Source of the DNA: Micromonospora sp. HM5-17 | Lineage (GTDB): Bacteria; Actinomycetota; Actinomycetes; Mycobacteriales; Micromonosporaceae | Direction: 5' to 3' | Length of the DNA stretch: 64,000 bases | Assembly: GCF_003762835.1 (NCBI RefSeq) | Contig: NZ_RJWA01000006.1 | Location: 310,001-374,000 of the forward strand | Shown here: positions 1 to 64,000 of the stretch, one piece after another | Numbering within the stretch: position 1 is the first letter of the stretch | How the letters are laid out: the number at the start of each line of letters is the position of its first letter | The notes under the pieces: model-generated | What the model saw: the letters and a program-made list of their open reading frames with translations, nothing else | What the model was told of the DNA's origin: nothing | Database searches by the model: none | Made by a program: the position numbers and the translations under genes

Positions 1-713
1 TGGTCGGCCTGTTCAGGCTGCTCGTGCAGCGACGCCGGACCTGGTGGTGGGCGCTACTGCCGCTGGGGGCGCTGAGCTGGGCCCTGATGCACGCCTCGGG
101 GGTCCACGCCACCGTCGCCGGCGTCCTGCTCGGCTTCACCGTCCCGGTCCTGACCCGTCCCGGCGAGCCACGCCCGATGGCCGAGCACCTCGAGCACCTC
201 TGGCGGCCGGCCTCGGCCGGCTTCGCGGTGCCGGTCTTCGCGTTCTTCGCCGCCGGGGTGACGCTTCGCGACACCGACCTCGGCGCGCTGGTCCGGGAGC
301 CGATCGTGCTCGCCGTCGTCGCCGGGTTGGTCGCGGGCAAGACACTGGGCATCTTCGGCTCGACGTACCTGCTCGCCCGGTTCACCCGGGCCGAACTCGG
401 TCAGGGCATCCGCTGGCCGGACCTGTTCGGGGTCGCGTTGCTCGGCGGGATCGGCTTCACCGTCTCCCTGCTCATCGGCGAGCTCGCCTTCGGGACCGGC
501 AGCCCGGCCGACGGCCAGGTCAAGGCCGCCGTCCTGGCCGGATCGCTGACCTCGGCGCTGCTGGCGTCGGCGGTGCTGGCATTCCGGAACGCCGCGCACC
601 GGCAGCTGCGCGGGGCGGAGATTCGGCACACGGACGGTGCCGGGGTCCCCGACGTCTCCCAGGATCCCGGGGACGCCCCGGACCCGGCCGACGATCCCGG
701 GCGGGGCCGCTGA
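1..713 (+). CDS. nhaA: Na+/H+ antiporter NhaA, C-terminal part (5' end outside window)
   Basis: The reading frame is open from the left edge, so the first half of the gene, including the ion-binding aspartates of the middle helices, lies outside the window. The visible ~236 residues contain hydrophobic helices and the NhaA-type stretch [11 protein letters not shown] near the end, which matches the last transmembrane helices of the family. NhaA exports Na+ in exchange for protons at the cytoplasmic membrane and supports pH and salt homeostasis. The protein ends in a short charged tail rich in Asp, Pro and Gly. It converges with the small gene on the minus strand. The family call is firm; the substrate is inferred from the family. 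Confidence 0.85.
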
Positions 714-735
714 CCCGGCTCACCCGAAAGCCGGG

Positions 736-948
736 TCAGGAACCCGGCCGGCCCGGGGTGACGTCCTCGTCCTCGTCCAGGTCGGAGTCGGCGAGCGCCT
801 CGCGGAACTCACGGGACAGGTCCGACCCCGGCACCGCCGCCTCCTCGGCCTCCTCCCGCGCCACGTCCCGCCTGTGCGGTGGCTCCGGCTCGGGCGCGGT
901 CGGGTCCCCGGCGAAGCCGTACTCGTTCGGCTCATCGTGCCTGGTCAT
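736..948 (-). CDS. Small acidic hypothetical protein (70 aa)
   Basis: This is a 70-codon ORF with a strong ribosome binding site (GGAGG, 7 nt before the ATG at 948). The protein is hydrophilic and acidic, rich in Glu, Asp and Pro, with a C-terminal acidic patch (DSDLDEDEDV). It has no signal peptide, membrane segment or recognisable domain, and is probably largely disordered. It is convergent with nhaA and lies just downstream of the GDT1-type transporter on the same strand, about 100 nt away. The good ribosome binding site and isolated position support a real gene; the function is unknown. Confidence 0.6.
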   Translation of the reverse strand: MTRHDEPNEYGFAGDPTAPEPEPPHRRDVAREEAEEAAVPGSDLSREFREALADSDLDEDEDVTPGRPGS

Positions 949-1051
949 ACCTGATCCTCCGTTCCGGCGGCAGGTGGGCGAAACCGCCCGTCCCGCTCGG
1001 GTACGGCGTACCCCACGGGCGGGCGGCACACACCGGGCACCGACGGGGCGC

Positions 1052-1639
1052 TCAGGTGAGCTGCCGGACCGCGTCCAGCAGCAGCCAGAGGCCGCAGATC
1101 GCGAAGAGCACGCTGGCTCCGTACCGGATCGCCCGCTCGGGGAGGCGACGGCCGAGGATCCGGCCCACCCCGATCGCCAGCGCGTCGGCGGCGACCATGC
1201 CGACGGTGGATCCCAGCCAGGTGCCGAACCAGCCGTGCTGGGTGGCGAGGGTGATCGTCGCCAGCATCGTCTTGTCACCCAGCTCGGCCAGGAAGAACGC
1301 GACCGACACCGCGATGATCGCCGATCGGCTGGTTCGCTCGGCCTTGCGCCGCTCCTCCTCGGTCAGGGCGTCCCCGCGCAGGGTCCACGCCGCGAAGCCG
1401 AGGAACGCCAACCCGGCCAGCACCGTGATCCATCCGGTCGGGAGCGTCGCGCCCAGCCCGGCGCCGAGCGCCACCGACGCGAGGTGGACCACCGAGGTCG
1501 CCACCGTGATGCCGAGCAGGACGGGCAGCGCCCGGAACCTGGTGGCGAAGGTCAGCGCCATCAGCTGTGACTTGTCGCCCAGTTCCGCGACGAAGATGAC
1601 GCCGAAACTGACCGCCAGGGCCGTGCCGAAATCCTCCAT
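1052..1639 (-). CDS. GDT1/TMEM165 (UPF0016) family Mn2+/Ca2+ transporter
   Basis: This 195-residue protein has six predicted membrane helices in two repeated halves. Each half carries the family signature E-x-G-D-[KR]-[ST]: ELGDKS at residues 19-24 and ELGDKT at 119-124. Members such as bacterial MneA and yeast Gdt1 move Mn2+ or Ca2+ across membranes, usually out of the cytoplasm in bacteria. A yybP-ykoY riboswitch precedes it, which supports Mn2+ as the regulated ion. The start ATG has an AAAGGGAG ribosome binding site 2-3 nt away, directly after a CCCGG/CCGGG hairpin that could sequester it. Confidence 0.9.
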   Translation of the reverse strand: MEDFGTALAVSFGVIFVAELGDKSQLMALTFATRFRALPVLLGITVATSVVHLASVALGAGLGATLPTGWITVLAGLAFLGFAAWTLRGDALTEEERRKAERTSRSAIIAVSVAFFLAELGDKTMLATITLATQHGWFGTWLGSTVGMVAADALAIGVGRILGRRLPERAIRYGASVLFAICGLWLLLDAVRQLT

Positions 1640-1669
1640 GACTCCCTTTCCCGGTCGATGCCGGGAGAG

Positions 1670-1820
1670 GGCTACGGCGACCTCGACCCGGCATTCCTGC
1701 CTGAGTCGAAGGTCTCGCCCGCCCCACCTGAGGTGAGGCCGCGTGGCCGGGCGCGAGACGCGCCAGTGTGTCGACCACGACGTTGGGAGCTACTCCCCTT
1801 CGCTGACGCGAAGCGTACCC
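1670..1820 (-). promoter_or_regulatory. yybP-ykoY (Mn2+) riboswitch leader
   Basis: Read on the minus strand, the leader has the hallmark GGGGAGTAG (1790-1798) and a later GAGACCTTCG segment that pairs with GTCGAGGTC as an arm. The ends can close as a P1 helix: GGGTACG (1814-1820) with CGTAGCCC (1670-1677), one bulged base. This is the layout of the yybP-ykoY aptamer, which binds Mn2+ and switches on exporters. It lies 30 nt before the GDT1 start, with a small CCCGG/CCGGG hairpin next to the ribosome binding site, suggesting translational control. Boundaries come from manual pairing, not a covariance model. Confidence 0.82.
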
Positions 1821-1827
1821 GATCTCA

Positions 1828-2799
1828 TCAGGCGGCCTGCGCCAGGGTCAGCGCGTACCAGCCGCGACCGTCGGTCCAGCGGCGCCGGGTCGCGAAACCG
1901 GCGCCGGTCAGCTCGGCGTCGACGTCCCCGGGGCGGAACTTCGCCGAGACCTCGGTGCGCAGCTCCTCTCCCGCGGCGAAGCCGACCTCCAGGTCGAGGG
2001 CGGGGATGTGCACCCGCTGCGGCGTACCGGCCCGCAGCCGCATCTCGATCCAGTGTCGCGCCGGCTCCCAGACCACCACGTGCGCGAACGCCTCCGGATC
2101 GAAGTCGGCGCCCAACTCGCGGTTGAGCACCCGCAGCACGTTCCGGTTGAACTCCGCCGTCACCCCGGCCGCGTCGTCGTACGCCGGGAGGAGCAGCCCG
2201 GGGTCCTTGACCAGGTCGGTGCCGAGCAGCAGCCAGTCGCCCCGTTCCAGCACGGCGCGCGTCGTCCGCAGGAACGCGGCGCGCTCCGCCGGCAGCAGGT
2301 TGCCGATCGTCCCGCCGAGGAATGCCACCAGCCGCCGGCCGCCGGTGGGGAGCCGGTCCAGGTGCCGGGTGAAGTCGCCGACGATGCCGCGGACCCGCAG
2401 CCCCGGATAGTCGGCGGCGATCGCGGCGGTCGCCTGCCGCAGCGCGCTGACCGAGACGTCGAACGGCACGAAGGTGCCGAGGCTCCCCCGTGCGGTCAGC
2501 GCGTCGAGCAGCAGCCGGGTCTTCTCCGAGGAGCCCGAGCCGAGTTCGATCAGGGTCTTGGCCGCGGTGGTCCGGGCGATCTCCGACGCGTGCGCGGCCA
2601 ACACCGCCCGCTCGGTCCGGGTCGGGTAGTACTCCGGCAGCCGGGTGATCTGCTCGAACAGCTCACTCCCCCGCGCGTCGTAGAACCACTTCGGGGGCAA
2701 CCACTTCGGTACGGCCGTCAACCCGGTCCGGACGTCGGACCGGAGCGCCCGGAGCAGGTCCCCCTCCTCCAGGTAGATCTCCAATGGTTCGGCGGTCAC
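1828..2799 (-). CDS. egtD: L-histidine N-alpha-methyltransferase EgtD
   Basis: EgtD trimethylates histidine to hercynine with three SAM molecules, a committed step of ergothioneine synthesis. The 323-residue length matches the family. Visible signatures are the SAM-binding loop ELGSGSSEKT at about residues 85-94, GDF and FLGGTIGNL at the acidic loop, and the FNRN and YDARGSELFEQIT motifs of the histidine pocket. The GTG start overlaps the egtC stop (GTGA), so translation is probably coupled. It is the last gene of egtABCD, and its stop lies only 7 nt before the riboswitch aptamer. Confidence 0.95.
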   Translation of the reverse strand: MTAEPLEIYLEEGDLLRALRSDVRTGLTAVPKWLPPKWFYDARGSELFEQITRLPEYYPTRTERAVLAAHASEIARTTAAKTLIELGSGSSEKTRLLLDALTARGSLGTFVPFDVSVSALRQATAAIAADYPGLRVRGIVGDFTRHLDRLPTGGRRLVAFLGGTIGNLLPAERAAFLRTTRAVLERGDWLLLGTDLVKDPGLLLPAYDDAAGVTAEFNRNVLRVLNRELGADFDPEAFAHVVVWEPARHWIEMRLRAGTPQRVHIPALDLEVGFAAGEELRTEVSAKFRPGDVDAELTGAGFATRRRWTDGRGWYALTLAQAA

Positions 2800-3704
2800 G
2801 CGTCTCTCCCCCTCCTCCGCCCCTGCGCCGCTCTCCCTCCGGCGCCCGCCGCCACGCGGCTCCGCTCCGACTCCGCGATACCCGCACCCCGGCTATCCGT
2901 GCCCCGCACGGTGGGGTTCCCGGCCCAGTCGGAATCCGGTCGCCACGTCGCACCCCGATCGGCGGCGTCCAGTCGTCGGATCTCGCACCGGCCGGCGGCG
3001 GCCAGCACGAGGTGGCCGTCCGGCACCGGCCGCCAGTCCGGATCCGCGTCGAGCGGCTCGGAGCAGACCAGCACCGACTCGCCCGCCGCCCGGACCGACA
3101 GCGCGTGCCCGACGGCGGTGCCGAGCACGACGTGCCCGTCGGTGACCAGTACGTTGAGCCGGGAACGCGGCGCGGCGGCGACGACCTCGCGGACCGTCCC
3201 GGCGACGGCGCGGACCGGATCCGCCCCGGTCCGCAGCCGGTGCCGCAGCAGCGCCCAGACCGTCGCGGCGTCGGTCGGCGCCTCCAGGGTGAGCAGGTCC
3301 CGGGTGGGGAGCCGGCCGGCCAGCGCCGCGATCGAGTCGGGCCAGCCCGGAACCAGGCCGTTCAGGCTGAACAACCAGGCCCCCTCGGCGAACGGCGCGG
3401 TCGCGGACTCGGTGACCGGCATCCCGACGGTGGCCGAGCGGACCGAGGCCAGCACCGCGCCGGAGACGGTCGCGGCGGCCAGCGCCGGCAGGTCGGGATC
3501 GGTCCAGATCGGACCGGTACGCCGGTAGCGCACCGGCGGGCCGTCAGCCGGGTACCAGCCGACGCCGAACCCGTCGACGTTCACCGTCCCCCCACCGCGC
3601 ATGTCCCGTGGCGCGTCCGCCTGCCGGGCCAGCGCGTGCGGCGGGTCGAACAGCAGGGTGGCCAGCGGCACCGGCGGCCCGAGGTAGGCGAGGTGGCGAC
3701 ACAT
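2796..3704 (-). CDS. egtC: Gamma-glutamyl-hercynylcysteine sulfoxide hydrolase EgtC
   Basis: EgtC is a class II glutamine amidotransferase-type hydrolase that removes glutamate from the gamma-glutamyl-hercynylcysteine sulfoxide made by EgtB. The protein starts Met-Cys-Arg-His-Leu, so the catalytic N-terminal Cys2 is present, followed by LAYLGPP as in the family. The start ATG follows the egtB stop with no gap (TGA-ATG). At 302 residues it is longer than typical (about 230-260). The extra 45-50 residues form an Arg/Gly/Ala-rich tail that looks disordered. Assignment is secure from the N-terminus and operon position. Confidence 0.93.
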   Translation of the reverse strand: MCRHLAYLGPPVPLATLLFDPPHALARQADAPRDMRGGGTVNVDGFGVGWYPADGPPVRYRRTGPIWTDPDLPALAAATVSGAVLASVRSATVGMPVTESATAPFAEGAWLFSLNGLVPGWPDSIAALAGRLPTRDLLTLEAPTDAATVWALLRHRLRTGADPVRAVAGTVREVVAAAPRSRLNVLVTDGHVVLGTAVGHALSVRAAGESVLVCSEPLDADPDWRPVPDGHLVLAAAGRCEIRRLDAADRGATWRPDSDWAGNPTVRGTDSRGAGIAESERSRVAAGAGGRAAQGRRRGRDA

Positions 3705-5063
3705 TCAGCGCCCCGGCTCCGCGCGGCCGGCGGCCGCCTCCTCGGGCCGGGCATCCCGGGCACAGCGGAACCCGCTGAAGATCTGCCGGCGGATCGGCAG
3801 GTCCCAGTTGCGGAAGGTGCCCCGGCAGGCGACCGGGTCGGTACCGAACGACCCGCCCCGCAGCACCCGGTACTCGGTGCCGAAGAAGACCTCGGAGTAC
3901 TCGCGGTACGGGAAGGCCGCGAAGCCGGGGTAGCCCCGGAAGGTGCTGGACGTCCACTCCCAGACGTCGCCGATCAGCTGGTGCACCCCGAGCGGCGAGG
4001 CGCCCGCCGGGTACGCCCCGACCGGCGCCGGCGCCAGGTGCCGCTGCCCCAGGTTGGCGTGCTCCGGCGTCGGCTCGCCGTCACCCCACGGGTACCGCCG
4101 GGAGCGTCCGGTCGCCGGGTCCCAGCGGGCCGCCTTCTCCCACTCGGCCTCGGTCGGCAGCCGCTTGCCGGCCCAGGCGGCGTACGCCTCGGCCTCGTAG
4201 TAGCTGACGTGCACCACCGGCTCGTCGGGGACCAGCGGGCCGAACCGACCGAACCGGAGACAGCCCCAGTCGGCGCCGTCCCGCCGCCAGTGCATCGGCG
4301 CGACGAGTCCGGCGGCGCGGCGGTGCCGCCACCCCTCCGCGCTCCACCAGCGCGGGTCGGCGTATCCGCCGTCGGTCACGAACTCGCGGTACGCCGCGTT
4401 GGTGACCGGTGCGGCGTCGATGACGTACGCCGGCAGCTCCACCCGGTGCGCGGGGCGCTCGTTGTCCAGCGCCCACGGGTCGGTCGAGGTCCCCATCTCG
4501 AACGGCCCCGCCGGCACCAGGACCTCCCCGCCGACCCGTACCGCGGCGGGCGGCGGAGGCGGTGCGGCCAGGACCGGCGGCCCGGCCCGGAGCTGGTGGG
4601 TGGCGAGCATGGTCTCCGCGTGCTGCTGCTCGTGCTGGGCGATCATGCCGAAGACGAACCCGTCGGCGACCAGCCGGCGTCCGTCGAACCGGATTCCGTC
4701 GAGCAGGTCCAGGACCTTCGCCCGGACGGTCGCCACGTAGGAGCGGGCCTCCCCGGGCCCGAGCAGCGGCAGCGACGGGCGCTCCCGGCGGGGATGCCGG
4801 AAGGCGTCGTACAGGTCGTCGATGTCGCACCGGACCGGCTCGCGGCCCCCGACGTCGCGGACCAGCCACAGCTCCTCCTGGTTGCCGACGTGGGCCAGAT
4901 CCCAGACCAGCGGCGACATGATCGGCGAGTGCTGGCGGACCAGGTCGTCGTCGTCCACCGCGTCGGTGAGCAGCCGGCTGCGGTCGCGGGCCCGGGTCAG
5001 CTCCGCGGCGATCCGGCTACGCAGCCGCTCGGCGGAGTCCGTCCGGGCACGGGATTCGATCAT
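3705..5063 (-). CDS. egtB: Hercynine oxygenase (sulfoxide synthase) EgtB
   Basis: EgtB is a non-haem iron enzyme that couples hercynine, gamma-glutamylcysteine and O2 to form the sulfoxide. The 452-residue protein has an N-terminal DinB-like domain with the iron ligands: His in WDLAHVGNQEE and the H-x3-H pair in QHEQQHAET (about residues 140-147). A C-terminal formylglycine-generating-enzyme fold follows, with PAGPFEMGTS, GDVWEWTSS and VLRGGSFGT. The ATG at 5063 was chosen because an AGGAGG site precedes it and it overlaps the egtA stop (ATGA). The frame stays open upstream, but that extension is an artefact of GC-rich DNA. Confidence 0.95.
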   Translation of the reverse strand: MIESRARTDSAERLRSRIAAELTRARDRSRLLTDAVDDDDLVRQHSPIMSPLVWDLAHVGNQEELWLVRDVGGREPVRCDIDDLYDAFRHPRRERPSLPLLGPGEARSYVATVRAKVLDLLDGIRFDGRRLVADGFVFGMIAQHEQQHAETMLATHQLRAGPPVLAAPPPPPAAVRVGGEVLVPAGPFEMGTSTDPWALDNERPAHRVELPAYVIDAAPVTNAAYREFVTDGGYADPRWWSAEGWRHRRAAGLVAPMHWRRDGADWGCLRFGRFGPLVPDEPVVHVSYYEAEAYAAWAGKRLPTEAEWEKAARWDPATGRSRRYPWGDGEPTPEHANLGQRHLAPAPVGAYPAGASPLGVHQLIGDVWEWTSSTFRGYPGFAAFPYREYSEVFFGTEYRVLRGGSFGTDPVACRGTFRNWDLPIRRQIFSGFRCARDARPEEAAAGRAEPGR

Positions 5064-6292
5064 GGTCGGTCCTCCTCTGCGGCGGCCAGTCGGCGCGCCA
5101 CGATCCGTGCGATCTCCGCGCGGGTCGCCGTGGGGAGCCCGGTCCGGTCCAGCGCCCGCATCGCCAGGTCCAGCACCCGGCGGGCCGCCACGGCCACCAC
5201 CGGGTCCCGCAGCCCCCACCGGGCCGCCTCGACCCACCGGCCGGCGACCGGCTCGCACACCGCGCGGGCGGCGTCCCGGGTTCGGTCGTCGCCCAACAGC
5301 GCTGCCAGCACCCCGACCGGAGCGATCCACTCCCCCGCCGGCTGGCAGTCGAGGTAGCGCAGTTCGAGGTAGCCCCGCGGACGGACCGGCGGGAAGAGCG
5401 TGCTCAGGTGGTAGTCGAGGTCGTCGGTGGTCGGCGGACGGGGCAGCGCCCCGGCCAGCCAGTCCTGGAACGTGACCCCGGGCGGCACGCTCCAGTCGTC
5501 GCCGTCCCGACGCAGGCAGAGCAGCGGCGCGGCCAGCGCGTACCGGGCCCAGACGGTCGCCGGGTCGACCGGCGCGTCGCCCGGCGCCCAGACCGGGCGG
5601 GTCCGGGTCGGGTCGATGCACTGCCAGGTGGCCATCCGGGCGGACGCCCAGCCGGTGTCCCGGCCGCGGTGCCGGCGGGCGGTGGCGAAGAGCGCGAGCA
5701 GCGGCGGCCCGAGCGCGTGCGCGGCGGCCCACCGCTCGGCGACCTGGGCGGGCGTCCCGGCGTCGACGCAGAGCTGGAGTCCGGCGGTGCTGTACATCAT
5801 CGTCCGACCCGCGACACCGAGCCGGTCGAAGGCGCACCGCATCGCCCGGTAGCGAGGGGTGTCGACCACCGGAACCGGGGGGCGGTACGGGTCGATCCCC
5901 GTGCGGCCAAGCACGAGGCCGGCGGCACCGAGCAGCCCGGTGAGGTGGTCGACGTCGGAGCGGGTGCGCTCGTACAGGTCTCGCAGGGATCGGCAGGGTA
6001 CGGTGGAGAGCTCCACCTGGCCGCCCGGCTCCACGCTGACGGCGCCGGAGCCGGGGAGCGGGACGGCCGGGCTGCCCGGGTCGAGGGTCGTCGGGGCGTA
6101 CGCGCCGAGCGCGGCGCGCAGCCGCCGCCGGGTGACCGGTCGGGTCGGCTCGACGGCGTCGTGCACGGTCCACTCCAGTTCCACCCCGGTCAGGGTGGGC
6201 GGGCCGGTCTTGAAGCAGATCCGGGCGACGTAGCCCTCGGCGTCGTCGACCGCGCGCAGCACCGTGCCGCTGTCCAGCTCCGACGACGTCAT
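5060..6292 (-). CDS. egtA: Glutamate-cysteine ligase EgtA
   Basis: EgtA forms gamma-glutamylcysteine, the sulfur donor for EgtB, by ATP-dependent ligation. The 410-residue protein shows plant/actinobacterial GCS2-type features: GGQVELST (about residue 90), the Met-Tyr-Ser-Thr-Ala segment, and GWASARMATWQCIDP, which reads like the family's substrate loop. The ATG at 6292 (MTSSELDS) has a GGAAGGGG ribosome binding site 8 nt upstream; a longer frame runs to 6637 but lacks that support. It is the first gene of the egtABCD operon, and its stop overlaps the egtB start. Confidence 0.92.
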   Translation of the reverse strand: MTSSELDSGTVLRAVDDAEGYVARICFKTGPPTLTGVELEWTVHDAVEPTRPVTRRRLRAALGAYAPTTLDPGSPAVPLPGSGAVSVEPGGQVELSTVPCRSLRDLYERTRSDVDHLTGLLGAAGLVLGRTGIDPYRPPVPVVDTPRYRAMRCAFDRLGVAGRTMMYSTAGLQLCVDAGTPAQVAERWAAAHALGPPLLALFATARRHRGRDTGWASARMATWQCIDPTRTRPVWAPGDAPVDPATVWARYALAAPLLCLRRDGDDWSVPPGVTFQDWLAGALPRPPTTDDLDYHLSTLFPPVRPRGYLELRYLDCQPAGEWIAPVGVLAALLGDDRTRDAARAVCEPVAGRWVEAARWGLRDPVVAVAARRVLDLAMRALDRTGLPTATRAEIARIVARRLAAAEEDRP

Positions 6293-6627
6293 CGGGCACA
6301 CCCCTTCCGCGCCGCGCACGCCACCCCGTCGACCGGCCCGGGCGTGGGACAGACCCGTACCCACGACCAGACCCGGATAACCTCCGGCCGCGATGCGCCG
6401 GATCAGGGCGTGGAGGATGGCCGCCCCGAGGATGGCCACCCCATGGCGTGCCGCGCGCCGGGCCCGGGCGCGGGCGCCATGCGGCGGCGGCCCGGTCGTA
6501 CCGTCGGGGGCACCCCACTTGACACCAAGCTTGCGAATATGTGCACTTGTGACACTCCGCTCGGGCTGGTCACCGGCGCCGCAGGTGTCGGGTCCGGCGT
6601 CCACCACCACGAGGACGGGGAGGCACG
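6293..6627. promoter_or_regulatory. Divergent intergenic region between egtA and the sugar ABC operon
   Basis: This 335-nt stretch separates two divergent operons and should hold both promoters. On the plus strand there is a TTGACA hexamer at 6519-6524 next to the palindrome CAAGCTTG (6526-6533) and the palindrome GTGCAC (6541-6546). This is a relatively AT-rich patch about 85 nt before the sugar-binding protein start. No well-spaced -10 hexamer could be assigned, so the promoter call is tentative. No convincing small gene was seen. Confidence 0.4.
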
Positions 6628-8010
6628 ATGGCACCACGCACCCGCTCAGGCACCGTCGGTACGCTTCGTTCGCCCGGCTCCCGCCCGGCGCTCCGGCTGG
6701 ACCGCCGGCGGCTGCTCGGCCTCGGCCTCACCGCCGGAGCGGCCCCCCTCCTCACCGCCTGTGGCGGCGCCTCGACCAGCGGCTCCGACGAGGAGGGGGC
6801 GATCACCTTCCTCTCCACCCAGTTCACCCCCGTCGAGGAGCGGCGGCGATTCGAGCAGATCCTCCGTGAGCGGGTGCCGGGTGGCGCCGTCGCGTACAAC
6901 CCGGTCGAGGGGAACGTCTTCGCCTCGACGATCACCTCGCAGGTCGCGGCGAACCGGGTGCAGATCAGCCTCGTCGGCGGCCTGCACGGCGACCTCGCCC
7001 CACACGCCGACCGGTTCGAGAACCTCGACGAGCTGATGGCCGCGCTCGGCGACCGCCGGTTCCCGCCGGAGATCGCCGCGCTCGGGAGGCTCTCGGGCGG
7101 TGCCACGACGTACGTGCCGTGGATGCAGGCGTCGTACGTCCTCGCGGTGCACAAGCGGGCCCTGGAGTGGCTGCCCAGCGGCGTGGACGTGCAGAATCTG
7201 AGTTACGACCAGTTTCTCACCTGGGTCACCGCCGCCCGGCGGGGCAACGGTGGCCGGCCGGTGTTCGGGCTCCCCTGCGGGCCGAAGGGTCTGTACCACC
7301 GGTTCTTCCAGGGTTACCTGCTGCCGAGCTTCACCGGCGGACAGATCACCACATTCCGGAGCCCCGAGGCGATCCAGGCCTGGCGCTACCTGGCCGAGCT
7401 GTGGGCACAGACCGCGCCGGCGTCGACCAACTTCGACTCCATGCAGGAGCCGCTTCAGCGCGGCGAGGTACTGGTCGCCTGGGATCACGTCGCCCGGCTC
7501 GTCAACGCCCCGGCGGGGAAGCCGGACGACTGGGTGATGGCGCCCGCCCCACGCGGCCCGAAGGGGCTGGGCTACATGCTCGTCGTCGCCGGCCTGGCCA
7601 TCCCGAGAGGCGCGCCCGAGGCCGACCGGGCACGCCAGGTGATCGAGGCGCTCACCACCCCCGAGGTGCAGCTCGAGGTGCTGCGCCGCAACGCGTTCTT
7701 CCCGGTCGTCGACGCTCCCCTCCCGGCCGACCTGCCCCCGGCGATCGCGCTGGAGGCCGAGGCGATACGCCGGCAGCAGGCGGCCGAGGGCGCGATCGTC
7801 GCGCTGCCGCCGGTGGGGCTCGGCGCCCGGGATGGCGAGGTGTCGCAGATCTTCAAGAACTGCTTCACGGAGATCTGCCTGGACCGCCGGCCGGTGCCGC
7901 AGGTGCTGGACCGACAGGCCCGGGAGCTGAACCGGATCCTGGACGAGCTGGCGGTGCCCTGTTGGCGCCCGGACCCGGTGGGGGCGGGGCAGCCGTGCCG
8001 GGTGCCGTGA
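6628..8010 (+). CDS. Sugar ABC transporter substrate-binding lipoprotein
   Basis: This 460-residue solute-binding protein has an N-terminal export signal with three arginines (RRR at 26-28), a hydrophobic core and a lipobox LLTAC with the lipidated Cys at 45. The twin-arginine look suggests Tat export, but Sec is possible. The remainder resembles extracellular solute-binding proteins of the sugar (CUT1) type. It begins with a GGGGAGG site 5-6 nt before ATG and is the first gene of a four-gene importer operon. The sugar cannot be named from sequence; 2-aminophosphonate or polyol ligands are also possible for this broad family. Confidence 0.85.
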   Translation: MAPRTRSGTVGTLRSPGSRPALRLDRRRLLGLGLTAGAAPLLTACGGASTSGSDEEGAITFLSTQFTPVEERRRFEQILRERVPGGAVAYNPVEGNVFASTITSQVAANRVQISLVGGLHGDLAPHADRFENLDELMAALGDRRFPPEIAALGRLSGGATTYVPWMQASYVLAVHKRALEWLPSGVDVQNLSYDQFLTWVTAARRGNGGRPVFGLPCGPKGLYHRFFQGYLLPSFTGGQITTFRSPEAIQAWRYLAELWAQTAPASTNFDSMQEPLQRGEVLVAWDHVARLVNAPAGKPDDWVMAPAPRGPKGLGYMLVVAGLAIPRGAPEADRARQVIEALTTPEVQLEVLRRNAFFPVVDAPLPADLPPAIALEAEAIRRQQAAEGAIVALPPVGLGARDGEVSQIFKNCFTEICLDRRPVPQVLDRQARELNRILDELAVPCWRPDPVGAGQPCRVP

Positions 8011-8909
8011 CCACCGCGCCGAATCCGGCCGCCACCGGGTCCGGCGCCCGCCGCCGCCGACGGCGGGCCCGGATCCCGGCGCCGGTGCTGCTGATCGCCC
8101 CGTCCGTGGTGTTCCTGGCCGCCCTCTTCCTCTGGCCGATCGGGGTTGGCGTGGCGCAGGCGTTCACCGGCGCCGACGGTGCGACCGTCGCCCATCTGCG
8201 TCGGATGGTCGACGACCCGTACTTCTGGGACGCCGCCCGGAACACCGCGCTGCTGATCGTCGTCCTCATCCCGCTCCAGTTCGCGTTCGCCCTCGCCATG
8301 GCGCTGCTGCTGCGGGAACGGCCGAGGTTGTCGTCGTTCTACTTCTACGTCTGGTGTGTACCCCTGGCGATCAGCGACCTCGCCGCCGGGCTCGTCTGGC
8401 TCGCCATCTTCGCCGACCGGGGCTACCTCAACTCGTTGCTGGCCCGGCTCGGCCTCGGCGACGGCTACGCCTGGCTGTCGTACGACAACCAGGCCACGGT
8501 CTTCCTCGCGGTGCTCCTCGCCGAGCTGTGGCGCGCCACCTCGCTGGTTCTGGTGATCGTGGTCGCCGGCCTGCAGAACGTTCCGCGGGACTACGACGAG
8601 GCGGCGGCGGTCTTCGGCGCCACATACTGGCAGCGGCTGCGCCACGTCATCCTGCCGCAGCTGCGGCCGAGCCTCCAGGTCGCGTTGATCCTGCGAACGA
8701 TCCTCGGGTTGCAGACCTTCGCCGTCGCCCAGGCGCTCACCGGCCGGAACTTTCCCCTGTTGGTGGGCGAGACCTACCAGTGGTACGTGATGCTGCGCAA
8801 CGAGGGCGTGGCGGCGGCGATCGCGCTGGTCATCCTGGTGGCGTCGATCGGCACCGCCGTCGTCTACCTGCGGGTGCTCCGGGACCCGGCGGCCGGGAGC
8901 CTGCGATGA
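8007..8909 (+). CDS. Sugar ABC transporter permease (MalF/UgpA type)
   Basis: This 300-residue inner-membrane permease starts at a GTG that overlaps the binding-protein stop (GTGA), a typical coupled start; a GTG at 7995 is an alternative. After a basic N-terminus it has about six helices and the EAA-loop signature DYDEAAAVFGATYWQRLRHVILPQL near residue 200, which docks on the ATPase. It should pair with the next permease to form the membrane channel. Family assignment is clear; the substrate is unknown. Confidence 0.9.
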   Translation: MTTAPNPAATGSGARRRRRRARIPAPVLLIAPSVVFLAALFLWPIGVGVAQAFTGADGATVAHLRRMVDDPYFWDAARNTALLIVVLIPLQFAFALAMALLLRERPRLSSFYFYVWCVPLAISDLAAGLVWLAIFADRGYLNSLLARLGLGDGYAWLSYDNQATVFLAVLLAELWRATSLVLVIVVAGLQNVPRDYDEAAAVFGATYWQRLRHVILPQLRPSLQVALILRTILGLQTFAVAQALTGRNFPLLVGETYQWYVMLRNEGVAAAIALVILVASIGTAVVYLRVLRDPAAGSLR

Positions 8910-9802
8910 GCCGCGGGGTGGGGAGCCCGCCGCACCGGCGGTCGCCCGGGGGACCGGAGCCGGGACGACGCGGACGGCCGGCGGGGCGCGGGCGGGCGGC
9001 CCGCCGGCGCGGCATCGCCCTGCACGTCGCCTGCATCGCCGTCACCCTCTTCATGGGGCTGCCGATCTACCTGATCGCACTGGCGGCGCTCTCCAGCCGG
9101 GAGTCCCTGAACCGGTTTCCGCTCCCCCTGGTCCCCAGCGACGTCTCGGTGGAGACGATGCGGGTCTTTCTGGAGACCACCGGGGTGGTCGCCGGGTTCC
9201 AGAACTCGGTCGAGGTGGGGCTGCTCAGCCTGGTGCTGTCGCTGGCCCTGGGCGTCCCGGCCGGCTACGCGGTCGCCCGGTACGCCTTCCGGGGGCGGCA
9301 GCCGTACCAGCTCTTCCTGCTGCTCACCCGGGCGCTGCCGATCGTGGTCCTCTCGGTGCCGCTGGCCCGGGTCTTCCTGGCCACCGGCCTGTACGACACG
9401 ACGTACGCGGTGGCGTTGCTGCACACCGCGCTGGCGCTGCCGACCACGGTGCTGATCACCTCGGCGATCTTCGTCGCGGTGCCCGTGGAGCACGAGGAGG
9501 CGGCGATGGTCTTCGGCGCCACCGCACCGGTCGCGTTCGTCCGGGTGGTGCTCCCGCAGGCGCTGCCCGGGATCGCCGCCGCCGCCATCTTCACGTTCGT
9601 CACCTCCTGGAACGAGGTGCTCGGCGCGGCGGTGCTGACGCTCGGCCGGCGTACCCTGCCGGCCCAGGTGCTCTCGACACTCGCCGACTCACCGCTGGCC
9701 TTCCGGTTCGCCGGCGGCTTCGCGCTGGTCGTACCGGCGCTGGTCTTCATCGCGTTCATGCGCCGCTACCTGCTGAACATGTGGGGCACCACGCTCCGCT
9801 GA
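8906..9802 (+). CDS. Sugar ABC transporter permease (MalG/UgpE type)
   Basis: This is the second permease of the importer, 298 residues. The ATG at 8906 overlaps the previous stop (ATGA). The first ~40 residues are Arg/Gly/Pro-rich and cytoplasmic, followed by six hydrophobic helices. The EAA loop appears as HEEAAMVFGATAPVAFVRVVLPQALPG, and the end (FMRRYLLNMW) resembles the usual MalG-type C-terminus. It forms a heterodimer with the upstream permease by analogy with MalFG. Confidence 0.9.
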   Translation: MSRGVGSPPHRRSPGGPEPGRRGRPAGRGRAARRRGIALHVACIAVTLFMGLPIYLIALAALSSRESLNRFPLPLVPSDVSVETMRVFLETTGVVAGFQNSVEVGLLSLVLSLALGVPAGYAVARYAFRGRQPYQLFLLLTRALPIVVLSVPLARVFLATGLYDTTYAVALLHTALALPTTVLITSAIFVAVPVEHEEAAMVFGATAPVAFVRVVLPQALPGIAAAAIFTFVTSWNEVLGAAVLTLGRRTLPAQVLSTLADSPLAFRFAGGFALVVPALVFIAFMRRYLLNMWGTTLR

Positions 9803-9856
9803 GCCGGTCGCGCGGGCGGTGGCACGGGACGGACGACACCGAGGAAAGGGGGCAGC

Positions 9857-10948
9857 GTGGCCGAGATCGTGCTACGGAACCTGGTGAAGACGTACCCGGG
9901 AACGCGGAGCCGGGCCACCGACGACGTCAGCCTCGACGTCCGGGACGGCGAGTTCCTGGTCCTCGTCGGGCCGAGCGGCTGCGGCAAGACGACCTTGCTC
10001 CGGATGATCGCCGACCTGGAGACCCCGGACTCCGGAACCGTGTGGATCGGGGGTCGGGACGTGACCGACCTGCCGGCGCGCGAGCGCGGGCTCTCGATGG
10101 TCTTCCAGTCGTACGCCATCTTCCCCCACCTGCGGGTCCGGCAGAACATCGCGTTCGGGCTGACCATGCGGAAGACCCCGAAGGCGGAGGTCGAGCGGCG
10201 GGTCGCCGAGGCGGCCGAGTTGCTGCACCTCACCGACTACCTCGACCGCTACCCGGCCCAGCTCTCCGGCGGCCAGCGCCAGCGGGTTGCGGTGGCCCGG
10301 GCGATCGTGGTCGACGCCGCCGTGCTGCTGATGGACGAGCCGTTGTCCAATCTCGACGCGCTGCTGCGCCAGGAGTTCCGGACGGAGCTGAAGCGGATCG
10401 TCGGCACGCTCGGCACCACCACCGTCTACGTCACCCACGACCAGGCCGAGGCGCTCTCCCTCGGCGACCGGATCGCGGTGCTCCGGGACGGACGGATCGC
10501 CCAGGTCGGGCCGCCGCTGGAGGTGTACGACTCTCCGGCGGACCAGTTCGTCGGTGGTTTCCTCGGCGCACCACCGATGAACTTCCTCCCGGCCCGGCTC
10601 GACCGCGCCGGGGATGCGCCGGCGCTGCGGATCGGCGACCAGCGCCTCTCCGCACCCGCGGGGCTGGCCGACCACGCGGGTGACGAGGTCACGATCGGGA
10701 TCCGGGCCGAGAACATCGAGGTCTGCGAGACCGACGGGCCGGATCGGCTGGCGGCCCGGGTGGAGGTGGTCGAGCCGACGGGGGCGGCGGTCCTGCTCAC
10801 CGTCGAGGTGGCGGGACGGACGCTGAAGGTGCAGACGCCGCCGACCGTCCGGATCGGCCCCGGGAGCCGGGTCTGGCTCGCCGCCGACCCCGGACGCATG
10901 CGCTTCTACCGTCCGGACGACGGGACGGCGATCCGGTGGTCGGTGTAG
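9857..10948 (+). CDS. Sugar ABC transporter ATP-binding protein (MsmK/UgpC type)
   Basis: The 363-residue ATPase has Walker A GPSGCGKTT (about residues 37-45), Q-loop FQSYAIFPH, signature LSGGQRQRVAVARAI, Walker B LLMDEPLSNLDA and the H-loop YVTHDQ. About 120 residues of TOBE-like regulatory domain follow. All catalytic residues are intact. The GTG start has AAAGGGGG just upstream. Many actinobacterial sugar importers rely on one shared MsiK ATPase encoded elsewhere, so a dedicated ATPase in this operon is of some note. Confidence 0.92.
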   Translation: MAEIVLRNLVKTYPGTRSRATDDVSLDVRDGEFLVLVGPSGCGKTTLLRMIADLETPDSGTVWIGGRDVTDLPARERGLSMVFQSYAIFPHLRVRQNIAFGLTMRKTPKAEVERRVAEAAELLHLTDYLDRYPAQLSGGQRQRVAVARAIVVDAAVLLMDEPLSNLDALLRQEFRTELKRIVGTLGTTTVYVTHDQAEALSLGDRIAVLRDGRIAQVGPPLEVYDSPADQFVGGFLGAPPMNFLPARLDRAGDAPALRIGDQRLSAPAGLADHAGDEVTIGIRAENIEVCETDGPDRLAARVEVVEPTGAAVLLTVEVAGRTLKVQTPPTVRIGPGSRVWLAADPGRMRFYRPDDGTAIRWSV

Positions 10949-11015
10949 GCTCCCGTTCACCCGTAGGCCACCTGACCGGCACGATTGCGTATCCGATCAC
11001 GCCGCTGGGTACGGT

Positions 11016-12485
11016 GTGCTGGTGCTGGAATCGGGAGTCGTTCTCGGTGGGCGGTACCGTCTCGACGAACGGGTCGCCACCGGGGGAATGGGTGACGTGT
11101 GGCGCGGCACCGACACGGTGCTCGGACGCCGGGTCGCGGTCAAGGTGCTGCTCCCGGCCCTGCTTACCGACTCCGGATTCCTCGCCCGGTTCCGCGCGGA
11201 GGCGCGGATGCTGGCGGCCCTCCGGCACCCCGGGGTCGTCCAGGTCTACGACTACGGCGAGAACGACCTGCCCACCGGCCGGGCCGTCTACCTGGTCATG
11301 GAGTACGTCGACGGCGAGCCGCTCTCCGAGCGGATCCGCGCGGACGGCCGTCTCGCCGCCGCCGAGACGCTGCGGGTGATCGCCGAGGCCGCGCAGGCGC
11401 TGCACGCGACGCACCTGCGCGGCATCGTGCACCGGGACGTGAAGCCGAGCAACCTGCTGGTGCAGGCCAACGGCGCGGTGCGGCTGCTGGACTTCGGGGT
11501 GGCCCGCTCCGTGGAGATCACCAGCATCACCAGCTCCAACGCCGTTCCCGGCACCGCCCTCTACATGGCACCGGAGCAGGCCGCCGGTCGACCGGTCTCG
11601 GCCGCCACCGACATCTACGCCCTGGGTGTGGTCGGCTACCAGTGTGTCGCCGGGAACCCACCGTTCACCGGCGACACGCCGCTCCAGGTCGCGGTGAAAC
11701 ACCTGCACGAGGAGCCGCCACCCCTGCCGGACGACGTACCGGAACCGGTCGCCGCGCTGATCTTCCGGGCGCTGGCGAAGGACCCGGCCGACCGTTTTCC
11801 GAGCGCCGCCGAGTTCGCCCGGGCAGCCCGGGCGGCGGCGCGCCATCCGGACGTGGTGGCGGCCGCGGGACCGGCGACGGCGACCGCCCGCCTCGGCGAC
11901 GAGGACGGCGACGGGGATGCCGCCACGACCGACGAGCCGGGCGACGCGACGGCGCCGGGCACCGGTCGGGCGTCCGGCCCCGCCGGCGGCGGCTCCGGAC
12001 GCTCCGGGCGGGCCCCGAACACCCTGGCCGACAACCCGGTGGTGGCCCTGCCCGAGAGTCAGCCCAAGCGTTCCGGCATAAGCCCGCTGACCCTGGCGGG
12101 CGTCGCCGCCGCGGTCGGGGTCAGCGCCGCGGCGGTCACCGCCCTGATCGCCTTCCAACTGCCGGACCGGGCGCCCGCGACGGAGCCGCCGTCGTCACCG
12201 ACCGTCACCGACAGCGCCGGCACCGACGCACCCGCCCCGGAGGAGACCGCGACCCGGACCAGGGAGTCGGACGACGCGAACCACGGGCCGACCCGCCCCC
12301 GGCCATCGAAGTCCCCCACCCCGACCCCGAGCGCCACACCGGAGAGCCCGGAGGCCGGTCCGGAGACCGAGCCACCCAGCACGCCCAGCACGGGATCCGA
12401 GCCGACCGGCCCGGTGGCGACCACGAGCGAGCCGGGACCCGCGGACCCGCCGAGCGGCAACCCGGCCAATCCCGTCTCGCTCTGA
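11016..12485 (+). CDS. Transmembrane Ser/Thr protein kinase (PknB-like)
   Basis: The 489-residue protein has a Hanks-type kinase domain at about residues 14-275: glycine loop VATGGMGDV (20-28), AVKV with Lys43, HRDVKPSN with Asp141, DFG at 159-161 and APEQ at 185-188. A linker rich in Gly, Asp and Ala follows, then a single membrane helix at about 355-381 and a ~105-residue extracellular tail rich in Pro, Thr and Ser with no PASTA repeats. The tail may cross the cell wall as a sensor or anchor. The GTG start at 11016 is likely; a GTG two codons later is possible. It stands alone as a transcription unit. Confidence 0.93.
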   Translation: MLVLESGVVLGGRYRLDERVATGGMGDVWRGTDTVLGRRVAVKVLLPALLTDSGFLARFRAEARMLAALRHPGVVQVYDYGENDLPTGRAVYLVMEYVDGEPLSERIRADGRLAAAETLRVIAEAAQALHATHLRGIVHRDVKPSNLLVQANGAVRLLDFGVARSVEITSITSSNAVPGTALYMAPEQAAGRPVSAATDIYALGVVGYQCVAGNPPFTGDTPLQVAVKHLHEEPPPLPDDVPEPVAALIFRALAKDPADRFPSAAEFARAARAAARHPDVVAAAGPATATARLGDEDGDGDAATTDEPGDATAPGTGRASGPAGGGSGRSGRAPNTLADNPVVALPESQPKRSGISPLTLAGVAAAVGVSAAAVTALIAFQLPDRAPATEPPSSPTVTDSAGTDAPAPEETATRTRESDDANHGPTRPRPSKSPTPTPSATPESPEAGPETEPPSTPSTGSEPTGPVATTSEPGPADPPSGNPANPVSL

Positions 12486-12706
12486 CGAGCCCGCGCCGCG
12501 CGCCGGCGCGGACGCTCGACGGAGCACCGACTACTGTGGGCAATCTGTCCACCGCGAACCGTCCGGATAAGGGCTCTTGGACGGCGACCCGGCACGGACG
12601 GATCAGCGATAGTCGGAAATACCTGCCTTTATCCGTGTTTCCAGTGTGATCAACGACAAAGCACCCTATGGTATGCACCACGTTGTCGCCCACAGTGGGA
12701 GCCCAG

Positions 12707-13969
12707 ATGAGCAGGGAAAAGCTCGTTGTCGTCGGCCAGGGATACGTCGGCCTTCCCCTCGCGATCTCCGCGGTGGAGGCCGGGCTCGACGTGGTCGGGC
12801 TCGACGTCGACCCCACCCGCGTCCGGCAGCTCGGCAGCGGGCGGTCCTTCGTCGAGGACATTCCGGACTCCCGGCTCGCCGCCGCGCTCGCCACGGGACG
12901 CTACCTGCCGACCGGCAACTACGCGGACGCCAAGGACTTCGACGTCTGCGTGATCAGCGTGCCGACACCACTGCGCGACGGGGTGCCGGATCTCAGCTTC
13001 GTGGAGCAGGCCGGCACCGCCCTGGGCCCGTACGTCCGCCCGGGGTGCACGGTCATTCTGGAGTCGACGACGTACCCCGGCACGACCGAGGAACTGCTCC
13101 GGCCGCTCCTGGAGCAGGGCAGCGGGCTCCGCAGCCCCGGTGACTTCCACCTCGGCTACAGTCCCGAGCGGATCGATCCGGGCAATCCGACCTGGCGCCT
13201 GGAGAACACCCCGAAGGTGGTCTCCGGGATCGACGCGGCGGCGCTGGCCCGGGTCGACGCCTTCTACCGCCGGATCGTCGCCCGGACCGTACCGGTCGAC
13301 TCCACCCGGGTCGCCGAGCTGACCAAGCTCATCGAGAACACCTTCCGCCAGGTCAACATCGCCCTGGTGAACGAGCTGGCGGTGTTCAGCCGTGAGCTGG
13401 GCATCGACGTCTGGCAGGCCATCGAGGCGGCGGCGACCAAACCCTTCGGTTTCATGTCCTTCACCCCGGGACCGGGAACCGGCGGCCACTGCCTGCCGAT
13501 CGATCCCTGCTACCTGTCCTGGCAGGTCAAGCGCCGGCTCGGCCGGCAGTTCCGGTTCATCGAGCTGGCCGGAGACATCAACCACGCGATGCCGGAGTAC
13601 GTGGCGCAGCGTGTCATGGCCGGGCTGAACGCGCGGGGCCGGGCCGTCAACGGCGCCCGGCTCCTGCTGATCGGGCTGGCGTACAAGAAGAACACCGGCG
13701 ACCTGCGGGACTCCCCGGCGATCGACGTGGCCAACCGGCTGCGCGCCCTCGGCGCCCGGATCCGGGCCGTGGATCCGTACGTTGATCCGGCGCAGGTGCC
13801 GGCCGAGGTCGCGGTCGTGGAGCTGACCGAGGCCGAGGTGCGGGCCGCGGACGCCGTGGTGGTGGTGACCGACCACGACGGTCTCGACTACGACATGGTC
13901 GCCCGGACCGCCGGCTACGTCTTCGACAGCCGCAACCGCTGCTCCGGGCCGGCGGTCGAGCGGCTCTGA
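12707..13969 (+). CDS. Nucleotide-sugar dehydrogenase (UDP-ManNAc/UDP-glucose dehydrogenase family)
   Basis: The enzyme oxidises C6 of a nucleotide-linked sugar to a uronic acid with two NAD+. It has an N-terminal Rossmann motif VVVGQGYVGLPLA, the middle-domain E-N-T-x-R helix (KLIENTFRQVN), the catalytic Cys262 in GGHCLPIDPCYL and the C-terminal GLAYKKNTGDLRDSPA segment. The order and the PIDPCYL context are closer to WecC/VipA-type dehydrogenases than to UDP-glucose dehydrogenase. The ATG at 12707 is preferred over an upstream ATG at 12668 because it directly precedes the Rossmann strand and has GTGGGAG upstream. It probably serves surface polysaccharide synthesis; the convergent glycosyltransferase fits this. 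Confidence 0.88.
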   Translation: MSREKLVVVGQGYVGLPLAISAVEAGLDVVGLDVDPTRVRQLGSGRSFVEDIPDSRLAAALATGRYLPTGNYADAKDFDVCVISVPTPLRDGVPDLSFVEQAGTALGPYVRPGCTVILESTTYPGTTEELLRPLLEQGSGLRSPGDFHLGYSPERIDPGNPTWRLENTPKVVSGIDAAALARVDAFYRRIVARTVPVDSTRVAELTKLIENTFRQVNIALVNELAVFSRELGIDVWQAIEAAATKPFGFMSFTPGPGTGGHCLPIDPCYLSWQVKRRLGRQFRFIELAGDINHAMPEYVAQRVMAGLNARGRAVNGARLLLIGLAYKKNTGDLRDSPAIDVANRLRALGARIRAVDPYVDPAQVPAEVAVVELTEAEVRAADAVVVVTDHDGLDYDMVARTAGYVFDSRNRCSGPAVERL

Positions 13970-14068
13970 GCCGTCGACGAGGGCCGGGACGACCTGTCCG
14001 ACCGCTCCCCGGCCGCTCTCCCGGTTGCCAACCGAGCGCTTCCGTCGCTCCGGCGGGCCGGCGGCGGG

Positions 14069-15262
14069 TCAGGGAACGCGGGCCAGCGCGGGAGCGGGCT
14101 CGGCGTACGTCGGGATCCAGCAGCCGTGGGCCAGCGCGAGCCGGTGGTAGAGGTCCCGGGTGGCGGCCACCAGGCGCGGCGTGCCGAACGCCTCCCGGGC
14201 GTCGGTTTGCGCCGCCTGTCCCATCCGCCGCCGCAGGTCGGCGTCGCCGAGGAGCCGGACCACCGCGCGGCAGAGCCCGTCGACATCGTGCCGGTCACAG
14301 AGCAGGCCGGTGCGCCCGTGCCGGACCACCTCGGCCACCCCGCCGACGTCGGTGGCGACGACGGGCCGCCCCGCCTGGGCCGCCTCGATCAGGGTCAGCG
14401 GCGTACCCTCCTGGTCAGACGTCAGCAGCACCAGATCGGCGGCGGCGTAGACCGTCTCGACGTCGGGCCGCCAGGGCAGGAAGGTCACCGGAAGCGCGTC
14501 GGCGGCCGCCGCCGCGACGGTCGCGGCGAGCCGGTCCCCGGTACCGCAGACGACGAAGCGGGCTTCCGGGACCACCCGGCGTACCGCACGCGCCACGGCC
14601 AACACCCGATCCAGCCGCTTGACCGCGGTGACCGGGCCGACGTACGCCACCACCGGCCCCGGTCCGCCCAGACCCAGCGTCCGCCGGGCCTCGGCCTGCT
14701 CCGGCACCGGTGGCAGACTGACCCCCGGCGGCATCACGGTGTACTGGGCCGGCCGGCCGATCCGGGCGGCGAGGAGTTCGTCACGGACCCGGGCGTTCAC
14801 CGCGACCAGCGCGTGGTTCGTCCGGGCGAGGGCCCACTCGGCGCCGAGGGCGAGCCGGGTCAGGGTGGGCGACCGACGCTCCGCCAGCGGGTGCTCGTGG
14901 AAGCTGTGCACCCGGAGCGGAACCCGGCAGGCGACGGCGGCGATACGGCCCAGCAGCCCGCCACGCAGGTCGTGGGTGTGCACCAGGTCCGGCCGGAACC
15001 GGCGGATCGCCTCGACCAGGGCGGCGAGCGCCCGGAGGTCGTCGGTGGGCCGGGTCGCGCGCCGGAGTTCCGGCAGCAGTCGGATCGGGACGTCGGCGGC
15101 GCCCAGTCGGCGGTAGTCAAGCTCGCCCGGCTCGACCGGGCCGGTGTAGAGCCGCTGCTCGAACCGGTCCGGGTCCAGTCCGCGCAACAGCGCGCCGACC
15201 TGGGGGGCGGCTTCTCCCACGGTCATCCGGGAGATGATCCGCAGCACCCGAAGCGGTCGCAT
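14069..15262 (-). CDS. Family 4-type glycosyltransferase
   Basis: The 397-residue protein has the two-domain GT-B layout. The N-terminus (VLRIISRMTVGEAAPQV) is typical of GT4 acceptor domains, HTHDLRGGLLGR is a typical acceptor-side motif, and YVGPVTAVKRLD starts the donor domain. The EGTPLTLIEAAQAGRPVVATDVGG segment carries the E-x7-E-like donor motif. The enzyme should transfer a sugar from a nucleotide donor, probably at the membrane face. The ATG at 15262 has GAAAGG upstream. It faces the nucleotide-sugar dehydrogenase, so both may act on one glycan, but donor and acceptor are unknown. Confidence 0.87.
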   Translation of the reverse strand: MRPLRVLRIISRMTVGEAAPQVGALLRGLDPDRFEQRLYTGPVEPGELDYRRLGAADVPIRLLPELRRATRPTDDLRALAALVEAIRRFRPDLVHTHDLRGGLLGRIAAVACRVPLRVHSFHEHPLAERRSPTLTRLALGAEWALARTNHALVAVNARVRDELLAARIGRPAQYTVMPPGVSLPPVPEQAEARRTLGLGGPGPVVAYVGPVTAVKRLDRVLAVARAVRRVVPEARFVVCGTGDRLAATVAAAAADALPVTFLPWRPDVETVYAAADLVLLTSDQEGTPLTLIEAAQAGRPVVATDVGGVAEVVRHGRTGLLCDRHDVDGLCRAVVRLLGDADLRRRMGQAAQTDAREAFGTPRLVAATRDLYHRLALAHGCWIPTYAEPAPALARVP

Positions 15263-15920
15263 GTCAGGACCTTTCGCAGTCGCGGCACCTCCGGCCGGCG
15301 GCCATGTCCCGTCGCCCGCCATCGGTGTCGGGATTGAACCATTAATCCTGTTATACCCGTTACTGGCGCTCGTGAACCTGCGATCGGTGAATGAGGAACG
15401 TCGACAGAGGCGGGTCCGGCTCACTCGGCACGCAACGCCCACCCGATTCGCCACCGGTGTGCCCCCCGCCGACCGGAACGGACCAGACCCAGCGACGTCC
15501 GACGACCGGAATGTGGCCGACGGTGGCAACGTCCATCATCGAGTCATCGTGTCGCCGGAGCGGTCGAGCCGGCTTCCCGCGCAATTCGCCGAACCATTCC
15601 TCGACGGTGCGACGTACACATGAATTCGCATTCGTCTCGACGGCGCGGACTCCAGCACCACGGCGCGTCCACCGGCGGCTTCCTGCGCGTACGTAATGCC
15701 CGGACCTTCCGCCTCCACCGACGTCGACCGTCGACGCAGACCCCGTAATCAAGGCTCCACATCAGTGGATTTCCGGCCATGACATCTGTCATGAGTATCC
15801 GTGTACGACGCATATCGGGGGATGACTCAACGCACTGGTGGCGGCTCGGGACCACCCAGGAGACTCTGACGCGTCGATGGATCAGGGTCCCGCAGGGATC
15901 GCCCCGAGGAGCCGCGGACG
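15263..15920. other. 658-nt non-coding interval upstream of the lanthipeptide operon
   Basis: This interval separates the leftward glycosyltransferase gene from the rightward ramC-like gene. No ORF in it has a ribosome binding site or a recognisable product. It contains two AT-richer patches (about 15330-15360 and 15610-15640) that could hold promoters, and a strong inverted repeat at 15778-15793 listed separately. Its length is unusual for this gene-dense window and fits a developmentally controlled promoter region. Confidence 0.6.
15778..15793. promoter_or_regulatory. Perfect 7-2-7 inverted repeat, candidate operator of the ram-like operon
   Basis: CATGACATCTGTCATG reads as two 7-nt arms with a 2-nt centre, 127 nt before the ramC-like start. 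The size suits a dimeric HTH protein such as the RamR-like regulators encoded beyond the operon. Whether it lies within the promoter is not known because no clear -10 was identified. Confidence 0.45.
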
Positions 15921-18719
15921 ATGAACGAACGCTACGACGCGTACTGCGCGGTCGACCCGCTGTTCTACGACTCACTCACCACCGGCAGCGCCACCACCGC
16001 CACCTTCGCGGTCGCCGACCGACCGTTGCCGGCGGGCTGGCGGCGCGAGCCGCACGACGACTGGCTGATGTACGGCCCCGAGGGGGCGACCCTGCCCCCG
16101 CAGGGCTGGAAGATCCACGTCTCCGCCTGTCTCGACAACGCCGAGCGGGTCCTGGCCGCTGTCTGGGACTACTGCGTGCCCCGCGGCCTCTCCTTCAAGT
16201 TCCTCCGTGGCCCCCGGATGCTCCTGCTGCGCAACTCGAAGTACGCCCACCGCGGCTCCAGCGGCAAGTTCGTCACCATCTACCCCCGGGACGAGACCGA
16301 ACTCGAACTGGCCTGCAAGGACCTCGCCGAGCGCCTGGACGGCGAACCCGGTCCGTACATCCTCAGCGACCTGCGGTACGGCGCCGGCCCGGTCTACGTC
16401 CGCTACGGCGGCTTCGCCGCCCGCTACTGCCAGGGCGAGGACGGCCAGGTGGTGCCGGCGATCGAGGATCCGACCGGCACCCTGGTGCCGGACCGGCGCG
16501 ATCCGGTGTTCCAGGTCCCCGCCTGGGTGAGCCTGCCGGCCTTCCTCGGTCCGCACCTCGCCGCCCGCAACGCGACGACCACCGCCGAGCTGCCGTACCA
16601 CATCGAACGGGTCATCCACTTCTCGAACGGAGGGGGTCTCTACGTCGGCCGGGACACCCGGACCGGCACCCGGGTCGTGCTCAAGGAGGCCCGGCCGCAC
16701 GCCGGTCTGGACGCCGAGGGTCGGGACGCCGTCGCCCGGCTGACCCGCGAGGCCGACATGCTGCGCCGGCTCGCCGACGTACCCCAGGTGGCCCGGGTCC
16801 ACGACCAGTTCACCCTCGGCGACCACCACTTCCTCGCGTTGCGGCACGTCGAGGGGCGGGCCCTGAACAAGCTGCTGGTCGAGCGGTACCCGCTGGTGGA
16901 CCCCGACGCCACCGACGCGCGGCTGGCCGCGTACACCCGCTGGGCGATCCGCGTCCACGAGCAGGTGGAGCGGATCATCGACGCGATCGCCGACCGGGGC
17001 ATCGTCTACGGCGACCTGCACCTGTTCAACATCATGGTCGGTGCCGACGACCGGGTGACCCTGATCGACTTCGAGGTCGCCGCGCCGCTCGACGAGGCCG
17101 ACCGCCCCGCCCTGCGCAACCAGGCCTTCGCGGCGCCCCGCGACCGGACCGGCCTCGCCGTCGACCGCTACGCCCTCGCCTGTCTCCGGCTCGCGTTGTT
17201 CCTTCCGCTGACCCAGCTGGTCCGGCTCGCCCCGGCCAAGGCCGCCCACCTCGCCGAGATCATCGGTACGCACTTCCCCGTGCCCCGCGACTTCCTCGCG
17301 CGGGCGGTCGAGGAGATCGTCGGCCACCGCCCGACCGGACCCGACCGCGCGGCGACCACCGGACCGGACCGGATACGCCGCACCGGGCGCCCCGATCCCG
17401 TGCCCGGCGCGGCGTTCGCCGCCGGACGCCGCGGCTGGCCCGGGCTGCGTGCCCAGCTTGCCGGCGCGATCCTGGCCAGCGCCACCCCGGACCGCGACGA
17501 CCGGCTCTTTCCCGGGGACATCGCACAGTTCCGCAGCGGCGGGCTCAACCTCGCCCACGGCGCCGCCGGGGTGTTGCACGCGCTCCACCTCAGCGGCGCG
17601 GGGCGGTTCCCCGAGCACGAGGACTGGCTGGTCAGGCGGGCGCTGAACCCGCCGTCCGGGACCCGGTGCGGGCTCTACGACGGGCTGCACGGGATCGCCT
17701 TCGCCCTGGACGGTCTGGGCCGGCGGCAGGAGGCGCTCGACGTCCTGGACCTCGGGCTCCGACAGCCGTGGCAGGAGCTCGGTCCGGACCTGGCCGGCGG
17801 GTTGTCGGGCATCGCGCTGAACCTCGCCGAGTTCGCCGGCCGGACCGGGGAGCCGGTGCTGCGAGAGGCCGCCTGGCGGGCCGCGGAGCTGGTCGCGGCC
17901 CGGCTCGGCGAGCCCGACCGGGAGCCGGACGAGCGGGGGGACGGCCCGGTGACCGGCTCGGAGGTGAGCGGCGGAGCCAACCCGTACGCCGGACTCACCC
18001 GCGGACGCAGCGGGCCGGCCCTGATGTTCCTCCGGCTGTACGAGCTGACCGGCGACACCACGCTGCTGGACCGGGCCGGCGCCGCGCTCCGGCACGACCT
18101 GCGGCGCTGCGTCCTGCGCCCGGACGGCGCGCTGGAGGTCAACGAGGGCTGGCGGACCATGCCCTACCTGGCGCACGGCAGTGTCGGTATCGGACTCGTC
18201 CTCGACCAGTACCTCCGGCACCGCCCGGAACCCGATCTCGTCGCCTCGGCCCGGGCGATCCGGCGGGCCGCCCTGGCCCCCTTCTACGCCCAGTCCGGAC
18301 TCTTCGCCGGACGGGCCGGCATCATCGCCTACCTGGCGACCCGACTCGCCCAGGCCGGGCCGGGAACCGGCCACGACGACCGGGGCGACGACGACCGGGC
18401 CGACCTGGACGCCCACCTGTCCCGGTTGGCCTGGCACGCGATGCCGTACCAGGATTTTCTCGCCTTCCCCGGCGAACAGCTGCTGCGACTGTCGATGGAT
18501 CTCGCCACCGGTACGGCGGGCGTGCTGCTCGCCGCCGCGGCGGCCTGGCACGACCGGCCGGTGACCCTGCCGTTTCTCGCGCCGCTCACCGGCGCGACCA
18601 AGCTCCCTCCGCCCGCGCGGGGGGCACGTGGAGACCGGGACCCGAGGGGAGGTGGACAACATGGCGCTTCTGGACCTGCAGGGCATGGAGCTGACCCCGG
18701 CCGACCGCGGTGGCGGTGA
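15921..18719 (+). CDS. ramC: Class III lanthipeptide synthetase (RamC/AmfT-like LanKC)
   Basis: The 932-residue length matches RamC. The N-terminal ~230 residues correspond to the phosphothreonine/serine lyase domain. The kinase domain follows, with a VLKEARPH Lys, the catalytic loop VYGDLHLFNIM (Asp365) and DFE at 383. The C-terminal cyclase-like domain has LYDGLHGIAF, GRSGPALMFLRLYELTG and LAHGSVGIGL but lacks the Cys-Cys-His zinc ligands (AHG instead of CHG), which places it in class III rather than IV. It should phosphorylate, dehydrate and cyclise the peptide encoded by the overlapping downstream gene. The last ~45 residues are non-conserved and lie over the precursor start. Confidence 0.93.
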   Translation: MNERYDAYCAVDPLFYDSLTTGSATTATFAVADRPLPAGWRREPHDDWLMYGPEGATLPPQGWKIHVSACLDNAERVLAAVWDYCVPRGLSFKFLRGPRMLLLRNSKYAHRGSSGKFVTIYPRDETELELACKDLAERLDGEPGPYILSDLRYGAGPVYVRYGGFAARYCQGEDGQVVPAIEDPTGTLVPDRRDPVFQVPAWVSLPAFLGPHLAARNATTTAELPYHIERVIHFSNGGGLYVGRDTRTGTRVVLKEARPHAGLDAEGRDAVARLTREADMLRRLADVPQVARVHDQFTLGDHHFLALRHVEGRALNKLLVERYPLVDPDATDARLAAYTRWAIRVHEQVERIIDAIADRGIVYGDLHLFNIMVGADDRVTLIDFEVAAPLDEADRPALRNQAFAAPRDRTGLAVDRYALACLRLALFLPLTQLVRLAPAKAAHLAEIIGTHFPVPRDFLARAVEEIVGHRPTGPDRAATTGPDRIRRTGRPDPVPGAAFAAGRRGWPGLRAQLAGAILASATPDRDDRLFPGDIAQFRSGGLNLAHGAAGVLHALHLSGAGRFPEHEDWLVRRALNPPSGTRCGLYDGLHGIAFALDGLGRRQEALDVLDLGLRQPWQELGPDLAGGLSGIALNLAEFAGRTGEPVLREAAWRAAELVAARLGEPDREPDERGDGPVTGSEVSGGANPYAGLTRGRSGPALMFLRLYELTGDTTLLDRAGAALRHDLRRCVLRPDGALEVNEGWRTMPYLAHGSVGIGLVLDQYLRHRPEPDLVASARAIRRAALAPFYAQSGLFAGRAGIIAYLATRLAQAGPGTGHDDRGDDDRADLDAHLSRLAWHAMPYQDFLAFPGEQLLRLSMDLATGTAGVLLAAAAAWHDRPVTLPFLAPLTGATKLPPPARGARGDRDPRGGGQHGASGPAGHGADPGRPRWR

Positions 18720-18801
18720 CGGTGGGTGTGGCTGCGGCGGCAGCCGGGCGAGCCTGCTGCTCTGCGGCGACAGCTCGCTGTCCGTGACGACCTGCAACTG
18801 A
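18661..18801 (+). CDS. ramS: SapB-like class III lanthipeptide precursor (RamS/AmfS homologue, 46 aa)
   Basis: The 46-codon ORF starts at an ATG with GGGGAGGTG 8 nt upstream and overlaps the end of the synthetase gene by 59 nt in another frame. The leader holds the LLDLQGMEL box, the class III leader helix recognised by LanKC. The C-terminus SRASLLLCGDSSLSVTTCN carries two S-x2-S-x3-C ring motifs. As I recall the Streptomyces coelicolor RamS core, it differs within this segment only by Val for Ile. The product should be a secreted, surfactant-like morphogenetic peptide. An extra CGCGG stretch just before the core is unlike RamS. Confidence 0.95.
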   Translation: MALLDLQGMELTPADRGGGDGGCGCGGSRASLLLCGDSSLSVTTCN

Positions 18802-18875
18802 GCAGCGCGCGTCCGGCCCTGGGCGGGAGGGAGTTGCCCGCCCAGGGCCCTCCGGCGGCGAAGGGGGGTGGCACG

Positions 18876-20663
18876 ATGGCCGGCGCCGGCGACCGGCTGC
18901 TGTGCCGGACGATCGGGTACGGCGGTGGCTGGACCGTCGTCCTCGCCCTCGCCGCGCTGCTCGGGGCCGGGGCGGAACTGCTGCTCCCGGTGACGCTCGG
19001 GCTGGCCGTGGACGCCGCGCTTGGCACGGCCGACCACCGGTGGCCGCTGGCCGCCGGTGGACTCGTCCTGCTCATCGTCGCCACCGACACCCTGGGCAGC
19101 CTGGCCGATGGGGCCGGCACCGCCCGAGCCACCGCCCGGCTGCGGCAGCGACTGCTGCGACACCTGCTCGCCCTCGACCCCCGGGCCGCCGCCCGGCATT
19201 CGGTGGGCGACCTGATCGGACGGCTGGTCGGCCAGGCGGCCGACGCCGGTCGGGCCGGCACCACGCTCGTCTCGGGCGTCACCGCGGCGCTTCCGCCGCT
19301 GGGCAGCGTCGCCGCGCTCGCCCTGCTGGACTGGCGCCTCGCCGCGACCTTCCTCGCCGGCCTGCTGCTGCTCGCCGCCGGGCTGCGGACCTTCGTCACC
19401 GACGCCTCGGCCGCCGCCGCCGGGTACCTCACCGTGCAGGGCCAGCTCGCCGGACGGCTGGCCGAGGCGTTGCGGGGCGCCCGAACCATCGCCGCCGCCG
19501 GCACCGTCCCCGCCGAGGTCGCCCGGATCCTGGCCCCGCTGCCGCGGCTGGGCTGGCACGGGGCGCGTACCTGGACGGCGCTCGCCCGGGCCGCCGCGCG
19601 GACGGCGGCGGTCGCCCCACTCCTGCACCTGGCGGTCGTCGCGGTCGGCGGCTGGTCGGTGGCTCAGGGGCGGCTCAGCCCCGGGCAGCTCGTCGCCGCG
19701 GCGCAGTACGCCGCGCTCGGCGCCGGCCTCGGCGCGGTCGTGGCCACCCTCAACCGGCTGATCCGCACCCGTACCGGGGCACACCGGGTCGCGGCCATCC
19801 TGGCCGAACCGGTGCTCCCGTACGGTACGGCGACGCTGCCCGCCGGGGGTGGCCGGCTGGAGCTGGTGGGGGTGACGGTCCGCGCCGACGACGGCCGGCC
19901 GGTGCTGACCGGGATCGATCTGAGGGTGCCGGCCGGCGACACGCTCGCGGTGGTCGGCCCCTCGGGCGCGGGCAAGTCGACGCTGGCGGCGGTCGCCGGA
20001 CGGCTCCGCGACCCCGACGCCGGCGAGGTCCTGCTGGACGGGGTACCGCTGCGCACGTTGAGCCGCACCGCCCTACGCCGCGCCGTCGGGTACGGCTTCG
20101 AGCGTCCCGTCCTGGTCGGGACGACCGTGGCGGACGTCGTCACCCTCGGCGCGGCGGTCCGGCCGAACCGGGCCGACCCGGCCGGGCCGGCCCGGGCCGC
20201 CGCCGTCGACGACGTCGTCGAACGGCTGCCCCGCGGGTACGCCACCCCGCTCGACGACGCGCCGATGTCCGGCGGCGAGATCCAGCGTCTCGGGCTGGCC
20301 CGCGCGCTCTACGCCGACCGGCTGCTCATCCTCGACGACGCGACGTCCAGCCTGGACACGGCCACCGAACACCGGATCACCCGGTCGGTCACCACCCACC
20401 GCGACCGCCGTACCCGGCTCGTGGTGACCCACCGGGCGGCCACGGCGGCCGCGGCCGACCTGGTCGCCTGGCTCGACGGCGGTCGGCTGCGCGCGGTGGG
20501 GCGGCACCGCGACCTGTGGCGGGACGCGGCCTACCGCGCCGTCTTCCAGGCGGCGCCGGAGCCGGGCGCCGGCACCGGGCCGACGCTCCGGCCCGCTCCG
20601 GGACCGCACGTCGGGACGCCGGCCGGTGACCCGGACACGGCGGCATCCGGGGCGACCCGGTGA
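18876..20663 (+). CDS. ramA: Lanthipeptide ABC exporter half-transporter (RamA-like)
   Basis: The 595-residue protein has an N-terminal six-helix membrane domain and a C-terminal ATPase with Walker A GPSGAGKSTL, signature MSGGEIQRLGLARAL, Walker B LLILDDATSSLD and H-loop VVTHRA. The catalytic glutamate after Walker B is replaced by aspartate, so its composite ATP site may be slow or silent. The ATG at 18876 was chosen because AAGGGGGGTGG precedes it. It lies 74 nt after the precursor gene and overlaps the next half-transporter, with which it should form a heterodimer exporting the modified peptide. Confidence 0.9.
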   Translation: MAGAGDRLLCRTIGYGGGWTVVLALAALLGAGAELLLPVTLGLAVDAALGTADHRWPLAAGGLVLLIVATDTLGSLADGAGTARATARLRQRLLRHLLALDPRAAARHSVGDLIGRLVGQAADAGRAGTTLVSGVTAALPPLGSVAALALLDWRLAATFLAGLLLLAAGLRTFVTDASAAAAGYLTVQGQLAGRLAEALRGARTIAAAGTVPAEVARILAPLPRLGWHGARTWTALARAAARTAAVAPLLHLAVVAVGGWSVAQGRLSPGQLVAAAQYAALGAGLGAVVATLNRLIRTRTGAHRVAAILAEPVLPYGTATLPAGGGRLELVGVTVRADDGRPVLTGIDLRVPAGDTLAVVGPSGAGKSTLAAVAGRLRDPDAGEVLLDGVPLRTLSRTALRRAVGYGFERPVLVGTTVADVVTLGAAVRPNRADPAGPARAAAVDDVVERLPRGYATPLDDAPMSGGEIQRLGLARALYADRLLILDDATSSLDTATEHRITRSVTTHRDRRTRLVVTHRAATAAAADLVAWLDGGRLRAVGRHRDLWRDAAYRAVFQAAPEPGAGTGPTLRPAPGPHVGTPAGDPDTAASGATR

Positions 20664-22537
20664 GAGAGGTCCTGCGGTTCACCGCCGGGGCACTGCGCCG
20701 TCGGGGCCGGCCGCTCGCCCGGCTCGGCGCGTGGTCGGCCGCGGAGGCGCTGCCGGTGCTGCTCACCGGCCATGCCACCGCCCGTGCCGTGGACGAGGGC
20801 TTCCTGGCCGGCCGACCGGGGGTCGGACTGGGCTGGCTGGGCGTACTGGCCGTCGCGATCGGCGTCGGTGCGGTGGCGACCGGACGGACCTACGCATGCC
20901 TCGGCGTGATCGTGGAACCGGTCCGCGACGACCTCGCGCGCCGGGTCGTCGCGGGGGCGCTGCACCAGGCCACCGCCGCCGGCGCCCGGCCGTCCGACAC
21001 CGCCCCCGTGGCCCGGTTGACCCACCAGGTGGAGATCGTCCGGGACACCTTCGCCGGGTTGGTGATGGTGGTCCGGGGTTTCCTCGTCACCGCCGGGGCG
21101 GCGCTGCTCGGCCTGGTCTCGCTCACCCCGGTCGTCACCGGGGTGGTCGCGGTGCCGCTGGTAGCCGGTCTGCTCCTCTTCGTCGCCACCCTGCCGACGA
21201 TGGCCGACCGGCAGCGGGCGTACGTGCACGCCGACGAGCGGCTGGGCGCCGAGGTGGGCGCCGCGCTCGCCGGACACCGGGACGTGACCGCGTGCGGCGG
21301 GCAGGACGTCGTGGCCGAGCAGGTGGGCCGGCAGGTGGCCCGCCAGGCCGAGGCCGAGCGCGGACTGGCCCGGATGGCCGCGCTGCGCAGCCTGATCCTC
21401 GCGGTCGGCGGATGGCTCCCCCTGGCGGCGCTGCTGGTCGCGGCCCCCTGGCTGGTCCGTACCGGGCTCAGCGCGGGTGCGCTGCTCGGCGCCCTGGTGT
21501 ACGTCGCCACCGGGCTGCAACCGGCGCTGCACTCGCTGGTGCAGGGGGTGGCCGGAGGCGGCCTGCGGTTCGCCGTCACCCTGGACCGGATCCTCGCCGC
21601 CACCGGGGCACCGCCGCCCGCGCCGACCACCGGCCCGTCGGCCGCCCCCGCCCGGGGCGCGACCGGGCCACGGGCGGCGGGCGAGGGGCGGGTCGTACCC
21701 CGACCGGCCGCTGCCCTGCCCGCCGCCCGACCGTCCGGGGCGAACGGACCCGTGCCGGTGCCCGACGCGGAACTCCGCAGCGTCACCGTCCGGTACGGCC
21801 CACACGCCCGGCCCGTCCTGGACAACCTGGACCTGACTCTTCCGCCGGGCGAGCACCTGGCGGTGGTGGGACCGAGCGGTGTCGGGAAGTCCACCCTGGC
21901 CGTGGTGCTCGCGGGACTGCTCCCACCCCGGGCGGGGACCGTGCGGCTCGACGGTGCCCCGGTCGACGGCCTCGACCCGGCCGCGCTGGCCGCCCGCCGG
22001 GTTCTCATCCCGCAGGAGGCGTACGTCTTCACCGGAACGCTGTGGGAGAACCTCCGCTACCTCAACCCGGACGCCGACGAGGCGGCGGTGGCGGCAGCCG
22101 TGGCCGCCCTCGGGGTGGAGCCGCTGGTGAACCGGGTCGGCGGGCTCGCCGCGCCGGTGGATCCGGGAGCGCTCTCCGCCGGGGAGCGACAGCTGGTCGC
22201 CGCCGCCCGTGCCTACCTCTCCCCCGCGCCGCTGGCGATCCTCGACGAGGCCACCTGTCACCTGGATCCGGCGGCCGAGGCGAGGGTGGAGGCCGCCTTC
22301 GCGGCCCGGCCCGGCACGCTCGTGGTTGTCGCGCACCGGATCAGTTCGGCGCTCCGGGCCCGCCGGGTGCTGATCCTCGAGGACGGCCGGGCACTCCTGG
22401 GCCGGCACGACGAACTGCTGGCGCGTTCGGCGACCTACCGGGCTCTGGTCGGGCACTGGCACGGCGAACCGGACCTGAGGGCGGCGACACCGGCCGGCTC
22501 CCGGCCGGCACCGGTGGCGACCGACCCCGGGCGGTAG
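20660..22537 (+). CDS. ramB: Lanthipeptide ABC exporter half-transporter (RamB-like)
   Basis: The 625-residue partner starts at a GTG overlapping the upstream stop (GTGA). It has six membrane helices, a 60-residue Pro/Ala linker, and an ATPase domain with Walker A GPSGVGKSTL, Q-loop PQEAYVF, Walker B LAILDEATCHLD with the catalytic Glu present, and H-loop VVAHR. The signature motif reads LSAGERQ instead of LSGGQ. Together with the upstream protein it makes a heterodimeric exporter with one canonical and one weakened site. The gene order synthetase-precursor-transporter-transporter equals ramCSAB of Streptomyces. Confidence 0.9.
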   Translation: MREVLRFTAGALRRRGRPLARLGAWSAAEALPVLLTGHATARAVDEGFLAGRPGVGLGWLGVLAVAIGVGAVATGRTYACLGVIVEPVRDDLARRVVAGALHQATAAGARPSDTAPVARLTHQVEIVRDTFAGLVMVVRGFLVTAGAALLGLVSLTPVVTGVVAVPLVAGLLLFVATLPTMADRQRAYVHADERLGAEVGAALAGHRDVTACGGQDVVAEQVGRQVARQAEAERGLARMAALRSLILAVGGWLPLAALLVAAPWLVRTGLSAGALLGALVYVATGLQPALHSLVQGVAGGGLRFAVTLDRILAATGAPPPAPTTGPSAAPARGATGPRAAGEGRVVPRPAAALPAARPSGANGPVPVPDAELRSVTVRYGPHARPVLDNLDLTLPPGEHLAVVGPSGVGKSTLAVVLAGLLPPRAGTVRLDGAPVDGLDPAALAARRVLIPQEAYVFTGTLWENLRYLNPDADEAAVAAAVAALGVEPLVNRVGGLAAPVDPGALSAGERQLVAAARAYLSPAPLAILDEATCHLDPAAEARVEAAFAARPGTLVVVAHRISSALRARRVLILEDGRALLGRHDELLARSATYRALVGHWHGEPDLRAATPAGSRPAPVATDPGR

Positions 22538-22766
22538 CGCCCGCGCGGCCGGCGCGGAGCACCCGGCGGCGACCGGGGTGGCCGGGTCATGGAGCACCCG
22601 GGGTTGGCCGCCCTGGGACGGCCGGCCGGTACCCGGCGACCGGATCCGCCGCGGCGGGCGGCTGGTCGGCGTCCTGGCGTACCGGGTGACATCGGGCGTG
22701 GCACACCGTGCGCCCGGTCGTCGTCGGGGCGGGCGGGGACACGGTGCGCCGGGGTGGGGCCCCGGG

Positions 22767-23366
22767 TCAGATCCAGCCCTCCTCACGGGCGATCCGGATC
22801 GCCTCGATCCGGGTCCGGGCGCCGGTCTTCCCGACGATCCGGGACAGGTGGTTCCGGACCGTTCCCGGCGAGAGCGAGAGCTTGCTGGCGATCTCCAGCA
22901 CCGGCCATCCCTCGGCGGCGATCTCCAGCACCTCCACCTCCCGGCGGGTGAGCGGGTTGGCCCGGCTCAGCGCCGCCACGACGAGCTCGGCATCCACGAC
23001 GGCACCACCGGTGGCGAGCCGACGTACGGCGTCGACCAGCCGTTCCGGCGCGACGTCGTTCCCGAGGAACCCGAGCCGTCGGCCCGGGGCGCGCAGGGCG
23101 TCGCCGAGGACCCGGGGCCGGCGCGGGTCGACCAGCACGAGCACCGGCGGCGGTTCGACGGACGCGTTCCGTCCGGACAGGACACCGGTTCCGAGGAACG
23201 TGACGTCGGTGACCGCCACGTCGGGACGCTGCGCCCGGAGTGCCGGAGCGACGTCCTCGGCCCGCTCCACCTCCGCGACGACCTCGATGTCCCTCTGCAT
23301 GGTCAGTACGAAGGCCAGGGCTCCCCGCACGAGGGCCCCGTCGAGCGCGAGCAGCGTCCGAATCAC
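22767..23366 (-). CDS. LuxR-type (NarL/FixJ) regulator with degenerate receiver, RamR-like paralogue 1
   Basis: The 199-residue protein has a receiver-like N-terminal domain and a C-terminal LuxR HTH (LTRREVEVLEIAAEG, LSLSPGTVRNHLSRIVGKTGA). The receiver keeps an Asp at VAVTD but lacks the acidic pair near the N-terminus (LALDG) and the conserved Lys (FLGND), so classical phosphorylation is unlikely. The GTG at 23366 (VIRTLLALDG) with GGGGT upstream fits the family start better than a longer frame to 23420. It lies directly beyond the ramB-like gene in opposite orientation. RamR in Streptomyces is an orphan regulator of the same type, so control of this operon is the likely role. Confidence 0.85.
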   Translation of the reverse strand: MIRTLLALDGALVRGALAFVLTMQRDIEVVAEVERAEDVAPALRAQRPDVAVTDVTFLGTGVLSGRNASVEPPPVLVLVDPRRPRVLGDALRAPGRRLGFLGNDVAPERLVDAVRRLATGGAVVDAELVVAALSRANPLTRREVEVLEIAAEGWPVLEIASKLSLSPGTVRNHLSRIVGKTGARTRIEAIRIAREEGWI

Positions 23367-23504
23367 GTCTACCCCAGCACGTTGTCGACAGAGGATCACT
23401 AAGCGTAAACATCTAAACACGAACAGCCCCGATACGCCCGGCGATGCGGCCGGGACCGGAGCGCCCGGTCGGCCTCACCGGCCGCGGCGCCACCCGGGCA
23501 CCGG

Positions 23505-24104
23505 TCAGAGCCAGCCGGCGCGCTGGGCCCGCCGTACCGCCTCCAGCCGGTTCCGCGAGCCGGTCTTGCGGAGGATCACCGAGAGGTGGTTGCGCACCGT
23601 GCCGTGCGCGAGAAAGAGCCGACGGGCGATCTCCTTCAACGGCAGTCCCTCGGCCACGATCCGCAGTACCTCCCGCTCCCGCTCGGTCAGCGGACCGGCC
23701 GACGGGGTGAGTGCGGCGACCGCCGCGACGGGGTCGACCACGCGCTCCCCGGCCGCCACCGCGCGCACCAACCGGGTCAACTCGGTCGGCGGCAGGTTCT
23801 TGGTGACGAACCCCCGGGCACCTGCCCGCAGGGCCCGTTGCAGCATCTCCGGCGACGGCTGGCTGCTCAGCGTCAGCACGGCGCTCTCCGGCACCTCCGC
23901 ACCGAGCCGCGCCACCGCGGCGAGCGTGTCCGGCCGGTCCATGTCGACCACCACCACGTCCGGCCGCCGCGCGCGGGCGACCGGGACGAGGCCGTCGGGC
24001 TCCTGAAGGTCGGCCACCACCTCGAGGTCGTCCTCACGCGACAACATCGCGCACAGCGCGCGGCGCAGCAGGCCCATCTCCTCCACGATCACCACGCGGA
24101 TCAT
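23505..24104 (-). CDS. ramR: LuxR-type (NarL/FixJ) regulator, RamR-like paralogue 2
   Basis: Also 199 residues, this regulator has a receiver domain with an acidic pair (VIVEEMG), a possible phosphoacceptor Asp in VVVVDMD, Ser in LTLSS and Lys in FVTKNLPP. Its HTH (LTEREREVLRIVAEG, LAHGTVRNHLSVILRKTGSRNRLEAVRRAQRAGWL) closely parallels that of its neighbour, so the two arose by duplication. The ATG at 24104 has CGGAGTG upstream. No histidine kinase is nearby. It keeps more receiver residues than paralogue 1 and is the better candidate for the RamR/AmfR activator. Confidence 0.85.
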   Translation of the reverse strand: MIRVVIVEEMGLLRRALCAMLSREDDLEVVADLQEPDGLVPVARARRPDVVVVDMDRPDTLAAVARLGAEVPESAVLTLSSQPSPEMLQRALRAGARGFVTKNLPPTELTRLVRAVAAGERVVDPVAAVAALTPSAGPLTEREREVLRIVAEGLPLKEIARRLFLAHGTVRNHLSVILRKTGSRNRLEAVRRAQRAGWL

Positions 24105-24538
24105 GAGGTCACTCCGATCTGGTACCACGTCCTGCGACGGTCAACGACGTCCGTCCGGCGCATCCGGACGGAGCGGGTCACGAACCCCGGTCCGGGTGGC
24201 ACCGCCGGTCCGGAGGGGCGGGTCGCGGACGGACTGCGCACGCACCGCGCGGGCCGGGGCAGCGGACCAGCGCGCGGCCGACGCACCGGCCCGACGCGGG
24301 TGGCCGAGCGGCTGATCAGCCGGGAAGGAGGGGCACGCCGGGTCGCGGCGGAACACCGCGCCTGACCGCTACCGGGCCGCGCCGCACTGCTGACACCGCT
24401 GCCATGTCGCGAGGGGCCCGCCGAGATAGGCGAACAGGTACCACAGCGTAACTCCGCGTCTACCATGACGCACGTCTGGAGCGCCGGCGGCGGCTCGCGG
24501 GCACCGCGACCACCGGTCACGGCGGCTATCGTGGTCCG
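24105..24538. other. 434-nt interval between regulator and aminotransferase
   Basis: This divergent intergenic region holds no supported gene. At its right end TATCGT (24527-24532) lies six bases before the aminotransferase ATG, a spacing typical of a leaderless transcript. The rest is GC-rich with no clear repeat or operator. Confidence 0.45.
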
Positions 24539-25738
24539 ATGCCGGCATCCATGCCGCCCACACTGCCCATCGTGCAGTTTCGCGCCGCGGCGGAGACCAT
24601 CGACCTCGGGTGGGGACATCCACACCCGGCGGCGCTGCCGGTCGACGGTTGGGCCGAGGCGACGCACTCCGCCCTGCGCCGGTACGGCGCCGCCATGCTG
24701 ACGTACGGCCACGCCCCCGGGCCGGGACCGCTGATCGAGTGGCTGTGCCACCGACTCGCCGAGGTGGACGGTGCCGCGCCGGACCCGACGCACCTCTTCG
24801 TCACCGCGGGCGCCTCACACGCGTTGGACCTGGTCACCGCGTTCCTCTGCCGCCCGGGCGACGTCGTCCTGGTCGACTCGCCCACGTACCATCTCGCCCT
24901 GCGGATCATCGCCGACCACCGGGTCGACATCGTGCCGGCCCCGACCGGCCCGGACGGCATCGATGCGGTCGCCACCACCGACCTGGTACGGGCACTGCTC
25001 CGGCAGGGACGACGGGTCCCGATGCTCTACCTGGTGCCGACCTTCAACAACCCGACCGGACGGTCGCTGCCGCCCGCCGTCCGGGCCGACCTGGTCGAGG
25101 CGGCCCGGCGCACCGGGGTCACCCTGGTCGAGGACGACACCTACCGGGAACTCGCCTATCCCGGGCCGGCACCACCCTCGCTGTTCAGTGCCGCCGAGAC
25201 CGGCACGGTGGTGCGCATCGGCTCGTTCGCCAAGTCCGTCGCGCCCGGCCTGCGGCTGGGCTGGGTGACCGCCGCCGCCCCGGTGGTCCGGGCGCTGACG
25301 GCACGCGGCTACGTCGACAGCGGCGGTGGGGTGAACCACGCGAACGCCCTGATCCTGGCCGAGTTCGCGACGCTCGGTCTCTACCGGCGGCACGTCGAGG
25401 CGATCCGGGTCCGCTACGCCGCACAGCGCGACGCCCTGGTCGCGGCGGTCCGTCGGCGGCTGCCGCAGGCCGAGTTCACCGTGCCCGCGGGCGGATGGTT
25501 TCTGTGGCTGCGCCTACCCGAGGAGGCCGCGGGCACCCGACTGCTGCCGTACGCGGAACGGGCCGGAGTCTCCTACCTGCCCGGGAACCAGTTCCACGTG
25601 GCCGACACCGGGCACCGGTACCTCCGGCTGTCGTTCTCGCTCTTCGACCCGGAGACGCTGGCGGAGGCGGCACGGCGGCTCGGTGCGGCGTATCGGAGCG
25701 CTGGTCTCTCCGGGGCATCGGCACGGATTAGCCCCTGA
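24539..25738 (+). CDS. PLP-dependent aminotransferase, class I/II (MocR-like without HTH)
   Basis: The 399-residue enzyme shows the fold-type I pattern: TAGASHALDL for phosphate binding, DSPTYHLAL, FNNPTGRSL with the PLP-contacting Asn, VEDDTYREL with the ring-nitrogen Asp and Tyr, the Schiff-base Lys232 in SFAKSVAPGLRLGW, and YLRLSFS with the substrate Arg. The sequence resembles the aminotransferase half of MocR proteins and 2-aminoadipate aminotransferases (LysN type). The substrate is unknown. A TATCGT element six bases before the ATG suggests leaderless translation. It converges with the asparagine-synthetase-like gene. Confidence 0.88.
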   Translation: MPASMPPTLPIVQFRAAAETIDLGWGHPHPAALPVDGWAEATHSALRRYGAAMLTYGHAPGPGPLIEWLCHRLAEVDGAAPDPTHLFVTAGASHALDLVTAFLCRPGDVVLVDSPTYHLALRIIADHRVDIVPAPTGPDGIDAVATTDLVRALLRQGRRVPMLYLVPTFNNPTGRSLPPAVRADLVEAARRTGVTLVEDDTYRELAYPGPAPPSLFSAAETGTVVRIGSFAKSVAPGLRLGWVTAAAPVVRALTARGYVDSGGGVNHANALILAEFATLGLYRRHVEAIRVRYAAQRDALVAAVRRRLPQAEFTVPAGGWFLWLRLPEEAAGTRLLPYAERAGVSYLPGNQFHVADTGHRYLRLSFSLFDPETLAEAARRLGAAYRSAGLSGASARISP

Positions 25739-25834
25739 CCCAAAGATGCCGCGCGCCGGCCGTTCCACCGGTCCCGGCCGCCACCCTCGGCACGTCGTCG
25801 GCCCCTGACCCTCCTGATCGTTCCCGGTCGGGCG

Positions 25835-27421
25835 TCAGTCCTCCCGGCCCGTCCCGGTCAGCCGGCGGACGACCGGGCCGACGCGCCACCGGGCGGCCCC
25901 GGCCAGGTCCCGGGCGTGTTCGAACACCGTGTGGTCCGGCCGGGCCCGACCCTCCGCCAACGCCCGGTCCAGGTCGTGGCCGCACCGGGTCAGGACCGTG
26001 TCGAGGTCCCGCCGCATCGGGCCGTACAGCGCGTAGCCGAAGGACCGGTGGAACCGGGCAAAGAGCGGCCGGTAGAGCCGGATCCGCTCGTACAGCCCCG
26101 ACCCGTACGCCAGGGGGCTCGCCGGTCGCTCACGGATATCCCGGGGCAGCAGGTCGGCGAAGGCGTGGCGCAGGATCCACTTCTCCCGACCGTGCCGCAT
26201 CCTCAGCTCGCGGGGCAGCCGGGTCGCGAGTTCCACCATGGCCGGATCGAGGAACGGCACCCGCGCCTCGACGCCGTGCCCGAGCCCGACCCGGTCGATC
26301 CGCTGGAGTTCGGTCCGGCAGAGATTTTTGATCTTGTAAAGGTAGAGCCGGCGGGCCGCCTCCGGGTTGACCTGGTGGTAGGTCGGATATCCACCGAAGA
26401 GCGTGTCGGCGCCGTCCCCGGTCAGGACCACCCGTACCCCGAGATCGTGGACCCGACGGAACAGCGGCACCGAGACGACGGCATCGCACACGTCGCCGTA
26501 CTCGGTCGGCTCGATCATCCGGACGGCTTCCCGGACGTCCTCGAGCCCGAGGTCGCGGGGCCGCACCTCGATCGTCTCGTGGTGCACCCCGAGCGCGGCG
26601 GCGAGCCGCCGGGCGTACCGGAGGTCCGGACTGTCGGGAGCGCCAACGGTGAACGCGACGCAGTCGTGGTGGAGTTGGCGGGCGTACAGCAGGACGAGGG
26701 TGCTGTCCAGGCCGCCCGAGAACGGCACCCCCACGGTGAGGTCGGTCTCCACCCGGATCCGGACGCTCTCCTGGAACGCCGCGCGGAGCAGCCGCGCCGC
26801 CTCGGTCGGGTCGGCGAGCACCGGCTTCCCCGCGCCGAACAGCGCGAGATCCCGGTACGGGACCAGGTCGGGACCGGTGCCGGCGTCGGCCCAGCCGTGC
26901 TGCCCGGGCGGTACCTCGTGAATCGGCGCGTTGAGCGGCACCAGCGCCTTGACCTCGGAGGCCACGTACAGCCGGCGAAGGCGACGCGCCCAGTAGAGCG
27001 GCCGGACGCCGAGCGGATCCCGGGCCAGGTAGAGCCGCCCGGTGACGGTGTCGGCGATCGCGATCGCGAAGTCGCCGCGCAGCCGGTCGACCGCGGCCGG
27101 ACCCCAGGCCAGGAACGCCTCCAGCACCACCTCGGTGTCGCTCTCGGTACGCATCCGCCGCCCGAGGCGAGCCAGCTCGGCCGCGAGCTCCCGGTGGTTG
27201 TAGACCTCGCCGTTGTAGCAGAGCAGCCAGCGGCCGTCCGCCGAGCACCAGGGCTGCCGGGCACGGTCGCGGTCGACGATCCGCAGGCGCTGCACGCCGG
27301 CCAGCAGATCCGGTCGGTGCCGGGTCTCGGCGAGGTCCCCCCGCGGTGCCAGGGCCGCCAGCATCCGCTGGAAGGTGGGGCGGTCGGCGCCCGGGCCGAG
27401 AACGAGGGCGAGGCCGGACAC
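25835..27421 (-). CDS. Asparagine-synthetase-like ATP-dependent amide ligase lacking the glutaminase Cys
   Basis: The 528-residue protein has the two-domain AsnB layout. The N-terminal Ntn-type glutaminase domain keeps LCYNGEVYNH and TESDTEVVLEA, but the nucleophile Cys2 is replaced by Ser (Met-Ser-Gly), so normal glutamine hydrolysis is not expected. The synthetase domain has the PP-loop SGGLDS at 235-240 and LTGDGADTLFGGYPTY, so ATP adenylation chemistry should work. The GTG start is fixed by the Met-x-Gly pattern and the GGGGGGTGAGC site. It starts 3 nt after the stop of the upstream peptidase-like gene. Possible roles are ammonia-dependent amidation or amide ligation on a peptide or envelope substrate. 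Confidence 0.8.
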   Translation of the reverse strand: MSGLALVLGPGADRPTFQRMLAALAPRGDLAETRHRPDLLAGVQRLRIVDRDRARQPWCSADGRWLLCYNGEVYNHRELAAELARLGRRMRTESDTEVVLEAFLAWGPAAVDRLRGDFAIAIADTVTGRLYLARDPLGVRPLYWARRLRRLYVASEVKALVPLNAPIHEVPPGQHGWADAGTGPDLVPYRDLALFGAGKPVLADPTEAARLLRAAFQESVRIRVETDLTVGVPFSGGLDSTLVLLYARQLHHDCVAFTVGAPDSPDLRYARRLAAALGVHHETIEVRPRDLGLEDVREAVRMIEPTEYGDVCDAVVSVPLFRRVHDLGVRVVLTGDGADTLFGGYPTYHQVNPEAARRLYLYKIKNLCRTELQRIDRVGLGHGVEARVPFLDPAMVELATRLPRELRMRHGREKWILRHAFADLLPRDIRERPASPLAYGSGLYERIRLYRPLFARFHRSFGYALYGPMRRDLDTVLTRCGHDLDRALAEGRARPDHTVFEHARDLAGAARWRVGPVVRRLTGTGRED

Positions 27422-27424
27422 CGC

Positions 27425-28390
27425 TCACCCCCCGAGCGCGGTCAGGAAGTCTCGGCGGAGCCGGGCCACGGCCCGCGGGCTGACGCAGACGTGCCAGTAC
27501 TGCCCCTCGTCGATCACGTTCACGTCCCCCCAGCCCTGGCGTTCCCGCAGCAGTGCGGCGAGGACGCCGTACGCGTCGAGGCGGCGGAACCAGGACATCT
27601 CCAGGTCCATCGCGTAGCCGAGACAGTGGCCGCTGGGCAGCATCGCGACGTAGCCGAGGGCGCGGAGCCGTTGCTGGTGTTCGAGGCTTCGCGCCAGGCT
27701 CGTCACCCACAGCGGCGGGGTGGGACCCGTACGGCGTCGCGCGAGGTCGACGGCGAGCTGGTTCAGCAGCGCCACCACCTCCGGCCGCGTCCAGGTGGAC
27801 CGGAGGCCGTCGGCCTGCGGTCTGCGGTGCGGCCAGATCCGGCGTTCGACCGCCCGGCCCACCCGGGCGAGCGGGCGGCCGGTCTGCCGGCGGTACCGGA
27901 ACCGGATCAGCCCGCCGCGGCGCAGCGCCTCCAGGTCGATCAGCTCCGGTGCCTCCCGGAGCTCCGTGTCGGTCTGGTACCCGGGCAGGTGCCCCCACCA
28001 CAGGACGTCGATCCGAGAGAGGAGGTAGATCCTGATCAGGTCGGAGAGGTCCCGGGCCACGCCGCGGTTGTTCGGCCGGTAGTCCCGGACCTCGGCGCGG
28101 AGCCGCGCGGCCGCCTCCGCGGTTCCACCGGGCAGCGCGTCGAGCACCGCGGCGATCTCGGGGGCCGTCAGCCGATCGGTCAGCACCGCCTCAAGCCTGG
28201 CCAGGTTGTCGACACCGGCGTAGGCCGCCACCTCCCCACGCAGGTCCGCGACCGCGGCCCGGTACCGGACCAGATCGGACAGCGGGAGGGTCGGATGGTG
28301 CGGCGGGCGTGACCGGGCGCCGGCGTCGGGGCGCCGCCCGTCCTCCGGTGTCCGAGGGTCGGCGTCCCGGGCACCCTCGTGGCTCGGCAT
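27425..28390 (-). CDS. Putative LAS/M15-like metallopeptidase (DUF5715-like)
   Basis: The 321-residue protein is not closely recognised, but residues 253-262 read SGHCLGYAMD, an exact match to the S-x-H-x2-G-x-A-x-D zinc motif of LAS (VanY/M15) peptidases. Glu295 and His300 in DEGQYWH could supply the catalytic base and last zinc ligand. The first ~35 residues are polar and disordered, and no signal peptide is visible. LAS enzymes cut D-amino-acid or peptidoglycan peptide bonds, but a cytoplasmic location would be odd for that. The ATG at 28390 has GGGGGAG upstream. It is co-transcribed with the asparagine-synthetase-like gene. Confidence 0.65.
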   Translation of the reverse strand: MPSHEGARDADPRTPEDGRRPDAGARSRPPHHPTLPLSDLVRYRAAVADLRGEVAAYAGVDNLARLEAVLTDRLTAPEIAAVLDALPGGTAEAAARLRAEVRDYRPNNRGVARDLSDLIRIYLLSRIDVLWWGHLPGYQTDTELREAPELIDLEALRRGGLIRFRYRRQTGRPLARVGRAVERRIWPHRRPQADGLRSTWTRPEVVALLNQLAVDLARRRTGPTPPLWVTSLARSLEHQQRLRALGYVAMLPSGHCLGYAMDLEMSWFRRLDAYGVLAALLRERQGWGDVNVIDEGQYWHVCVSPRAVARLRRDFLTALGG

Positions 28391-28461
28391 CTCCGACTCT
28401 CCCCCGATTGGACGTGGTGCAGAGCGTGGACGTGACTCAACAGCGCCACCGAATCGGACAG

Positions 28462-28473
28462 TATCACCTGATA
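28462..28473. promoter_or_regulatory. 5-2-5 inverted repeat upstream of the peptidase/ligase pair
   Basis: TATCACCTGATA forms two 5-nt arms in an AT-rich patch (about 28460-28495), 72 nt before the 28390 start on the minus strand and 204 nt before the arabinofuranosidase on the plus strand. It could be an operator for either unit. The short arms make chance occurrence possible. Confidence 0.3.
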
Positions 28474-28676
28474 AAGGGAAAACACGGATTATTTCGGTTG
28501 GGCGCCTCGGCCCGTCTCCGCTCCTCCACCCTCGCCCGGTGCACGTCCGCCGGCCGCGCCGTCGACCGACGTGGTCCGGTCGGTCGCACCGCCGGCCACG
28601 CCGACGGCCCTCCGGCCGGCCGAACGTGTCACGATCGACAGGTTCACCGTGGCACCCCGAAGGAGGGCACCCCCTG

Positions 28677-30194
28677 ATGCCGAACCAGGCCCCGGTCACC
28701 ATCACCCTCGACCCGCACCTCCGGCTCGGAACCATCGACCGTCGGATCTTCGGCTCCTTCGTGGAGCACCTGGGCCGGGCGGTCTACACCGGGATCTACG
28801 AGCCCGGACACCCGACGGCGGACGCGTACGGCTTCCGCCGCGACGTCGCCGAACTCGCCACGGAGCTGGGGGTCACACTGCTGCGGTACCCGGGCGGCAA
28901 CTTCGTGTCGAGCTACCGGTGGGAGGACGGGATCGGGCCGGTGGCCGAACGCCCGCGCCGGCTCGACCTGGCGTGGCGCACCCTGGAGAGCAACCGGGTC
29001 GGCACCGACGAGTTCCTCTCCTGGTGCCGCCGGCTGGGTGTGGAGCCGATGATGGCGGTCAACCTCGGTACCCGGGGCATCGAGGCCGCCGCCGACCTGG
29101 TCGAGTACTGCAACATCCCGGGCGGCACCACGCTCTCGGACCGGCGGCGGTCCAACGGCAGCCCGGAGCCGTACGGGGTCAGGCTCTGGTGCCTGGGCAA
29201 CGAGATGGACGGGCCGTGGCAGGTCGGTCGGCGCGACGCCGACGAGTACGGCCGTCTCGCCGCCCGCGTGGGCCACGCGATGCGCCGGGTCGACCCGACC
29301 ATCGAACTGGTCGCCTGCGGTAGCTCCGGCCGGCAGATGCCGACCTTCGGAGCCTGGGAACGGACCGTTCTGGAGCACACCTACGAGGTCGCCGACTACC
29401 TCTCCCTGCACGCGTACTACGAGGAACACGACGGCGACCGGGCCAGCTTCCTCGGCTCCGGGGCCGCGATGGACAGGTTCATCGCCGACGTGATCGCCAC
29501 CGCGGACAGCGTCGGGGCCCGGCTGGGCAGCCCGAAGCGGATGAAGCTGTCGTTCGACGAGTGGAACGTGTGGTACATGTCCGAGACCACACCGGTCGAC
29601 ACCTCCGCGATCCTCCCGGAGGGGTCCCGGCTCTTCGAGGACCGCTACCGGCTGCTGGACGCGGTGGTGGTCGGCGACCTGTTGATCACCTTGCTCAATC
29701 ACGCGGACCGGGTCCGGGTCGCCTGCCTGGCGCAGCTGGTCAACGTCATCGCCCCGATCGCCACCGAGCCGGGGGGTGACGCCTGGCGGCTGGCGACGTT
29801 CTACCCGTTCGCCCACACGGCCCGGGCAGCCCGGGGCACGGCCCTGCGGCCGGTTGTGGAGACGCCGACCCTCGAGACCGCCCGACACGGCGAGGTGCCG
29901 GCCACCAGCTGCGCGGCCACCTACGACCCGGACGAGGGCACGGCGGCGGTCTTCCTCGTCAACCGGACCGACCGGCCGGTGACGGCACGGCTGCGTCACC
30001 CGGACTTCCCGGGCTGGACGGTGGCCGGCTGCGCGAGCATCGTGGCGGACCACGGGGGAAAACTGGTCACCGCCGAGGCCGCCCGGGCGGCCGAACCGGT
30101 GGAGCACCGGAACGTCCGCCCCGGCGCCGCGCAGACCGAGGTCGACCTCGCACCCGAGTCGTGGACGGTGCTCCGGATCCGGGTCGGTGAGTAG
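28677..30194 (+). CDS. Alpha-L-arabinofuranosidase, glycoside hydrolase family 51
   Basis: The 505-residue enzyme cleaves terminal arabinofuranosyl residues from arabinan, arabinoxylan or their oligosaccharides. The acid/base Glu176 lies in CLGNEMDGPW and the nucleophile Glu295 in SFDEWNVWY, as in GH51. The N-terminal IFGSFVEHLGRAVYTGIYEP and the RYPGGNFVSSYRWEDG segment are typical for the family. No signal peptide is present, so it acts in the cytoplasm on imported oligosaccharides. The ATG at 28677 has AAGGAGGG 9 nt upstream. No arabinose transporter is adjacent; the sugar importer at 6628-10948 is too distant to link. Confidence 0.95.
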   Translation: MPNQAPVTITLDPHLRLGTIDRRIFGSFVEHLGRAVYTGIYEPGHPTADAYGFRRDVAELATELGVTLLRYPGGNFVSSYRWEDGIGPVAERPRRLDLAWRTLESNRVGTDEFLSWCRRLGVEPMMAVNLGTRGIEAAADLVEYCNIPGGTTLSDRRRSNGSPEPYGVRLWCLGNEMDGPWQVGRRDADEYGRLAARVGHAMRRVDPTIELVACGSSGRQMPTFGAWERTVLEHTYEVADYLSLHAYYEEHDGDRASFLGSGAAMDRFIADVIATADSVGARLGSPKRMKLSFDEWNVWYMSETTPVDTSAILPEGSRLFEDRYRLLDAVVVGDLLITLLNHADRVRVACLAQLVNVIAPIATEPGGDAWRLATFYPFAHTARAARGTALRPVVETPTLETARHGEVPATSCAATYDPDEGTAAVFLVNRTDRPVTARLRHPDFPGWTVAGCASIVADHGGKLVTAEAARAAEPVEHRNVRPGAAQTEVDLAPESWTVLRIRVGE

Positions 30195-30346
30195 CCGTAC
30201 CCGGACCGGCGGCGAGGGCTCCGCGGGGGCCGCCGGCCGGTGGGCGGGGCCGACGACCGCCGACGGCCCCGGGTCCGAGACGTCCGAAAGGGACGGAGCA
30301 AGCTCGCCGGTCCGGCGGCCCGCCCGGCGGCCGGGTCCGTCGTCCG

Positions 30347-30628
30347 TCAGCGCCGCGCCACGGTCTCGATGACCGGCACCTCGTCGAGCAACGGGTCCGG
30401 CTCGGACCGACGGATCACGTACCGGGCGGTCAGGGTGTCCACCCCGGTGCCGCGGGCGCAGTTGGGCCGGTACGTGACGGTGGCGGCGAGCGCCGAGGCG
30501 GTCTCGATCCGACCCGCCCGCCAGGTGCCGGCCCGGTAGACCCAGACCGGATCCGTCGGCCGGTAGGTGTCGGTGGGGTCGATCTCCGCAGGGTCGCGGC
30601 GGTCCGGATCCACGGTGGGGACTGGCAT
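30347..30628 (-). CDS. Small hypothetical protein (93 aa) coupled to the GGDEF gene
   Basis: The 93-residue ORF has an excellent AGGAGG site 9 nt before its ATG, and the stop of the upstream GGDEF gene lies one base before that ATG, so the two are co-translated. The sequence is soluble and compact-looking, with DPVWVYRAGTWRAGRIE followed by a TVTYRPN segment and a GVDTLTARYVIRR segment, suggesting a small beta-barrel. I do not recognise a named domain. It may be a partner or output of the GGDEF protein, but this rests only on position. Confidence 0.7.
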   Translation of the reverse strand: MPVPTVDPDRRDPAEIDPTDTYRPTDPVWVYRAGTWRAGRIETASALAATVTYRPNCARGTGVDTLTARYVIRRSEPDPLLDEVPVIETVARR

Positions 30629-30629
30629 G

Positions 30630-31433
30630 TCACTGTCCTCCTGATTCGGCGGCCGGTGTCGTCTCGAGCAGTTCCCTGGCCGGGACGGTGGGGCTGGGGA
30701 CCCCGGCGTTACGGCTCTCGGCCAGGCCGAGCCGGGGCAGGGGTGCGGGGCATCCGGACGACCAGGTCGGCTCCCCGCCGGCGGTCAGCGGACCGGCCAT
30801 CCCGCCGGTGCCGTCGTCGGCCGGGATGCGACCCCGGCCGCTCTTCACCCGGTACATCGCGGCGTCGGCGAGGTCCAGCGCCTCGGTGAGCTGGATGCGG
30901 CCCTGCACCGGAGCCATCCCGATCGACGCGGTCACGCGCAGGTCGATGCCCCGCTCGGCGACGTGAATCGGCGCCGACACCAGCTCCGCGAGCCGCCGCG
31001 CCGTCTGGTGCAGCCACCGGCTGTCGCCCCGGACAGCGGTGAGCAGGCCCGCGAACTCGTCTCCGCCGAGCCGGGCGACCCGGTTGTTCCCCGCGTACGC
31101 CGCGAACCGCCACGCGACCGCCACCAGCACCTGGTCGCCGATGGCGTGTCCGAACCGGTCGTTGATCTGCTTGAAGCCGTCGAGGTCGAGCAGGACCGCG
31201 ACGAGGGGGTGCTGGCGGGAATCGGCGACCAGTGCGGCGCCGATCTGGTAGAAGGCTCGCCGGTTGGGCAGGCCGGTGAGGGGGTCGTGGCTGGCCGCGT
31301 GCCGCGCCGCCGCCAGCTCTTCGCGGAGCCGTTCCACCTCGGCCTGGACGTTCCGGACCCGGACGCGCATCCCCCAGGCCGCGCCGATGCCGGCGGCCGC
31401 GGCGGCTCCGGCAGCGAGGGTGAAGGGGTCCAC
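30630..31433 (-). CDS. Diguanylate cyclase (GGDEF domain)
   Basis: The 267-residue protein should make cyclic di-GMP from two GTP. A short hydrophobic N-terminus (about residues 4-22) may anchor it, then a coiled-coil-like stretch (VQAEVERLREELAAARHA) leads to the GGDEF domain: DPLTGLPNRRAF, LLDLDGFKQINDRFGH and the intact RLGGDEFAGLL. The RxxD inhibitory site expected five residues before GGDEF is absent (AGNNRVARLGGDEF), so feedback inhibition may be missing. The last ~60 residues are Pro/Gly-rich. The GTG at 31433 is preferred to that at 31451 because AAGGGA lies 9 nt before it. Confidence 0.9.
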   Translation of the reverse strand: MDPFTLAAGAAAAAGIGAAWGMRVRVRNVQAEVERLREELAAARHAASHDPLTGLPNRRAFYQIGAALVADSRQHPLVAVLLDLDGFKQINDRFGHAIGDQVLVAVAWRFAAYAGNNRVARLGGDEFAGLLTAVRGDSRWLHQTARRLAELVSAPIHVAERGIDLRVTASIGMAPVQGRIQLTEALDLADAAMYRVKSGRGRIPADDGTGGMAGPLTAGGEPTWSSGCPAPLPRLGLAESRNAGVPSPTVPARELLETTPAAESGGQ

Positions 31434-31897
31434 AGTGCACGGTCCCTTCACGACGTCCGACTCGGCGCCGGGCGGACACCCGCACCAGGGGTCGACAGTT
31501 GCCGATGTTCGATGACGCTTGGTGACCGAAGTTTACGGTTCCCAGCACAGGCAGAAACGGGTTCGTCGCGATGCGCTGACGACCATCGTCGCAGGCCGGG
31601 CGGCACACGAGGGGGAAATCCTTCGCTCTGACACCGCATTGTCGCAGGCAATGGCCCCCCGCCTCCATCACTAAAAGTGAACAAACGGACACACCCGTAC
31701 AGGCGCTATCATGCTCGCTATCAGGTGCAGACGCAAGAGCAGATGCACGTGCAGATGGTCTTGCACGCACAGACCTGTCGGCGGTGGCAACCCACCGTCA
31801 CGGGCTCCGGCGCGTCCACGGGGAGGAATCGAGCCACCACATCCGGCCCACGCGGCACGCGTCCACAGCCCCTTCGGGATCTCCAGAAAGACTCGCG
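31434..31897. other. 464-nt interval between the GGDEF and DUF397 genes
   Basis: This divergent region has no supported gene. It contains AT-richer stretches near 31530-31550 and 31670-31715. On the minus strand TAAACT in the first patch could be the -10 of the GGDEF gene. On the plus strand TATCAT (31708-31713) could serve the DUF397 gene, though no well-spaced -35 was found. Confidence 0.4.
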
Positions 31898-32137
31898 ATG
31901 ACTCACACCTACAACGGCATGTCCGTCCACGAGCTACCGCCACTCACCTGGCAGAAGAGCCGCCGCAGCAACCCGAGTGGCAACTGCGTCGAGATGGCTC
32001 AGCTGCCCGACGGCGCCGGCGTCGCGATCCGGAACTCGCGGGACCCCGACGGACCGGCGTTGATCTACACCACCGACGAGATCGCGGCCTTCATCCTCGG
32101 TGCCCGGGACGGCGACTTCGACCACCTCATCGGGTAG
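31898..32137 (+). CDS. DUF397 domain protein
   Basis: This 79-residue protein has the DUF397 pattern: WQKSRRSNPSGNCVEMAQLPDGAGVAIRNSRDPDGPALIYTTDEIAAFILGARDGDFDHL. DUF397 proteins are very frequent in filamentous actinomycetes, nearly always next to an XRE/DUF5753 regulator. They are thought to act as small partners of it, in an Scr1-like or toxin-antitoxin-like system. Here the DUF397 gene precedes the regulator by 194 nt; the usual order is reversed. The ATG at 31898 was chosen by the family start and an AGAAAG site. Confidence 0.88.
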   Translation: MTHTYNGMSVHELPPLTWQKSRRSNPSGNCVEMAQLPDGAGVAIRNSRDPDGPALIYTTDEIAAFILGARDGDFDHLIG

Positions 32138-32331
32138 ACCCCGCATCGGGTAGACCGCCCCACCGCTGCCCGGTCGGGGACCCGCGCGGCGAGCGACGGC
32201 GGAGCGGGCGACCCGACCGGGTACGGAAAATTGCCGCCGGGGCCTTCCCTCCTCACCCTCCGGCCATGGCATGCTTACCGACGGACTTGGCCCAGCCTTG
32301 GTGGGCTGCGTCGAGCATGCGGAGGCGGCAC

Positions 32332-33288
32332 GTGACGATGGCGCGATCCGGCCGAGGGCCGGTCCCGAGTGGCAGGGCGACGGCCGACGACGAGACGACT
32401 CCTTCCGGGGTGTCGACCCTCGAGGGCAGCGCCAGCGGCCCGACCGTGCTGCGCATCCTGCTCGGCAGCCAGCTCCGGAAGCTGCGCGAGGCCAGAGGCG
32501 TCAGCCGCGACGATGCGGGCTGGGAGATTCGGGCCTCCGGGTCCAAGATCAGCCGGATGGAGCTGGGTCGGGTGGGCTTCAAGGAGCGCGACGTCGCGGA
32601 TCTGCTGACCCTGTACCAGGTGACGGACGAGCGCGAACGCGAGGCGCTGCTCTCCCTCGCCCGCCAGGCCAACAATCCGGGCTGGTGGCACCGGTACGGC
32701 GACGTCCTGCCCCACTGGTTCCAGTCGTACCTCGGCCTGGAGGCCGCTGCCGCGCTGGTCCGTACCTACGAGGTGCAGTACGTTCCCGGCCTGCTCCAGA
32801 CCCGCGACTACGCCCGCGCCGTCGTGTTGCTGGCCCACGACCGGGCACCGGCCGAGGAGGTCGAACGGCGGGTCAACCTCCGGATGGACCGGCAGAAGAT
32901 CCTGCACCGTCCCGACGCGCCACACCTGTGGGTGGTGGTGGACGAGGCGGCGCTGCGTCGGCCGATCGGTGGCGTCGAGGTGATGCGCGGCCAGGTGAAA
33001 CACCTGATCGAGGCGAGCGCACTGCCGAACGTCACCATCCAGGTGATCCCGTTCCGGGCCGGTGGACACGCGGGTGCCGGTGGCGCCTTCACGGTGCTTC
33101 GCTTCCCGGAACAGGACCTGCCGGACGTGGTCTACATGGAGCAGCTCACCAGCGCGCTCTACCTGGACAAGCGCGACGACGTCGACTACTACGTGGCGGC
33201 GATGGAGCGGCTCTGCGTCCAGGCGGAGTCACCGTCGGCGACCACGGAGTTCCTGCGGTCCGTCCTACACGACCTCGGTGGCGCCTGA
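32332..33288 (+). CDS. XRE-family regulator with DUF5753 domain
   Basis: The 318-residue protein has an N-terminal helix-turn-helix (LGSQLRKLREARGVSRDDAGWEIRASGSKISRMELGRVGF) and a C-terminal DUF5753 domain (YEVQYVPGLLQTRDYARAV, VIPFRAGGHAGAGGAFTVLRFPEQDLPDVVYMEQLTSALYLD). These proteins bind DNA and pair with DUF397 partners. The GTG at 32332 has GGAGG 6 nt upstream; the ATG two codons later is the alternative. The first ~40 residues are polar and non-conserved. The targets are unknown and probably include its own region. Confidence 0.9.
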   Translation: MTMARSGRGPVPSGRATADDETTPSGVSTLEGSASGPTVLRILLGSQLRKLREARGVSRDDAGWEIRASGSKISRMELGRVGFKERDVADLLTLYQVTDEREREALLSLARQANNPGWWHRYGDVLPHWFQSYLGLEAAAALVRTYEVQYVPGLLQTRDYARAVVLLAHDRAPAEEVERRVNLRMDRQKILHRPDAPHLWVVVDEAALRRPIGGVEVMRGQVKHLIEASALPNVTIQVIPFRAGGHAGAGGAFTVLRFPEQDLPDVVYMEQLTSALYLDKRDDVDYYVAAMERLCVQAESPSATTEFLRSVLHDLGGA

Positions 33289-33465
33289 CCGTCGGCATCC
33301 CACGCCACCGGCCCGGTCAGCGCGTCGGGCGCCGCCCGCCGGCCACGCGGGACGGTGGCCGCAGTCTCAACCGTGGTCCACGAGCTGATCACGGGCGGTC
33401 CCGGAACCGGGCACACTTCGGCGCTCCGCCCGGCCGCCGCACCACGGATGGGTCACACTACCGGT

Positions 33466-34227
33466 ATGCGACCGCGTCGGCTCGATGGCAGGGTCGCCCT
33501 GGTCACCGGGGCATCCTCGGGGATCGGCGCGGCGGCCGCCGCCCGGCTGGCGGCCGCGGGAGCGCGGGTCTTCCTCACCGGCCGCGATCCGGAGCGGCTC
33601 GCCGCCGCAGCCGCCGCCACCGGCGGTACGCCGATCCCGTGCGACCTCACCGACCCGGACCAGACGGCGGCGCTGGCCGCCCGGGTGCTGGAGACCGCGG
33701 GCCGGGTCGACATCCTCGTCAACAACGCCGGTCAGGGCTGGGCCGGCCCGCTCACCGAGATGACCGACGCCGGGATCCAGGCGCTGGTGGCGGCGAACCT
33801 GACCGCCCCGATGCTGCTGTCCCGGGCGGTCCTGCCCGGCATGCTCGCCCGGGGCGGCGGACATCTCGGCTTCGTCGGCTCCATCGCCGGCCGGCTCGGC
33901 GTCCGGGAGGAGGCGGTCTACGCCGGGACCAAGGCGGGGCTTAGCGTCTTCGCCGACAGCCTGCGCCAGGAGACGGCGGGCCGGGGCGTGGTCGTCACCG
34001 AACTGGTCCCGGCCGTGGTGGACACACCGTTCTTCGCCCGTCGCGGTCGCCCGTACCCACGGCGACGACCGCGACCCGTCAGCCCGGAACAGGCCGCGGC
34101 CGCGCTGCTCGCCGGCATGTTCGGTGGTCGCGCCGAGGTGTGCCTGCCCCGCTGGATGTACCTGCCGATCGCGGTCCGGGCCACCCTACCCACCACCTAC
34201 CGCCGCCTCGCCGACCGGTACGGCTGA
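33466..34227 (+). CDS. Short-chain dehydrogenase/reductase
   Basis: The 253-residue protein is a classical SDR: TGASSGIG for NAD(P) binding, NNAG, and the catalytic Ser (VGSIAG) with YAGTK giving Tyr and Lys. An Arg after the second strand (GRDPERL) favours NADP(H). The C-terminal part (PYPRRRPRPVSPEQAAAALLAGMFG) resembles fatty-acid or ketoreductase-like SDRs. The substrate cannot be inferred. The ATG at 33466 begins just before the Rossmann strand and has no clear ribosome binding site, so it may be leaderless. It converges with the hopanoid operon and need not belong to it. Confidence 0.88.
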   Translation: MRPRRLDGRVALVTGASSGIGAAAAARLAAAGARVFLTGRDPERLAAAAAATGGTPIPCDLTDPDQTAALAARVLETAGRVDILVNNAGQGWAGPLTEMTDAGIQALVAANLTAPMLLSRAVLPGMLARGGGHLGFVGSIAGRLGVREEAVYAGTKAGLSVFADSLRQETAGRGVVVTELVPAVVDTPFFARRGRPYPRRRPRPVSPEQAAAALLAGMFGGRAEVCLPRWMYLPIAVRATLPTTYRRLADRYG

Positions 34228-34315
34228 GCGTCCTCCGTCGATCGCGCGGCCGGGCCTACGCCGAAGACGCCGGCGCGGCGCGGACCGGCTACGACGACCT
34301 CCGGTACGCGGCGGC

Positions 34316-35365
34316 TCAGGTGGAGCGGATCGCCCGTAGCGACTCCCGCAGCGAGGAGACGGTGGCCAGGACGGCGGTCGGCTCGTAGCCACAGTGGGCC
34401 ATGCAGTTGGCGCAGCGCGGGTCCCGGCCTCGGCCGTACGCCGACCAGTCGGTGGTCTCGATCAGTTCCCGGTACGTCTTCGCGTAGCCGTCGCCGAGCA
34501 GGTAGCAGGGACGCTGCCAGCCGAAGAGCGAGTACGACGGAATCGCCCACGCGGTGCACGGAAAGTCCACCTTGCCCTCGAGGAAGTCCAGGAAGAGCGG
34601 CGAGTGGTTCAGCCGCCACCGCTTGCGGCGTCCGTCGGCGAACGCCTTCCGGAACATCGTCCGGGTCTCCGTCACCCCGAGGAAGTGGTCCTGGTCCGGT
34701 GCCTTGTCGTAGGCGTACGCCGGGGAGAGCATCATCTGGTCCACCCGGAGCTCGTCGTTCAGGTAGTCGAGTACCTCGATGACGGTCTGCGGCGTGTCGG
34801 TGGAGAAGAAGGTGGTGTTGCTGGTGACCCGGAAACCGCGCCGCTTCGCCTCCTTCACGGCCGCCACCGCCTCGTCGAAGACGCCCTCCTTGCACACCGA
34901 GGCGTCGTGCCGCTCCCGCAGCCCGTCGATGTGGATCGCGAAGGAGAAGTAGCGGGACGGACGGAAGCGGTCCAGCTTCTTGCGGAGCAGGGCGGCGTTG
35001 GTGCAGAGGAAGACGTACTTCCGCCGCTTGACCAGTTCGTCGACGATCTTGTCGATCTCCGGATGCATCAGCGGCTCCCCGCCGGCGATCGAGACCATCG
35101 GGGCGCCGCACTCCTCGACCGCCGCGATCGCCTGCTCCACCGGCATCCGGCGCTTCAACACGTCCGCCGGGTGCTGGATCTTCCCGCAGCCCGCGCAGGC
35201 GAGGTTGCAGGCGAAGAGCGGTTCGAGTTCGAGCAGCAGCGGAAAGTGGGTCCGTCGCCGTAGTTTCTGGCCGATCAGGTACCGCCCGATCCGCATGCTC
35301 TGCCGCAGTGGCATCCCCATCGTCAGCACCCCGCTCCCGCTCGCGCCCCCGTCGGGCTGGTCCAT
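34316..35365 (-). CDS. hpnH: Adenosyl-hopene transferase HpnH (radical SAM)
   Basis: HpnH joins the adenosyl radical from SAM to diploptene, giving adenosylhopane, the first C35 hopanoid. The 349-residue protein has the cluster motif C-x3-C-x2-C in ACNLACAGCGK (about residues 53-60), the SAM motif AGGEPL and the family N-terminus PLRQSMRIGRYLIGQKL. The C-terminus has extra cysteines (CANCMAHCGYEPTAV) typical of HpnH. The start is ATG 35365 or a more usual-looking ATG at residue 16 or 18 (MGMPLRQS). It is the last gene of the hopanoid operon, 37 nt after the fusion gene. Confidence 0.95.
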   Translation of the reverse strand: MDQPDGGASGSGVLTMGMPLRQSMRIGRYLIGQKLRRRTHFPLLLELEPLFACNLACAGCGKIQHPADVLKRRMPVEQAIAAVEECGAPMVSIAGGEPLMHPEIDKIVDELVKRRKYVFLCTNAALLRKKLDRFRPSRYFSFAIHIDGLRERHDASVCKEGVFDEAVAAVKEAKRRGFRVTSNTTFFSTDTPQTVIEVLDYLNDELRVDQMMLSPAYAYDKAPDQDHFLGVTETRTMFRKAFADGRRKRWRLNHSPLFLDFLEGKVDFPCTAWAIPSYSLFGWQRPCYLLGDGYAKTYRELIETTDWSAYGRGRDPRCANCMAHCGYEPTAVLATVSSLRESLRAIRST

Positions 35366-35402
35366 CCCTCGTCCGTCGCCTCGCCTCGCTGTCTACTCCC
35401 CG

Positions 35403-36917
35403 TCATGGTGTCCGTATCTCCTTGGGAAGGGTGAAATGCACGTCCTCGGTGTGCGTGGTGTACTCCCGTATCCCGTCGACGCCGAGCCCGGCGAGGGCCG
35501 CGACGGCCTCGTCGACCAGTCGGGGCGGGGCCGAGGCGCCGGCGGTCACGCCGATCGTCCGTGCCCCGGCGAGCCACCGAAGGTCGATCGCGTCGACGGC
35601 GTCGACCAGGTACGCGGGAGTTCCCCCGCGTTCGGTCACCTCCACCAGTCGCCGGGAGTTGGAGGAGTTGGCCGAGCCGAGCACCAGGACCACGTCGGAG
35701 ACGGCCGCGACCTCGCGGAGCGCCGCCTGCCGGTTCGTGGTGGCGTAGCAGATGTCGTCGGAGGAGGGGCCGGTCAACGCCGGGAACCGCCGCCGCAGGA
35801 CGTCGAGGACCCGGGCCACCTCGTCGGCCGCGAGCGTGGTCTGCACCAGGTACGAGACCCGGTCCGGGTCGGCGACCTCCACGCGCTCGGCGTCGCTGAC
35901 GCTCTCGACCAGGGCGATCCGGCCGGGTGCCTCGCCGAGGGTGCCCTCGGTCTCCTCGTGTCCGGCGTGCCCGATCAACAGCACGGTGTTGCCCCGGCCC
36001 GCGAACCGGCGGGCCTCGCTGTGCACCTTGGTCACCAACGGGCAGGTCGCGTCGATCACCGGTAGTCCCCGGTCGGCGGCTGCGGCCCGGACCGCGGGGG
36101 CGACACCGTGCGCCGAGAAGACGGTGGGCGCACCGTCGGGAATCTCGGTCAGCTCGTCGACGAAGACCGCACCCCGACGTTGCAGGTCGGCGATGACGTG
36201 CGTGTTGTGCACGATCTGCTTGCGGACGTACACCGGCGGCCCGTGCCGGGCAAGGGCCTGTTCGACGGCGCTGATCGCCCGCTCCACCCCGGCGCAGAAC
36301 GACCGGGGCGCGGCCAGCACCACCTCCCCGGCGCTGGTCGCGGCGGCCCACTCGACGAGCACTGGGGCGACCTTCGGCAGGGTACGCAGCGCGGCCCGGA
36401 CCCGTTTCCAGGTCAGCGGACGGTACAGCCGCTCCGGTGGGACGTCGGCGACCACCCGCACACAGATCACGGGGCGGCCGGCGGCCCCGGCCAGCAGCGC
36501 CGCCGACTCGGTGTCGGTGGCGAGCGCCCCGGTCGCGGCGAGCCGGGCCCGGACCGGGCCGTCGACCAGCCGACGGCTGGTCACCACCGGTCCGAGGTGG
36601 ACGGTCAGGCCACGGCGCCGCAGCGCCGCGGCGACCATCGGGGCCGCCGGGCAGGGCACCGCCGGTTCGTCCGGCCGGTCGGCCCGGCGTACCTCGGTGG
36701 CGACGACGACGTCGCCGGGGCGCAGTGCGGTGGTGAGGCCGCCGGCGATGCCGGCGACCGCCAGGGCGCCGGCCCCGGAGTGCCGGGCGGCGGCGCGGCC
36801 TGCCCGGGCCAGTCCTCGCCCGGTACGGCACAGCGGCGCGCCCGGCGACAGTCCCCGGCGCAGCGCCCGGGCCTCCATCCGCATGGGTGCGAACAGCACC
36901 CAGTCGTCCCGGGTCAA
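35403..36917 (-). CDS. Fusion of HpnG-like nucleoside phosphorylase and IspH reductase
   Basis: The 504-residue protein joins two enzymes. Residues ~5-165 resemble HpnG, a nucleoside-phosphorylase-fold protein that removes adenine from adenosylhopane to give ribosylhopane; the active-site Asp is in ATDTESAA (Asp135). Residues ~195-500 are 4-hydroxy-3-methylbut-2-enyl diphosphate reductase, with the three iron-sulfur ligands Cys208, Cys292 and Cys390 and the TTN and SANSSNS motifs. IspH supplies IPP and DMAPP, the precursors of squalene. The fusion puts precursor supply and tail processing in one chain. Its start overlaps the shc stop. A second stand-alone ispH elsewhere in the genome is possible. 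Confidence 0.9.
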
Positions 36918-39121
36918 CTCGACTCACCCTGGTCGACCAGCTCGGTCCGGCCACGCCCGCCGGCCGGACCGGCACCACCGTCCGACCCGCCGGCCGGGGC
37001 GACCCGGTCCGCCAGTTCCGTCCGGGCTGTCGCCTCCGCCCGCGTGGCCAGCTGCGCCGCTCCGGTCGGCCCAACAGCTCCGGTCGGCTCCGCCGGCGCC
37101 GCCGGCCCGACCTCGGCCGTCAGCTCCGCCGGCGCCGCCGGCACGACGCCGGGCCAGCCCGGGTCGGCGAGCAGCCGCCCCAGGGCGCTCACCGGGAAGA
37201 CCAGGCGGTAGAGGTGGTAGTTGATGTAGAAGTCCCCCGGGAAGCCCGTGCCGGTGTACTGCGGTTCGTCCCAGCCGCCGTCCGGGCGTTGGGTCTCGAC
37301 CAGCCAGCGCAGTCCGCGGCTGACCGAGCCGATGTCGTCGGTACGGGCGGCGTGCAGCGCCAGCAGCGCCCAGGCGGTCTGGGAGGCGGTCGAGACGCCA
37401 CGTCCCCGCCACGACGGGTCGCGGTACGAGCGCATGTCCTCGCCCCAGCCGCCGTCCGGGTTCTGCCGGCGATGCAGCCAGCAGACGGCCCGGACCACGG
37501 CCGGATCGTCCCGGGGCACCCCGGCGGCGATCAGCGCCGGGACGACGGCGCCGGTGCCGTAGACGTGGTTGGCGCCCCACCGACCGAACCACGAACCGTC
37601 CGCCTCCTGGTGGCGTCGTAGCCAGGCCACGCCGCGCCGGACCGCCGCCGAGTCAGCCAGCCCCTCCGCGCAGAGCGCCTCCACCACGTGCGCGGTGACG
37701 TCCGCGCTCGGCGGGTCGATCACCTCGCCGAAGTCGCAGAACGGCAGATCGCGGGCGATCGCGCGGGTGTTGTCGACGTCGAAGGCACCCCAGCCACCGT
37801 CCGCCGACTGCATGCCGCGCAACCAGGCGACACCGCGGGCGACGGCAGCCCGCACGGCCGGGTCCGCCCCGGTACGCCGCAGCGCGAGCAGCACCTCCGC
37901 GGTGTCGTCGGTGTCCGGGTAGCCGTCGTTGTCGAACTCGAACGCCCACCCGCCCGGAGCCAGGCCCGGCCGGCGTACCGCCCAGTCCCCCGGCACCCGG
38001 ATCTCCTCGGCCAGCAGCCACCGCGCGGCCCGATCCAGCGCCGGATGCCCGGCCGACACCCCGGCGTCGGCAAGGGCGGTCACGGCCAGCGCCGTGTCCC
38101 AGACCGGCGACTGGCACGCCTCCAGCCGGCGGACCGGCCCGTCCGGGGTCTCCTCATGTACGGTGAACCGCTCCAGGCCGGCGAGCCCGGCCTTCAGCAC
38201 CGGGTGCGACAGGGGATAGCCGAGCAGGTGCAGGGCGATCAGCGAGTAGACCCAGGGCGGCTGGATCCCGCCCCAGGAACCGTCCGCCTCCTGCCGCGCG
38301 ATGACCCACTCGGCGGCCCGGCGCAGCGCGGTGCGGCGGACCGGGCCGATCGGATGGCGCTCGTACCGCCGCAGCGCCGCGTCGAGGCGGTGCATCCAGC
38401 CGGCGCGCCGCCGCAGCGAGGGCGGTCGCTCGGGACGCTGCCCCGTACGCAGCTCGCGCAGGGAGAAGCCGAGCGGGCGTACCGGCCGCAGCGATCGGAC
38501 GATCGCCAGCGGCACGATGGTCTGCCGGGCCCAACAGGCGAAGTCGTAGACGTTGAGGGGAAAGCGGGGCGGCAGGAACACCACCTCGGGCGGGATCGCC
38601 GGCAGCCGGTGCCACGACCACTCGCCGAACAACGCCAGCCAGATCCGGGTGAAGACCCGGCTCCGCTCGATGCCGCCGTGGGCGAGGATGAACTGGCGGG
38701 CTCGCCGCAGGTGCTCGGCCTCGGGCGGGTCGCCGGCCAGCCGCAGCGCCGCGTACGCCTCGATCGTGGTGGAGGGGTCGCCGGGCCCACCGTAGAAGGT
38801 TGCCCAGGCGCCGTCCGCCCCCTGCTTCGACCGGATCCACCGCGCCGTCGGCTCGGTCACCTCCGGGGTACGGATGCCCAGAAACTCCCGCAGCAGCAGG
38901 TCCTCGGCCTCCATCGTCACGTTGGTCTCCAGCTCCCCCTGCCACCAGCCCTCCGGCTGCTGACGGGAGAGCAGCAGGTCGCGGGCCCGGTCCAGCGCCG
39001 CCCGGGCCTGGTCCCACAGCGGGGCCGGAATCCCGGCCGTACGTCGGGTCTCCGAGGCCTCGGGGTGGCCGCCCGTCTCGGGGCCGGCCGGAGCACCACC
39101 GGGAGAAAGCAGTCCAGACAT
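36914..39121 (-). CDS. shc: Squalene-hopene cyclase
   Basis: The enzyme folds squalene into hopene at the membrane. The 735-residue protein has the catalytic DTDD at about 403-406 ([10 protein letters not shown]) and many QW repeats (for example [39 protein letters not shown]), plus [22 protein letters not shown] in the substrate channel. The conserved part ends near SALGRLL; the last ~75 residues are Ala/Pro/Gly/Glu-rich and are not part of the family fold. Its ATG shares one base with the stop of the prenyl synthase gene (TGATG), indicating coupling. Confidence 0.95.
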
Positions 39122-40158
39122 CAGTGGTCCCGTCCCGTCATGAAGTGCGCGATCGCCACCAGATCGGCGTGCACGCCGGGGAGGTCGGCGCCGCCCGTCG
39201 CCCCCACCTCGCCGAGCTGGTCCAGCTCGGCGAGAGCCTCGGTGAGGAGCCGGTCGGCCTGTTTCTCCGTCCAGTCCCGGGCCCCGGCCTCCTCGATCAG
39301 CGTGGCCGCCAACGCCAGCTCCGTCGCGGAGAGGTCGCCCGGGCTGGCGTACAGCTCGGCGAGCTGGCTGCCGGCCGGGCCGCCCGCGGTCAGGGCGCGG
39401 ACCACCGGCACCGACTTCTTCCGGGCCCGCAGGTCGGCCAGGACCGGCTTGCCGGTGACCGCCGGTTCACCCCAGATCCCGAGCAGGTCGTCGACGAGCT
39501 GGAAGGCCAGGCCGAGCCGTTCCCCGTACCGGGCGAGCCCGTCGACCACCGCCGGCGACGCACCGCAGAGCACCGCGCCGAGCGTCGCCGAACAGGCGAG
39601 CAGTGCGGCCGTCTTGTCCCTGGCCATCGCCAGGCACTCGTCGAGGGTGACGTCGGAGCGGTGCTCGAACTCGACGTCGGCGGCCTGACCGGCGATCAGC
39701 CGGCGGATCGCGGTGTGCAGCGTGGCGAGACCGGCGCGCACGTCCACGTCCGGCGCCGCGCAGATCACCTCGTCGGCCAGGCCGAGCAGCGCGTCGCCGG
39801 CGAGGATCGCCGGGCCGATTCCGAACGCCGCCCAGGCCGTCGGCCGGTGCCGCCGTTCGCGGTCGCCGTCGATGACGTCGTCGTGCAGCAGCGAGAAGTT
39901 GTGCACCAGTTCCACCGCCACCGCGGCCGGTAGCCCCCGCTCCATGGGCTGGCCGGCGGCCCGGGCGGAGAGGAGGGCCAGGCCGGGACGCAACCCCTTG
40001 CCGGCGCGGCCGCTCGGTTCGCCCGTCGCGTCCCAGTACCCCAGTTGGTATCCGGCGACGAGCCGGGTGCGCTCGTCGATCCGCTCCAGTGCGGTACGGA
40101 TCTCGGGCTGGACGAGCTCCTCCACCGTGGCGAGGACGCTGGGCAGCATCATGCTCAT
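39121..40158 (-). CDS. Polyprenyl diphosphate synthase of the hopanoid operon
   Basis: The 345-residue enzyme condenses IPP with allylic diphosphates. The first Asp-rich motif is LLHDDVIDGD and the second is FQLVDDLLGIWGE (DDxxG), a form common in actinobacterial FPP/GGPP synthases. KGLRPGLALLS and the GKPVLADLRARKKSVPV loop are also family-typical. In this operon it should make FPP for squalene synthesis by HpnCDE. The ATG at 40158 has GGAGG 7 nt upstream and overlaps the hpnE stop (ATGA); the longer open frame upstream is spurious. Confidence 0.92.
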   Translation of the reverse strand: MSMMLPSVLATVEELVQPEIRTALERIDERTRLVAGYQLGYWDATGEPSGRAGKGLRPGLALLSARAAGQPMERGLPAAVAVELVHNFSLLHDDVIDGDRERRHRPTAWAAFGIGPAILAGDALLGLADEVICAAPDVDVRAGLATLHTAIRRLIAGQAADVEFEHRSDVTLDECLAMARDKTAALLACSATLGAVLCGASPAVVDGLARYGERLGLAFQLVDDLLGIWGEPAVTGKPVLADLRARKKSVPVVRALTAGGPAGSQLAELYASPGDLSATELALAATLIEEAGARDWTEKQADRLLTEALAELDQLGEVGATGGADLPGVHADLVAIAHFMTGRDH

Positions 40159-41504
40159 GTCGGTGCCTCCGTCGCGTTCGATGTCGAACCGAGGTGGGCG
40201 AGTACGACCTCGGCGGCCCGCTGGCCACTCCGCACCGCACCCTCCATCGTGTCCGGCCACCCCGTGTCGGTCCATGCGCCCGCCAGGGCCAACCCGGGCG
40301 ACCGGGTCCGGGCCGGCGGGCGGGCGCTCCGCGAACCCGGCCCCTGCCGGAACGTCGCCCGGGGTTCCCGGGTCACGAACGCGTCCCGGACCCGCGTCCG
40401 CCGGGCCGCCGGGAAGATCTCCGCCAGGGCGGCCAGGTAGGTCCGCACCAGCTCGCCCGCCCGAATTCCCAGCACCTGCTCGGCGGCGGAGATGGAGACC
40501 ACCAGGTACTGGCCGGACACGCCGGCCGGGGTCCGGTCGAAGACCCACTGCACCGGGGTGTCCAGCCCGGCCGCGAACGCCAGATCGGTGACCCGGTGCT
40601 CGTAGTGCACGTGCACGTTGACGATGGGGGCGGCACCGAGCCGGGCCCAGCGCGCCCGATCCGGGGCGGCCTCGGGCGGCACCAGGCGGGCCGCCTGGGG
40701 GTGCGGTACGGCCAGCACGACCGCCTGGGCGGTCAGCCCACCCCCCTCGCCGGCGATCCGGTACCGGCTCCCCTCGACGCGGATCTGCTGGACGCGGACT
40801 CCGGTGCGGACCGTGGCGCCCCGCTGGCGCAGCAGGGCGGCGGCGGGCTTGCCGTGCAGTTCGGCCAGGGGCGCGGACGGTAGGCCGAGGTCGGCGGCGT
40901 CGGCGCGGTCGAGCAGTCCGGTCCGGAACACCCGGGCCGCCAGCGCCAGTGAGGCCTGCGCCGGCGGGGCGTTGAGCGCCGCGGTGCAGATCATTTCCCA
41001 GAGGCACCGCACGGTCTCGCTGTCCTGGCCGTGCGCGGCCAGCCAGGCGCCGAAGCTGATTCGGTCGGCGGCCGGATCGTCCGGTTCGACCCGCCGCAGC
41101 GCGGCCGCGGCCCGGACCGCCGCCATCCGCTGGCCGAACGCCAGCGGCCGGTACCGGAGCAGCGCCGGCAACAGGTGCGCCGGGGCGGGCAGCCGGCGGT
41201 TGCGCGCCAGCAGGTGGGGTGGGCGGCCGGCCCGGAGAATCGGCACCGCGAACCCCTCCTGCACCGTGACCCGGTCGGTGCTGCCGAGCCGGGCCAGCAG
41301 CCCCCGGTACTGCTGGTAGCAGCGGAGGAAGACGTGTTGGCCGGTGTCGACGGTCAGCTCGCCGCGCCGGAACGAGTAGGTGGCGCCGCCGAGCGCCGGA
41401 CGCGCCTCCAGCAGGGTCACCCGGTGCCCGGCGTCGAGCAGCCGCACCGCCGAGGCGATGCCGGCCAGGCCGCCGCCGATGACGCAGACCTCCTCGGTGG
41501 TCAT
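40155..41504 (-). CDS. hpnE: Squalene-forming FAD oxidoreductase HpnE
   Basis: HpnE reduces hydroxysqualene to squalene, the last step of the three-enzyme HpnCDE route from FPP. The 449-residue flavoprotein has the FAD-binding start VCVIGGGLAGIASAVRLLDAGHRVTLLEARPALGG, the TYSFRRGELTVDTGQHVFLRCYQQY segment typical of the family, and the C-terminal LALAGAWTDTGWPDTMEGAVRSGQRAA motif. The ATG at 41504 overlaps the hpnD stop (ATGA). All family landmarks are intact. Confidence 0.94.
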   Translation of the reverse strand: MTTEEVCVIGGGLAGIASAVRLLDAGHRVTLLEARPALGGATYSFRRGELTVDTGQHVFLRCYQQYRGLLARLGSTDRVTVQEGFAVPILRAGRPPHLLARNRRLPAPAHLLPALLRYRPLAFGQRMAAVRAAAALRRVEPDDPAADRISFGAWLAAHGQDSETVRCLWEMICTAALNAPPAQASLALAARVFRTGLLDRADAADLGLPSAPLAELHGKPAAALLRQRGATVRTGVRVQQIRVEGSRYRIAGEGGGLTAQAVVLAVPHPQAARLVPPEAAPDRARWARLGAAPIVNVHVHYEHRVTDLAFAAGLDTPVQWVFDRTPAGVSGQYLVVSISAAEQVLGIRAGELVRTYLAALAEIFPAARRTRVRDAFVTREPRATFRQGPGSRSARPPARTRSPGLALAGAWTDTGWPDTMEGAVRSGQRAAEVVLAHLGSTSNATEAPT

Positions 41505-42379
41505 GACCCGCTCCGGGTCATCGCCCGTGCCGCCACGTACGCCTTCTCCCAGCCAGACAGGGCCACCCGGCGTCGGGTGACCGCCAACGGATCCGCGATC
41601 ATCCGGGCCAGGAGCCGGTGGTAGATCCCGGCCATCGCCGCCACACAGGCCGCGCTGCGCCGGTCCAGCATCGGCAGCAGCCGCAGCCCGGTCCGGTAGT
41701 ACCGTTCGGCGCGCTGGGCCTGCCAGCGCACCAGCCCCGCCAGACGCTCCGGCGGGTCGGTCAGCCCGCCGCCCGGGTCGATGTCGAGGGCGCACCCGAA
41801 GCGGTCCAGGTCGCGCCGGGGCAGGTAGATCCGGCCAACCCCCCGGTCCTCCACGATGTCCCGGAGGATGTTGGTCAGTTGCAGGGCGATGCCGAGGGTG
41901 TCGGCCAACTCCGCCGCCTCCGCCCGGTCAGCCCCGGGACGCAGGTCGAAGACGCCGAGGGAGAGCCGGCCGATCGAGCCGGCCACCCGCCGGCAGTACC
42001 CGATCAGCTCCTCGAAGGTCTCGTAGCGGGTTCCCCGCACGTCGGCGAGGCAACCGTCCACCAGTTCGTCGAAGGCGGAGAGCGGGATCGGCAGCCGGGT
42101 GGCGGCGTCGGCCAGGGCGACCAGCACCGGGTCGCCGCCCGCGTCGGGTAGCCGGTGCAGCGCCGCCCGGACCTGGTCCAGCCGGGCCAGCCGGGTGGCG
42201 GCGGGCAGATCGCCGTCGCCGATGTCGTCGATGCGGCGGGCCACCGCGTACACGGCGCAGAGCGCGGCCCGCCGGTCGGGGCGGAGCAGCCGAATGCCGT
42301 ACGAGAAGTTGCGGGCCTGGGTACGGGTGACCCGCGCGCACTCCCGGTAGGCGCGCTCCAGCCCGGTGTCCCCGCTCAT
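41501..42379 (-). CDS. hpnD: Presqualene diphosphate synthase HpnD
   Basis: HpnD condenses two FPP to presqualene diphosphate. The 292-residue protein of the squalene/phytoene synthase family has the first Asp motif RRIDDIGDGD (ARRIDD) near residues 46-56 and the second motif in LQLTNILRDIVEDRGVGRIYLP. The start (RECARVTRTQARNFSYGIRLL) is typical for HpnD. The ATG at 42379 overlaps the hpnC stop and has GGAG 7 nt upstream. Order and coupling with hpnC and hpnE support the squalene role over phytoene synthesis. Confidence 0.94.
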   Translation of the reverse strand: MSGDTGLERAYRECARVTRTQARNFSYGIRLLRPDRRAALCAVYAVARRIDDIGDGDLPAATRLARLDQVRAALHRLPDAGGDPVLVALADAATRLPIPLSAFDELVDGCLADVRGTRYETFEELIGYCRRVAGSIGRLSLGVFDLRPGADRAEAAELADTLGIALQLTNILRDIVEDRGVGRIYLPRRDLDRFGCALDIDPGGGLTDPPERLAGLVRWQAQRAERYYRTGLRLLPMLDRRSAACVAAMAGIYHRLLARMIADPLAVTRRRVALSGWEKAYVAARAMTRSGS

Positions 42380-43305
42380 CCGCCGGCTCCGGTCCGGCGC
42401 CGGCCGACGGCCGGGATCCGCCACGAGCGGAGCCAGGCGGCCGCGATGCCGGCACGGGTCGGCTTCGGCGGACCGGGCAGTGGGTCGTAGTCGGCCCGGG
42501 CCAACGCGGCGAGCGCGGCCCGCCCACCGGCGACGTACCCGCCGACCGCCAGCCGGGCCCAGCCGCGCAGGTCGCCAACCAGCGGCGCGCCGGCGTCGAG
42601 CAGTTCCCGGGCCCGTTCGGCCTGGCGGCGGACCACCTTCCGGAGCGGTTCGTCGGCCCGCGCCGCGTCCAGCGTCTCCTCGGGCACCCCGGCGGCCGCC
42701 AGATCGCGGGTCGGCAGGTAGATCCGGCCGCGGCGCCGGTCCTCGGCCACGTCCTGGAGGTGCTCGATGATCTGGAGTGCGGTGCAGATGCGGTTGGAGA
42801 GTGTGATCCGGGCGGGGGTGGCGGCGTCGAAGACGTGCAGCACCAGTTCGCCGACCGGGTCGGCGGAGAGGTGGCAGTACTCGACCAGGGCGCCGAACGT
42901 CGGGTACCGGGTGACCTGCTGGTCGCGGCGGTTCGCCTCGATGAGCCGGAGCAGCGGGTCGAGCGGGAACCGGCACTCGACGACGGTCGGCGCCAGCCGG
43001 ACCAGCACCGGGTGGCGGGGCGGGTGGCCCTCGTAGAGCGCCCGGACCGCGCGCTCGACGTGGTGCAGCGCGGCCAGCCGCGCCTCCGGCCCGTCGTCCC
43101 GGCCGGCGGAGTCCGGCTCGTCGCCCAGGTCGTCGACGTATCGGGCGTACGTGTAGAGGGCGAGCAGGTGCCGGCGGATCCGCGTCGGTAGGACGCGGAG
43201 CGCGACGGGGAAGTTCTCCCCGGCCAGCACGGTCTCCGGCTGCCGGCGCTCGCCGGGCCGATCCGCGGACGGATGGCCGAGGGCATCGTCGGTCAGATCA
43301 AGCAC
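42376..43305 (-). CDS. hpnC: Hydroxysqualene synthase HpnC
   Basis: HpnC converts presqualene diphosphate to hydroxysqualene. The 309-residue protein shows ENFPVALRVLPTRIRRHLLALYTYARYVDDLGDE, which holds the first Asp motif, and LQIIEHLQDVAEDRRRGRIYLP, which holds the second. These variants are characteristic of HpnC rather than HpnD. The GTG start has GAGAGG 7 nt upstream. It is the first gene of the seven-gene hopanoid operon; the promoter should lie between 43306 and 43522. Confidence 0.94.
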   Translation of the reverse strand: MLDLTDDALGHPSADRPGERRQPETVLAGENFPVALRVLPTRIRRHLLALYTYARYVDDLGDEPDSAGRDDGPEARLAALHHVERAVRALYEGHPPRHPVLVRLAPTVVECRFPLDPLLRLIEANRRDQQVTRYPTFGALVEYCHLSADPVGELVLHVFDAATPARITLSNRICTALQIIEHLQDVAEDRRRGRIYLPTRDLAAAGVPEETLDAARADEPLRKVVRRQAERARELLDAGAPLVGDLRGWARLAVGGYVAGGRAALAALARADYDPLPGPPKPTRAGIAAAWLRSWRIPAVGRRRTGAGG

Positions 43306-43401
43306 GCTGCCGCCTCTCGCGAGGTCCGGTCGGCTCCCGAGTCCAGCCGGACCGCCGCGCCGGTTTGGTCGTAGCCCATCGCTCGCGCTCAGTAATCTTC
43401 A

Positions 43402-43429
43402 CCGAGCGTACCCAAATTCCCACGCTCGG
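43402..43429. promoter_or_regulatory. 8-12-8 inverted repeat upstream of the hopanoid operon
   Basis: CCGAGCGT (43402-43409) and ACGCTCGG (43422-43429) are perfect complements around a 12-nt AT-richer spacer. The element lies 97 nt before the hpnC start and 94 nt after the DMT transporter stop, both on the minus strand. It could be an operator of the hopanoid operon or a hairpin ending the upstream transcript; no T-run follows, so an operator or processing hairpin is slightly more likely. Confidence 0.4.
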
Positions 43430-43522
43430 CGGTGCGGGCTGCCGAATTCCTTTCTGGCGTGTCCGGGTTACCCCGGCCGGGACGGACGCCACTGCGGCCG
43501 ACACGGACGCGACCGCGGCGTG

Positions 43523-44365
43523 TCAGCTTGACCGGGTACGCCGGGCCAGCCAGATGCCGACGCTCATCACGACGACGCCGAGCAGCCCGACGACCAGGCG
43601 CGTCCCCTCGAGGGAGAGTTCCTCCTCGAATGCGGTGACTCCGATCAGCACGCTGGTGAACGGGTCGAGCAGGGCGATCGCGGTGAGCGGGGCGGCGATC
43701 GGCCCGCCCTGGTACGCGTTCTGGTTCAGGGTCAGGGCCGCGCCGCCGATCACCAGCAGGGCGTAGAGGTGCCAGTTGGTGACCACCCCGGTCAAATCGT
43801 CCGGAATTTTCTCGGTGACGCTCTTGAGCAGGGCGGCGGCCACGGCGTAGAGCAGCCCGGTGGCGATGCCCAGCATGAGGCCTCGGGTGGCGTCCTGGGT
43901 CCGCCAGGCGACGAGGAGGCAGACCGCGACGATGGCGCCGACGGCGGCCCCGACGCCGACCCAGCCCAGGGTGGTCGGCTCCTCCACCCCGCCCCGGGGA
44001 TTCGCGGTGACCAGGAACGCGGTCAGCCCGGCAACCCCCATCGCCACCACCAGCAGGTCCCGTCGGTGCGGACGGCGACGCTCGATCGCGGCCTCCAGCG
44101 GGATCGCCATGAACAACCCGCTGACCAGGAGAGGCTCGACCAGGGCGAGCGCACCGAACCGGAGCGCGAGTGCCTGGAGGATGGTGCCGATGCCGTCCGG
44201 GATCCACCCGAGCAGCCACAGCCGTCGGTGCGCGAGCCGGAACAGCAGACGCGGGTCGATCGTCCGGGTCGACTCCTCCCGCTTGGCGGCCTGCTGTTCC
44301 AGGACGGAACTCACGGCGAAGCAGGCGGCCGAGGCGAGCCCCAGTGCGATGGCGACGCCGTTCAC
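43523..44365 (-). CDS. DMT-superfamily (EamA-like) membrane transporter
   Basis: The 280-residue protein has about nine to ten hydrophobic helices in two EamA-like halves. It begins NGVAIALGLASAACFAVSSVLEQQAAKRE, and the segment ALALRFGALALVEPLLVSGLFMAIPLEA is typical of NIPA/DMT-like carriers. The substrate is unknown. The GTG at 44365 has GGAGG 5 nt upstream and lies 16 nt after the stop of the glycosyltransferase gene, so the two probably form an operon. Confidence 0.82.
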   Translation of the reverse strand: MNGVAIALGLASAACFAVSSVLEQQAAKREESTRTIDPRLLFRLAHRRLWLLGWIPDGIGTILQALALRFGALALVEPLLVSGLFMAIPLEAAIERRRPHRRDLLVVAMGVAGLTAFLVTANPRGGVEEPTTLGWVGVGAAVGAIVAVCLLVAWRTQDATRGLMLGIATGLLYAVAAALLKSVTEKIPDDLTGVVTNWHLYALLVIGGAALTLNQNAYQGGPIAAPLTAIALLDPFTSVLIGVTAFEEELSLEGTRLVVGLLGVVVMSVGIWLARRTRSS

Positions 44366-44381
44366 CGGGCCTCCGCGCGGC

Positions 44382-45815
44382 TCAGGTACGCCGGCCCGGC
44401 CGGTTGGCGGCCCGGGCGCCACCGCTGCCGTGGGGGCGGTCCGGCCTGGTCCACCACCGCGCCACCCCCGCGCGCAGCCCGCCCCAGCGGGTCGGGGTCC
44501 GACGCCGTGCCGCCCGCCCGGCCCCGACCTCGGGCGGCACCGGGCCGTCGGCCGGCTTGCGGAACGCCGCGGGCTCGAACAGCGCCGGATCGTCGACCGG
44601 CGCCGGCGAGCCGGGCCCCCGTCCCGGCGCGCCGCCCCGCTCCGGGACCGGGGGCGGCGCCGCGATGCCCCGGGTCACGTCGGCGACGACCTGGGCGGGG
44701 TCCATCGTGAAGAGCGCGAGCCCGGTCTCCCGCTGCCGCTGCCCGGCGGCGCCGTCGACGAGCCGGAGCAGCGCCGGGGCCAGGTCCGCCCGCCGGCGGA
44801 CCCAGGTCGCGACGCCGGCCTGCGCCATGGTGGCGGCGTTGGCGCGGCCGTGACCGGGGATCGGCCGGTAGGTGGCGACCGGCACGCCCGAGGCCATCGC
44901 CTCCAGCGCGGTCAGCCCGCCGGCGTTCTCCACGAGCACGTCGGCCGCGCGCAGCAGCTCGGGCATGTCGTCCACCCAGCCGAAGACGTGGTTGATCCCG
45001 CGGCGCCGCAGCCGGCGGTAGAGGCCTGTGTTCCGTCCGCAGACCACGACCGGTACGGCCACCCCCGTCTCGGCGATCTCGGCCGCGGTCCGGGCGACCG
45101 CGCCGACCCCCCAGGAACCCGCGACCAGCAGGGCGAGCCGGGCGTCGACCGGGAGCCCCAGGCGCCCGCGGATCCGCCGCTTCTCCTCCGCCGTCCCGGG
45201 ACGGAAGGCCGCCGAGACCATCCGGCCGGCCACCCGGACCTCACCGGCGCCGAGCGCCCGCGCCTCGGCCCGGGTGGTGACGTGGGCGGCGCAGTGCACG
45301 TCGATGCCGGGCGAGACCCAGATGGGATTCACCGCGAAGTCGGTCAGATAGGTGATGGCCGGTACGCCGAGCCGTCCCTCGCGCCGCAGCGGCCCGAGGA
45401 GCTGACTGACCACCGGGTACGTCGAGACGACCGCGCGGGTGTCCGGCGGCAGCGCCCGGAGCACCCGGGGCCGCACCGGGCGCAGCAGAGCCCGGGTGAT
45501 CGGCGCGGCCCGACTGAAGTTGCCCCCGATGGCGAAGAGCAGTCCGTAGACCCAGGGGAGCCGGCTCAGAATGCCGTGGTAGGTGCCGCGGAGCAGCCGT
45601 CCCAACCGCCAGGGAAAGATGTCGGCCAAGTCCACGCAGTCGGCCCGCAGACCGCGGGCACGCAGCCGACGGGCCAGTTCCCGACTCGCGCCGTCGTGGC
45701 CGGCACCCGCGCTCGCGTAAATGATCATGACGAGTGGAGGTCGCTCTCCGCTGCCGGACGACGGCTCGGGCGCCTCCGCGCGGTTCGTCCGAAACCACCC
45801 GGGAGTGAAGCTCAT
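44382..45815 (-). CDS. MGDG-synthase-like glycosyltransferase (GT28 type)
   Basis: The 477-residue protein resembles monogalactosyl-diacylglycerol synthase and processive diacylglycerol glucosyltransferases. It has MIIYASAGAGHDGASRELARRLRARG at the N-terminus, TYPVVSQLLGPLRR, YLTDFAVNPIWVSPGIDVHCA and a donor loop VENAGGLTALEAMASGVPVATYRPIPGHGRANA. It probably glycosylates a lipid at the inner membrane face. The last ~90 residues are Pro/Arg/Gly-rich and disordered. The ATG at 45815 is likely; an ATG at residue 30 would also give the core domain. Confidence 0.85.
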   Translation of the reverse strand: MSFTPGWFRTNRAEAPEPSSGSGERPPLVMIIYASAGAGHDGASRELARRLRARGLRADCVDLADIFPWRLGRLLRGTYHGILSRLPWVYGLLFAIGGNFSRAAPITRALLRPVRPRVLRALPPDTRAVVSTYPVVSQLLGPLRREGRLGVPAITYLTDFAVNPIWVSPGIDVHCAAHVTTRAEARALGAGEVRVAGRMVSAAFRPGTAEEKRRIRGRLGLPVDARLALLVAGSWGVGAVARTAAEIAETGVAVPVVVCGRNTGLYRRLRRRGINHVFGWVDDMPELLRAADVLVENAGGLTALEAMASGVPVATYRPIPGHGRANAATMAQAGVATWVRRRADLAPALLRLVDGAAGQRQRETGLALFTMDPAQVVADVTRGIAAPPPVPERGGAPGRGPGSPAPVDDPALFEPAAFRKPADGPVPPEVGAGRAARRRTPTRWGGLRAGVARWWTRPDRPHGSGGARAANRPGRRT

Positions 45816-46026
45816 CCCACCCTCTACCCGCCGAGAGTGCGAAGATTCCTCGTGGTTTCGCCCGTCGGACTCGCGCCTCGCCGGACTCGTTCCGCCCTCC
45901 GGCAGGGCCGCTGCGCCGTAGACTCGGTATCCCGACGTATGCCGGACCCGGGTGAGGCGCCGGCTGCGGGAGGTGGGAGAGCGGACGTCACCGGGGCCGT
46001 GCCGAGCGGCGGTGCCGCCCGGACGG

Positions 46027-46599
46027 TTACCGGTACCGGTGGCCGAGTTGGGCCCGGATCTCCCCGCCGGGATGGCGCGAGGTGTGCACGTTGACGTACA
46101 TCCGGCCGGCCCGGATGGCGGCGATAACCTCGCCGATCTCCCCCGCCGCGATGCCCTGGGCGTCGGGGCCGATCACGTCGGCTGCCCGGATGGTGCCGGA
46201 GATCGACGCCGGCGCGGCGGGGCAGGGCTGGGTGCCCGCCGGCCCGTTGCCGAGGTTCGTGCAGAGGAAGATGCTGATCCCGCCGCTCTGCGCCCACCCG
46301 CCGAGATGGAGGTGCGCCTGTGTGACCTCGCCCGCGAGCCCCTCGTAGCTGAGCTGGTAGCTGATTTCCGGGGTATGCGGATCAATTCGGGCGGAGAAGC
46401 GGCCGCTACCGCTGGTGGAGACGACGAGCGGGTCCTCCTGGTAGCCGGTGAGGCGCTCCTGACGCACGCTCCACCCGCCACGGTCCTCGTCGCCGCCGTA
46501 GCGGTCGGCGTTGCCGTAGGCCAGCCGCGCCGTCCCGGCCGCGGCGGCCGACAGGGCGATCGCCGAGGCCGCAAGACCCCACCATCGTCTGGTCGTCAT
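46027..46599 (-). CDS. Secreted CHRD domain protein
   Basis: The 190-residue protein has a signal sequence (RRWWGLAASAIALSAAAAGTARLA) and one CHRD domain, with the conserved ending GRMYVNVHTSRHPGGEIRAQLGHRYR and HLHLGGWAQSGGISIFLC. CHRD domains occur in chordin and in many bacterial extracytoplasmic proteins; their bacterial role is not known. Two Cys in the domain could form a disulfide. The ATG at 46599 has GGGGAGG 5 nt upstream. It appears to be monocistronic. Confidence 0.88.
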   Translation of the reverse strand: MTTRRWWGLAASAIALSAAAAGTARLAYGNADRYGGDEDRGGWSVRQERLTGYQEDPLVVSTSGSGRFSARIDPHTPEISYQLSYEGLAGEVTQAHLHLGGWAQSGGISIFLCTNLGNGPAGTQPCPAAPASISGTIRAADVIGPDAQGIAAGEIGEVIAAIRAGRMYVNVHTSRHPGGEIRAQLGHRYR

Positions 46600-46892
46600 C
46601 GCCGCCTCCCCTGTCGGATCACCGCCCGGCTGAGACGGTCGATCGCCCAGGGGCGAGACCGCCTCCGACGGAGTGTTCGTTACTCTGCGTAACGGCGATC
46701 CGAGCCCACGGAGACGGACCACAGGTGACGGATCGTGGACAGCGCCCGGAACACGGGGCGCTCGATGCCACCAGGCTCGCGCCCGTACCACCTCGACCGG
46801 GGCGAACCCGGCGGCGGTGGCCGGCTCGCGGGTCAGCGTGGCGGGCGCGGGGCCGGCTGCGACCGGCCCGGCGGCGGGGGTGGCGACCGGTG

Positions 46893-47082
46893 TCAGCAGG
46901 CGTCGATCAGCGCCTCGAACTCGACCCGCGTCAATTCGTCGTCACGCTGAACCAGCTCGACGAAGGTCTTCTGGGCGTCGCGGGTCGTCGAGGTACCACT
47001 CCGACGCCGCTGTCCATGCCTCACCCCCGTTCCGCCGGGCCCACCGGAGCGGCGAACCGCCGGTTCCGGTTTGGTCCGCCAC
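46893..47082 (-). pseudogene. Frameshifted small gene next to the hsp18 remnant
   Basis: A GTG-started frame from 47082 reads PLRWARRNGGEAWTAASEW then YLDDPR. The next frame then reads DAQKTFVELVQRDDELTRVE and FEALIDAC before a stop at 46893-46895. Both parts look like protein, and they join at the CCGCGACGCCC stretch with a one-base frame change. The C-terminal part is a typical soluble helix ending. I read this as a roughly 60-residue gene broken by a single indel. I cannot name the family. A sequencing error would produce the same picture. Confidence 0.45.
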
Positions 47083-47194
47083 GGCGCCGTCGACAGATGT
47101 CGGACGACCCGGCCGGCGCACCGCCGGTCCTGGGTCAGGCCAGCTGCTCAGACGTCACGGGCTGGCCGAGGTCGACGGCCGGCCGGACCACGGA

Positions 47195-47379
47195 TCAGGC
47201 TTCGGTGGCCTTCCAGCCGGGATCGATCGTGGCTGTCACCACGGCCACGCGACGCGGCCACACCTGGTCTTTCACGGCGATCTGGACAGCCAGCGCGCGT
47301 TGTCGGAGCCGACCTCGATCCGGTCGGAATCCGCGGCGGGCCGGCCCAGCCTCCGGAAGGCGTCTGTGCGCACCAGCAT
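47195..47379 (-). pseudogene. Decayed hsp18/hsp20 small heat-shock gene
   Basis: The ATG at 47379 has an ideal AGGAGGTG site and encodes MLVRTDAFRRL, the usual start of actinobacterial Hsp18. The sequence then jumps to DSDRIEVGSDNARWL, which corresponds to the end of the alpha-crystallin domain (DRIE-x-YDNGVL-TLRIP). That frame stops at 47272. A neighbouring frame continues LAVQIAVKDQVWPRRVAVV to a stop at 47195, matching the Hsp18 tail (IPV-x-EQAKPR-x-AV). So roughly the central 80-100 residues are deleted and the rest is frameshifted. Promoter and ribosome binding site look intact. Confidence 0.65.
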
Positions 47380-47441
47380 GTCAAGGCACCTCCTGTGTCA
47401 CCCAACAGTGCTGTCGATGCGCGACACCCCCGTTGTACCAT

Positions 47442-47484
47442 GTCATCGGAACGACGACAACTAGTCCGTCATCAGAACGATGAC
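47442..47484. promoter_or_regulatory. Two operator-like repeats between the hsp18 remnant and its regulator
   Basis: GTCATCAGAACGATGAC (47468-47484) is a perfect 6-5-6 inverted repeat. GTCATCGGAACGACGAC (47442-47458) is a copy with two mismatches, its start 26 nt earlier. They lie between the divergent hsp18 remnant (start 47379) and the regulator (start 47534). A shared spacing of about 2.5 helical turns suggests two bound dimers controlling both directions, probably by the HSP18-type regulator itself. Confidence 0.65.
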
Positions 47485-47533
47485 ATTTTCGGTACCGGCG
47501 CGGCCGGGACGGAGCCGGACGGGAGGGACCGCG

Positions 47534-48358
47534 ATGGCGGACCGGCGGGAGACCCGGGTGAGCCCGGACGGCACCCAGCCGCGTGGGCACCAGATCGACG
47601 CGCACGAGCCCCTGTGCACCAGCAGCGCGCTCGACCGGGTGCAGGCCGTGACCAGCCGGATCGGCGCGCTGCCGCCGGCCCCGCGGGTCGCGCCCGAGCG
47701 GACCGGCACGGGCGCGCGGTCCGGCCGCACCTCGAGGCCGGCCGGGCGACGCGGCGAGCCGGACGGCGGGGCCGACCCGGCGGAGCCGGCCGGACAGACA
47801 GCGGACGACGACCCGACCGTGGCCCAGATCCTCGACGCACTCGTTCTGCTGCGGCGGCTCCGGGCCGAGTTGGAGAGCTGGGAGCCGCGGCTCATCGCCG
47901 CCGCCCGGGAGCGGGGCGCGAGCTGGGCGGAGCTGGCACCGGCGCTCGGCGTGGCGAGCCGGCAGGCCGCGGAGCGCCGGTACCTACGGCTGCGCCCCAG
48001 CGACGACGACGCCGCGCACCTGACCCGCGACGACCGGGTCCGGGCCGAGCGGGACCGCCGGGCCGGCGACCGCGCGGTCGCCCGGTGGGCCCGGGACAAC
48101 GGGGCCGACCTGCGGCAGCTTGCCGGCCAGATCACCGCACTGACCGACCTCGCCCCGTCGGCCCGCGCCGACCTGGACCGGCTCCACGAAGCACTGGGCG
48201 ACAGCGACCCGAGCACCCTCGTCCGACTGATCACCGAGACCGCGCGCCATCTCCGCCCCGCCCATCCCGCACTCGCCGCCCGGGTAGACGCGATGACCGA
48301 ACGGATTGACGAGGTACGGCAGAGCACCCGGGAGCGTCGGGCCAGCGGCCGGTCCTGA
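47534..48358 (+). CDS. HSP18-type transcriptional regulator (putative)
   Basis: The 274-residue protein has a disordered Arg/Gly/Pro-rich N-terminal third, then a helical region (DDPTVAQILDALVLLRRLRAELESWEPRLIAAARERG). An HTH-like segment follows, ASWAELAPALGVASRQAAERRYLRLR, like that of regulators found beside hsp18 in Micromonosporaceae. The C-terminus is helical and charged. The ATG at 47534 has GGGAGGG 6 nt upstream; a longer frame to 47480 would run into the operator. It is divergent from the hsp18 remnant, so it has probably lost its main structural target gene. Confidence 0.7.
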   Translation: MADRRETRVSPDGTQPRGHQIDAHEPLCTSSALDRVQAVTSRIGALPPAPRVAPERTGTGARSGRTSRPAGRRGEPDGGADPAEPAGQTADDDPTVAQILDALVLLRRLRAELESWEPRLIAAARERGASWAELAPALGVASRQAAERRYLRLRPSDDDAAHLTRDDRVRAERDRRAGDRAVARWARDNGADLRQLAGQITALTDLAPSARADLDRLHEALGDSDPSTLVRLITETARHLRPAHPALAARVDAMTERIDEVRQSTRERRASGRS

Positions 48359-48380
48359 TTGCCGCACCGCAAGTTCCCCG

Positions 48381-48396
48381 CTCAGACGAGTCTGAG
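48381..48396. promoter_or_regulatory. Perfect 7-2-7 inverted repeat before the methyltransferase gene
   Basis: CTCAGACGAGTCTGAG is two 7-nt arms with a 2-nt centre, 22 nt after the regulator stop and 28-73 nt before the possible methyltransferase starts. It is followed by an AT-rich patch with TTTATC and TATGAT 16 nt apart, a plausible promoter. No T-run follows, so an operator is more likely than a terminator. Confidence 0.5.
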
Positions 48397-48423
48397 TAAG
48401 CCGAACAGCTGATTTATCATTTA

Positions 48424-49329
48424 ATGTTTTGTGATATGATGCGGGATTTGGCGGCTAGCGTCGCTCGGGTGAACCGTACGTACAGCAACAGCGCCCGCGT
48501 CGCCGCGGCGGCCCGGGCAGCCCACCTCATCGTCGACAACGAACCCCGCATCTTCCAGGACTCGCTGGCCGAGGCCCTGCTCGGCGACCAGGCCGCCGAG
48601 TTGCTCGGCTACCACCGGCAGCACGGCCACCAACCCATCCTGGCAAACGCCCGGGTGCAGGCCACCGTACGGGCCAGGGTGACGGAGGACATTCTCGCGG
48701 ACGCGGTCGCCTCCGGTGTGGACCAGTACGTCCTCCTCGGCGCGGGGCTCGACTCGTTCGCCTACCGGTCGCCCCTCGCCCCGACCGTACGGGTCTTCGA
48801 GGTCGACCACCCGGCGACCCAGACCGCCAAGCGCGAGCGACTCTCGGCGATCGGCGTGGACACCACCCGGGTCCGCTACGTCCCGGTCGACCTCGAGGTC
48901 GAGACGCCCACCCTGCGCGATCGCCTGCTCGACGCCGGCCTGGACCCAACGCGGCCGGCGGTGGTGAGCTGGCTCGGCGTCACCATGTACCTCACCCCCA
49001 ACGCCACCGGGGCAACCCTCGCCCAGCTCGCCACCCTGGCACCCGGCACGCAGCTCGTCCTCGACTACATCCTCCCGGCCGAGCAGCGTGACGAGGCCGG
49101 GAAGATGTACGCCGAACTGGTGTCGGCGCACACGGCCGAACGGGGCGAGCCGTGGCTCGGTTTCTTCACTCCCGACCAGATGTCCGCGCTCCTGGCCACG
49201 CACGGGTTCCGGATGGTCCGCGACGTCGGGCAGCGGGAGGCGCTGGATCCGGCGATGTGGCAGCGGACCGACGCCCTGCGGCCGGCCGCCCTCGCCCGGA
49301 TCGGCCACGCGGTGCTCCGCGCCGGCTAG
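48424..49329 (+). CDS. SAM-dependent methyltransferase (leucine carboxyl methyltransferase/TIGR00027 family)
   Basis: The protein has the family pattern VAAAARAAHLIVDNEPRIFQDSLAEALLGDQ, the SAM-binding loop YVLLGAGLDSFAYR, VFEVDHPATQTAKRERL and SWLGVTMYLT. Such enzymes methylate carboxyl or hydroxyl groups of small molecules; the substrate here is unknown. The ATG at 48424 gives 301 residues, but it sits in a likely promoter and lacks a ribosome binding site. The GTG at 48469 (VNRTYSNSARV) gives 286 residues closer to the usual start. A strong hairpin terminator follows about 60 nt after the stop. Confidence 0.87.
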   Translation: MFCDMMRDLAASVARVNRTYSNSARVAAAARAAHLIVDNEPRIFQDSLAEALLGDQAAELLGYHRQHGHQPILANARVQATVRARVTEDILADAVASGVDQYVLLGAGLDSFAYRSPLAPTVRVFEVDHPATQTAKRERLSAIGVDTTRVRYVPVDLEVETPTLRDRLLDAGLDPTRPAVVSWLGVTMYLTPNATGATLAQLATLAPGTQLVLDYILPAEQRDEAGKMYAELVSAHTAERGEPWLGFFTPDQMSALLATHGFRMVRDVGQREALDPAMWQRTDALRPAALARIGHAVLRAG

Positions 49330-49389
49330 GGCGTGTCCCACGGGGTCACCGGCGGGTTGCGGCGCAGCCGCGGACGCCGGGCAACGAAC

Positions 49390-49431
49390 GCCGGGGAGTG
49401 GCGGGGCCCGCCACTCCCCGGCCCTTTTGTT
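49390..49431 (+). terminator. Rho-independent terminator after the methyltransferase
   Basis: A nearly perfect GC-rich hairpin with 16-nt complementary arms spans 49390-49422 and is followed by CCTTTTGTT. It lies 60 nt after the methyltransferase stop and before the LPMO promoter region. It is the clearest intrinsic terminator in the window. Confidence 0.85.
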
Positions 49432-49435
49432 GGCA

Positions 49436-49451
49436 TGTCAAACTATTGACA
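49436..49451. promoter_or_regulatory. Inverted repeat overlapping a TTGACA hexamer upstream of the LPMO gene
   Basis: TGTCAAACTATTGACA has 6-nt arms around ACTA, and its right arm is a consensus-like -35 hexamer (49446-49451). It lies 119 nt before the LPMO start. The overlap would let a repressor block RNA polymerase. No convincing -10 at the correct distance was seen, so this is tentative. Confidence 0.4.
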
Positions 49452-49570
49452 GCCAGGTCGAATAGATGTGAATCTCTGGCCAGGGCACCGTCGCCGGAGC
49501 CGGGCGGCCGTGCGGAGGCACCGGGCAGCCTCCCGCGTACTCGATCGTCATCGACGTCTGGGGAGCCCCC

Positions 49571-50683
49571 ATGCCATCACTCGCCCATCATCTCCACCCG
49601 GCCCGGCGCCGTACGCCCACACTGGTACTCCTGCGGATCCTCGCCGTCGCGGTGACCGGGATCGTGCTGCTCGCCACCGCCCTCGTCGACACCGCCGAGG
49701 CACACGGGTCGGCGATCAACCCACCGTCCCGCAACTACGGCTGCTGGAAGCGGTGGGGCAGCGACTTCCAGAACCCACGGATGGCCACCGAGGACCCGAT
49801 GTGCTGGCAGGCCTGGCAGGCCGACCCGAACGCCATGTGGAACTGGAACGGCCTCTACCGGGACGGCGTCGCCGGCAACCACCAGGCGGCGGTGCCGGAC
49901 GGCCAGCTCTGTAGTGCCGGCCAGACCGGCGGCACGCGGTACGCCGCGCTCGACAACCCGGGCGCCTGGCATGCGGCCCAGGTCGGCACCACCTTCGGGG
50001 TCACCGTCCACGACCAGGCCCTGCACGGCGCCGACTACTTCCGGATCTACGTCACCCGGCAGGGCTTCAACCCGCTCACCCAGCGGCTGCGCTGGTCGGA
50101 CCTGGAACTCGTCCGGGAGACCGGCCGGTACGCGCCGGGCGAGGGCACCCGGGAACCCAACGATCCGGTGCTCAACGGCGTCTCCAACACCATCACCGTC
50201 AGCGCGCCGGGACGGACCGGTCGACACATCGTCTACACGATCTGGAAGGCGAGCCACGCGGACCAGACGTACTACTGGTGCAGCGACGTGATCTTCGGCG
50301 GCTCGGGCGGCAACCCGACCCCGACCGCCACCGCGACCCCACGGCCGACCACTCCCCCGGCCACCACGCCGCCGGCTGGCCCGGGTGACTGCTCGGCGAC
50401 GTACACGATCACCGGTAGCTGGTCCGGCGGCTTCCAGGCCGACGTCCGGGTCACCGCGGGCAGCACGGCGATCAGCGGCTGGACGGTCACCTGGACCTTC
50501 GCCAACGGGCAGCAGATCAGCAACAGCTGGGGTGCCGACATCACCAGCAGCGGAGCCACCGTCACCGCCCGCAACACCACGTACAACGGCAGTCTCGGAG
50601 CCGGCGCCAGCACCACCTTCGGATTCCTCGCGTCCTGGAACGGCAGCAACGCCGTACCGGCGCTGAGCTGCACCGCCGCCTGA
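49571..50683 (+). CDS. Lytic polysaccharide monooxygenase AA10 with CBM2
   Basis: The 370-residue secreted enzyme has a signal peptide ending AEA, so the mature protein begins with His45 (HGSAINPPSRNYGCW). With His134 (GAWHAAQ) this forms the copper histidine brace. The AA10 domain runs to about residue 250, then a Thr/Pro linker (TPTATATPRPTTPPATTPP) and a C-terminal CBM2 (about 273-370; CSATYTITGSWSGGFQADVRV, SWGADI, TFGFLASWNG). AA10 enzymes oxidatively cleave chitin or cellulose; CBM2 favours cellulose, but the sequence does not decide. The ATG has GGGGAG upstream. Confidence 0.95.
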   Translation: MPSLAHHLHPARRRTPTLVLLRILAVAVTGIVLLATALVDTAEAHGSAINPPSRNYGCWKRWGSDFQNPRMATEDPMCWQAWQADPNAMWNWNGLYRDGVAGNHQAAVPDGQLCSAGQTGGTRYAALDNPGAWHAAQVGTTFGVTVHDQALHGADYFRIYVTRQGFNPLTQRLRWSDLELVRETGRYAPGEGTREPNDPVLNGVSNTITVSAPGRTGRHIVYTIWKASHADQTYYWCSDVIFGGSGGNPTPTATATPRPTTPPATTPPAGPGDCSATYTITGSWSGGFQADVRVTAGSTAISGWTVTWTFANGQQISNSWGADITSSGATVTARNTTYNGSLGAGASTTFGFLASWNGSNAVPALSCTAA

Positions 50684-50693
50684 GCAGCGGATG

Positions 50694-50744
50694 CGACGAG
50701 GGTCCTCCTCCCGTCGGCACCACGTCGGGAGGGGACCCTCGTCG
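50694..50744. terminator. Bidirectional hairpin between convergent genes
   Basis: CGACGAGGGTCC at the left arm is fully complementary to GGACCCTCGTCG at the right arm, with further pairing of inner CCTCCCG and CGGGAGG. It lies 10 nt after the LPMO stop and 78 nt from the convergent gene's stop. There is no U-tract, so it may act as a shared hairpin-type terminator as is common in actinomycetes. Confidence 0.65.
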
Positions 50745-50821
50745 GTCTCGCCCCTCCCCGGGAGGCGCACCCGGTTCCCCGACCGCGGGAACCCTGGCCG
50801 TCGCTCAGTCGAGGGAGACGC

Positions 50822-51724
50822 TCAGTCGAAGGAGACGTGGTCGAAGGCGTACGGGTTGCTCAGCTCGTCGCGGCGGCGCCGGAGAAGGTCGAGTTCGCCG
50901 GCGAGTGCGCTCCGGTCGCGCAGCGGCAGCGCGACGAGGTCCCGAAGTCGGAGCCGCTCCCCCACCGCCATCGTCGCGAGGTCCTCGGCCAGCCGAGCCG
51001 GCTCGATCCCGCAGCCGAACCGGTACTGCCAGATCCGCACCCGCTCGAAGAGGAACTCCCCGGGGCGTACCTGCAACCACGCCCAGCCCTCGGCCGGGCC
51101 GTCCTTCCAGTCCAGCCGAAGGCTGCGCAGGATCGGATCCACGAGCTCCCGGTTCACGTACGCGTCGACCGCGGCCGCCCGGGCCACCGCGCCGAGGTCG
51201 TTGACGGGCCCGGTCCGGCCGTCGGGCAGACGACCGAGGATGTCGCGGAATCCCGACGGCTCGGCCAGAGCCAGCTCGCCGAGGTCGCTCGGGTCCCCGG
51301 CCGCCTCCAGGAACACGCGGGCGTCGATGACGTACTCGACGATCCGGCGGGCCCGCGGACCCGGTCGCAGGGTCGGCGACTCGATCCGCAGCACCTCCAA
51401 CCCGACCGCCTCGCAGACGGCGTGCTTCATCCGCTCGCTTCGCTGACGCTGCGGAGTCTGGGCGGTGGGGTCGACGAACTCGACCACGAACGGGGCCGCC
51501 CGGCCGGCGGGATCGACGACCACGAAGTCGAAGAGCGCCCGGCTCGCCGTGTTCCACTGGTTGGCGGTGACCCCCGGCGGCCGGCGCGGCACGACCTGGC
51601 CGAGCCGCTGTCGGCAACGGGCGATCCGGCCGGCCCGCTCGATGGGCTCGCCACCCGCCCCGGTCTCGTCAAGGTCGCCGGGGAGGCCACGGGCCGAGGC
51701 CCCGTCGTTGTCGCTCGTCGCCAT
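50822..51724 (-). CDS. DUF2726-like protein, possible PD-(D/E)xK-fold nuclease
   Basis: The 300-residue protein has a middle segment SRALFDFVVVDPAGRAAPFVVEFVDPTAQTPQRQRSERMKHAVCEAVGLEVLRIES. This matches the DUF2726 pattern, where D-x..-VxE-x-D and a following K/R-rich helix form a nuclease-like site. The C-terminal half (DAYVNRELVDPILRSLRLDWKDGPAEGWAWLQV) is predicted mixed alpha/beta and not recognised. No signal peptide is seen. It could be a nuclease or a structural relative that has lost activity. The neighbours give no clue. Confidence 0.55.
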   Translation of the reverse strand: MATSDNDGASARGLPGDLDETGAGGEPIERAGRIARCRQRLGQVVPRRPPGVTANQWNTASRALFDFVVVDPAGRAAPFVVEFVDPTAQTPQRQRSERMKHAVCEAVGLEVLRIESPTLRPGPRARRIVEYVIDARVFLEAAGDPSDLGELALAEPSGFRDILGRLPDGRTGPVNDLGAVARAAAVDAYVNRELVDPILRSLRLDWKDGPAEGWAWLQVRPGEFLFERVRIWQYRFGCGIEPARLAEDLATMAVGERLRLRDLVALPLRDRSALAGELDLLRRRRDELSNPYAFDHVSFD

Positions 51725-51844
51725 CTGTTCCCTGGTCCGTAACGTCCGCAGCCCGCCGCCACGCCTCGGGCGGAAGCCTCCCCATGCTAGAAAGCCGTCG
51801 GGGAGGCACCGTCGCCGGTCCGGCGGCGTGGCCCGTGCCCGGGG

Positions 51845-53032
51845 TCAGGACGGCGGGGACCAGATGACCAGACCCAGGCACATCTCGTCGCTGGTCCCCT
51901 CGCCCCAGACGACGTACCGGGGTGGCAGGTCGCGCAGCTGGGGCAGACGCCGCCGCAGTGTGGCGTCGTGTGTACAGGTGACCCGGTAGACGTCGCCGGG
52001 TTTGACCGCGACCGGCTCCGGCAGCGGGTGGGTTCCCTGGTCGTCGAAGTTGTACACCGGGACGTCGAGCAGGGTCCGGGCGCCCGGGGTCCCCGGGTTG
52101 AGGTCGATCCGGATCGACCGGCCGAGCAGGTGCATGTGGCCGGCGAGGGCGTGCACCAGACCGGGCTGGGTGACCCGGTGGTCGCAGGACTGGGTGTTGC
52201 CCGGCACGGCTGGTTCGCCCCGGCGGCAGGCGGCGCCGATCTGCTCCGTCCGCCGGGCGGCGTCGGCGCCGAACCGCCGGGCCACGTCGCGGAGCGCGGC
52301 CGTCCGGTCGCACAGCTCGCCCTCCTCGCCCGGGGCGCAGGGCAGTTCGACCGGCGCCGGCAGCAGTGCGGTGACGAGCGGGTCCAGCGGGGTACGGCCG
52401 TCGGCGAGCCGCAACCGGATGCCGGACTGGTCGGTACCGACCGGCCGATTGCCGAGGGTCAGCAGGTTGTAGTGCACCTGCATCGCCAGCAGGCTGCCCG
52501 GCGGCATCGGGTAGCCCAGCCCGGGGGCGAGTAGCGTCTCGTTGACGCCGGGAGCCCAGTGCGCCACCCAGGCCGCCTGGCCGACCCCGGCGTCGCCGAA
52601 GCAGGTCCATCCGGGACCCGGCGACTCGGCGTCGAACCGGCGTACCGCCGCCACCTCGGACGGCTCGATCCGGAAGAAGATCGCGTGGTGCACGATCTCG
52701 ACGTTCTGCGGCAGGAACTGGCTACCGGTCAGGTACGCCGGACTGGTCAGCTCCGGATCGACCAGGAAACAGCGGTACTCGTCGGTGCCGCCGGCGGGGG
52801 GCGCCGGCCGGTACGGCTCGGGCATCGACAGGGTCAGGAACCGCTCCCCGTCCCGCAGCGGGGTGGGCGGAGGCGGGGTGGACCCACCGTGACGGCCGTG
52901 CGGACCGGACGCTGTCGGCGTCGGTGCCGCTGCCGGGTCCGGGTCGGCGGCGCAGGCGGTGGTCAGGAGGAGGGCAGCCAACAGGGCCGCCCCGGTGCGG
53001 ATTCGCCGTACGCGTCGGTGCACGTCATACAT
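51845..53032 (-). CDS. PHM/DBH-like copper monooxygenase lipoprotein
   Basis: The 395-residue protein has a lipoprotein signal with LTTAC (Cys27) and a Pro-rich spacer. Its core matches the two-domain copper type II monooxygenase fold. All six copper ligands of peptidylglycine alpha-hydroxylating monooxygenase have counterparts: His115-His116 (EIVHHAIFF) and His187 (MQVHYN) for one copper, and His299, His301 (AGHMHLLG) and Met384 (SDEMCLG) for the other. Bacterial members are not well characterised and the substrate is unknown. It should act outside the membrane. It is divergent from the YcnI-like gene. Confidence 0.85.
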   Translation of the reverse strand: MYDVHRRVRRIRTGAALLAALLLTTACAADPDPAAAPTPTASGPHGRHGGSTPPPPTPLRDGERFLTLSMPEPYRPAPPAGGTDEYRCFLVDPELTSPAYLTGSQFLPQNVEIVHHAIFFRIEPSEVAAVRRFDAESPGPGWTCFGDAGVGQAAWVAHWAPGVNETLLAPGLGYPMPPGSLLAMQVHYNLLTLGNRPVGTDQSGIRLRLADGRTPLDPLVTALLPAPVELPCAPGEEGELCDRTAALRDVARRFGADAARRTEQIGAACRRGEPAVPGNTQSCDHRVTQPGLVHALAGHMHLLGRSIRIDLNPGTPGARTLLDVPVYNFDDQGTHPLPEPVAVKPGDVYRVTCTHDATLRRRLPQLRDLPPRYVVWGEGTSDEMCLGLVIWSPPS

Positions 53033-53222
53033 AACGGTCAGACTGCGCCAGGGATCCGGCCACGACGACGCCTCCCAGAGGATTTATCAGGATGAGGACG
53101 TCGTCCGGAGCTGGCGGCACCGGTGGCGATCCGCCGGCTCCGCCGACGTTCCACGTTGAACCTTTTTCGGGCGGGAACCGAACTACCGGGCGACGACGGT
53201 CGGCGAAACGGAGGATGCTCAC

Positions 53223-53990
53223 GTGGGTCACAGGGTGGGGCGAATCGTCGGGATCCTGGCGGCAGCCCTCGTCGGCACGACGCTCGACACGACGCCCGCG
53301 ACCGCGGACGTGTCGGTGACCCCGACACAGGCGGTCCGCGGCGGCGCGGTGAAACTGACCTTCCAGGTCCCGGAGGACCGGGCGCCGGCGTACACCACCC
53401 AGATCGAGGTACGGCTCCCGGAGGCGACACCGGTCGCGGAGGCGTACCCGATGTCGGTGCCGGACTGGGCCCCGCGGATGACCATGCGCCGCCTCGCCCA
53501 GCCCCTCGACGGTCTTCACGGCGGCCGGATCACCGAGGTCGTCGCCGCGATCACCTGGACCCGGGCCGACGGCGCGCCCCGGTCGGGCCGCCCGGCCGAA
53601 CTGACCATCTCCCTCGGCCCGCTGCCCGAGGCCGACCGGATGGTCTTCGCGGTACGGCAGACGTACTCGGACGGGTTGGTGACGAACTGGGACGAGGTCG
53701 CGCCGCGGGAGGGCGGGTCCCCGCCGGCACGTCCCGCGCCGGTCCTCACGCTGCTGCCGGCCGCGACCGCGCCGTCGCCGTCCGGGGCCGGATCGGACAC
53801 CGGCACCGAGGCGCGGGAGGCGGGCCCGGCCGGTGACGGGTCCGGCGGATTCGGATCGCTGGCGGTCGGTTCGGCCGCCGGGCTGGTCGCCGCGGCGGCG
53901 CTCGGCGCCTGGCTGCTGCTGCGGCGACGGGACGACGCCCGCCCCGACCGCGACCGTCGCCCGGGACGGGCGTGGCGGCTGCGGGAGTGA
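53223..53990 (+). CDS. YcnI-like (DUF1775) membrane-anchored protein, copper-ligand His missing
   Basis: The 255-residue protein has a signal peptide ending near TPATA, a DUF1775 domain (residues ~29-150), a Ser/Gly/Pro linker and a C-terminal membrane helix (VGSAAGLVAAAALGAWLLLRRR). In YcnI the mature protein starts with His, which binds copper with a Trp. Here the start is Ala-Asp-Val-Ser-Val, so the His is replaced by Asp, while a Trp in LVTNWDEV remains. Copper binding may be lost or changed. The GTG start has GGAGG 8 nt upstream. It is divergent from the copper monooxygenase. Confidence 0.75.
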   Translation: MGHRVGRIVGILAAALVGTTLDTTPATADVSVTPTQAVRGGAVKLTFQVPEDRAPAYTTQIEVRLPEATPVAEAYPMSVPDWAPRMTMRRLAQPLDGLHGGRITEVVAAITWTRADGAPRSGRPAELTISLGPLPEADRMVFAVRQTYSDGLVTNWDEVAPREGGSPPARPAPVLTLLPAATAPSPSGAGSDTGTEAREAGPAGDGSGGFGSLAVGSAAGLVAAAALGAWLLLRRRDDARPDRDRRPGRAWRLRE

Positions 53991-54069
53991 CCACTCCCCG
54001 CCGGCCGACCCGCCCTGGGCTCCGGCGCGGGCCGTCAGCCTCCGGCGCCGGCCGTCCCCTGCCGGGCGG

Positions 54070-54567
54070 TCATTCCCCGACGTCGGTCGTCCCGGCGGGT
54101 TCGGTCTCGCCCGGACGCAGCACCGCCTCGGGGCGACACAGCACCGTCACCCGGTAGGAGAGGCCCAGATTGGAGAAGATCGTGCCCCGCAACCCGAGGC
54201 AGAGGCCGACCCCCGGCTCCCCCTCCGGGTGCTCGAAGAACTCGACCACCGGCTCGGCGAGGGCGCCGACCAGCCCCTGGGTCCGCATCGCCGTCGTCGC
54301 CACCTGGAGCAGCCCGGCGCTGACCTGCACCTCGACGTCGTCGAGGGCGTCCAGGTCGTACCAGTGGGTGTCCGGCAGGAAGAGCCGCGACTCCACCTCC
54401 CGCTTCCGGTAGTCCGGTCCGAGCTGGCCGCTCTCCTGGTCGGGGCGGTCGCCGATCCAGGCGATCCCGGCATAGTCGGTGCGGAGCCGCCGGACGTCGG
54501 CGGGGAAGCCCGTGACGATCGTGTCGAGGCGCGGCTGGGCGACGAGGTGCACGTCTGCGTCGGTCAC
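54070..54567 (-). CDS. Hypothetical protein (165 aa)
   Basis: The 165-residue soluble protein is not recognised. It contains the segment DVRRLRTDYAGIAWIGDRPDQESGQL, and later VEFFEHPEGEPGVGLCLGLRGTIFSNLGLSYRVTVL. The GTG at 54567 is supported by a TAATGT element (54575-54580) 7 nt before it, which fits a leaderless transcript; an upstream extension to 54627 has no ribosome binding site. No signal peptide or membrane helix is visible. Confidence 0.6.
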   Translation of the reverse strand: MTDADVHLVAQPRLDTIVTGFPADVRRLRTDYAGIAWIGDRPDQESGQLGPDYRKREVESRLFLPDTHWYDLDALDDVEVQVSAGLLQVATTAMRTQGLVGALAEPVVEFFEHPEGEPGVGLCLGLRGTIFSNLGLSYRVTVLCRPEAVLRPGETEPAGTTDVGE

Positions 54568-54828
54568 CCGCGGCACATTAGCACCGCGACGACGGCACCG
54601 GTCCCGACCACCCGGGATGACCAGCACTCCCTCCGACCGGCGTGCCGGGGTACGCCCACCGGGCCCCCGCGGATCGACGCCGGCGGCTACCCTGGGGTCC
54701 CCGCTGGACGGACCTCCGCCGTCGCCGGAGAATGCATCGAGCGACGACGGTGACTGTCACAACGGGCACGGTTCGTCACCCGGGCCACTCCGGGTGACCC
54801 AGTGAGCGAGCGCTGATCGGGGACGCAG

Positions 54829-56424
54829 ATGGGCATCATGGGGCAGCTGCAGCGAGCGCACGCGCAGCAGGTGCACGCCGAGCAGCGTGCCCAGGCCACA
54901 CTGTATCGGCAGCATCAGCAGATGCTCTGGGAGGCCGAGCACGCCCGGCGGGTCGCGGAACGCGCGGCCGAGGAGGACGCGCGGGAGCGCCGGCGGCTGT
55001 ACGTTGAGGCCCGGGCGAAGCGGGTGGCGGCGGCGAACGCCGACCTCCGGTCCCGATTGGACGAACTCGACAACCTGCTGCACACCACGCTCGCCATCGA
55101 CGACCACATCGACCTGGAGCGGCTCAAGAAGACGCCGACCTATCCCCCGTTCGAGCCGGGTGAGCTCGGCGTGCCGCTGAAGGCCCCGGACTGGCGGCGG
55201 TTCGCCCCGCCGACGCCGCACGCGCTGGACAAGATGTTCGGCGGCGAGTCACGGTACCAGCGGCTGCTGGCCGAGGCCGAGCAGGCGTTCGAGAAGGCGA
55301 AGGCGAAGCACGCGGCCGCCGAGGCGGCTCGGCAGCAGCGTCTCGCCGAGGCGCGGCGGGCGTACGAGCAGCAGCGGCGGCAGATCGATGCGGAGGTCGC
55401 CGCCCACAACGAGGAGATCGACCGGTTCGGGGCGGCGTTGGCCGCCGCCGAGCCCAACGCGGTCGTCGCGTACTTCGGCCTGGTCCTCGGCAACTCGGTC
55501 TACCCGGAGGACTTCCCCCAGCGGTACCGCCTCGCCTACGTCCCCGACTCCCGGCTGATCGTCGTGGAGTACCTCCTCCCCACGGTCGCGGTCATTCCGC
55601 GGATCCGCGAGTATCGCTACGACCGGGCCCGCGACGAGGTGCTCACGGTCACCCGTCCCACCGACGAGATCCACCGCCGGTACGCCGAGGTGATCGCCCA
55701 GATCTCGCTCCGGACCGTGCACGAGCTGTTCGAGGCCGACCGGACCCGGCTGGTGGAGACGATCGTCTTCAACGGCATCGTCGAGACGATCCATCCGGGC
55801 ACCGGTCAGCCGGTGCGTCCCTGCCTGGTGACGCTCCGGACCGAGCGAAAGACGTTCACCGCGATCAACCTCGCCAACGTCGACCCGTCGGCCTGCCTGC
55901 GCCACCTGCGGGCCACCGTCTCGTCCCGTCCCGAGGAGCTGGTGCCGGTCCGGCCGGTGCTGGAGTTCGACGTGGTCGACAAGCGCTTCGTCGACGAGGT
56001 CGACGTCCTGGCCGACCTGGACCAGCGGCCGAACCTGCTCGCCCTCAGCACCGCGGAGTTCGAGGGCGTGATCCGGGACCTCTTCGCCAAGCTGGGTCTG
56101 GAGACCAAGACGACCCGGGCCGCGCCGGACGGCGGCGTCGACTGCGTGGCGTTCGACCCCCGGCCGCTCTTCGGTGGCAAGGTGGTCATCCAGGCCCGGC
56201 GACACCGGGGCACCATGGACGTCTCCGCGGTACGGGACCTCTTCGGCACCGTCCTCGACGAGGGCGCGACCAAGGGAATCCTCGTCACCACCAGCAGCTA
56301 CGGCCCGGACTCGGTCGAGTTCGCCTCGGGCAAGCCGCTGGAGCTGATCGACGGCTCCCAGCTGCTCCACCTGTTGGCCGAGCACGCCGACGTTCGGGCG
56401 CGGATCGATCCGAGCGGGAGCTGA
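54829..56424 (+). CDS. Mrr-like restriction endonuclease domain protein with long coiled coil
   Basis: The 531-residue protein starts with a charged, Gln-rich helical region (residues ~1-80) and a second coiled coil (about 143-200, rich in Glu, Ala, Lys and Arg), then a middle beta-rich region. The C-terminal ~120 residues match the Mrr-type PD-(D/E)xK fold: EFEGVIRDLFAKLGLETKTTRAAPDGGVDCVAFD, GGKVVIQARRHRG, TKGILVTTSSYGPDSVEFA. The usual Q-x-K of the active site reads Q-A-R, so the catalytic Lys is an Arg. It may be a weak or inactive nuclease, or a DNA-sensing component. No methylase is adjacent. Confidence 0.78.
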   Translation: MGIMGQLQRAHAQQVHAEQRAQATLYRQHQQMLWEAEHARRVAERAAEEDARERRRLYVEARAKRVAAANADLRSRLDELDNLLHTTLAIDDHIDLERLKKTPTYPPFEPGELGVPLKAPDWRRFAPPTPHALDKMFGGESRYQRLLAEAEQAFEKAKAKHAAAEAARQQRLAEARRAYEQQRRQIDAEVAAHNEEIDRFGAALAAAEPNAVVAYFGLVLGNSVYPEDFPQRYRLAYVPDSRLIVVEYLLPTVAVIPRIREYRYDRARDEVLTVTRPTDEIHRRYAEVIAQISLRTVHELFEADRTRLVETIVFNGIVETIHPGTGQPVRPCLVTLRTERKTFTAINLANVDPSACLRHLRATVSSRPEELVPVRPVLEFDVVDKRFVDEVDVLADLDQRPNLLALSTAEFEGVIRDLFAKLGLETKTTRAAPDGGVDCVAFDPRPLFGGKVVIQARRHRGTMDVSAVRDLFGTVLDEGATKGILVTTSSYGPDSVEFASGKPLELIDGSQLLHLLAEHADVRARIDPSGS

Positions 56425-56433
56425 CGGTTCCGG

Positions 56434-56835
56434 TCAGCCCGGATCGGTGCCGTGCCGGCGGTCGTACGCCTCCCGGGCGGCGGCGATCGCCGCTCGGTGG
56501 CGTTCGGCCCAGCCGGTGAGGGTCACCAGCGCCTCGTAGAGTTCCCGGGCCATCTCGGTGGCGGCGTACTCGACCCGGGGCGGCACCGTGGGATAGACGG
56601 TACGGGTCAGCAGCCCGTCCCGCTCCAGGTTGCGCAGCGTCAGGGTGAGCATCCGACGGCTGATCCCCGCAACGGCCCGTTCCAGCTCGGTGAAGCGGAC
56701 CGGCCGCCGGCTCGCCTCGATGATGATGGCGATACTCCACTTGCCGCCGATCCGGTCGAGCACCTCGCGCGCCGTGCAGGCGCCGATCATCCCGGACTCC
56801 GCCTGCGCCGACACCTCGCCGTGTCGGTCGGACAT
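56434..56835 (-). CDS. HxlR-family winged-helix regulator
   Basis: The 133-residue protein has the HxlR pattern: a Cys near the start (MIGACTAREVLDRIGGKWSIAIII), then RFTELERAVAGISRRMLTLTLRNLERDGLLTRTVYPTVPPRVEYAATEMARELY. This is the winged helix. Cys20 could sense redox or electrophiles as in several HxlR regulators; this is inference. The ATG at 56835 has GAGGAGG 8 nt upstream. It is divergent from the acetate kinase gene and may regulate it. Confidence 0.9.
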   Translation of the reverse strand: MSDRHGEVSAQAESGMIGACTAREVLDRIGGKWSIAIIIEASRRPVRFTELERAVAGISRRMLTLTLRNLERDGLLTRTVYPTVPPRVEYAATEMARELYEALVTLTGWAERHRAAIAAAREAYDRRHGTDPG

Positions 56836-57096
56836 CGGGGCTGCCTCCTCGTCGCGGGCCACGGGGCCGGGTCCGGTGCCGACCCGGCGGCGTCGCCGGT
56901 CACACATCGTAACCCGGCGCCGGTCCACCGACCGCGGCGGTCGCCGGTCGGGTCGCCGCGCCCGATCCGGTCCCGAGACCGGGCGAGGAGTGAAGCGGAG
57001 AGATCGGCGGTGCCCCGGAGATGCCGGGGTGAGGAGTGAACCGGGGGTGTCGGGGTAAGGCCGTCAACCGGACCGGGTCGGCGCGGAGGGGGCGAG

Positions 57097-58254
57097 ATGT
57101 CGGCCACGACGAGGAACCAGCCCGCCGGGCGAGGACCGACATCCCGGACGGTGTTGGCCGTCAACGCGGGCTCCTCCAGCATCCGGCTCAACTACGTCCG
57201 GGACGGTCACCTCCTCGACGGGGCCGACCGGGCGGAGCCGCCCGGCTCGGCGGGGGCGGCGCGGTTCGTCCGGGACGTCATCGCGGCCCACGACCCGCCG
57301 GACGCGGTCGGGCACCGGCTGGTGCACGGCGGTGACCTGGTCCGGGCCCCAACCCGGGTCGACGACGCGATCCGCGCCCGGCTGGACGAGCTGGCGACGC
57401 TGGCGCCGCTGCATCTCCCGCCCGCCCTGCAGTTGCTCGACCAGGTCCGGGAGCAGCTCCCCGACGTACCGCACGTGCTCTGCCCGGACACCGCCTTCCA
57501 CGCGGAGCTGCCGGAGGCCGCCGCCACCTACCCGCTGCCACTGGAGTGGCGGCAGCGGTGGGGGCTCCGCCGGTACGGCTTCCACGGCCTGTCGTACGCG
57601 TACGCGCTGCGCCGTACCGCCGACCTGCTCGGCCGGCCGGTGGACGACCTCCAGATCCTCCTGGCCCACCTCGGCGGCGGGGCGTCGGTCTGCGCCGTCC
57701 GGAACGGACGCAGCGTCGACACCTCGATGGGGTTCACCCCGCTGGACGGGGTACCGATGTCGAAGCGGTCCGGCGCCGTCGACCCCGGCATGCTGCTCTG
57801 GCTCCTGGAGGATGACCGGCTCAGCCTGGCCGAACTCACCGAGGGGCTCAACCGCCGGGCGGGGCTGCTCGGACTGTCCGGCGGCCGGTCGGACGACACC
57901 CGCGACCTGGTCGCCGCGGCGTCCACCGACCGGGCCGCAGCCCTGGCGCTCGCCGTCTACGCCCACCGGGTACGCCGAGAACTGGCCGCCGCCGCGACCA
58001 GCCTGGACCGACTGGACGCGCTGGTCTTCACCGGCGAGATCGGCTGGGACCAGCCGGAGGTACGGCACGACGTCTGCGCCGGGCTTCGGCTGCTCGGCGT
58101 CGAGCCGCCCCGAGGGGGCAACCCGGACGCCGACGCGGTGGTATCCGCTCCGGGTGCCGCGGTGCCGGTGCTCGTCGTCGAGTCCCGGGAGGACCTGGAG
58201 GTGGCGGCGGAGACGCTGGCGGTGCTGGGCTGGGTCGGACCGGCGCGGGGCTAA
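57097..58254 (+). CDS. ackA: Acetate kinase-like enzyme (AckA family)
   Basis: The 385-residue protein phosphorylates acetate or another short-chain acid with ATP. Conserved parts are VNAGSSSIR, HRLVHGG with the substrate Arg, DTAFH with the catalytic Asp, RYGFHG, SKRSGAVDPG with the second Arg, and VVESREDL with the metal-binding Glu. Unusual points are Arg in NAGSSSIR instead of Lys and GEIGWD for the usual GENS-type segment. No phosphotransacetylase or phosphoketolase is adjacent. The ATG has GAGGGGGCGAG upstream. Confidence 0.88.
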   Translation: MSATTRNQPAGRGPTSRTVLAVNAGSSSIRLNYVRDGHLLDGADRAEPPGSAGAARFVRDVIAAHDPPDAVGHRLVHGGDLVRAPTRVDDAIRARLDELATLAPLHLPPALQLLDQVREQLPDVPHVLCPDTAFHAELPEAAATYPLPLEWRQRWGLRRYGFHGLSYAYALRRTADLLGRPVDDLQILLAHLGGGASVCAVRNGRSVDTSMGFTPLDGVPMSKRSGAVDPGMLLWLLEDDRLSLAELTEGLNRRAGLLGLSGGRSDDTRDLVAAASTDRAAALALAVYAHRVRRELAAAATSLDRLDALVFTGEIGWDQPEVRHDVCAGLRLLGVEPPRGGNPDADAVVSAPGAAVPVLVVESREDLEVAAETLAVLGWVGPARG

Positions 58255-58283
58255 GCGGACGCGTTCCCACGTCGCCGGCGTGC

Positions 58284-58451
58284 TCAGGCCATCAGGCTGG
58301 TGAGGAAGTCGCCGATCCCCTGGGCGATGGCCATCAGGACGCTGCCGATGGTCTCGACCATGTCGGCGGCGCCGTCCGGCCGGAAAGCGATGAAGAAGAT
58401 CAGGAACCCGACGAAGAGCCAGGTCAGGATCTTCTTGGCAAGAACCGGCAT
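58284..58451 (-). CDS. Small membrane protein (55 aa)
   Basis: The 55-residue ORF has GGAGGAAAG directly before its ATG and encodes a basic start (MPVLAKK), one hydrophobic helix (ILTWLFVGFLIFFIAF) and an amphipathic second half (MVETIGSVLMAIAQGIGDFLTSLMA). Similar short proteins are common in actinomycetes, but I do not know a function. It converges with ackA. The good ribosome binding site and protein-like composition support it as real. Confidence 0.7.
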   Translation of the reverse strand: MPVLAKKILTWLFVGFLIFFIAFRPDGAADMVETIGSVLMAIAQGIGDFLTSLMA

Positions 58452-58989
58452 CTTTCCTCCGCTGGGGCTTCCCCCGTCTCGTCCGACCGGGTCCTCGGTG
58501 TTACGAGCGCTGGCGTCACGGCGGGTACCGCCTGTCCTCGGTCGACCACCCCACCCGCCCGGTCCCGGCGGGTCGACGATCGTGTGCTCCGCTTCCCCGG
58601 CCCGACCGGCGCGCAAACGGCCGCTGCCGCGTCGTTCCCCGGTGCCGGCGATATCGGGTTGCCGACCCGGTCGGCGTCGGTCCCCGGCGCGCCCGCCGCG
58701 CCGTTCGCCCGGTCTGGACCATCCGATCCGCAGGGGCAACCCGTACGGTAGCGGCGCCACTGCTCCTTATGTCCGGATATCGCGGGAGCTGTCGTTCCTG
58801 GCCGCCTCCGGTACGCCGAAGCAGCACCGGCTCACCCGGGTGCACCGCATCGCCTCGGCGGCCGGACCCCGGCCTCGCCTCCGCTCACCACCGACGACCG
58901 CGGCACGCCGCCCGCCACACAGCCGGGGCACGCGCCAGCCGACCCGGAGGGTAGGTTAGCCTACCCTTCATATCGGGGGGAGGACGCGC
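58452..58989. other. 538-nt interval upstream of the iron-regulated ABC operon
   Basis: No supported gene lies here. The interval is the divergent upstream region of the small membrane protein and the ABC half-transporter gene. Its right end carries the iron box at 58948-58967 and the ribosome binding site of the transporter gene. The rest is GC-rich, without clear repeats. Confidence 0.5.
58948..58967 (+). promoter_or_regulatory. Iron box (IdeR/DmdR/DtxR-type operator)
   Basis: AGGGTAGGTTAGCCTACCCT is an 8-4-8 inverted repeat that matches the DtxR/IdeR pattern TTAGGTTAGCCTAACCTAA in its central GGTTAGCCTA. It lies 22 nt before the GTG of the first ABC half-transporter, where it would cover the promoter. 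Fe2+-loaded IdeR/DmdR should repress the operon in iron-rich conditions. Confidence 0.85.
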
Positions 58990-60840
58990 GTGCGGAGCGA
59001 CACGGCCTCGGCGCGTACCGTGCTGGCCGGTGCCGTCACCGGTCAGGCCCGGTACGTCGCCCTCAGCGCAGTGCTCAGCGTCGGCCACCAGGCCGGCGAG
59101 GCACTGGTGCCGGTCCTGATCGGGGTCGTCATCGACCGGGCCGTCGGGACGGGCGGGCTCCTCGACCTGGTCCTCTGGATCGGCGTGCTCGCCCTGACGT
59201 TCGCGGCCCTCTCCACGAGCTTCCGGTTCGGTGCCCGCACCGCGGAACGGGCCGTCGCGCAGGCCGCGCACCGGCTCCGGGTCGCGATCACCCGGCGGGT
59301 GCTGGATCACCGGGGCGGGCTGACCGCCACACACCTGCCCGGCACGCTGGCGTCGATCGCCACCAGTGACGCGGAGCGGGTCGGCATGGTCAACCTGGCT
59401 CTCGCCACCGGCATCGGCGGCCTGGCCGGGCTGGTCGTCGGCAGCGTGGCGCTGATGGTCGTCTCCGTCCCGCTGGGCCTCCTGGTGCTGGTCGGCGCGC
59501 CGCTGCTGCTGTGGCTCGCGCGGCTGCTCGCCCGGCCGCTGGAACGGCGCAGCCACGCCGAACAGGAGCACGCCGCGTACGCCTCCGGACTGGCCGCCGA
59601 CCTGGTCGCCGGGCTGCGGGTGCTCAAGGGACTGGGCGCCGCCCCGGCGGCGGCCCGGCGGTACCGCCGGGCCAGCCGGGACTCCCTCGCCGCCACCGTC
59701 CGGGCCGCCCGGGCCCGCGCCTGGCACGACGGCATCCTGCTCACCGTCACCGGGCTCTTCGTCGCGGCGGTCGGCCTGGTCGGCGGTCGGCTCGCGACGC
59801 AGGGCGCGATCACCGTCGGGCAACTCGTCGCCGCCGTCGGTCTGGCCCTCTTCCTCCTCGGCCCGCTCTCCCTCGTGAGCTGGGTCAACGGCGAGTTCGC
59901 CCAGGGGCGGGCCTCCGCCGCCCGGATCGCCGCCGTGCTCGGCGCCCCACCCGGCACGCCGGACGGCACCGCGGCGCCGGCGGAGCCGGTACGCGGCCGG
60001 ATCGACCTGCGCGACGTCTACTCCGGCACCCTGCGCGGCATCGACCTGTGCGTCGAGCCGGGAGCGCTTGTCGGGATCGTGGCCACCGACCCGGCCGTCG
60101 CCGACGACCTGCTCCGCTGCCTGTCGCGGGAGACCGATCCGGAGCGGGGCAGCGTCGAACTGGACGGCGTACCGCTGCGTACGCTGGACCCGGCGGAGCT
60201 GCGCCGCGTGCTCCTCGTCGCGCCACACCAGGCGGACCTGTTCGAGGGGACCCTGCTCGACAACGTGGCCGCGCCGGTCGTCGCCGTCGCCGCCCGGGCC
60301 TCCGACCCGGGGCCGCACGAGGGCTCCCCATCCGCCGGGCCGGACAGGGAGCCGCACGAGGGCTCCCCATCCGCCGGGCCGGACAGGGAGCCGCACGAGG
60401 GCGCTGCATCCGCCGGGCCGGACGGCGTGGACCCGCTCGCTGTTCCGGCCGTCCGGCAGGCCATCGCCGCCGCGGACGTGACCGAGGTGGCCCGGGCCCT
60501 GCCGGACGGCCTCCGCACCCGGCTCACCGAACGGGGCCGGTCCCTCTCCGGCGGGCAGCGGCAACGGGTGGCGCTGGCCCGGGCACTCGCCGCCGAGACG
60601 CCCGTTCTGGTGCTGCACGATCCGACCACCGCGGTCGACGCCGTCACCGAGGCCCGGATCGCCGAGGGCGTGCGGGCGCTGCGACACGGCCGGACGACCC
60701 TGCTGGTCACCACGAGTCCAGCCCTGCTCGCCGGCACCGACCGGGTGGTCCTCCTCGACGGCGGGGCGGTCCGCACCGAGGGGCGCCATTCCGACCTGGT
60801 CCGGGAGGAGCCCCGCTACCGGGCGGCGGTGCTGGGGTGA
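58990..60840 (+). CDS. ABC half-transporter with degenerate Walker sites (siderophore-type)
   Basis: The 616-residue protein has an N-terminal six-helix exporter-type membrane domain and a C-terminal ATPase domain. Walker A is lost (GIVATDPAVADDLL, no Gly-Lys-Ser/Thr), the Walker B Glu is Pro (LVLHDPTTAVD), and the H-loop His is Ser (VTTSPALL), but the signature LSGGQRQRVALARAL is perfect. It cannot bind ATP normally itself but can complete the site of its partner. A tandem-repeat insertion lies in the ATPase domain (about residues 440-478). The GTG has GGGGGGAGG 6 nt upstream, directly after an iron box. It is probably involved in siderophore export or import. Confidence 0.88.
   Translation: MRSDTASARTVLAGAVTGQARYVALSAVLSVGHQAGEALVPVLIGVVIDRAVGTGGLLDLVLWIGVLALTFAALSTSFRFGARTAERAVAQAAHRLRVAITRRVLDHRGGLTATHLPGTLASIATSDAERVGMVNLALATGIGGLAGLVVGSVALMVVSVPLGLLVLVGAPLLLWLARLLARPLERRSHAEQEHAAYASGLAADLVAGLRVLKGLGAAPAAARRYRRASRDSLAATVRAARARAWHDGILLTVTGLFVAAVGLVGGRLATQGAITVGQLVAAVGLALFLLGPLSLVSWVNGEFAQGRASAARIAAVLGAPPGTPDGTAAPAEPVRGRIDLRDVYSGTLRGIDLCVEPGALVGIVATDPAVADDLLRCLSRETDPERGSVELDGVPLRTLDPAELRRVLLVAPHQADLFEGTLLDNVAAPVVAVAARASDPGPHEGSPSAGPDREPHEGSPSAGPDREPHEGAASAGPDGVDPLAVPAVRQAIAAADVTEVARALPDGLRTRLTERGRSLSGGQRQRVALARALAAETPVLVLHDPTTAVDAVTEARIAEGVRALRHGRTTLLVTTSPALLAGTDRVVLLDGGAVRTEGRHSDLVREEPRYRAAVLG
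60313..60423 (+). repeat. 39-bp in-frame tandem repeat (about 2.8 copies)
   Basis: Units start at 60313, 60352 and 60391; the first two are identical and the third diverges in the middle (GAA for GSP). Each encodes 13 residues, PHEGSPSAGPDRE. The unit length is a multiple of three, so copy-number changes keep the frame. It sits between the Q-loop and signature regions of the degenerate ATPase domain. Confidence 0.9.
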
Positions 60841-62735
60841 CCCACGGAGACGAGAGGGCGCTGCTGCCCACGGCGACCGGTGCGGAGGCCCGGGCCGCGC
60901 TGCGCGAGCTGCTCCGGCCGCGCCGCCTCCTGGCACTGGGTGCCTTCGGGCTGCTCAGCGCCGCCACGGCGGTCGGCCTGCTCACCGCGCCGGTCCTCGG
61001 CGGCATCGTGGACCTCGCCGTCGCCGGCCGGCCGCCGGACGCGGTCACCGCCCCCGCGCTGCTGCTCGTCACCATCGCGGTGGTGCAGGGGGTCTGCCTG
61101 GCCGCCGGGCAGACGCTCGTCGCCCGGCTCGGTGAGGAGATGCTGGCCGACCTGCGCGAACGATTCGTCGACCGGGTGCTGGCGCTGCCGCTCGCCGTCG
61201 TGGAGCGGGCCGGCTCCGGCGACCTGACCTCCCGGGTCACCGGCGACGTCACGGTCATCGCAGAGGCGGTCCGGACGGCGTTCCCGCAGCTGGCCCGCTC
61301 GGCGCTGACCATCGGCCTGACCCTGGTCGGGCTGGTGGTGCTGGACTGGCGTTTCCTGCTCGCCGCCCTGCTCGCCCTCCCGGTGCACCTGCGCACCGTC
61401 CGGTGGTACGCCGGGCGGGCCCGGTCCCTCTACGCCCGGCAGCGGGTGGCGCTCGGCGCCCAGCAGCAGCAACTGCTCGACACGATCGGCGGGGCGGCGA
61501 CGGTACGCGCCTTCCGGCTCGCCGAGTCGCACCTGGACCGGGTCGCCGTACGCTCGCGGCACGCGGTCGACCTCACCCTGCGCGGCATCCGGTTGATGAC
61601 CCGGTTCTACGGCCGGCTCAACGTCGCCGAATTCGTCGGCCTGTCGGCGGTCCTGGTCACCGGCTTCCTGCTGGTCCGGGCGGACGCGGTGAGCGTCGGT
61701 ACGGCAGCCGCCGCCGCGCTCTACTTCCACAACCTGTTCAACCCGCTCAACGCCGCGCTCAGCCTCGTCGACGACGCGCAGTCGGCGGCGGCCAGCCTGG
61801 CCCGGTTGGTCGGCGTCAGCCGGCTCTCCGCCGCGGACCGGACCGACGACGGTGCCAGACTCGGCGCTTCGGTGTTGGCCGACGGCGGCGACGTCGCCAT
61901 CCCTCCGTCATCGAGGTCGGCCGATGACGCGGCCGATCCGGCCGGAGCCGACGAGACCGCCGTGCCGGCAGCCGGACCCGTCGTCCCGGCCGACACCACC
62001 GGTATCGCCATCGAGGTCAAGGGGCTGCACCACGCCTACGCGCCCGGCCACGAGGTGCTGCGCGACGTCAGCTTCACCGTGGCGCCGGGCGAGCGGGTGG
62101 CGCTGGTCGGCGCGAGTGGCGCGGGCAAGACCACGCTGGCCCGGCTGATCGCCGGCATCGACCGGCCGAGCAGTGGCGTGATCCGGCTCGGCGGGGTGCC
62201 GGTCGACGAACTTGGCGGGCAGGTGACCGGCCGCATCGTGGCGCTGGTGAGCCAGGACGGGCACGTCTTCGCCGGCCCGCTCGCCGACGACCTGCGGCTC
62301 GCCCGTCCCGACGCGACGGACGAGGCGCTGCGCACCGCGCTCGACCGGGTCGGTGCCCTGGGCTGGGCCACGGCCCTCCCGGACGGACTCGCCACCGTCG
62401 TCGGCGAGGGGGGCCACCGGCTCACCGCGGCCCAGGAGCAGCAGCTCGCGCTGGCCCGGCTCGTGCTGGCCGCGCCCCCGGTGGTGATCCTGGACGAGGC
62501 CACCGCCGAGGCGGGCAGCGCCGGCGCCCGTCTCCTGGAGTCCGCCGCCGACCGGACCCTGGCGGGACGTACCGCCCTCGTGATCGCCCACCGACTCAGC
62601 CAGGCCGCTACGGCCGACCGGGTCATCGTGCTCGACGCCGGCCGCGTGGTCGAGACCGGCACCCACGACGGCCTCGTCGCCGCGGGCGGCCGGTACGCGT
62701 CGCTCTGGTCCGCCTGGTCTGGCGCCCGCGGGTAG
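60837..62735 (+). CDS. ABC half-transporter with intact Walker sites but degenerate signature
   Basis: The 632-residue partner starts at a GTG overlapping the previous stop (GTGA). It has a six-helix membrane domain, a long acidic/Ala linker, and an ATPase domain with Walker A GASGAGKTT, Q-loop SQDGHVFAG, Walker B VVILDEATAEAG with the catalytic Glu, and H-loop IAHRLS. Its signature motif is LTAAQ, not LSGGQ. The defects are thus the mirror image of those in the upstream protein, predicting one working and one dead ATP site. Iron control and the nearby NRPS fragment and siderophore-binding gene point to siderophore traffic. Confidence 0.9.
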   Translation: MTHGDERALLPTATGAEARAALRELLRPRRLLALGAFGLLSAATAVGLLTAPVLGGIVDLAVAGRPPDAVTAPALLLVTIAVVQGVCLAAGQTLVARLGEEMLADLRERFVDRVLALPLAVVERAGSGDLTSRVTGDVTVIAEAVRTAFPQLARSALTIGLTLVGLVVLDWRFLLAALLALPVHLRTVRWYAGRARSLYARQRVALGAQQQQLLDTIGGAATVRAFRLAESHLDRVAVRSRHAVDLTLRGIRLMTRFYGRLNVAEFVGLSAVLVTGFLLVRADAVSVGTAAAAALYFHNLFNPLNAALSLVDDAQSAAASLARLVGVSRLSAADRTDDGARLGASVLADGGDVAIPPSSRSADDAADPAGADETAVPAAGPVVPADTTGIAIEVKGLHHAYAPGHEVLRDVSFTVAPGERVALVGASGAGKTTLARLIAGIDRPSSGVIRLGGVPVDELGGQVTGRIVALVSQDGHVFAGPLADDLRLARPDATDEALRTALDRVGALGWATALPDGLATVVGEGGHRLTAAQEQQLALARLVLAAPPVVILDEATAEAGSAGARLLESAADRTLAGRTALVIAHRLSQAATADRVIVLDAGRVVETGTHDGLVAAGGRYASLWSAWSGARG

Positions 62736-62748
62736 GCGCGGCCACCGA

Positions 62749-63625
62749 TCATCGCCGCCGCCCTCGGCGACCGCGACGTCGCGGTGCCCGGCTACGGCGT
62801 CGGCTGCGCTGCCCCGCCCGGGCCGCGGCCATCCGCTCGCGGAGGCTACGCGGCCGCGGGTCGGTCCAGTTCGCCTCGACGTACGCCAGGCAGGCGTCCC
62901 GGGCCAGGCACGGCCGGTGCCGACGGCCGGTCCGGAGTGACCGGTGCCGCCGGCGCGCCGGGCGTGGCGGGCGTCGCGGGTGCGGACAACGACGCGCCGG
63001 GCAGTGGCAGCGCGGAGAGCGACAGCGCGGAGAGCGGCACGTCGGGCGCGGCCAGGGCCGCACGGAGGAGTGGACGAACCCACCGGCCAGCCGGCGGGCG
63101 GTCGCCGAATCGATGTCGCCGGCGGGTGGCGGGGCCGGCTCCCCGGTCGGGTCGTTCAGCAGCAGCCGGGGCAGCTCCGGGGCCGCCGGCAGTCGCGCGG
63201 CGAGCGTGGCCGTGGTGACCAGGCAGACGGGCTGGGCGTCGGCGAGCAGGTAGCGGATCCGCTCGGCCGGGTGGTCGGGATCCAGCGGCAGGTACGCGCC
63301 GCCGGCCTTGAGCACCACCACCTCGGCGATGATCATCTCCACCGACCGGGGCAGGCAGAGCGCGACGACCTTCTCCGGCCCGCCCCCGGGCCAGCAGCCC
63401 GTGCGCCAGCCGGTTGGCCCGGGCGTTCACCTCGGCGTACGTCAGCTCGGTCTCCCCGAAGACCAGCGCCACCGTCTCCGGGGACCGCCGGACGCCGGCC
63501 TCGAAGAACGCCGGCCAGGCCGCCGGCGGGCCCGGCGCCACGGTCTCGTTCCATTCCACGAGGATCCGGTGCCGTTTCACTGTGCTCGGTCCGTCGTCGG
63601 CCGGATCCAGACCGGTTGTGGGCAC
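62749..63625 (-). pseudogene. NRPS adenylation-domain fragment, frameshifted and truncated
   Basis: From a GTG at 63625 the frame encodes an NRPS linker and A-domain start (RILVEWNETVAPGPPAAWPA, SPETVALVFGETELTYAEVN, ARANRLAHGLL). Near 63385, in a GGGGGCGGG run, it shifts to the frame that reads PEKVVALCLPRSVEMIIAEV, VVLKAGGAYLPLDPDHPAER and IRYLLADAQPVCLV. After about NDPTGEP (about 63145) adenylation similarity is lost and only Arg/Pro/Ala-rich sequence follows. Condensation and thiolation domains and the rest of the A domain are absent. It is probably a relic of a siderophore NRPS. Confidence 0.75.
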
Positions 63626-63678
63626 GACGAGGTACCGCCTCTCGCAGCGGGTGGAGGGTGGGGAGGAGGGAGTGGTTG

Positions 63679-63721
63679 ACCGGCCGGCGGGCCGGGGCGG
63701 CCCGCCGGTCCGCCGGCCGGT
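63679..63721 (-). terminator. Hairpin after the siderophore-binding protein gene
   Basis: ACCGGCCGGCGG (63679-63690) and CCGCCGGCCGGT (63710-63721) are perfect complements; the inner sequence can also pair (GGGCC with GGCCC). It lies 3 nt after the stop of the leftward siderophore-binding protein gene. There is no U-tract; it is a plausible hairpin terminator or mRNA-stabilising structure. Confidence 0.6.
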
Positions 63722-63724
63722 GGC

Positions 63725-64000
63725 TCAGGCGCCGCCCAGCAGGGGCAGGATCTGGTCCAGGGCGTACGGGATGCTCAGCACGGTGCTGAAGGAGAGCGCG
63801 GCGCCGATCGGCGGGTTCTCGTACGGCAGGAAGAGCGCCCCGTTCCGCTTCGCCACCTCCAGGGTGGCGTAGACCCGGTCGGCCCGGACCCGGGGCTCGG
63901 CGGAGGCGTCCGAGGTGAGGAAGAAGACGCGGTCGACGTCGATGAGGTCGAGCCGCTCGGAGCCGATCTCGGCGGCGTACTCGTCGCCGACCGCGTCGAC
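63725..64000 (-). CDS. Iron-siderophore ABC substrate-binding protein, C-terminal part
   Basis: The minus-strand frame is open to the right edge, so the N-terminus with the lipoprotein signal is outside the window. The visible 91 residues read like the end of a FecB/FhuD-type binding protein: ERLDLIDVDRVFFLTSDASA, then VYATLEVAKRNGALFLPYEN and AALSFSTVLSIPYALDQILP. Such proteins capture ferric siderophores outside the membrane and hand them to a permease. The stop is followed by a hairpin. Confidence 0.82.
   Translation of the reverse strand, partial: VDAVGDEYAAEIGSERLDLIDVDRVFFLTSDASAEPRVRADRVYATLEVAKRNGALFLPYENPPIGAALSFSTVLSIPYALDQILPLLGGA

Follow-up and report, generated by a model that had tools for sequence, protein, structure and literature searches.

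A SapB-type class III lanthipeptide gene cluster with two regulators in a Plantactinospora strain without detected chaplins

The window analysed here (64,000 nucleotides, Micromonospora sp. HM5-17, positions 310,001 to 374,000 of contig NZ_RJWA01000006.1) very probably contains a ramCSAB-type cluster that is intact and serves to produce and export a class III lanthipeptide of the SapB kind. The first-pass annotation had claimed a complete cluster of this type at 15921-24104, with the order synthetase, 46-aa precursor, two ABC half-transporters and, on the opposite strand, LuxR-type regulators. All genes were found at this place in this order, and their families were confirmed. At the level of sequence, the genes, families, order, conservation and purifying selection are established. 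The features are as follows.

15779..15792, plus strand: palindrome ATGACATCTGTCAT (TGACN4GTCA), candidate regulator site from the Plantactinospora footprint, 141 bp before the LanKC gene
15822..15836, plus strand: second conserved promoter element, ATGACT-N5-CACT, from alignments of upstream regions
15921..18719, plus strand: class III lanthionine synthetase LanKC (RamC-like), 932 aa (NF038151, PF25816 RamC_N, Pkinase, LANC_like)
18661..18801, plus strand: RamS-like precursor, 46 aa, core GSRASLLLCGDSSLSVTTCN, overlapping the LanKC end by 59 nt in another frame
18876..20663, plus strand: ABC half-transporter A (RamA-like; PF00664, PF00005), with Asp as the catalytic Walker B residue
20660..22537, plus strand: ABC half-transporter B (RamB-like; PF00005, PF00664), with Glu as the catalytic Walker B residue
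22767..23366, minus strand: regulator R1, LuxR-type HTH and degenerate receiver-like part (PF00196)
23505..24104, minus strand: regulator R2, receiver and LuxR-type HTH, RamR-like (PF00072, PF00196)

Three lines back the SapB-type identity: the family models, the sequence of the core and the order of the genes. LanKC scores 1112.5 bits against the NCBIfam class III model NF038151 (cut-off 575) and 382 against the class IV model (cut-off 650). It matches RamC_N (PF25816) with an E-value of 4.9e-85, Pkinase and LANC_like are above their cut-offs, and no other protein of the genome exceeds the NF038151 cut-off. The precursor matches Pfam RamS (PF19402) with an E-value of 1.2e-16 and 61.3 bits (cut-off 24.3), and NCBIfam SapB_AmfS (NF033212) with 61.9 bits (cut-off 25). 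These two matches indicate that the short reading frame is not due to chance. For transporter B, PF00005 is above the cut-off and PF00664 is just below it (26.8 of 28 bits); the Asp/Glu asymmetry of the Walker B positions in A and B is kept. The order LanKC-S-A-B-R1-R2 is complete in 31 of the 37 named Micromonospora, Verrucosispora and Plantactinospora loci; of the other six, five reach a contig end first and one has lost the precursor and A. The dN/dS values of LanKC, R1 and R2, each compared with five other Plantactinospora, are 0.21-0.35. An Rfam scan of 14000-26000 gave no match.

According to the translation, the core holds two S-x-x-S-x3-C units (SRASLLLC and SSLSVTTC), which we take to be the ring motif of the SapB/AmfS type. 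Loss of four waters from the 20-residue core gives a predicted [M+H]+ of 1911.905, or 1968.927 if one further Gly is kept; a retained linker would make the peptide longer. Fourteen of the 20 positions are invariant across 59 copies, a count that omits one of the 60 copies (an M. haikouensis copy with no Gly preceding the core). M. okii has a different core, and the relative that has lost the precursor and A is ATCC 39149. Two extra Cys residues are present in the linker of the window's precursor, and these could alter the ring pattern or the processing.

By analogy with the established biochemistry of SapB, LanKC would phosphorylate the core serines and eliminate the phosphate, and would then close two lanthionine rings, one per S-x-x-S-x3-C unit. 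The A/B heterodimer would export the peptide. The leader would be cut off by a protease encoded outside the cluster; a protease gene is absent among the six cluster genes. The operon would be switched on by R2, perhaps modulated by R1, through the putative promoter site TGACN4GTCA.

The locus has in common with ramCSAB-ramR of Streptomyces coelicolor (SapB) and amf of S. griseus (AmfS) the synthetase, the precursor, the two ABC half-transporters and a convergent regulator. It differs from them in the leader MALLDLQGM with a Gly-rich linker, in the second regulator R1 and in a host without detected chaplins. The core GSRASLLLCGDSSLSVTTCN is one residue (V/I) apart from that of S. inhibens and others fetched, whereas the window's LanKC shows 51-58% identity to the LanKCs of the SapB-core Streptomyces and is not their sister. 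Two synthetase lineages that are not each other's sisters (AU p 0.006) carry nearly one and the same 20-residue core; the LanKC tree is a quick search, with LanKCs cut at 900 aa and SH-aLRT as its only branch support. The SapB clusters of Micromonospora and Verrucosispora have the order and the two regulators of the window and a nearly identical core; some have two or three precursor copies, and their linker, unlike that of the window, contains no Cys. The class III clusters of Glycomyces, Phytomonospora, Amycolatopsis and their kin share the gene frame and the leader start MALLDLQGM, and their LanKC lies on a branch neighbouring that of the window, but their cores are different and longer (e.g. 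SSASGHSCPSNLS...).

The codon at core position 13 is AGC in all five Streptomyces copies and TCG in 53 of the 54 others, the remaining one being a Gly codon. AGC and TCG differ at all three bases, which disfavours the idea that the core passed recently between Streptomyces and Micromonosporaceae. The codon identity of the core is 0.73 against 0.51 expected (8 × 5 pairs), and that of LanKC is 0.56-0.68 against about 0.60 (6 × 5 pairs). The excess is greater in the core than in LanKC, so an old exchange of the core is possible, as judged from codons; fixed Ser codons may account for part of the excess.

The first-pass annotation had described the locus as reproducing the Streptomyces ram/amf organisation. 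The gene order agrees with this, but the second regulator lineage is unseen in the Streptomyces loci examined, which have one regulator each where readable (13 of the 15 loci fetched), against two in the present cluster. R2 clusters with the single Streptomyces regulators (SH-aLRT 91) in a quick tree with SH-aLRT only and long-branch warnings. As ramR was found in streptomycetes only, according to PMC4255298, the RamR-like label of R2 rests on this tree. R1 is a second lineage with a degenerate receiver; only PF00196 and Sigma70_r4_2 are above the cut-off (GerE/HTH matches, no receiver match). R1 is joined in the tree by the lone regulators of Glycomyces, Phytomonospora, Allorhizocola and Planosporangium. 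Three regulators that are not downstream neighbours (one each in L064, L068 and L071) were left out of the tree. R2 of M. haikouensis and R1 of ATCC 39149, although visible in the locus comparison, were missed by the ORF step, and both loci were thus counted there as having a single regulator.

The palindrome TGACN4GTCA is unique in the window (no other site within two mismatches). It lies 135-141 bp upstream of the synthetase in 27 of 42 related loci, and is reduced to half in one Micromonospora group. Upstream of R1 and R2, six Plantactinospora loci including that of the window have no such site within one mismatch. A consensus scan of 15300-24700 gave no promoters or terminators.

SapB is the textbook surfactant of Streptomyces aerial growth and is thought to act with chaplins. 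The host, which had been suspected to belong to Micromonosporaceae, is a member of this family, in the GTDB genus of Plantactinospora. RamS-like precursors are present in 131 of 354 Micromonosporaceae genomes (25 matches, including those in G176 and G193, have E-values above 1e-9), in all seven of the host genus and in 80 of 162 taken as Micromonospora; that these 162 (G144-G305) form one genus is inferred, and G301-G305 were never listed. With at most 17 candidates scored per genome, chaplins were detected in at least 140 of the 354 genomes and in none of the seven host-genus genomes or of the 162. In this strain's genome, where all candidates were scored, no chaplin matched.

What SapB does in hosts without conspicuous aerial mycelium, as raised in the first-pass annotation, is a question already in print in PMC5765111. 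The cluster itself is not the first of its type, since SapB clusters of Micromonospora without aerial hyphae have been published (PMC5765111, PMC9011353). The new results are the family-wide counts of precursors and chaplins, the core shared by two synthetase lineages, the R1 lineage, the promoter palindrome and a carbamoyltransferase difference. In a lineage that has the whole cluster and almost the same core but no detected chaplins, the function of the peptide itself becomes testable in the partner's absence. To find when the cluster switches on, R1 and the conserved palindrome offer handles.

Where chaplins are undetected, the peptide plausibly, if tentatively, works on its own at the interface of colony and air, where it would coat or wet hyphae or spores as a surface-active agent. 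A broader reading, which we consider possible but rather unlikely, is that SapB is at root an old sequence-specific surface peptide and not a chaplin helper in aerial growth. Two separate synthetase lineages would have kept its 20-residue core almost unchanged, in genera where chaplins are detectable as well as in genera where they are not, whereas the cores of neighbouring lineages changed. In Plantactinospora and Micromonospora, two regulators would switch it on and it would act alone, with substrate hyphae or spores as its site of action; the chaplin partnership of Streptomyces would be later or dispensable.

An alternative of similar, rather low likelihood is that the peptide supports aerial growth in the way known from Streptomyces, though with no chaplins involved, in those members of the family that form sterile or rare aerial hyphae. 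PMC5765111 refers to accounts of Micromonospora with sterile aerial hyphae, and PMC9011353 counts this genus among the bacteria that form aerial hyphae. However, aerial hyphae were formed by none of the Micromonospora strains of PMC5765111, in almost half of whose genomes the sapB cluster is present, and chaplins are undetected. It is improbable that the cluster, silent or useless today, is a leftover from an ancestor that formed aerial mycelium: its presence is patchy among the genomes taken as Micromonospora and it has decayed in ATCC 39149, but the precursor is intact throughout the host genus, purifying selection acts, the promoter site is conserved and the core is nearly invariant. Slightly less probable still is an antimicrobial or signal peptide that is no surfactant, in favour of which are the lantibiotic kinship, the near-invariant core and a related morphogen peptide selective for some Streptomyces only (PMC13380574), a selectivity that might reflect perception and not wetting; against it, the core almost equals Streptomyces SapB-type peptides, and no dedicated immunity protein or like extra gene is evident among the six cluster genes.

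Six other Plantactinospora have a carbamoyltransferase gene after ramB, which this strain lacks. The overlap between LanKC and the precursor was rejected as a genus trait: the five other Plantactinospora measured have gaps of 15-19 nt, and an overlap of 68 nt is found in G306, a genome of another genus. The flanking genes are a genus neighbourhood. A UDP-glucose dehydrogenase and a glycosyltransferase were rejected as cluster parts with no matches among 80 named loci, and an MppQ-like aminotransferase with only three matches (35-39%). The former two genes also lie near the cluster in locus L122, and the aminotransferase in L124 and L125.

The six genes at 15921-24104 are all intact, and their order and strands are as the first-pass annotation gave them. 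The synthetase scores 1112.5 bits against the NCBIfam class III LanKC model (cut-off 575) and matches Pfam RamC_N with an E value of 4.9e-85; it is the only LanKC above the family cut-off in the whole genome. The 46-aa precursor (MALLDLQGMELTPADRGGGDGGCGCGGSRASLLLCGDSSLSVTTCN) matches Pfam RamS (E 1.2e-16) and scores 61.9 bits against NCBIfam SapB/AmfS (cut-off 25). Downstream of it, two ABC half-transporters (A and B) are followed by two LuxR-type regulators (R1 and R2) on the minus strand. The cluster belongs to the SapB/AmfS class III kind. Against five other Plantactinospora, dN/dS is 0.32-0.35 for LanKC, 0.21-0.27 for R1 and 0.21-0.32 for R2. The cluster is not a chance pattern, and signs of decay are absent. 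The catalytic Walker B position is occupied by Asp in A and by Glu in B in every motif that could be read (Micromonospora group, A 28/31 and B 24/26; Streptomyces, A 5/15 and B 9/9; other loci, A 18/24 and B 21/23), the remaining proteins being unread by the motif pattern. As judged from these residues, A and B fit a heterodimeric exporter in which one site is degenerate. The observation is genuine, was read well and is ordinary in kind. SapB homologues of Micromonospora and Verrucosispora are described in PMC9011353, and the puzzle of SapB clusters in Micromonospora in PMC5765111, which notes reports of sterile aerial hyphae in Micromonospora.

The placement of the host in the Micromonosporaceae holds, and in GTDB terms it is a Plantactinospora, in the genus that includes Plantactinospora endophytica. 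The genome is 6.17 Mb in 51 contigs and 96% complete; the six further genomes of the genus are 8.3-9.8 Mb. The proposed search for relatives of the precursor gave matches in 131 of 354 Micromonosporaceae genomes (E <= 0.001), including 7/7 of this genus. Twenty-five of the 131 match more weakly (E > 1e-9) and may carry other RamS-like cores. Within the family set, relatives were found in 80 of the 162 genomes (G144-G305) taken as Micromonospora, since all the listed ones fall in a single GTDB genus (g24) and G181 matches M. foliorum. Of the 37 loci from named Micromonospora, Verrucosispora and Plantactinospora, 31 show the full order LanKC-precursor-A-B-R1-R2. In five of the others the contig end is reached first, and Micromonospora sp. 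ATCC 39149 is without precursor and A. In that strain (L054:9001-13830) the LanKC frame stays open to 1609 aa, B is a mere fragment, and R1 and R2 are kept; from its gene content, the locus looks like a deletion inside the cluster. Part of the family (L058, L060 and L068 among others) has precursors in tandem, two or three per locus, with slightly differing cores.

In S. coelicolor on rich medium, SapB and chaplins have both been proposed as needed (PMC5650626). With the Pfam chaplin model, no match at E <= 0.001 was obtained in the window's genome, all 35 candidates being scored. Fourteen control genomes also gave no match, and therefore controls were added on named actinomycetes. The same model detected chaplins in 12/12 named Streptomyces (each with a best E of at most 4.1e-26), in 15/18 other named actinomycetes that carry a LanKC locus, and in 0/18 named Micromonospora, Verrucosispora and Plantactinospora. 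Across the family, with at most 17 candidates scored per genome, 140 of 354 genomes have a chaplin match, including 0/7 of the window's genus and 0/162 of those taken as Micromonospora. Both features occur in 31 genomes, the SapB-like precursor only in 100, chaplins only in 109, and neither in 114 (Fisher p 3e-6, a value that ignores kinship and is driven mostly by one large genus). In an Actinoplanes-type genus (g4; G010 matches Amorphoplanes auranticolor), 13 of the 18 SapB-positive genomes also have chaplins, so the exclusion is not strict. Some genomes without a match may have chaplins that have diverged past the reach of the Pfam model. The cluster is a clean test case for SapB action without its partner. 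The pairing of SapB with chaplin absence in Micromonosporaceae was not met in the accessible text of PMC4255298, PMC5765111, PMC9011353, PMC10868606, PMC13380574 and PMC5650626, nor in searches of a mostly non-subscription literature library.

The SapB-type core is found in 34 of the 37 named loci; M. okii has a different core, ATCC 39149 has none, and one contig stops too early. Fourteen of 20 core positions are invariant in 59 copies (54 from Micromonosporaceae including the window, 5 from Streptomyces), which are kin rather than independent, one of 60 being omitted. The LanKCs of SapB-core loci have 51-58% of residues in common between Micromonosporaceae and Streptomyces. The genes of the amf cluster were called unusually diverged (PMC4255298); this is true of the synthetases but untrue of the SapB core. 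SapB-core rows do not form a single clade in the LanKC tree. Keeping them together costs the best such tree 77 log units (AU p = 0.0056; 0.0085 after removing two long rows). Thus the core would be either ancestral with several replacements or exchanged long ago. Published evidence on peptide specificity is divided: a SapB-deficient mutant is restored by SapT or by a fungal hydrophobin (PMC4255298), whereas durhapeptin affects only some Streptomyces and had no activity on S. coelicolor or S. griseus (PMC13380574).

A single regulator is present in 13 of the 15 fetched Streptomyces loci, the other two being too short. R1 and R2 belong to separate lineages (SH-aLRT 97 for the dividing branch). 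R2 clusters with the 13 Streptomyces regulators (SH-aLRT 91), and R1 with the single regulators of Glycomyces, Phytomonospora, Planosporangium, Allorhizocola, Jidongwangia and a Catenulisporales MAG. PMC4255298 reports ramR from streptomycetes only, and the apparent kinship of R2 to RamR is therefore our reading of the tree. Proteins at the R1 position retain the phospho-acceptor Asp in 31/32 cases, having lost the first acidic residue and the Lys in 32/32 and the Ser/Thr in 31/32. At the R2 position Asp is retained in 20/32 and Lys in 27/32; the window's R2 has E, E, D, S and K all present. Upstream of LanKC, 27 of 42 Micromonospora, Verrucosispora and Plantactinospora loci carry the palindrome TGACN4GTCA between -135 and -141 (shuffles, 0.1/42), and one Amorphoplanes carries it at -132, among 85 loci with enough upstream DNA in all. 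Four of the 15 negative loci differ by one mismatch; the other 11 are one Micromonospora group, in which the right half is retained together with the second element (ATGACT-N5-CACT). The window's genome contains a single copy of the longer, 33-base form. R2 or R1 may bind this candidate site. Neither the second regulator lineage nor the palindrome was met in the accessible text of the same papers or in the same library searches.

Past ramB, the B gene, all six other fetched Plantactinospora loci carry a carbamoyltransferase (PF02543, PF16861; NodU/CmcH-type) with 90-94% identity to the L124 copy. In four of them the gene comes immediately after ramB and shares its strand.

Carbamoyltransferase genes in four Plantactinospora loci
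L031:15977-17452, cluster strand, carbamoyltransferase
L121:11107-12603, cluster strand, carbamoyltransferase
L122:11293-12771, cluster strand, carbamoyltransferase
L124:10965-12443, cluster strand, carbamoyltransferase

In the remaining two (L123 and L125), an opposite-strand ORF of 190-194 aa separates the two genes. R1 and R2 lie 1.6-4.2 kb past ramB in five of the six loci, and were not found within the 4.7 kb fetched past ramB in L122. The carbamoyltransferase is absent from the surroundings of the 79 other named loci and has no match in the window's genome, in which ramB and R1 are 229 bases apart. It is possibly a tailoring enzyme or a passenger. The linker of the window's precursor (18709-18744, GGCGCGG) contains two Cys, each one base off a Gly codon; none is present in the linkers of the six other Plantactinospora.

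At 27425-28735, a 436-aa ORF has DUF5715 as its sole match, below threshold. Adjoining the cluster at 24539-27421 are a PLP aminotransferase, which among NCBIfam models scores best against MppQ of enduracididine biosynthesis (311.9 bits, below the cut-off of 540), and an asparagine synthase-like gene that passes the TIGR01536 cut-off, and these two may constitute a separate small pathway.
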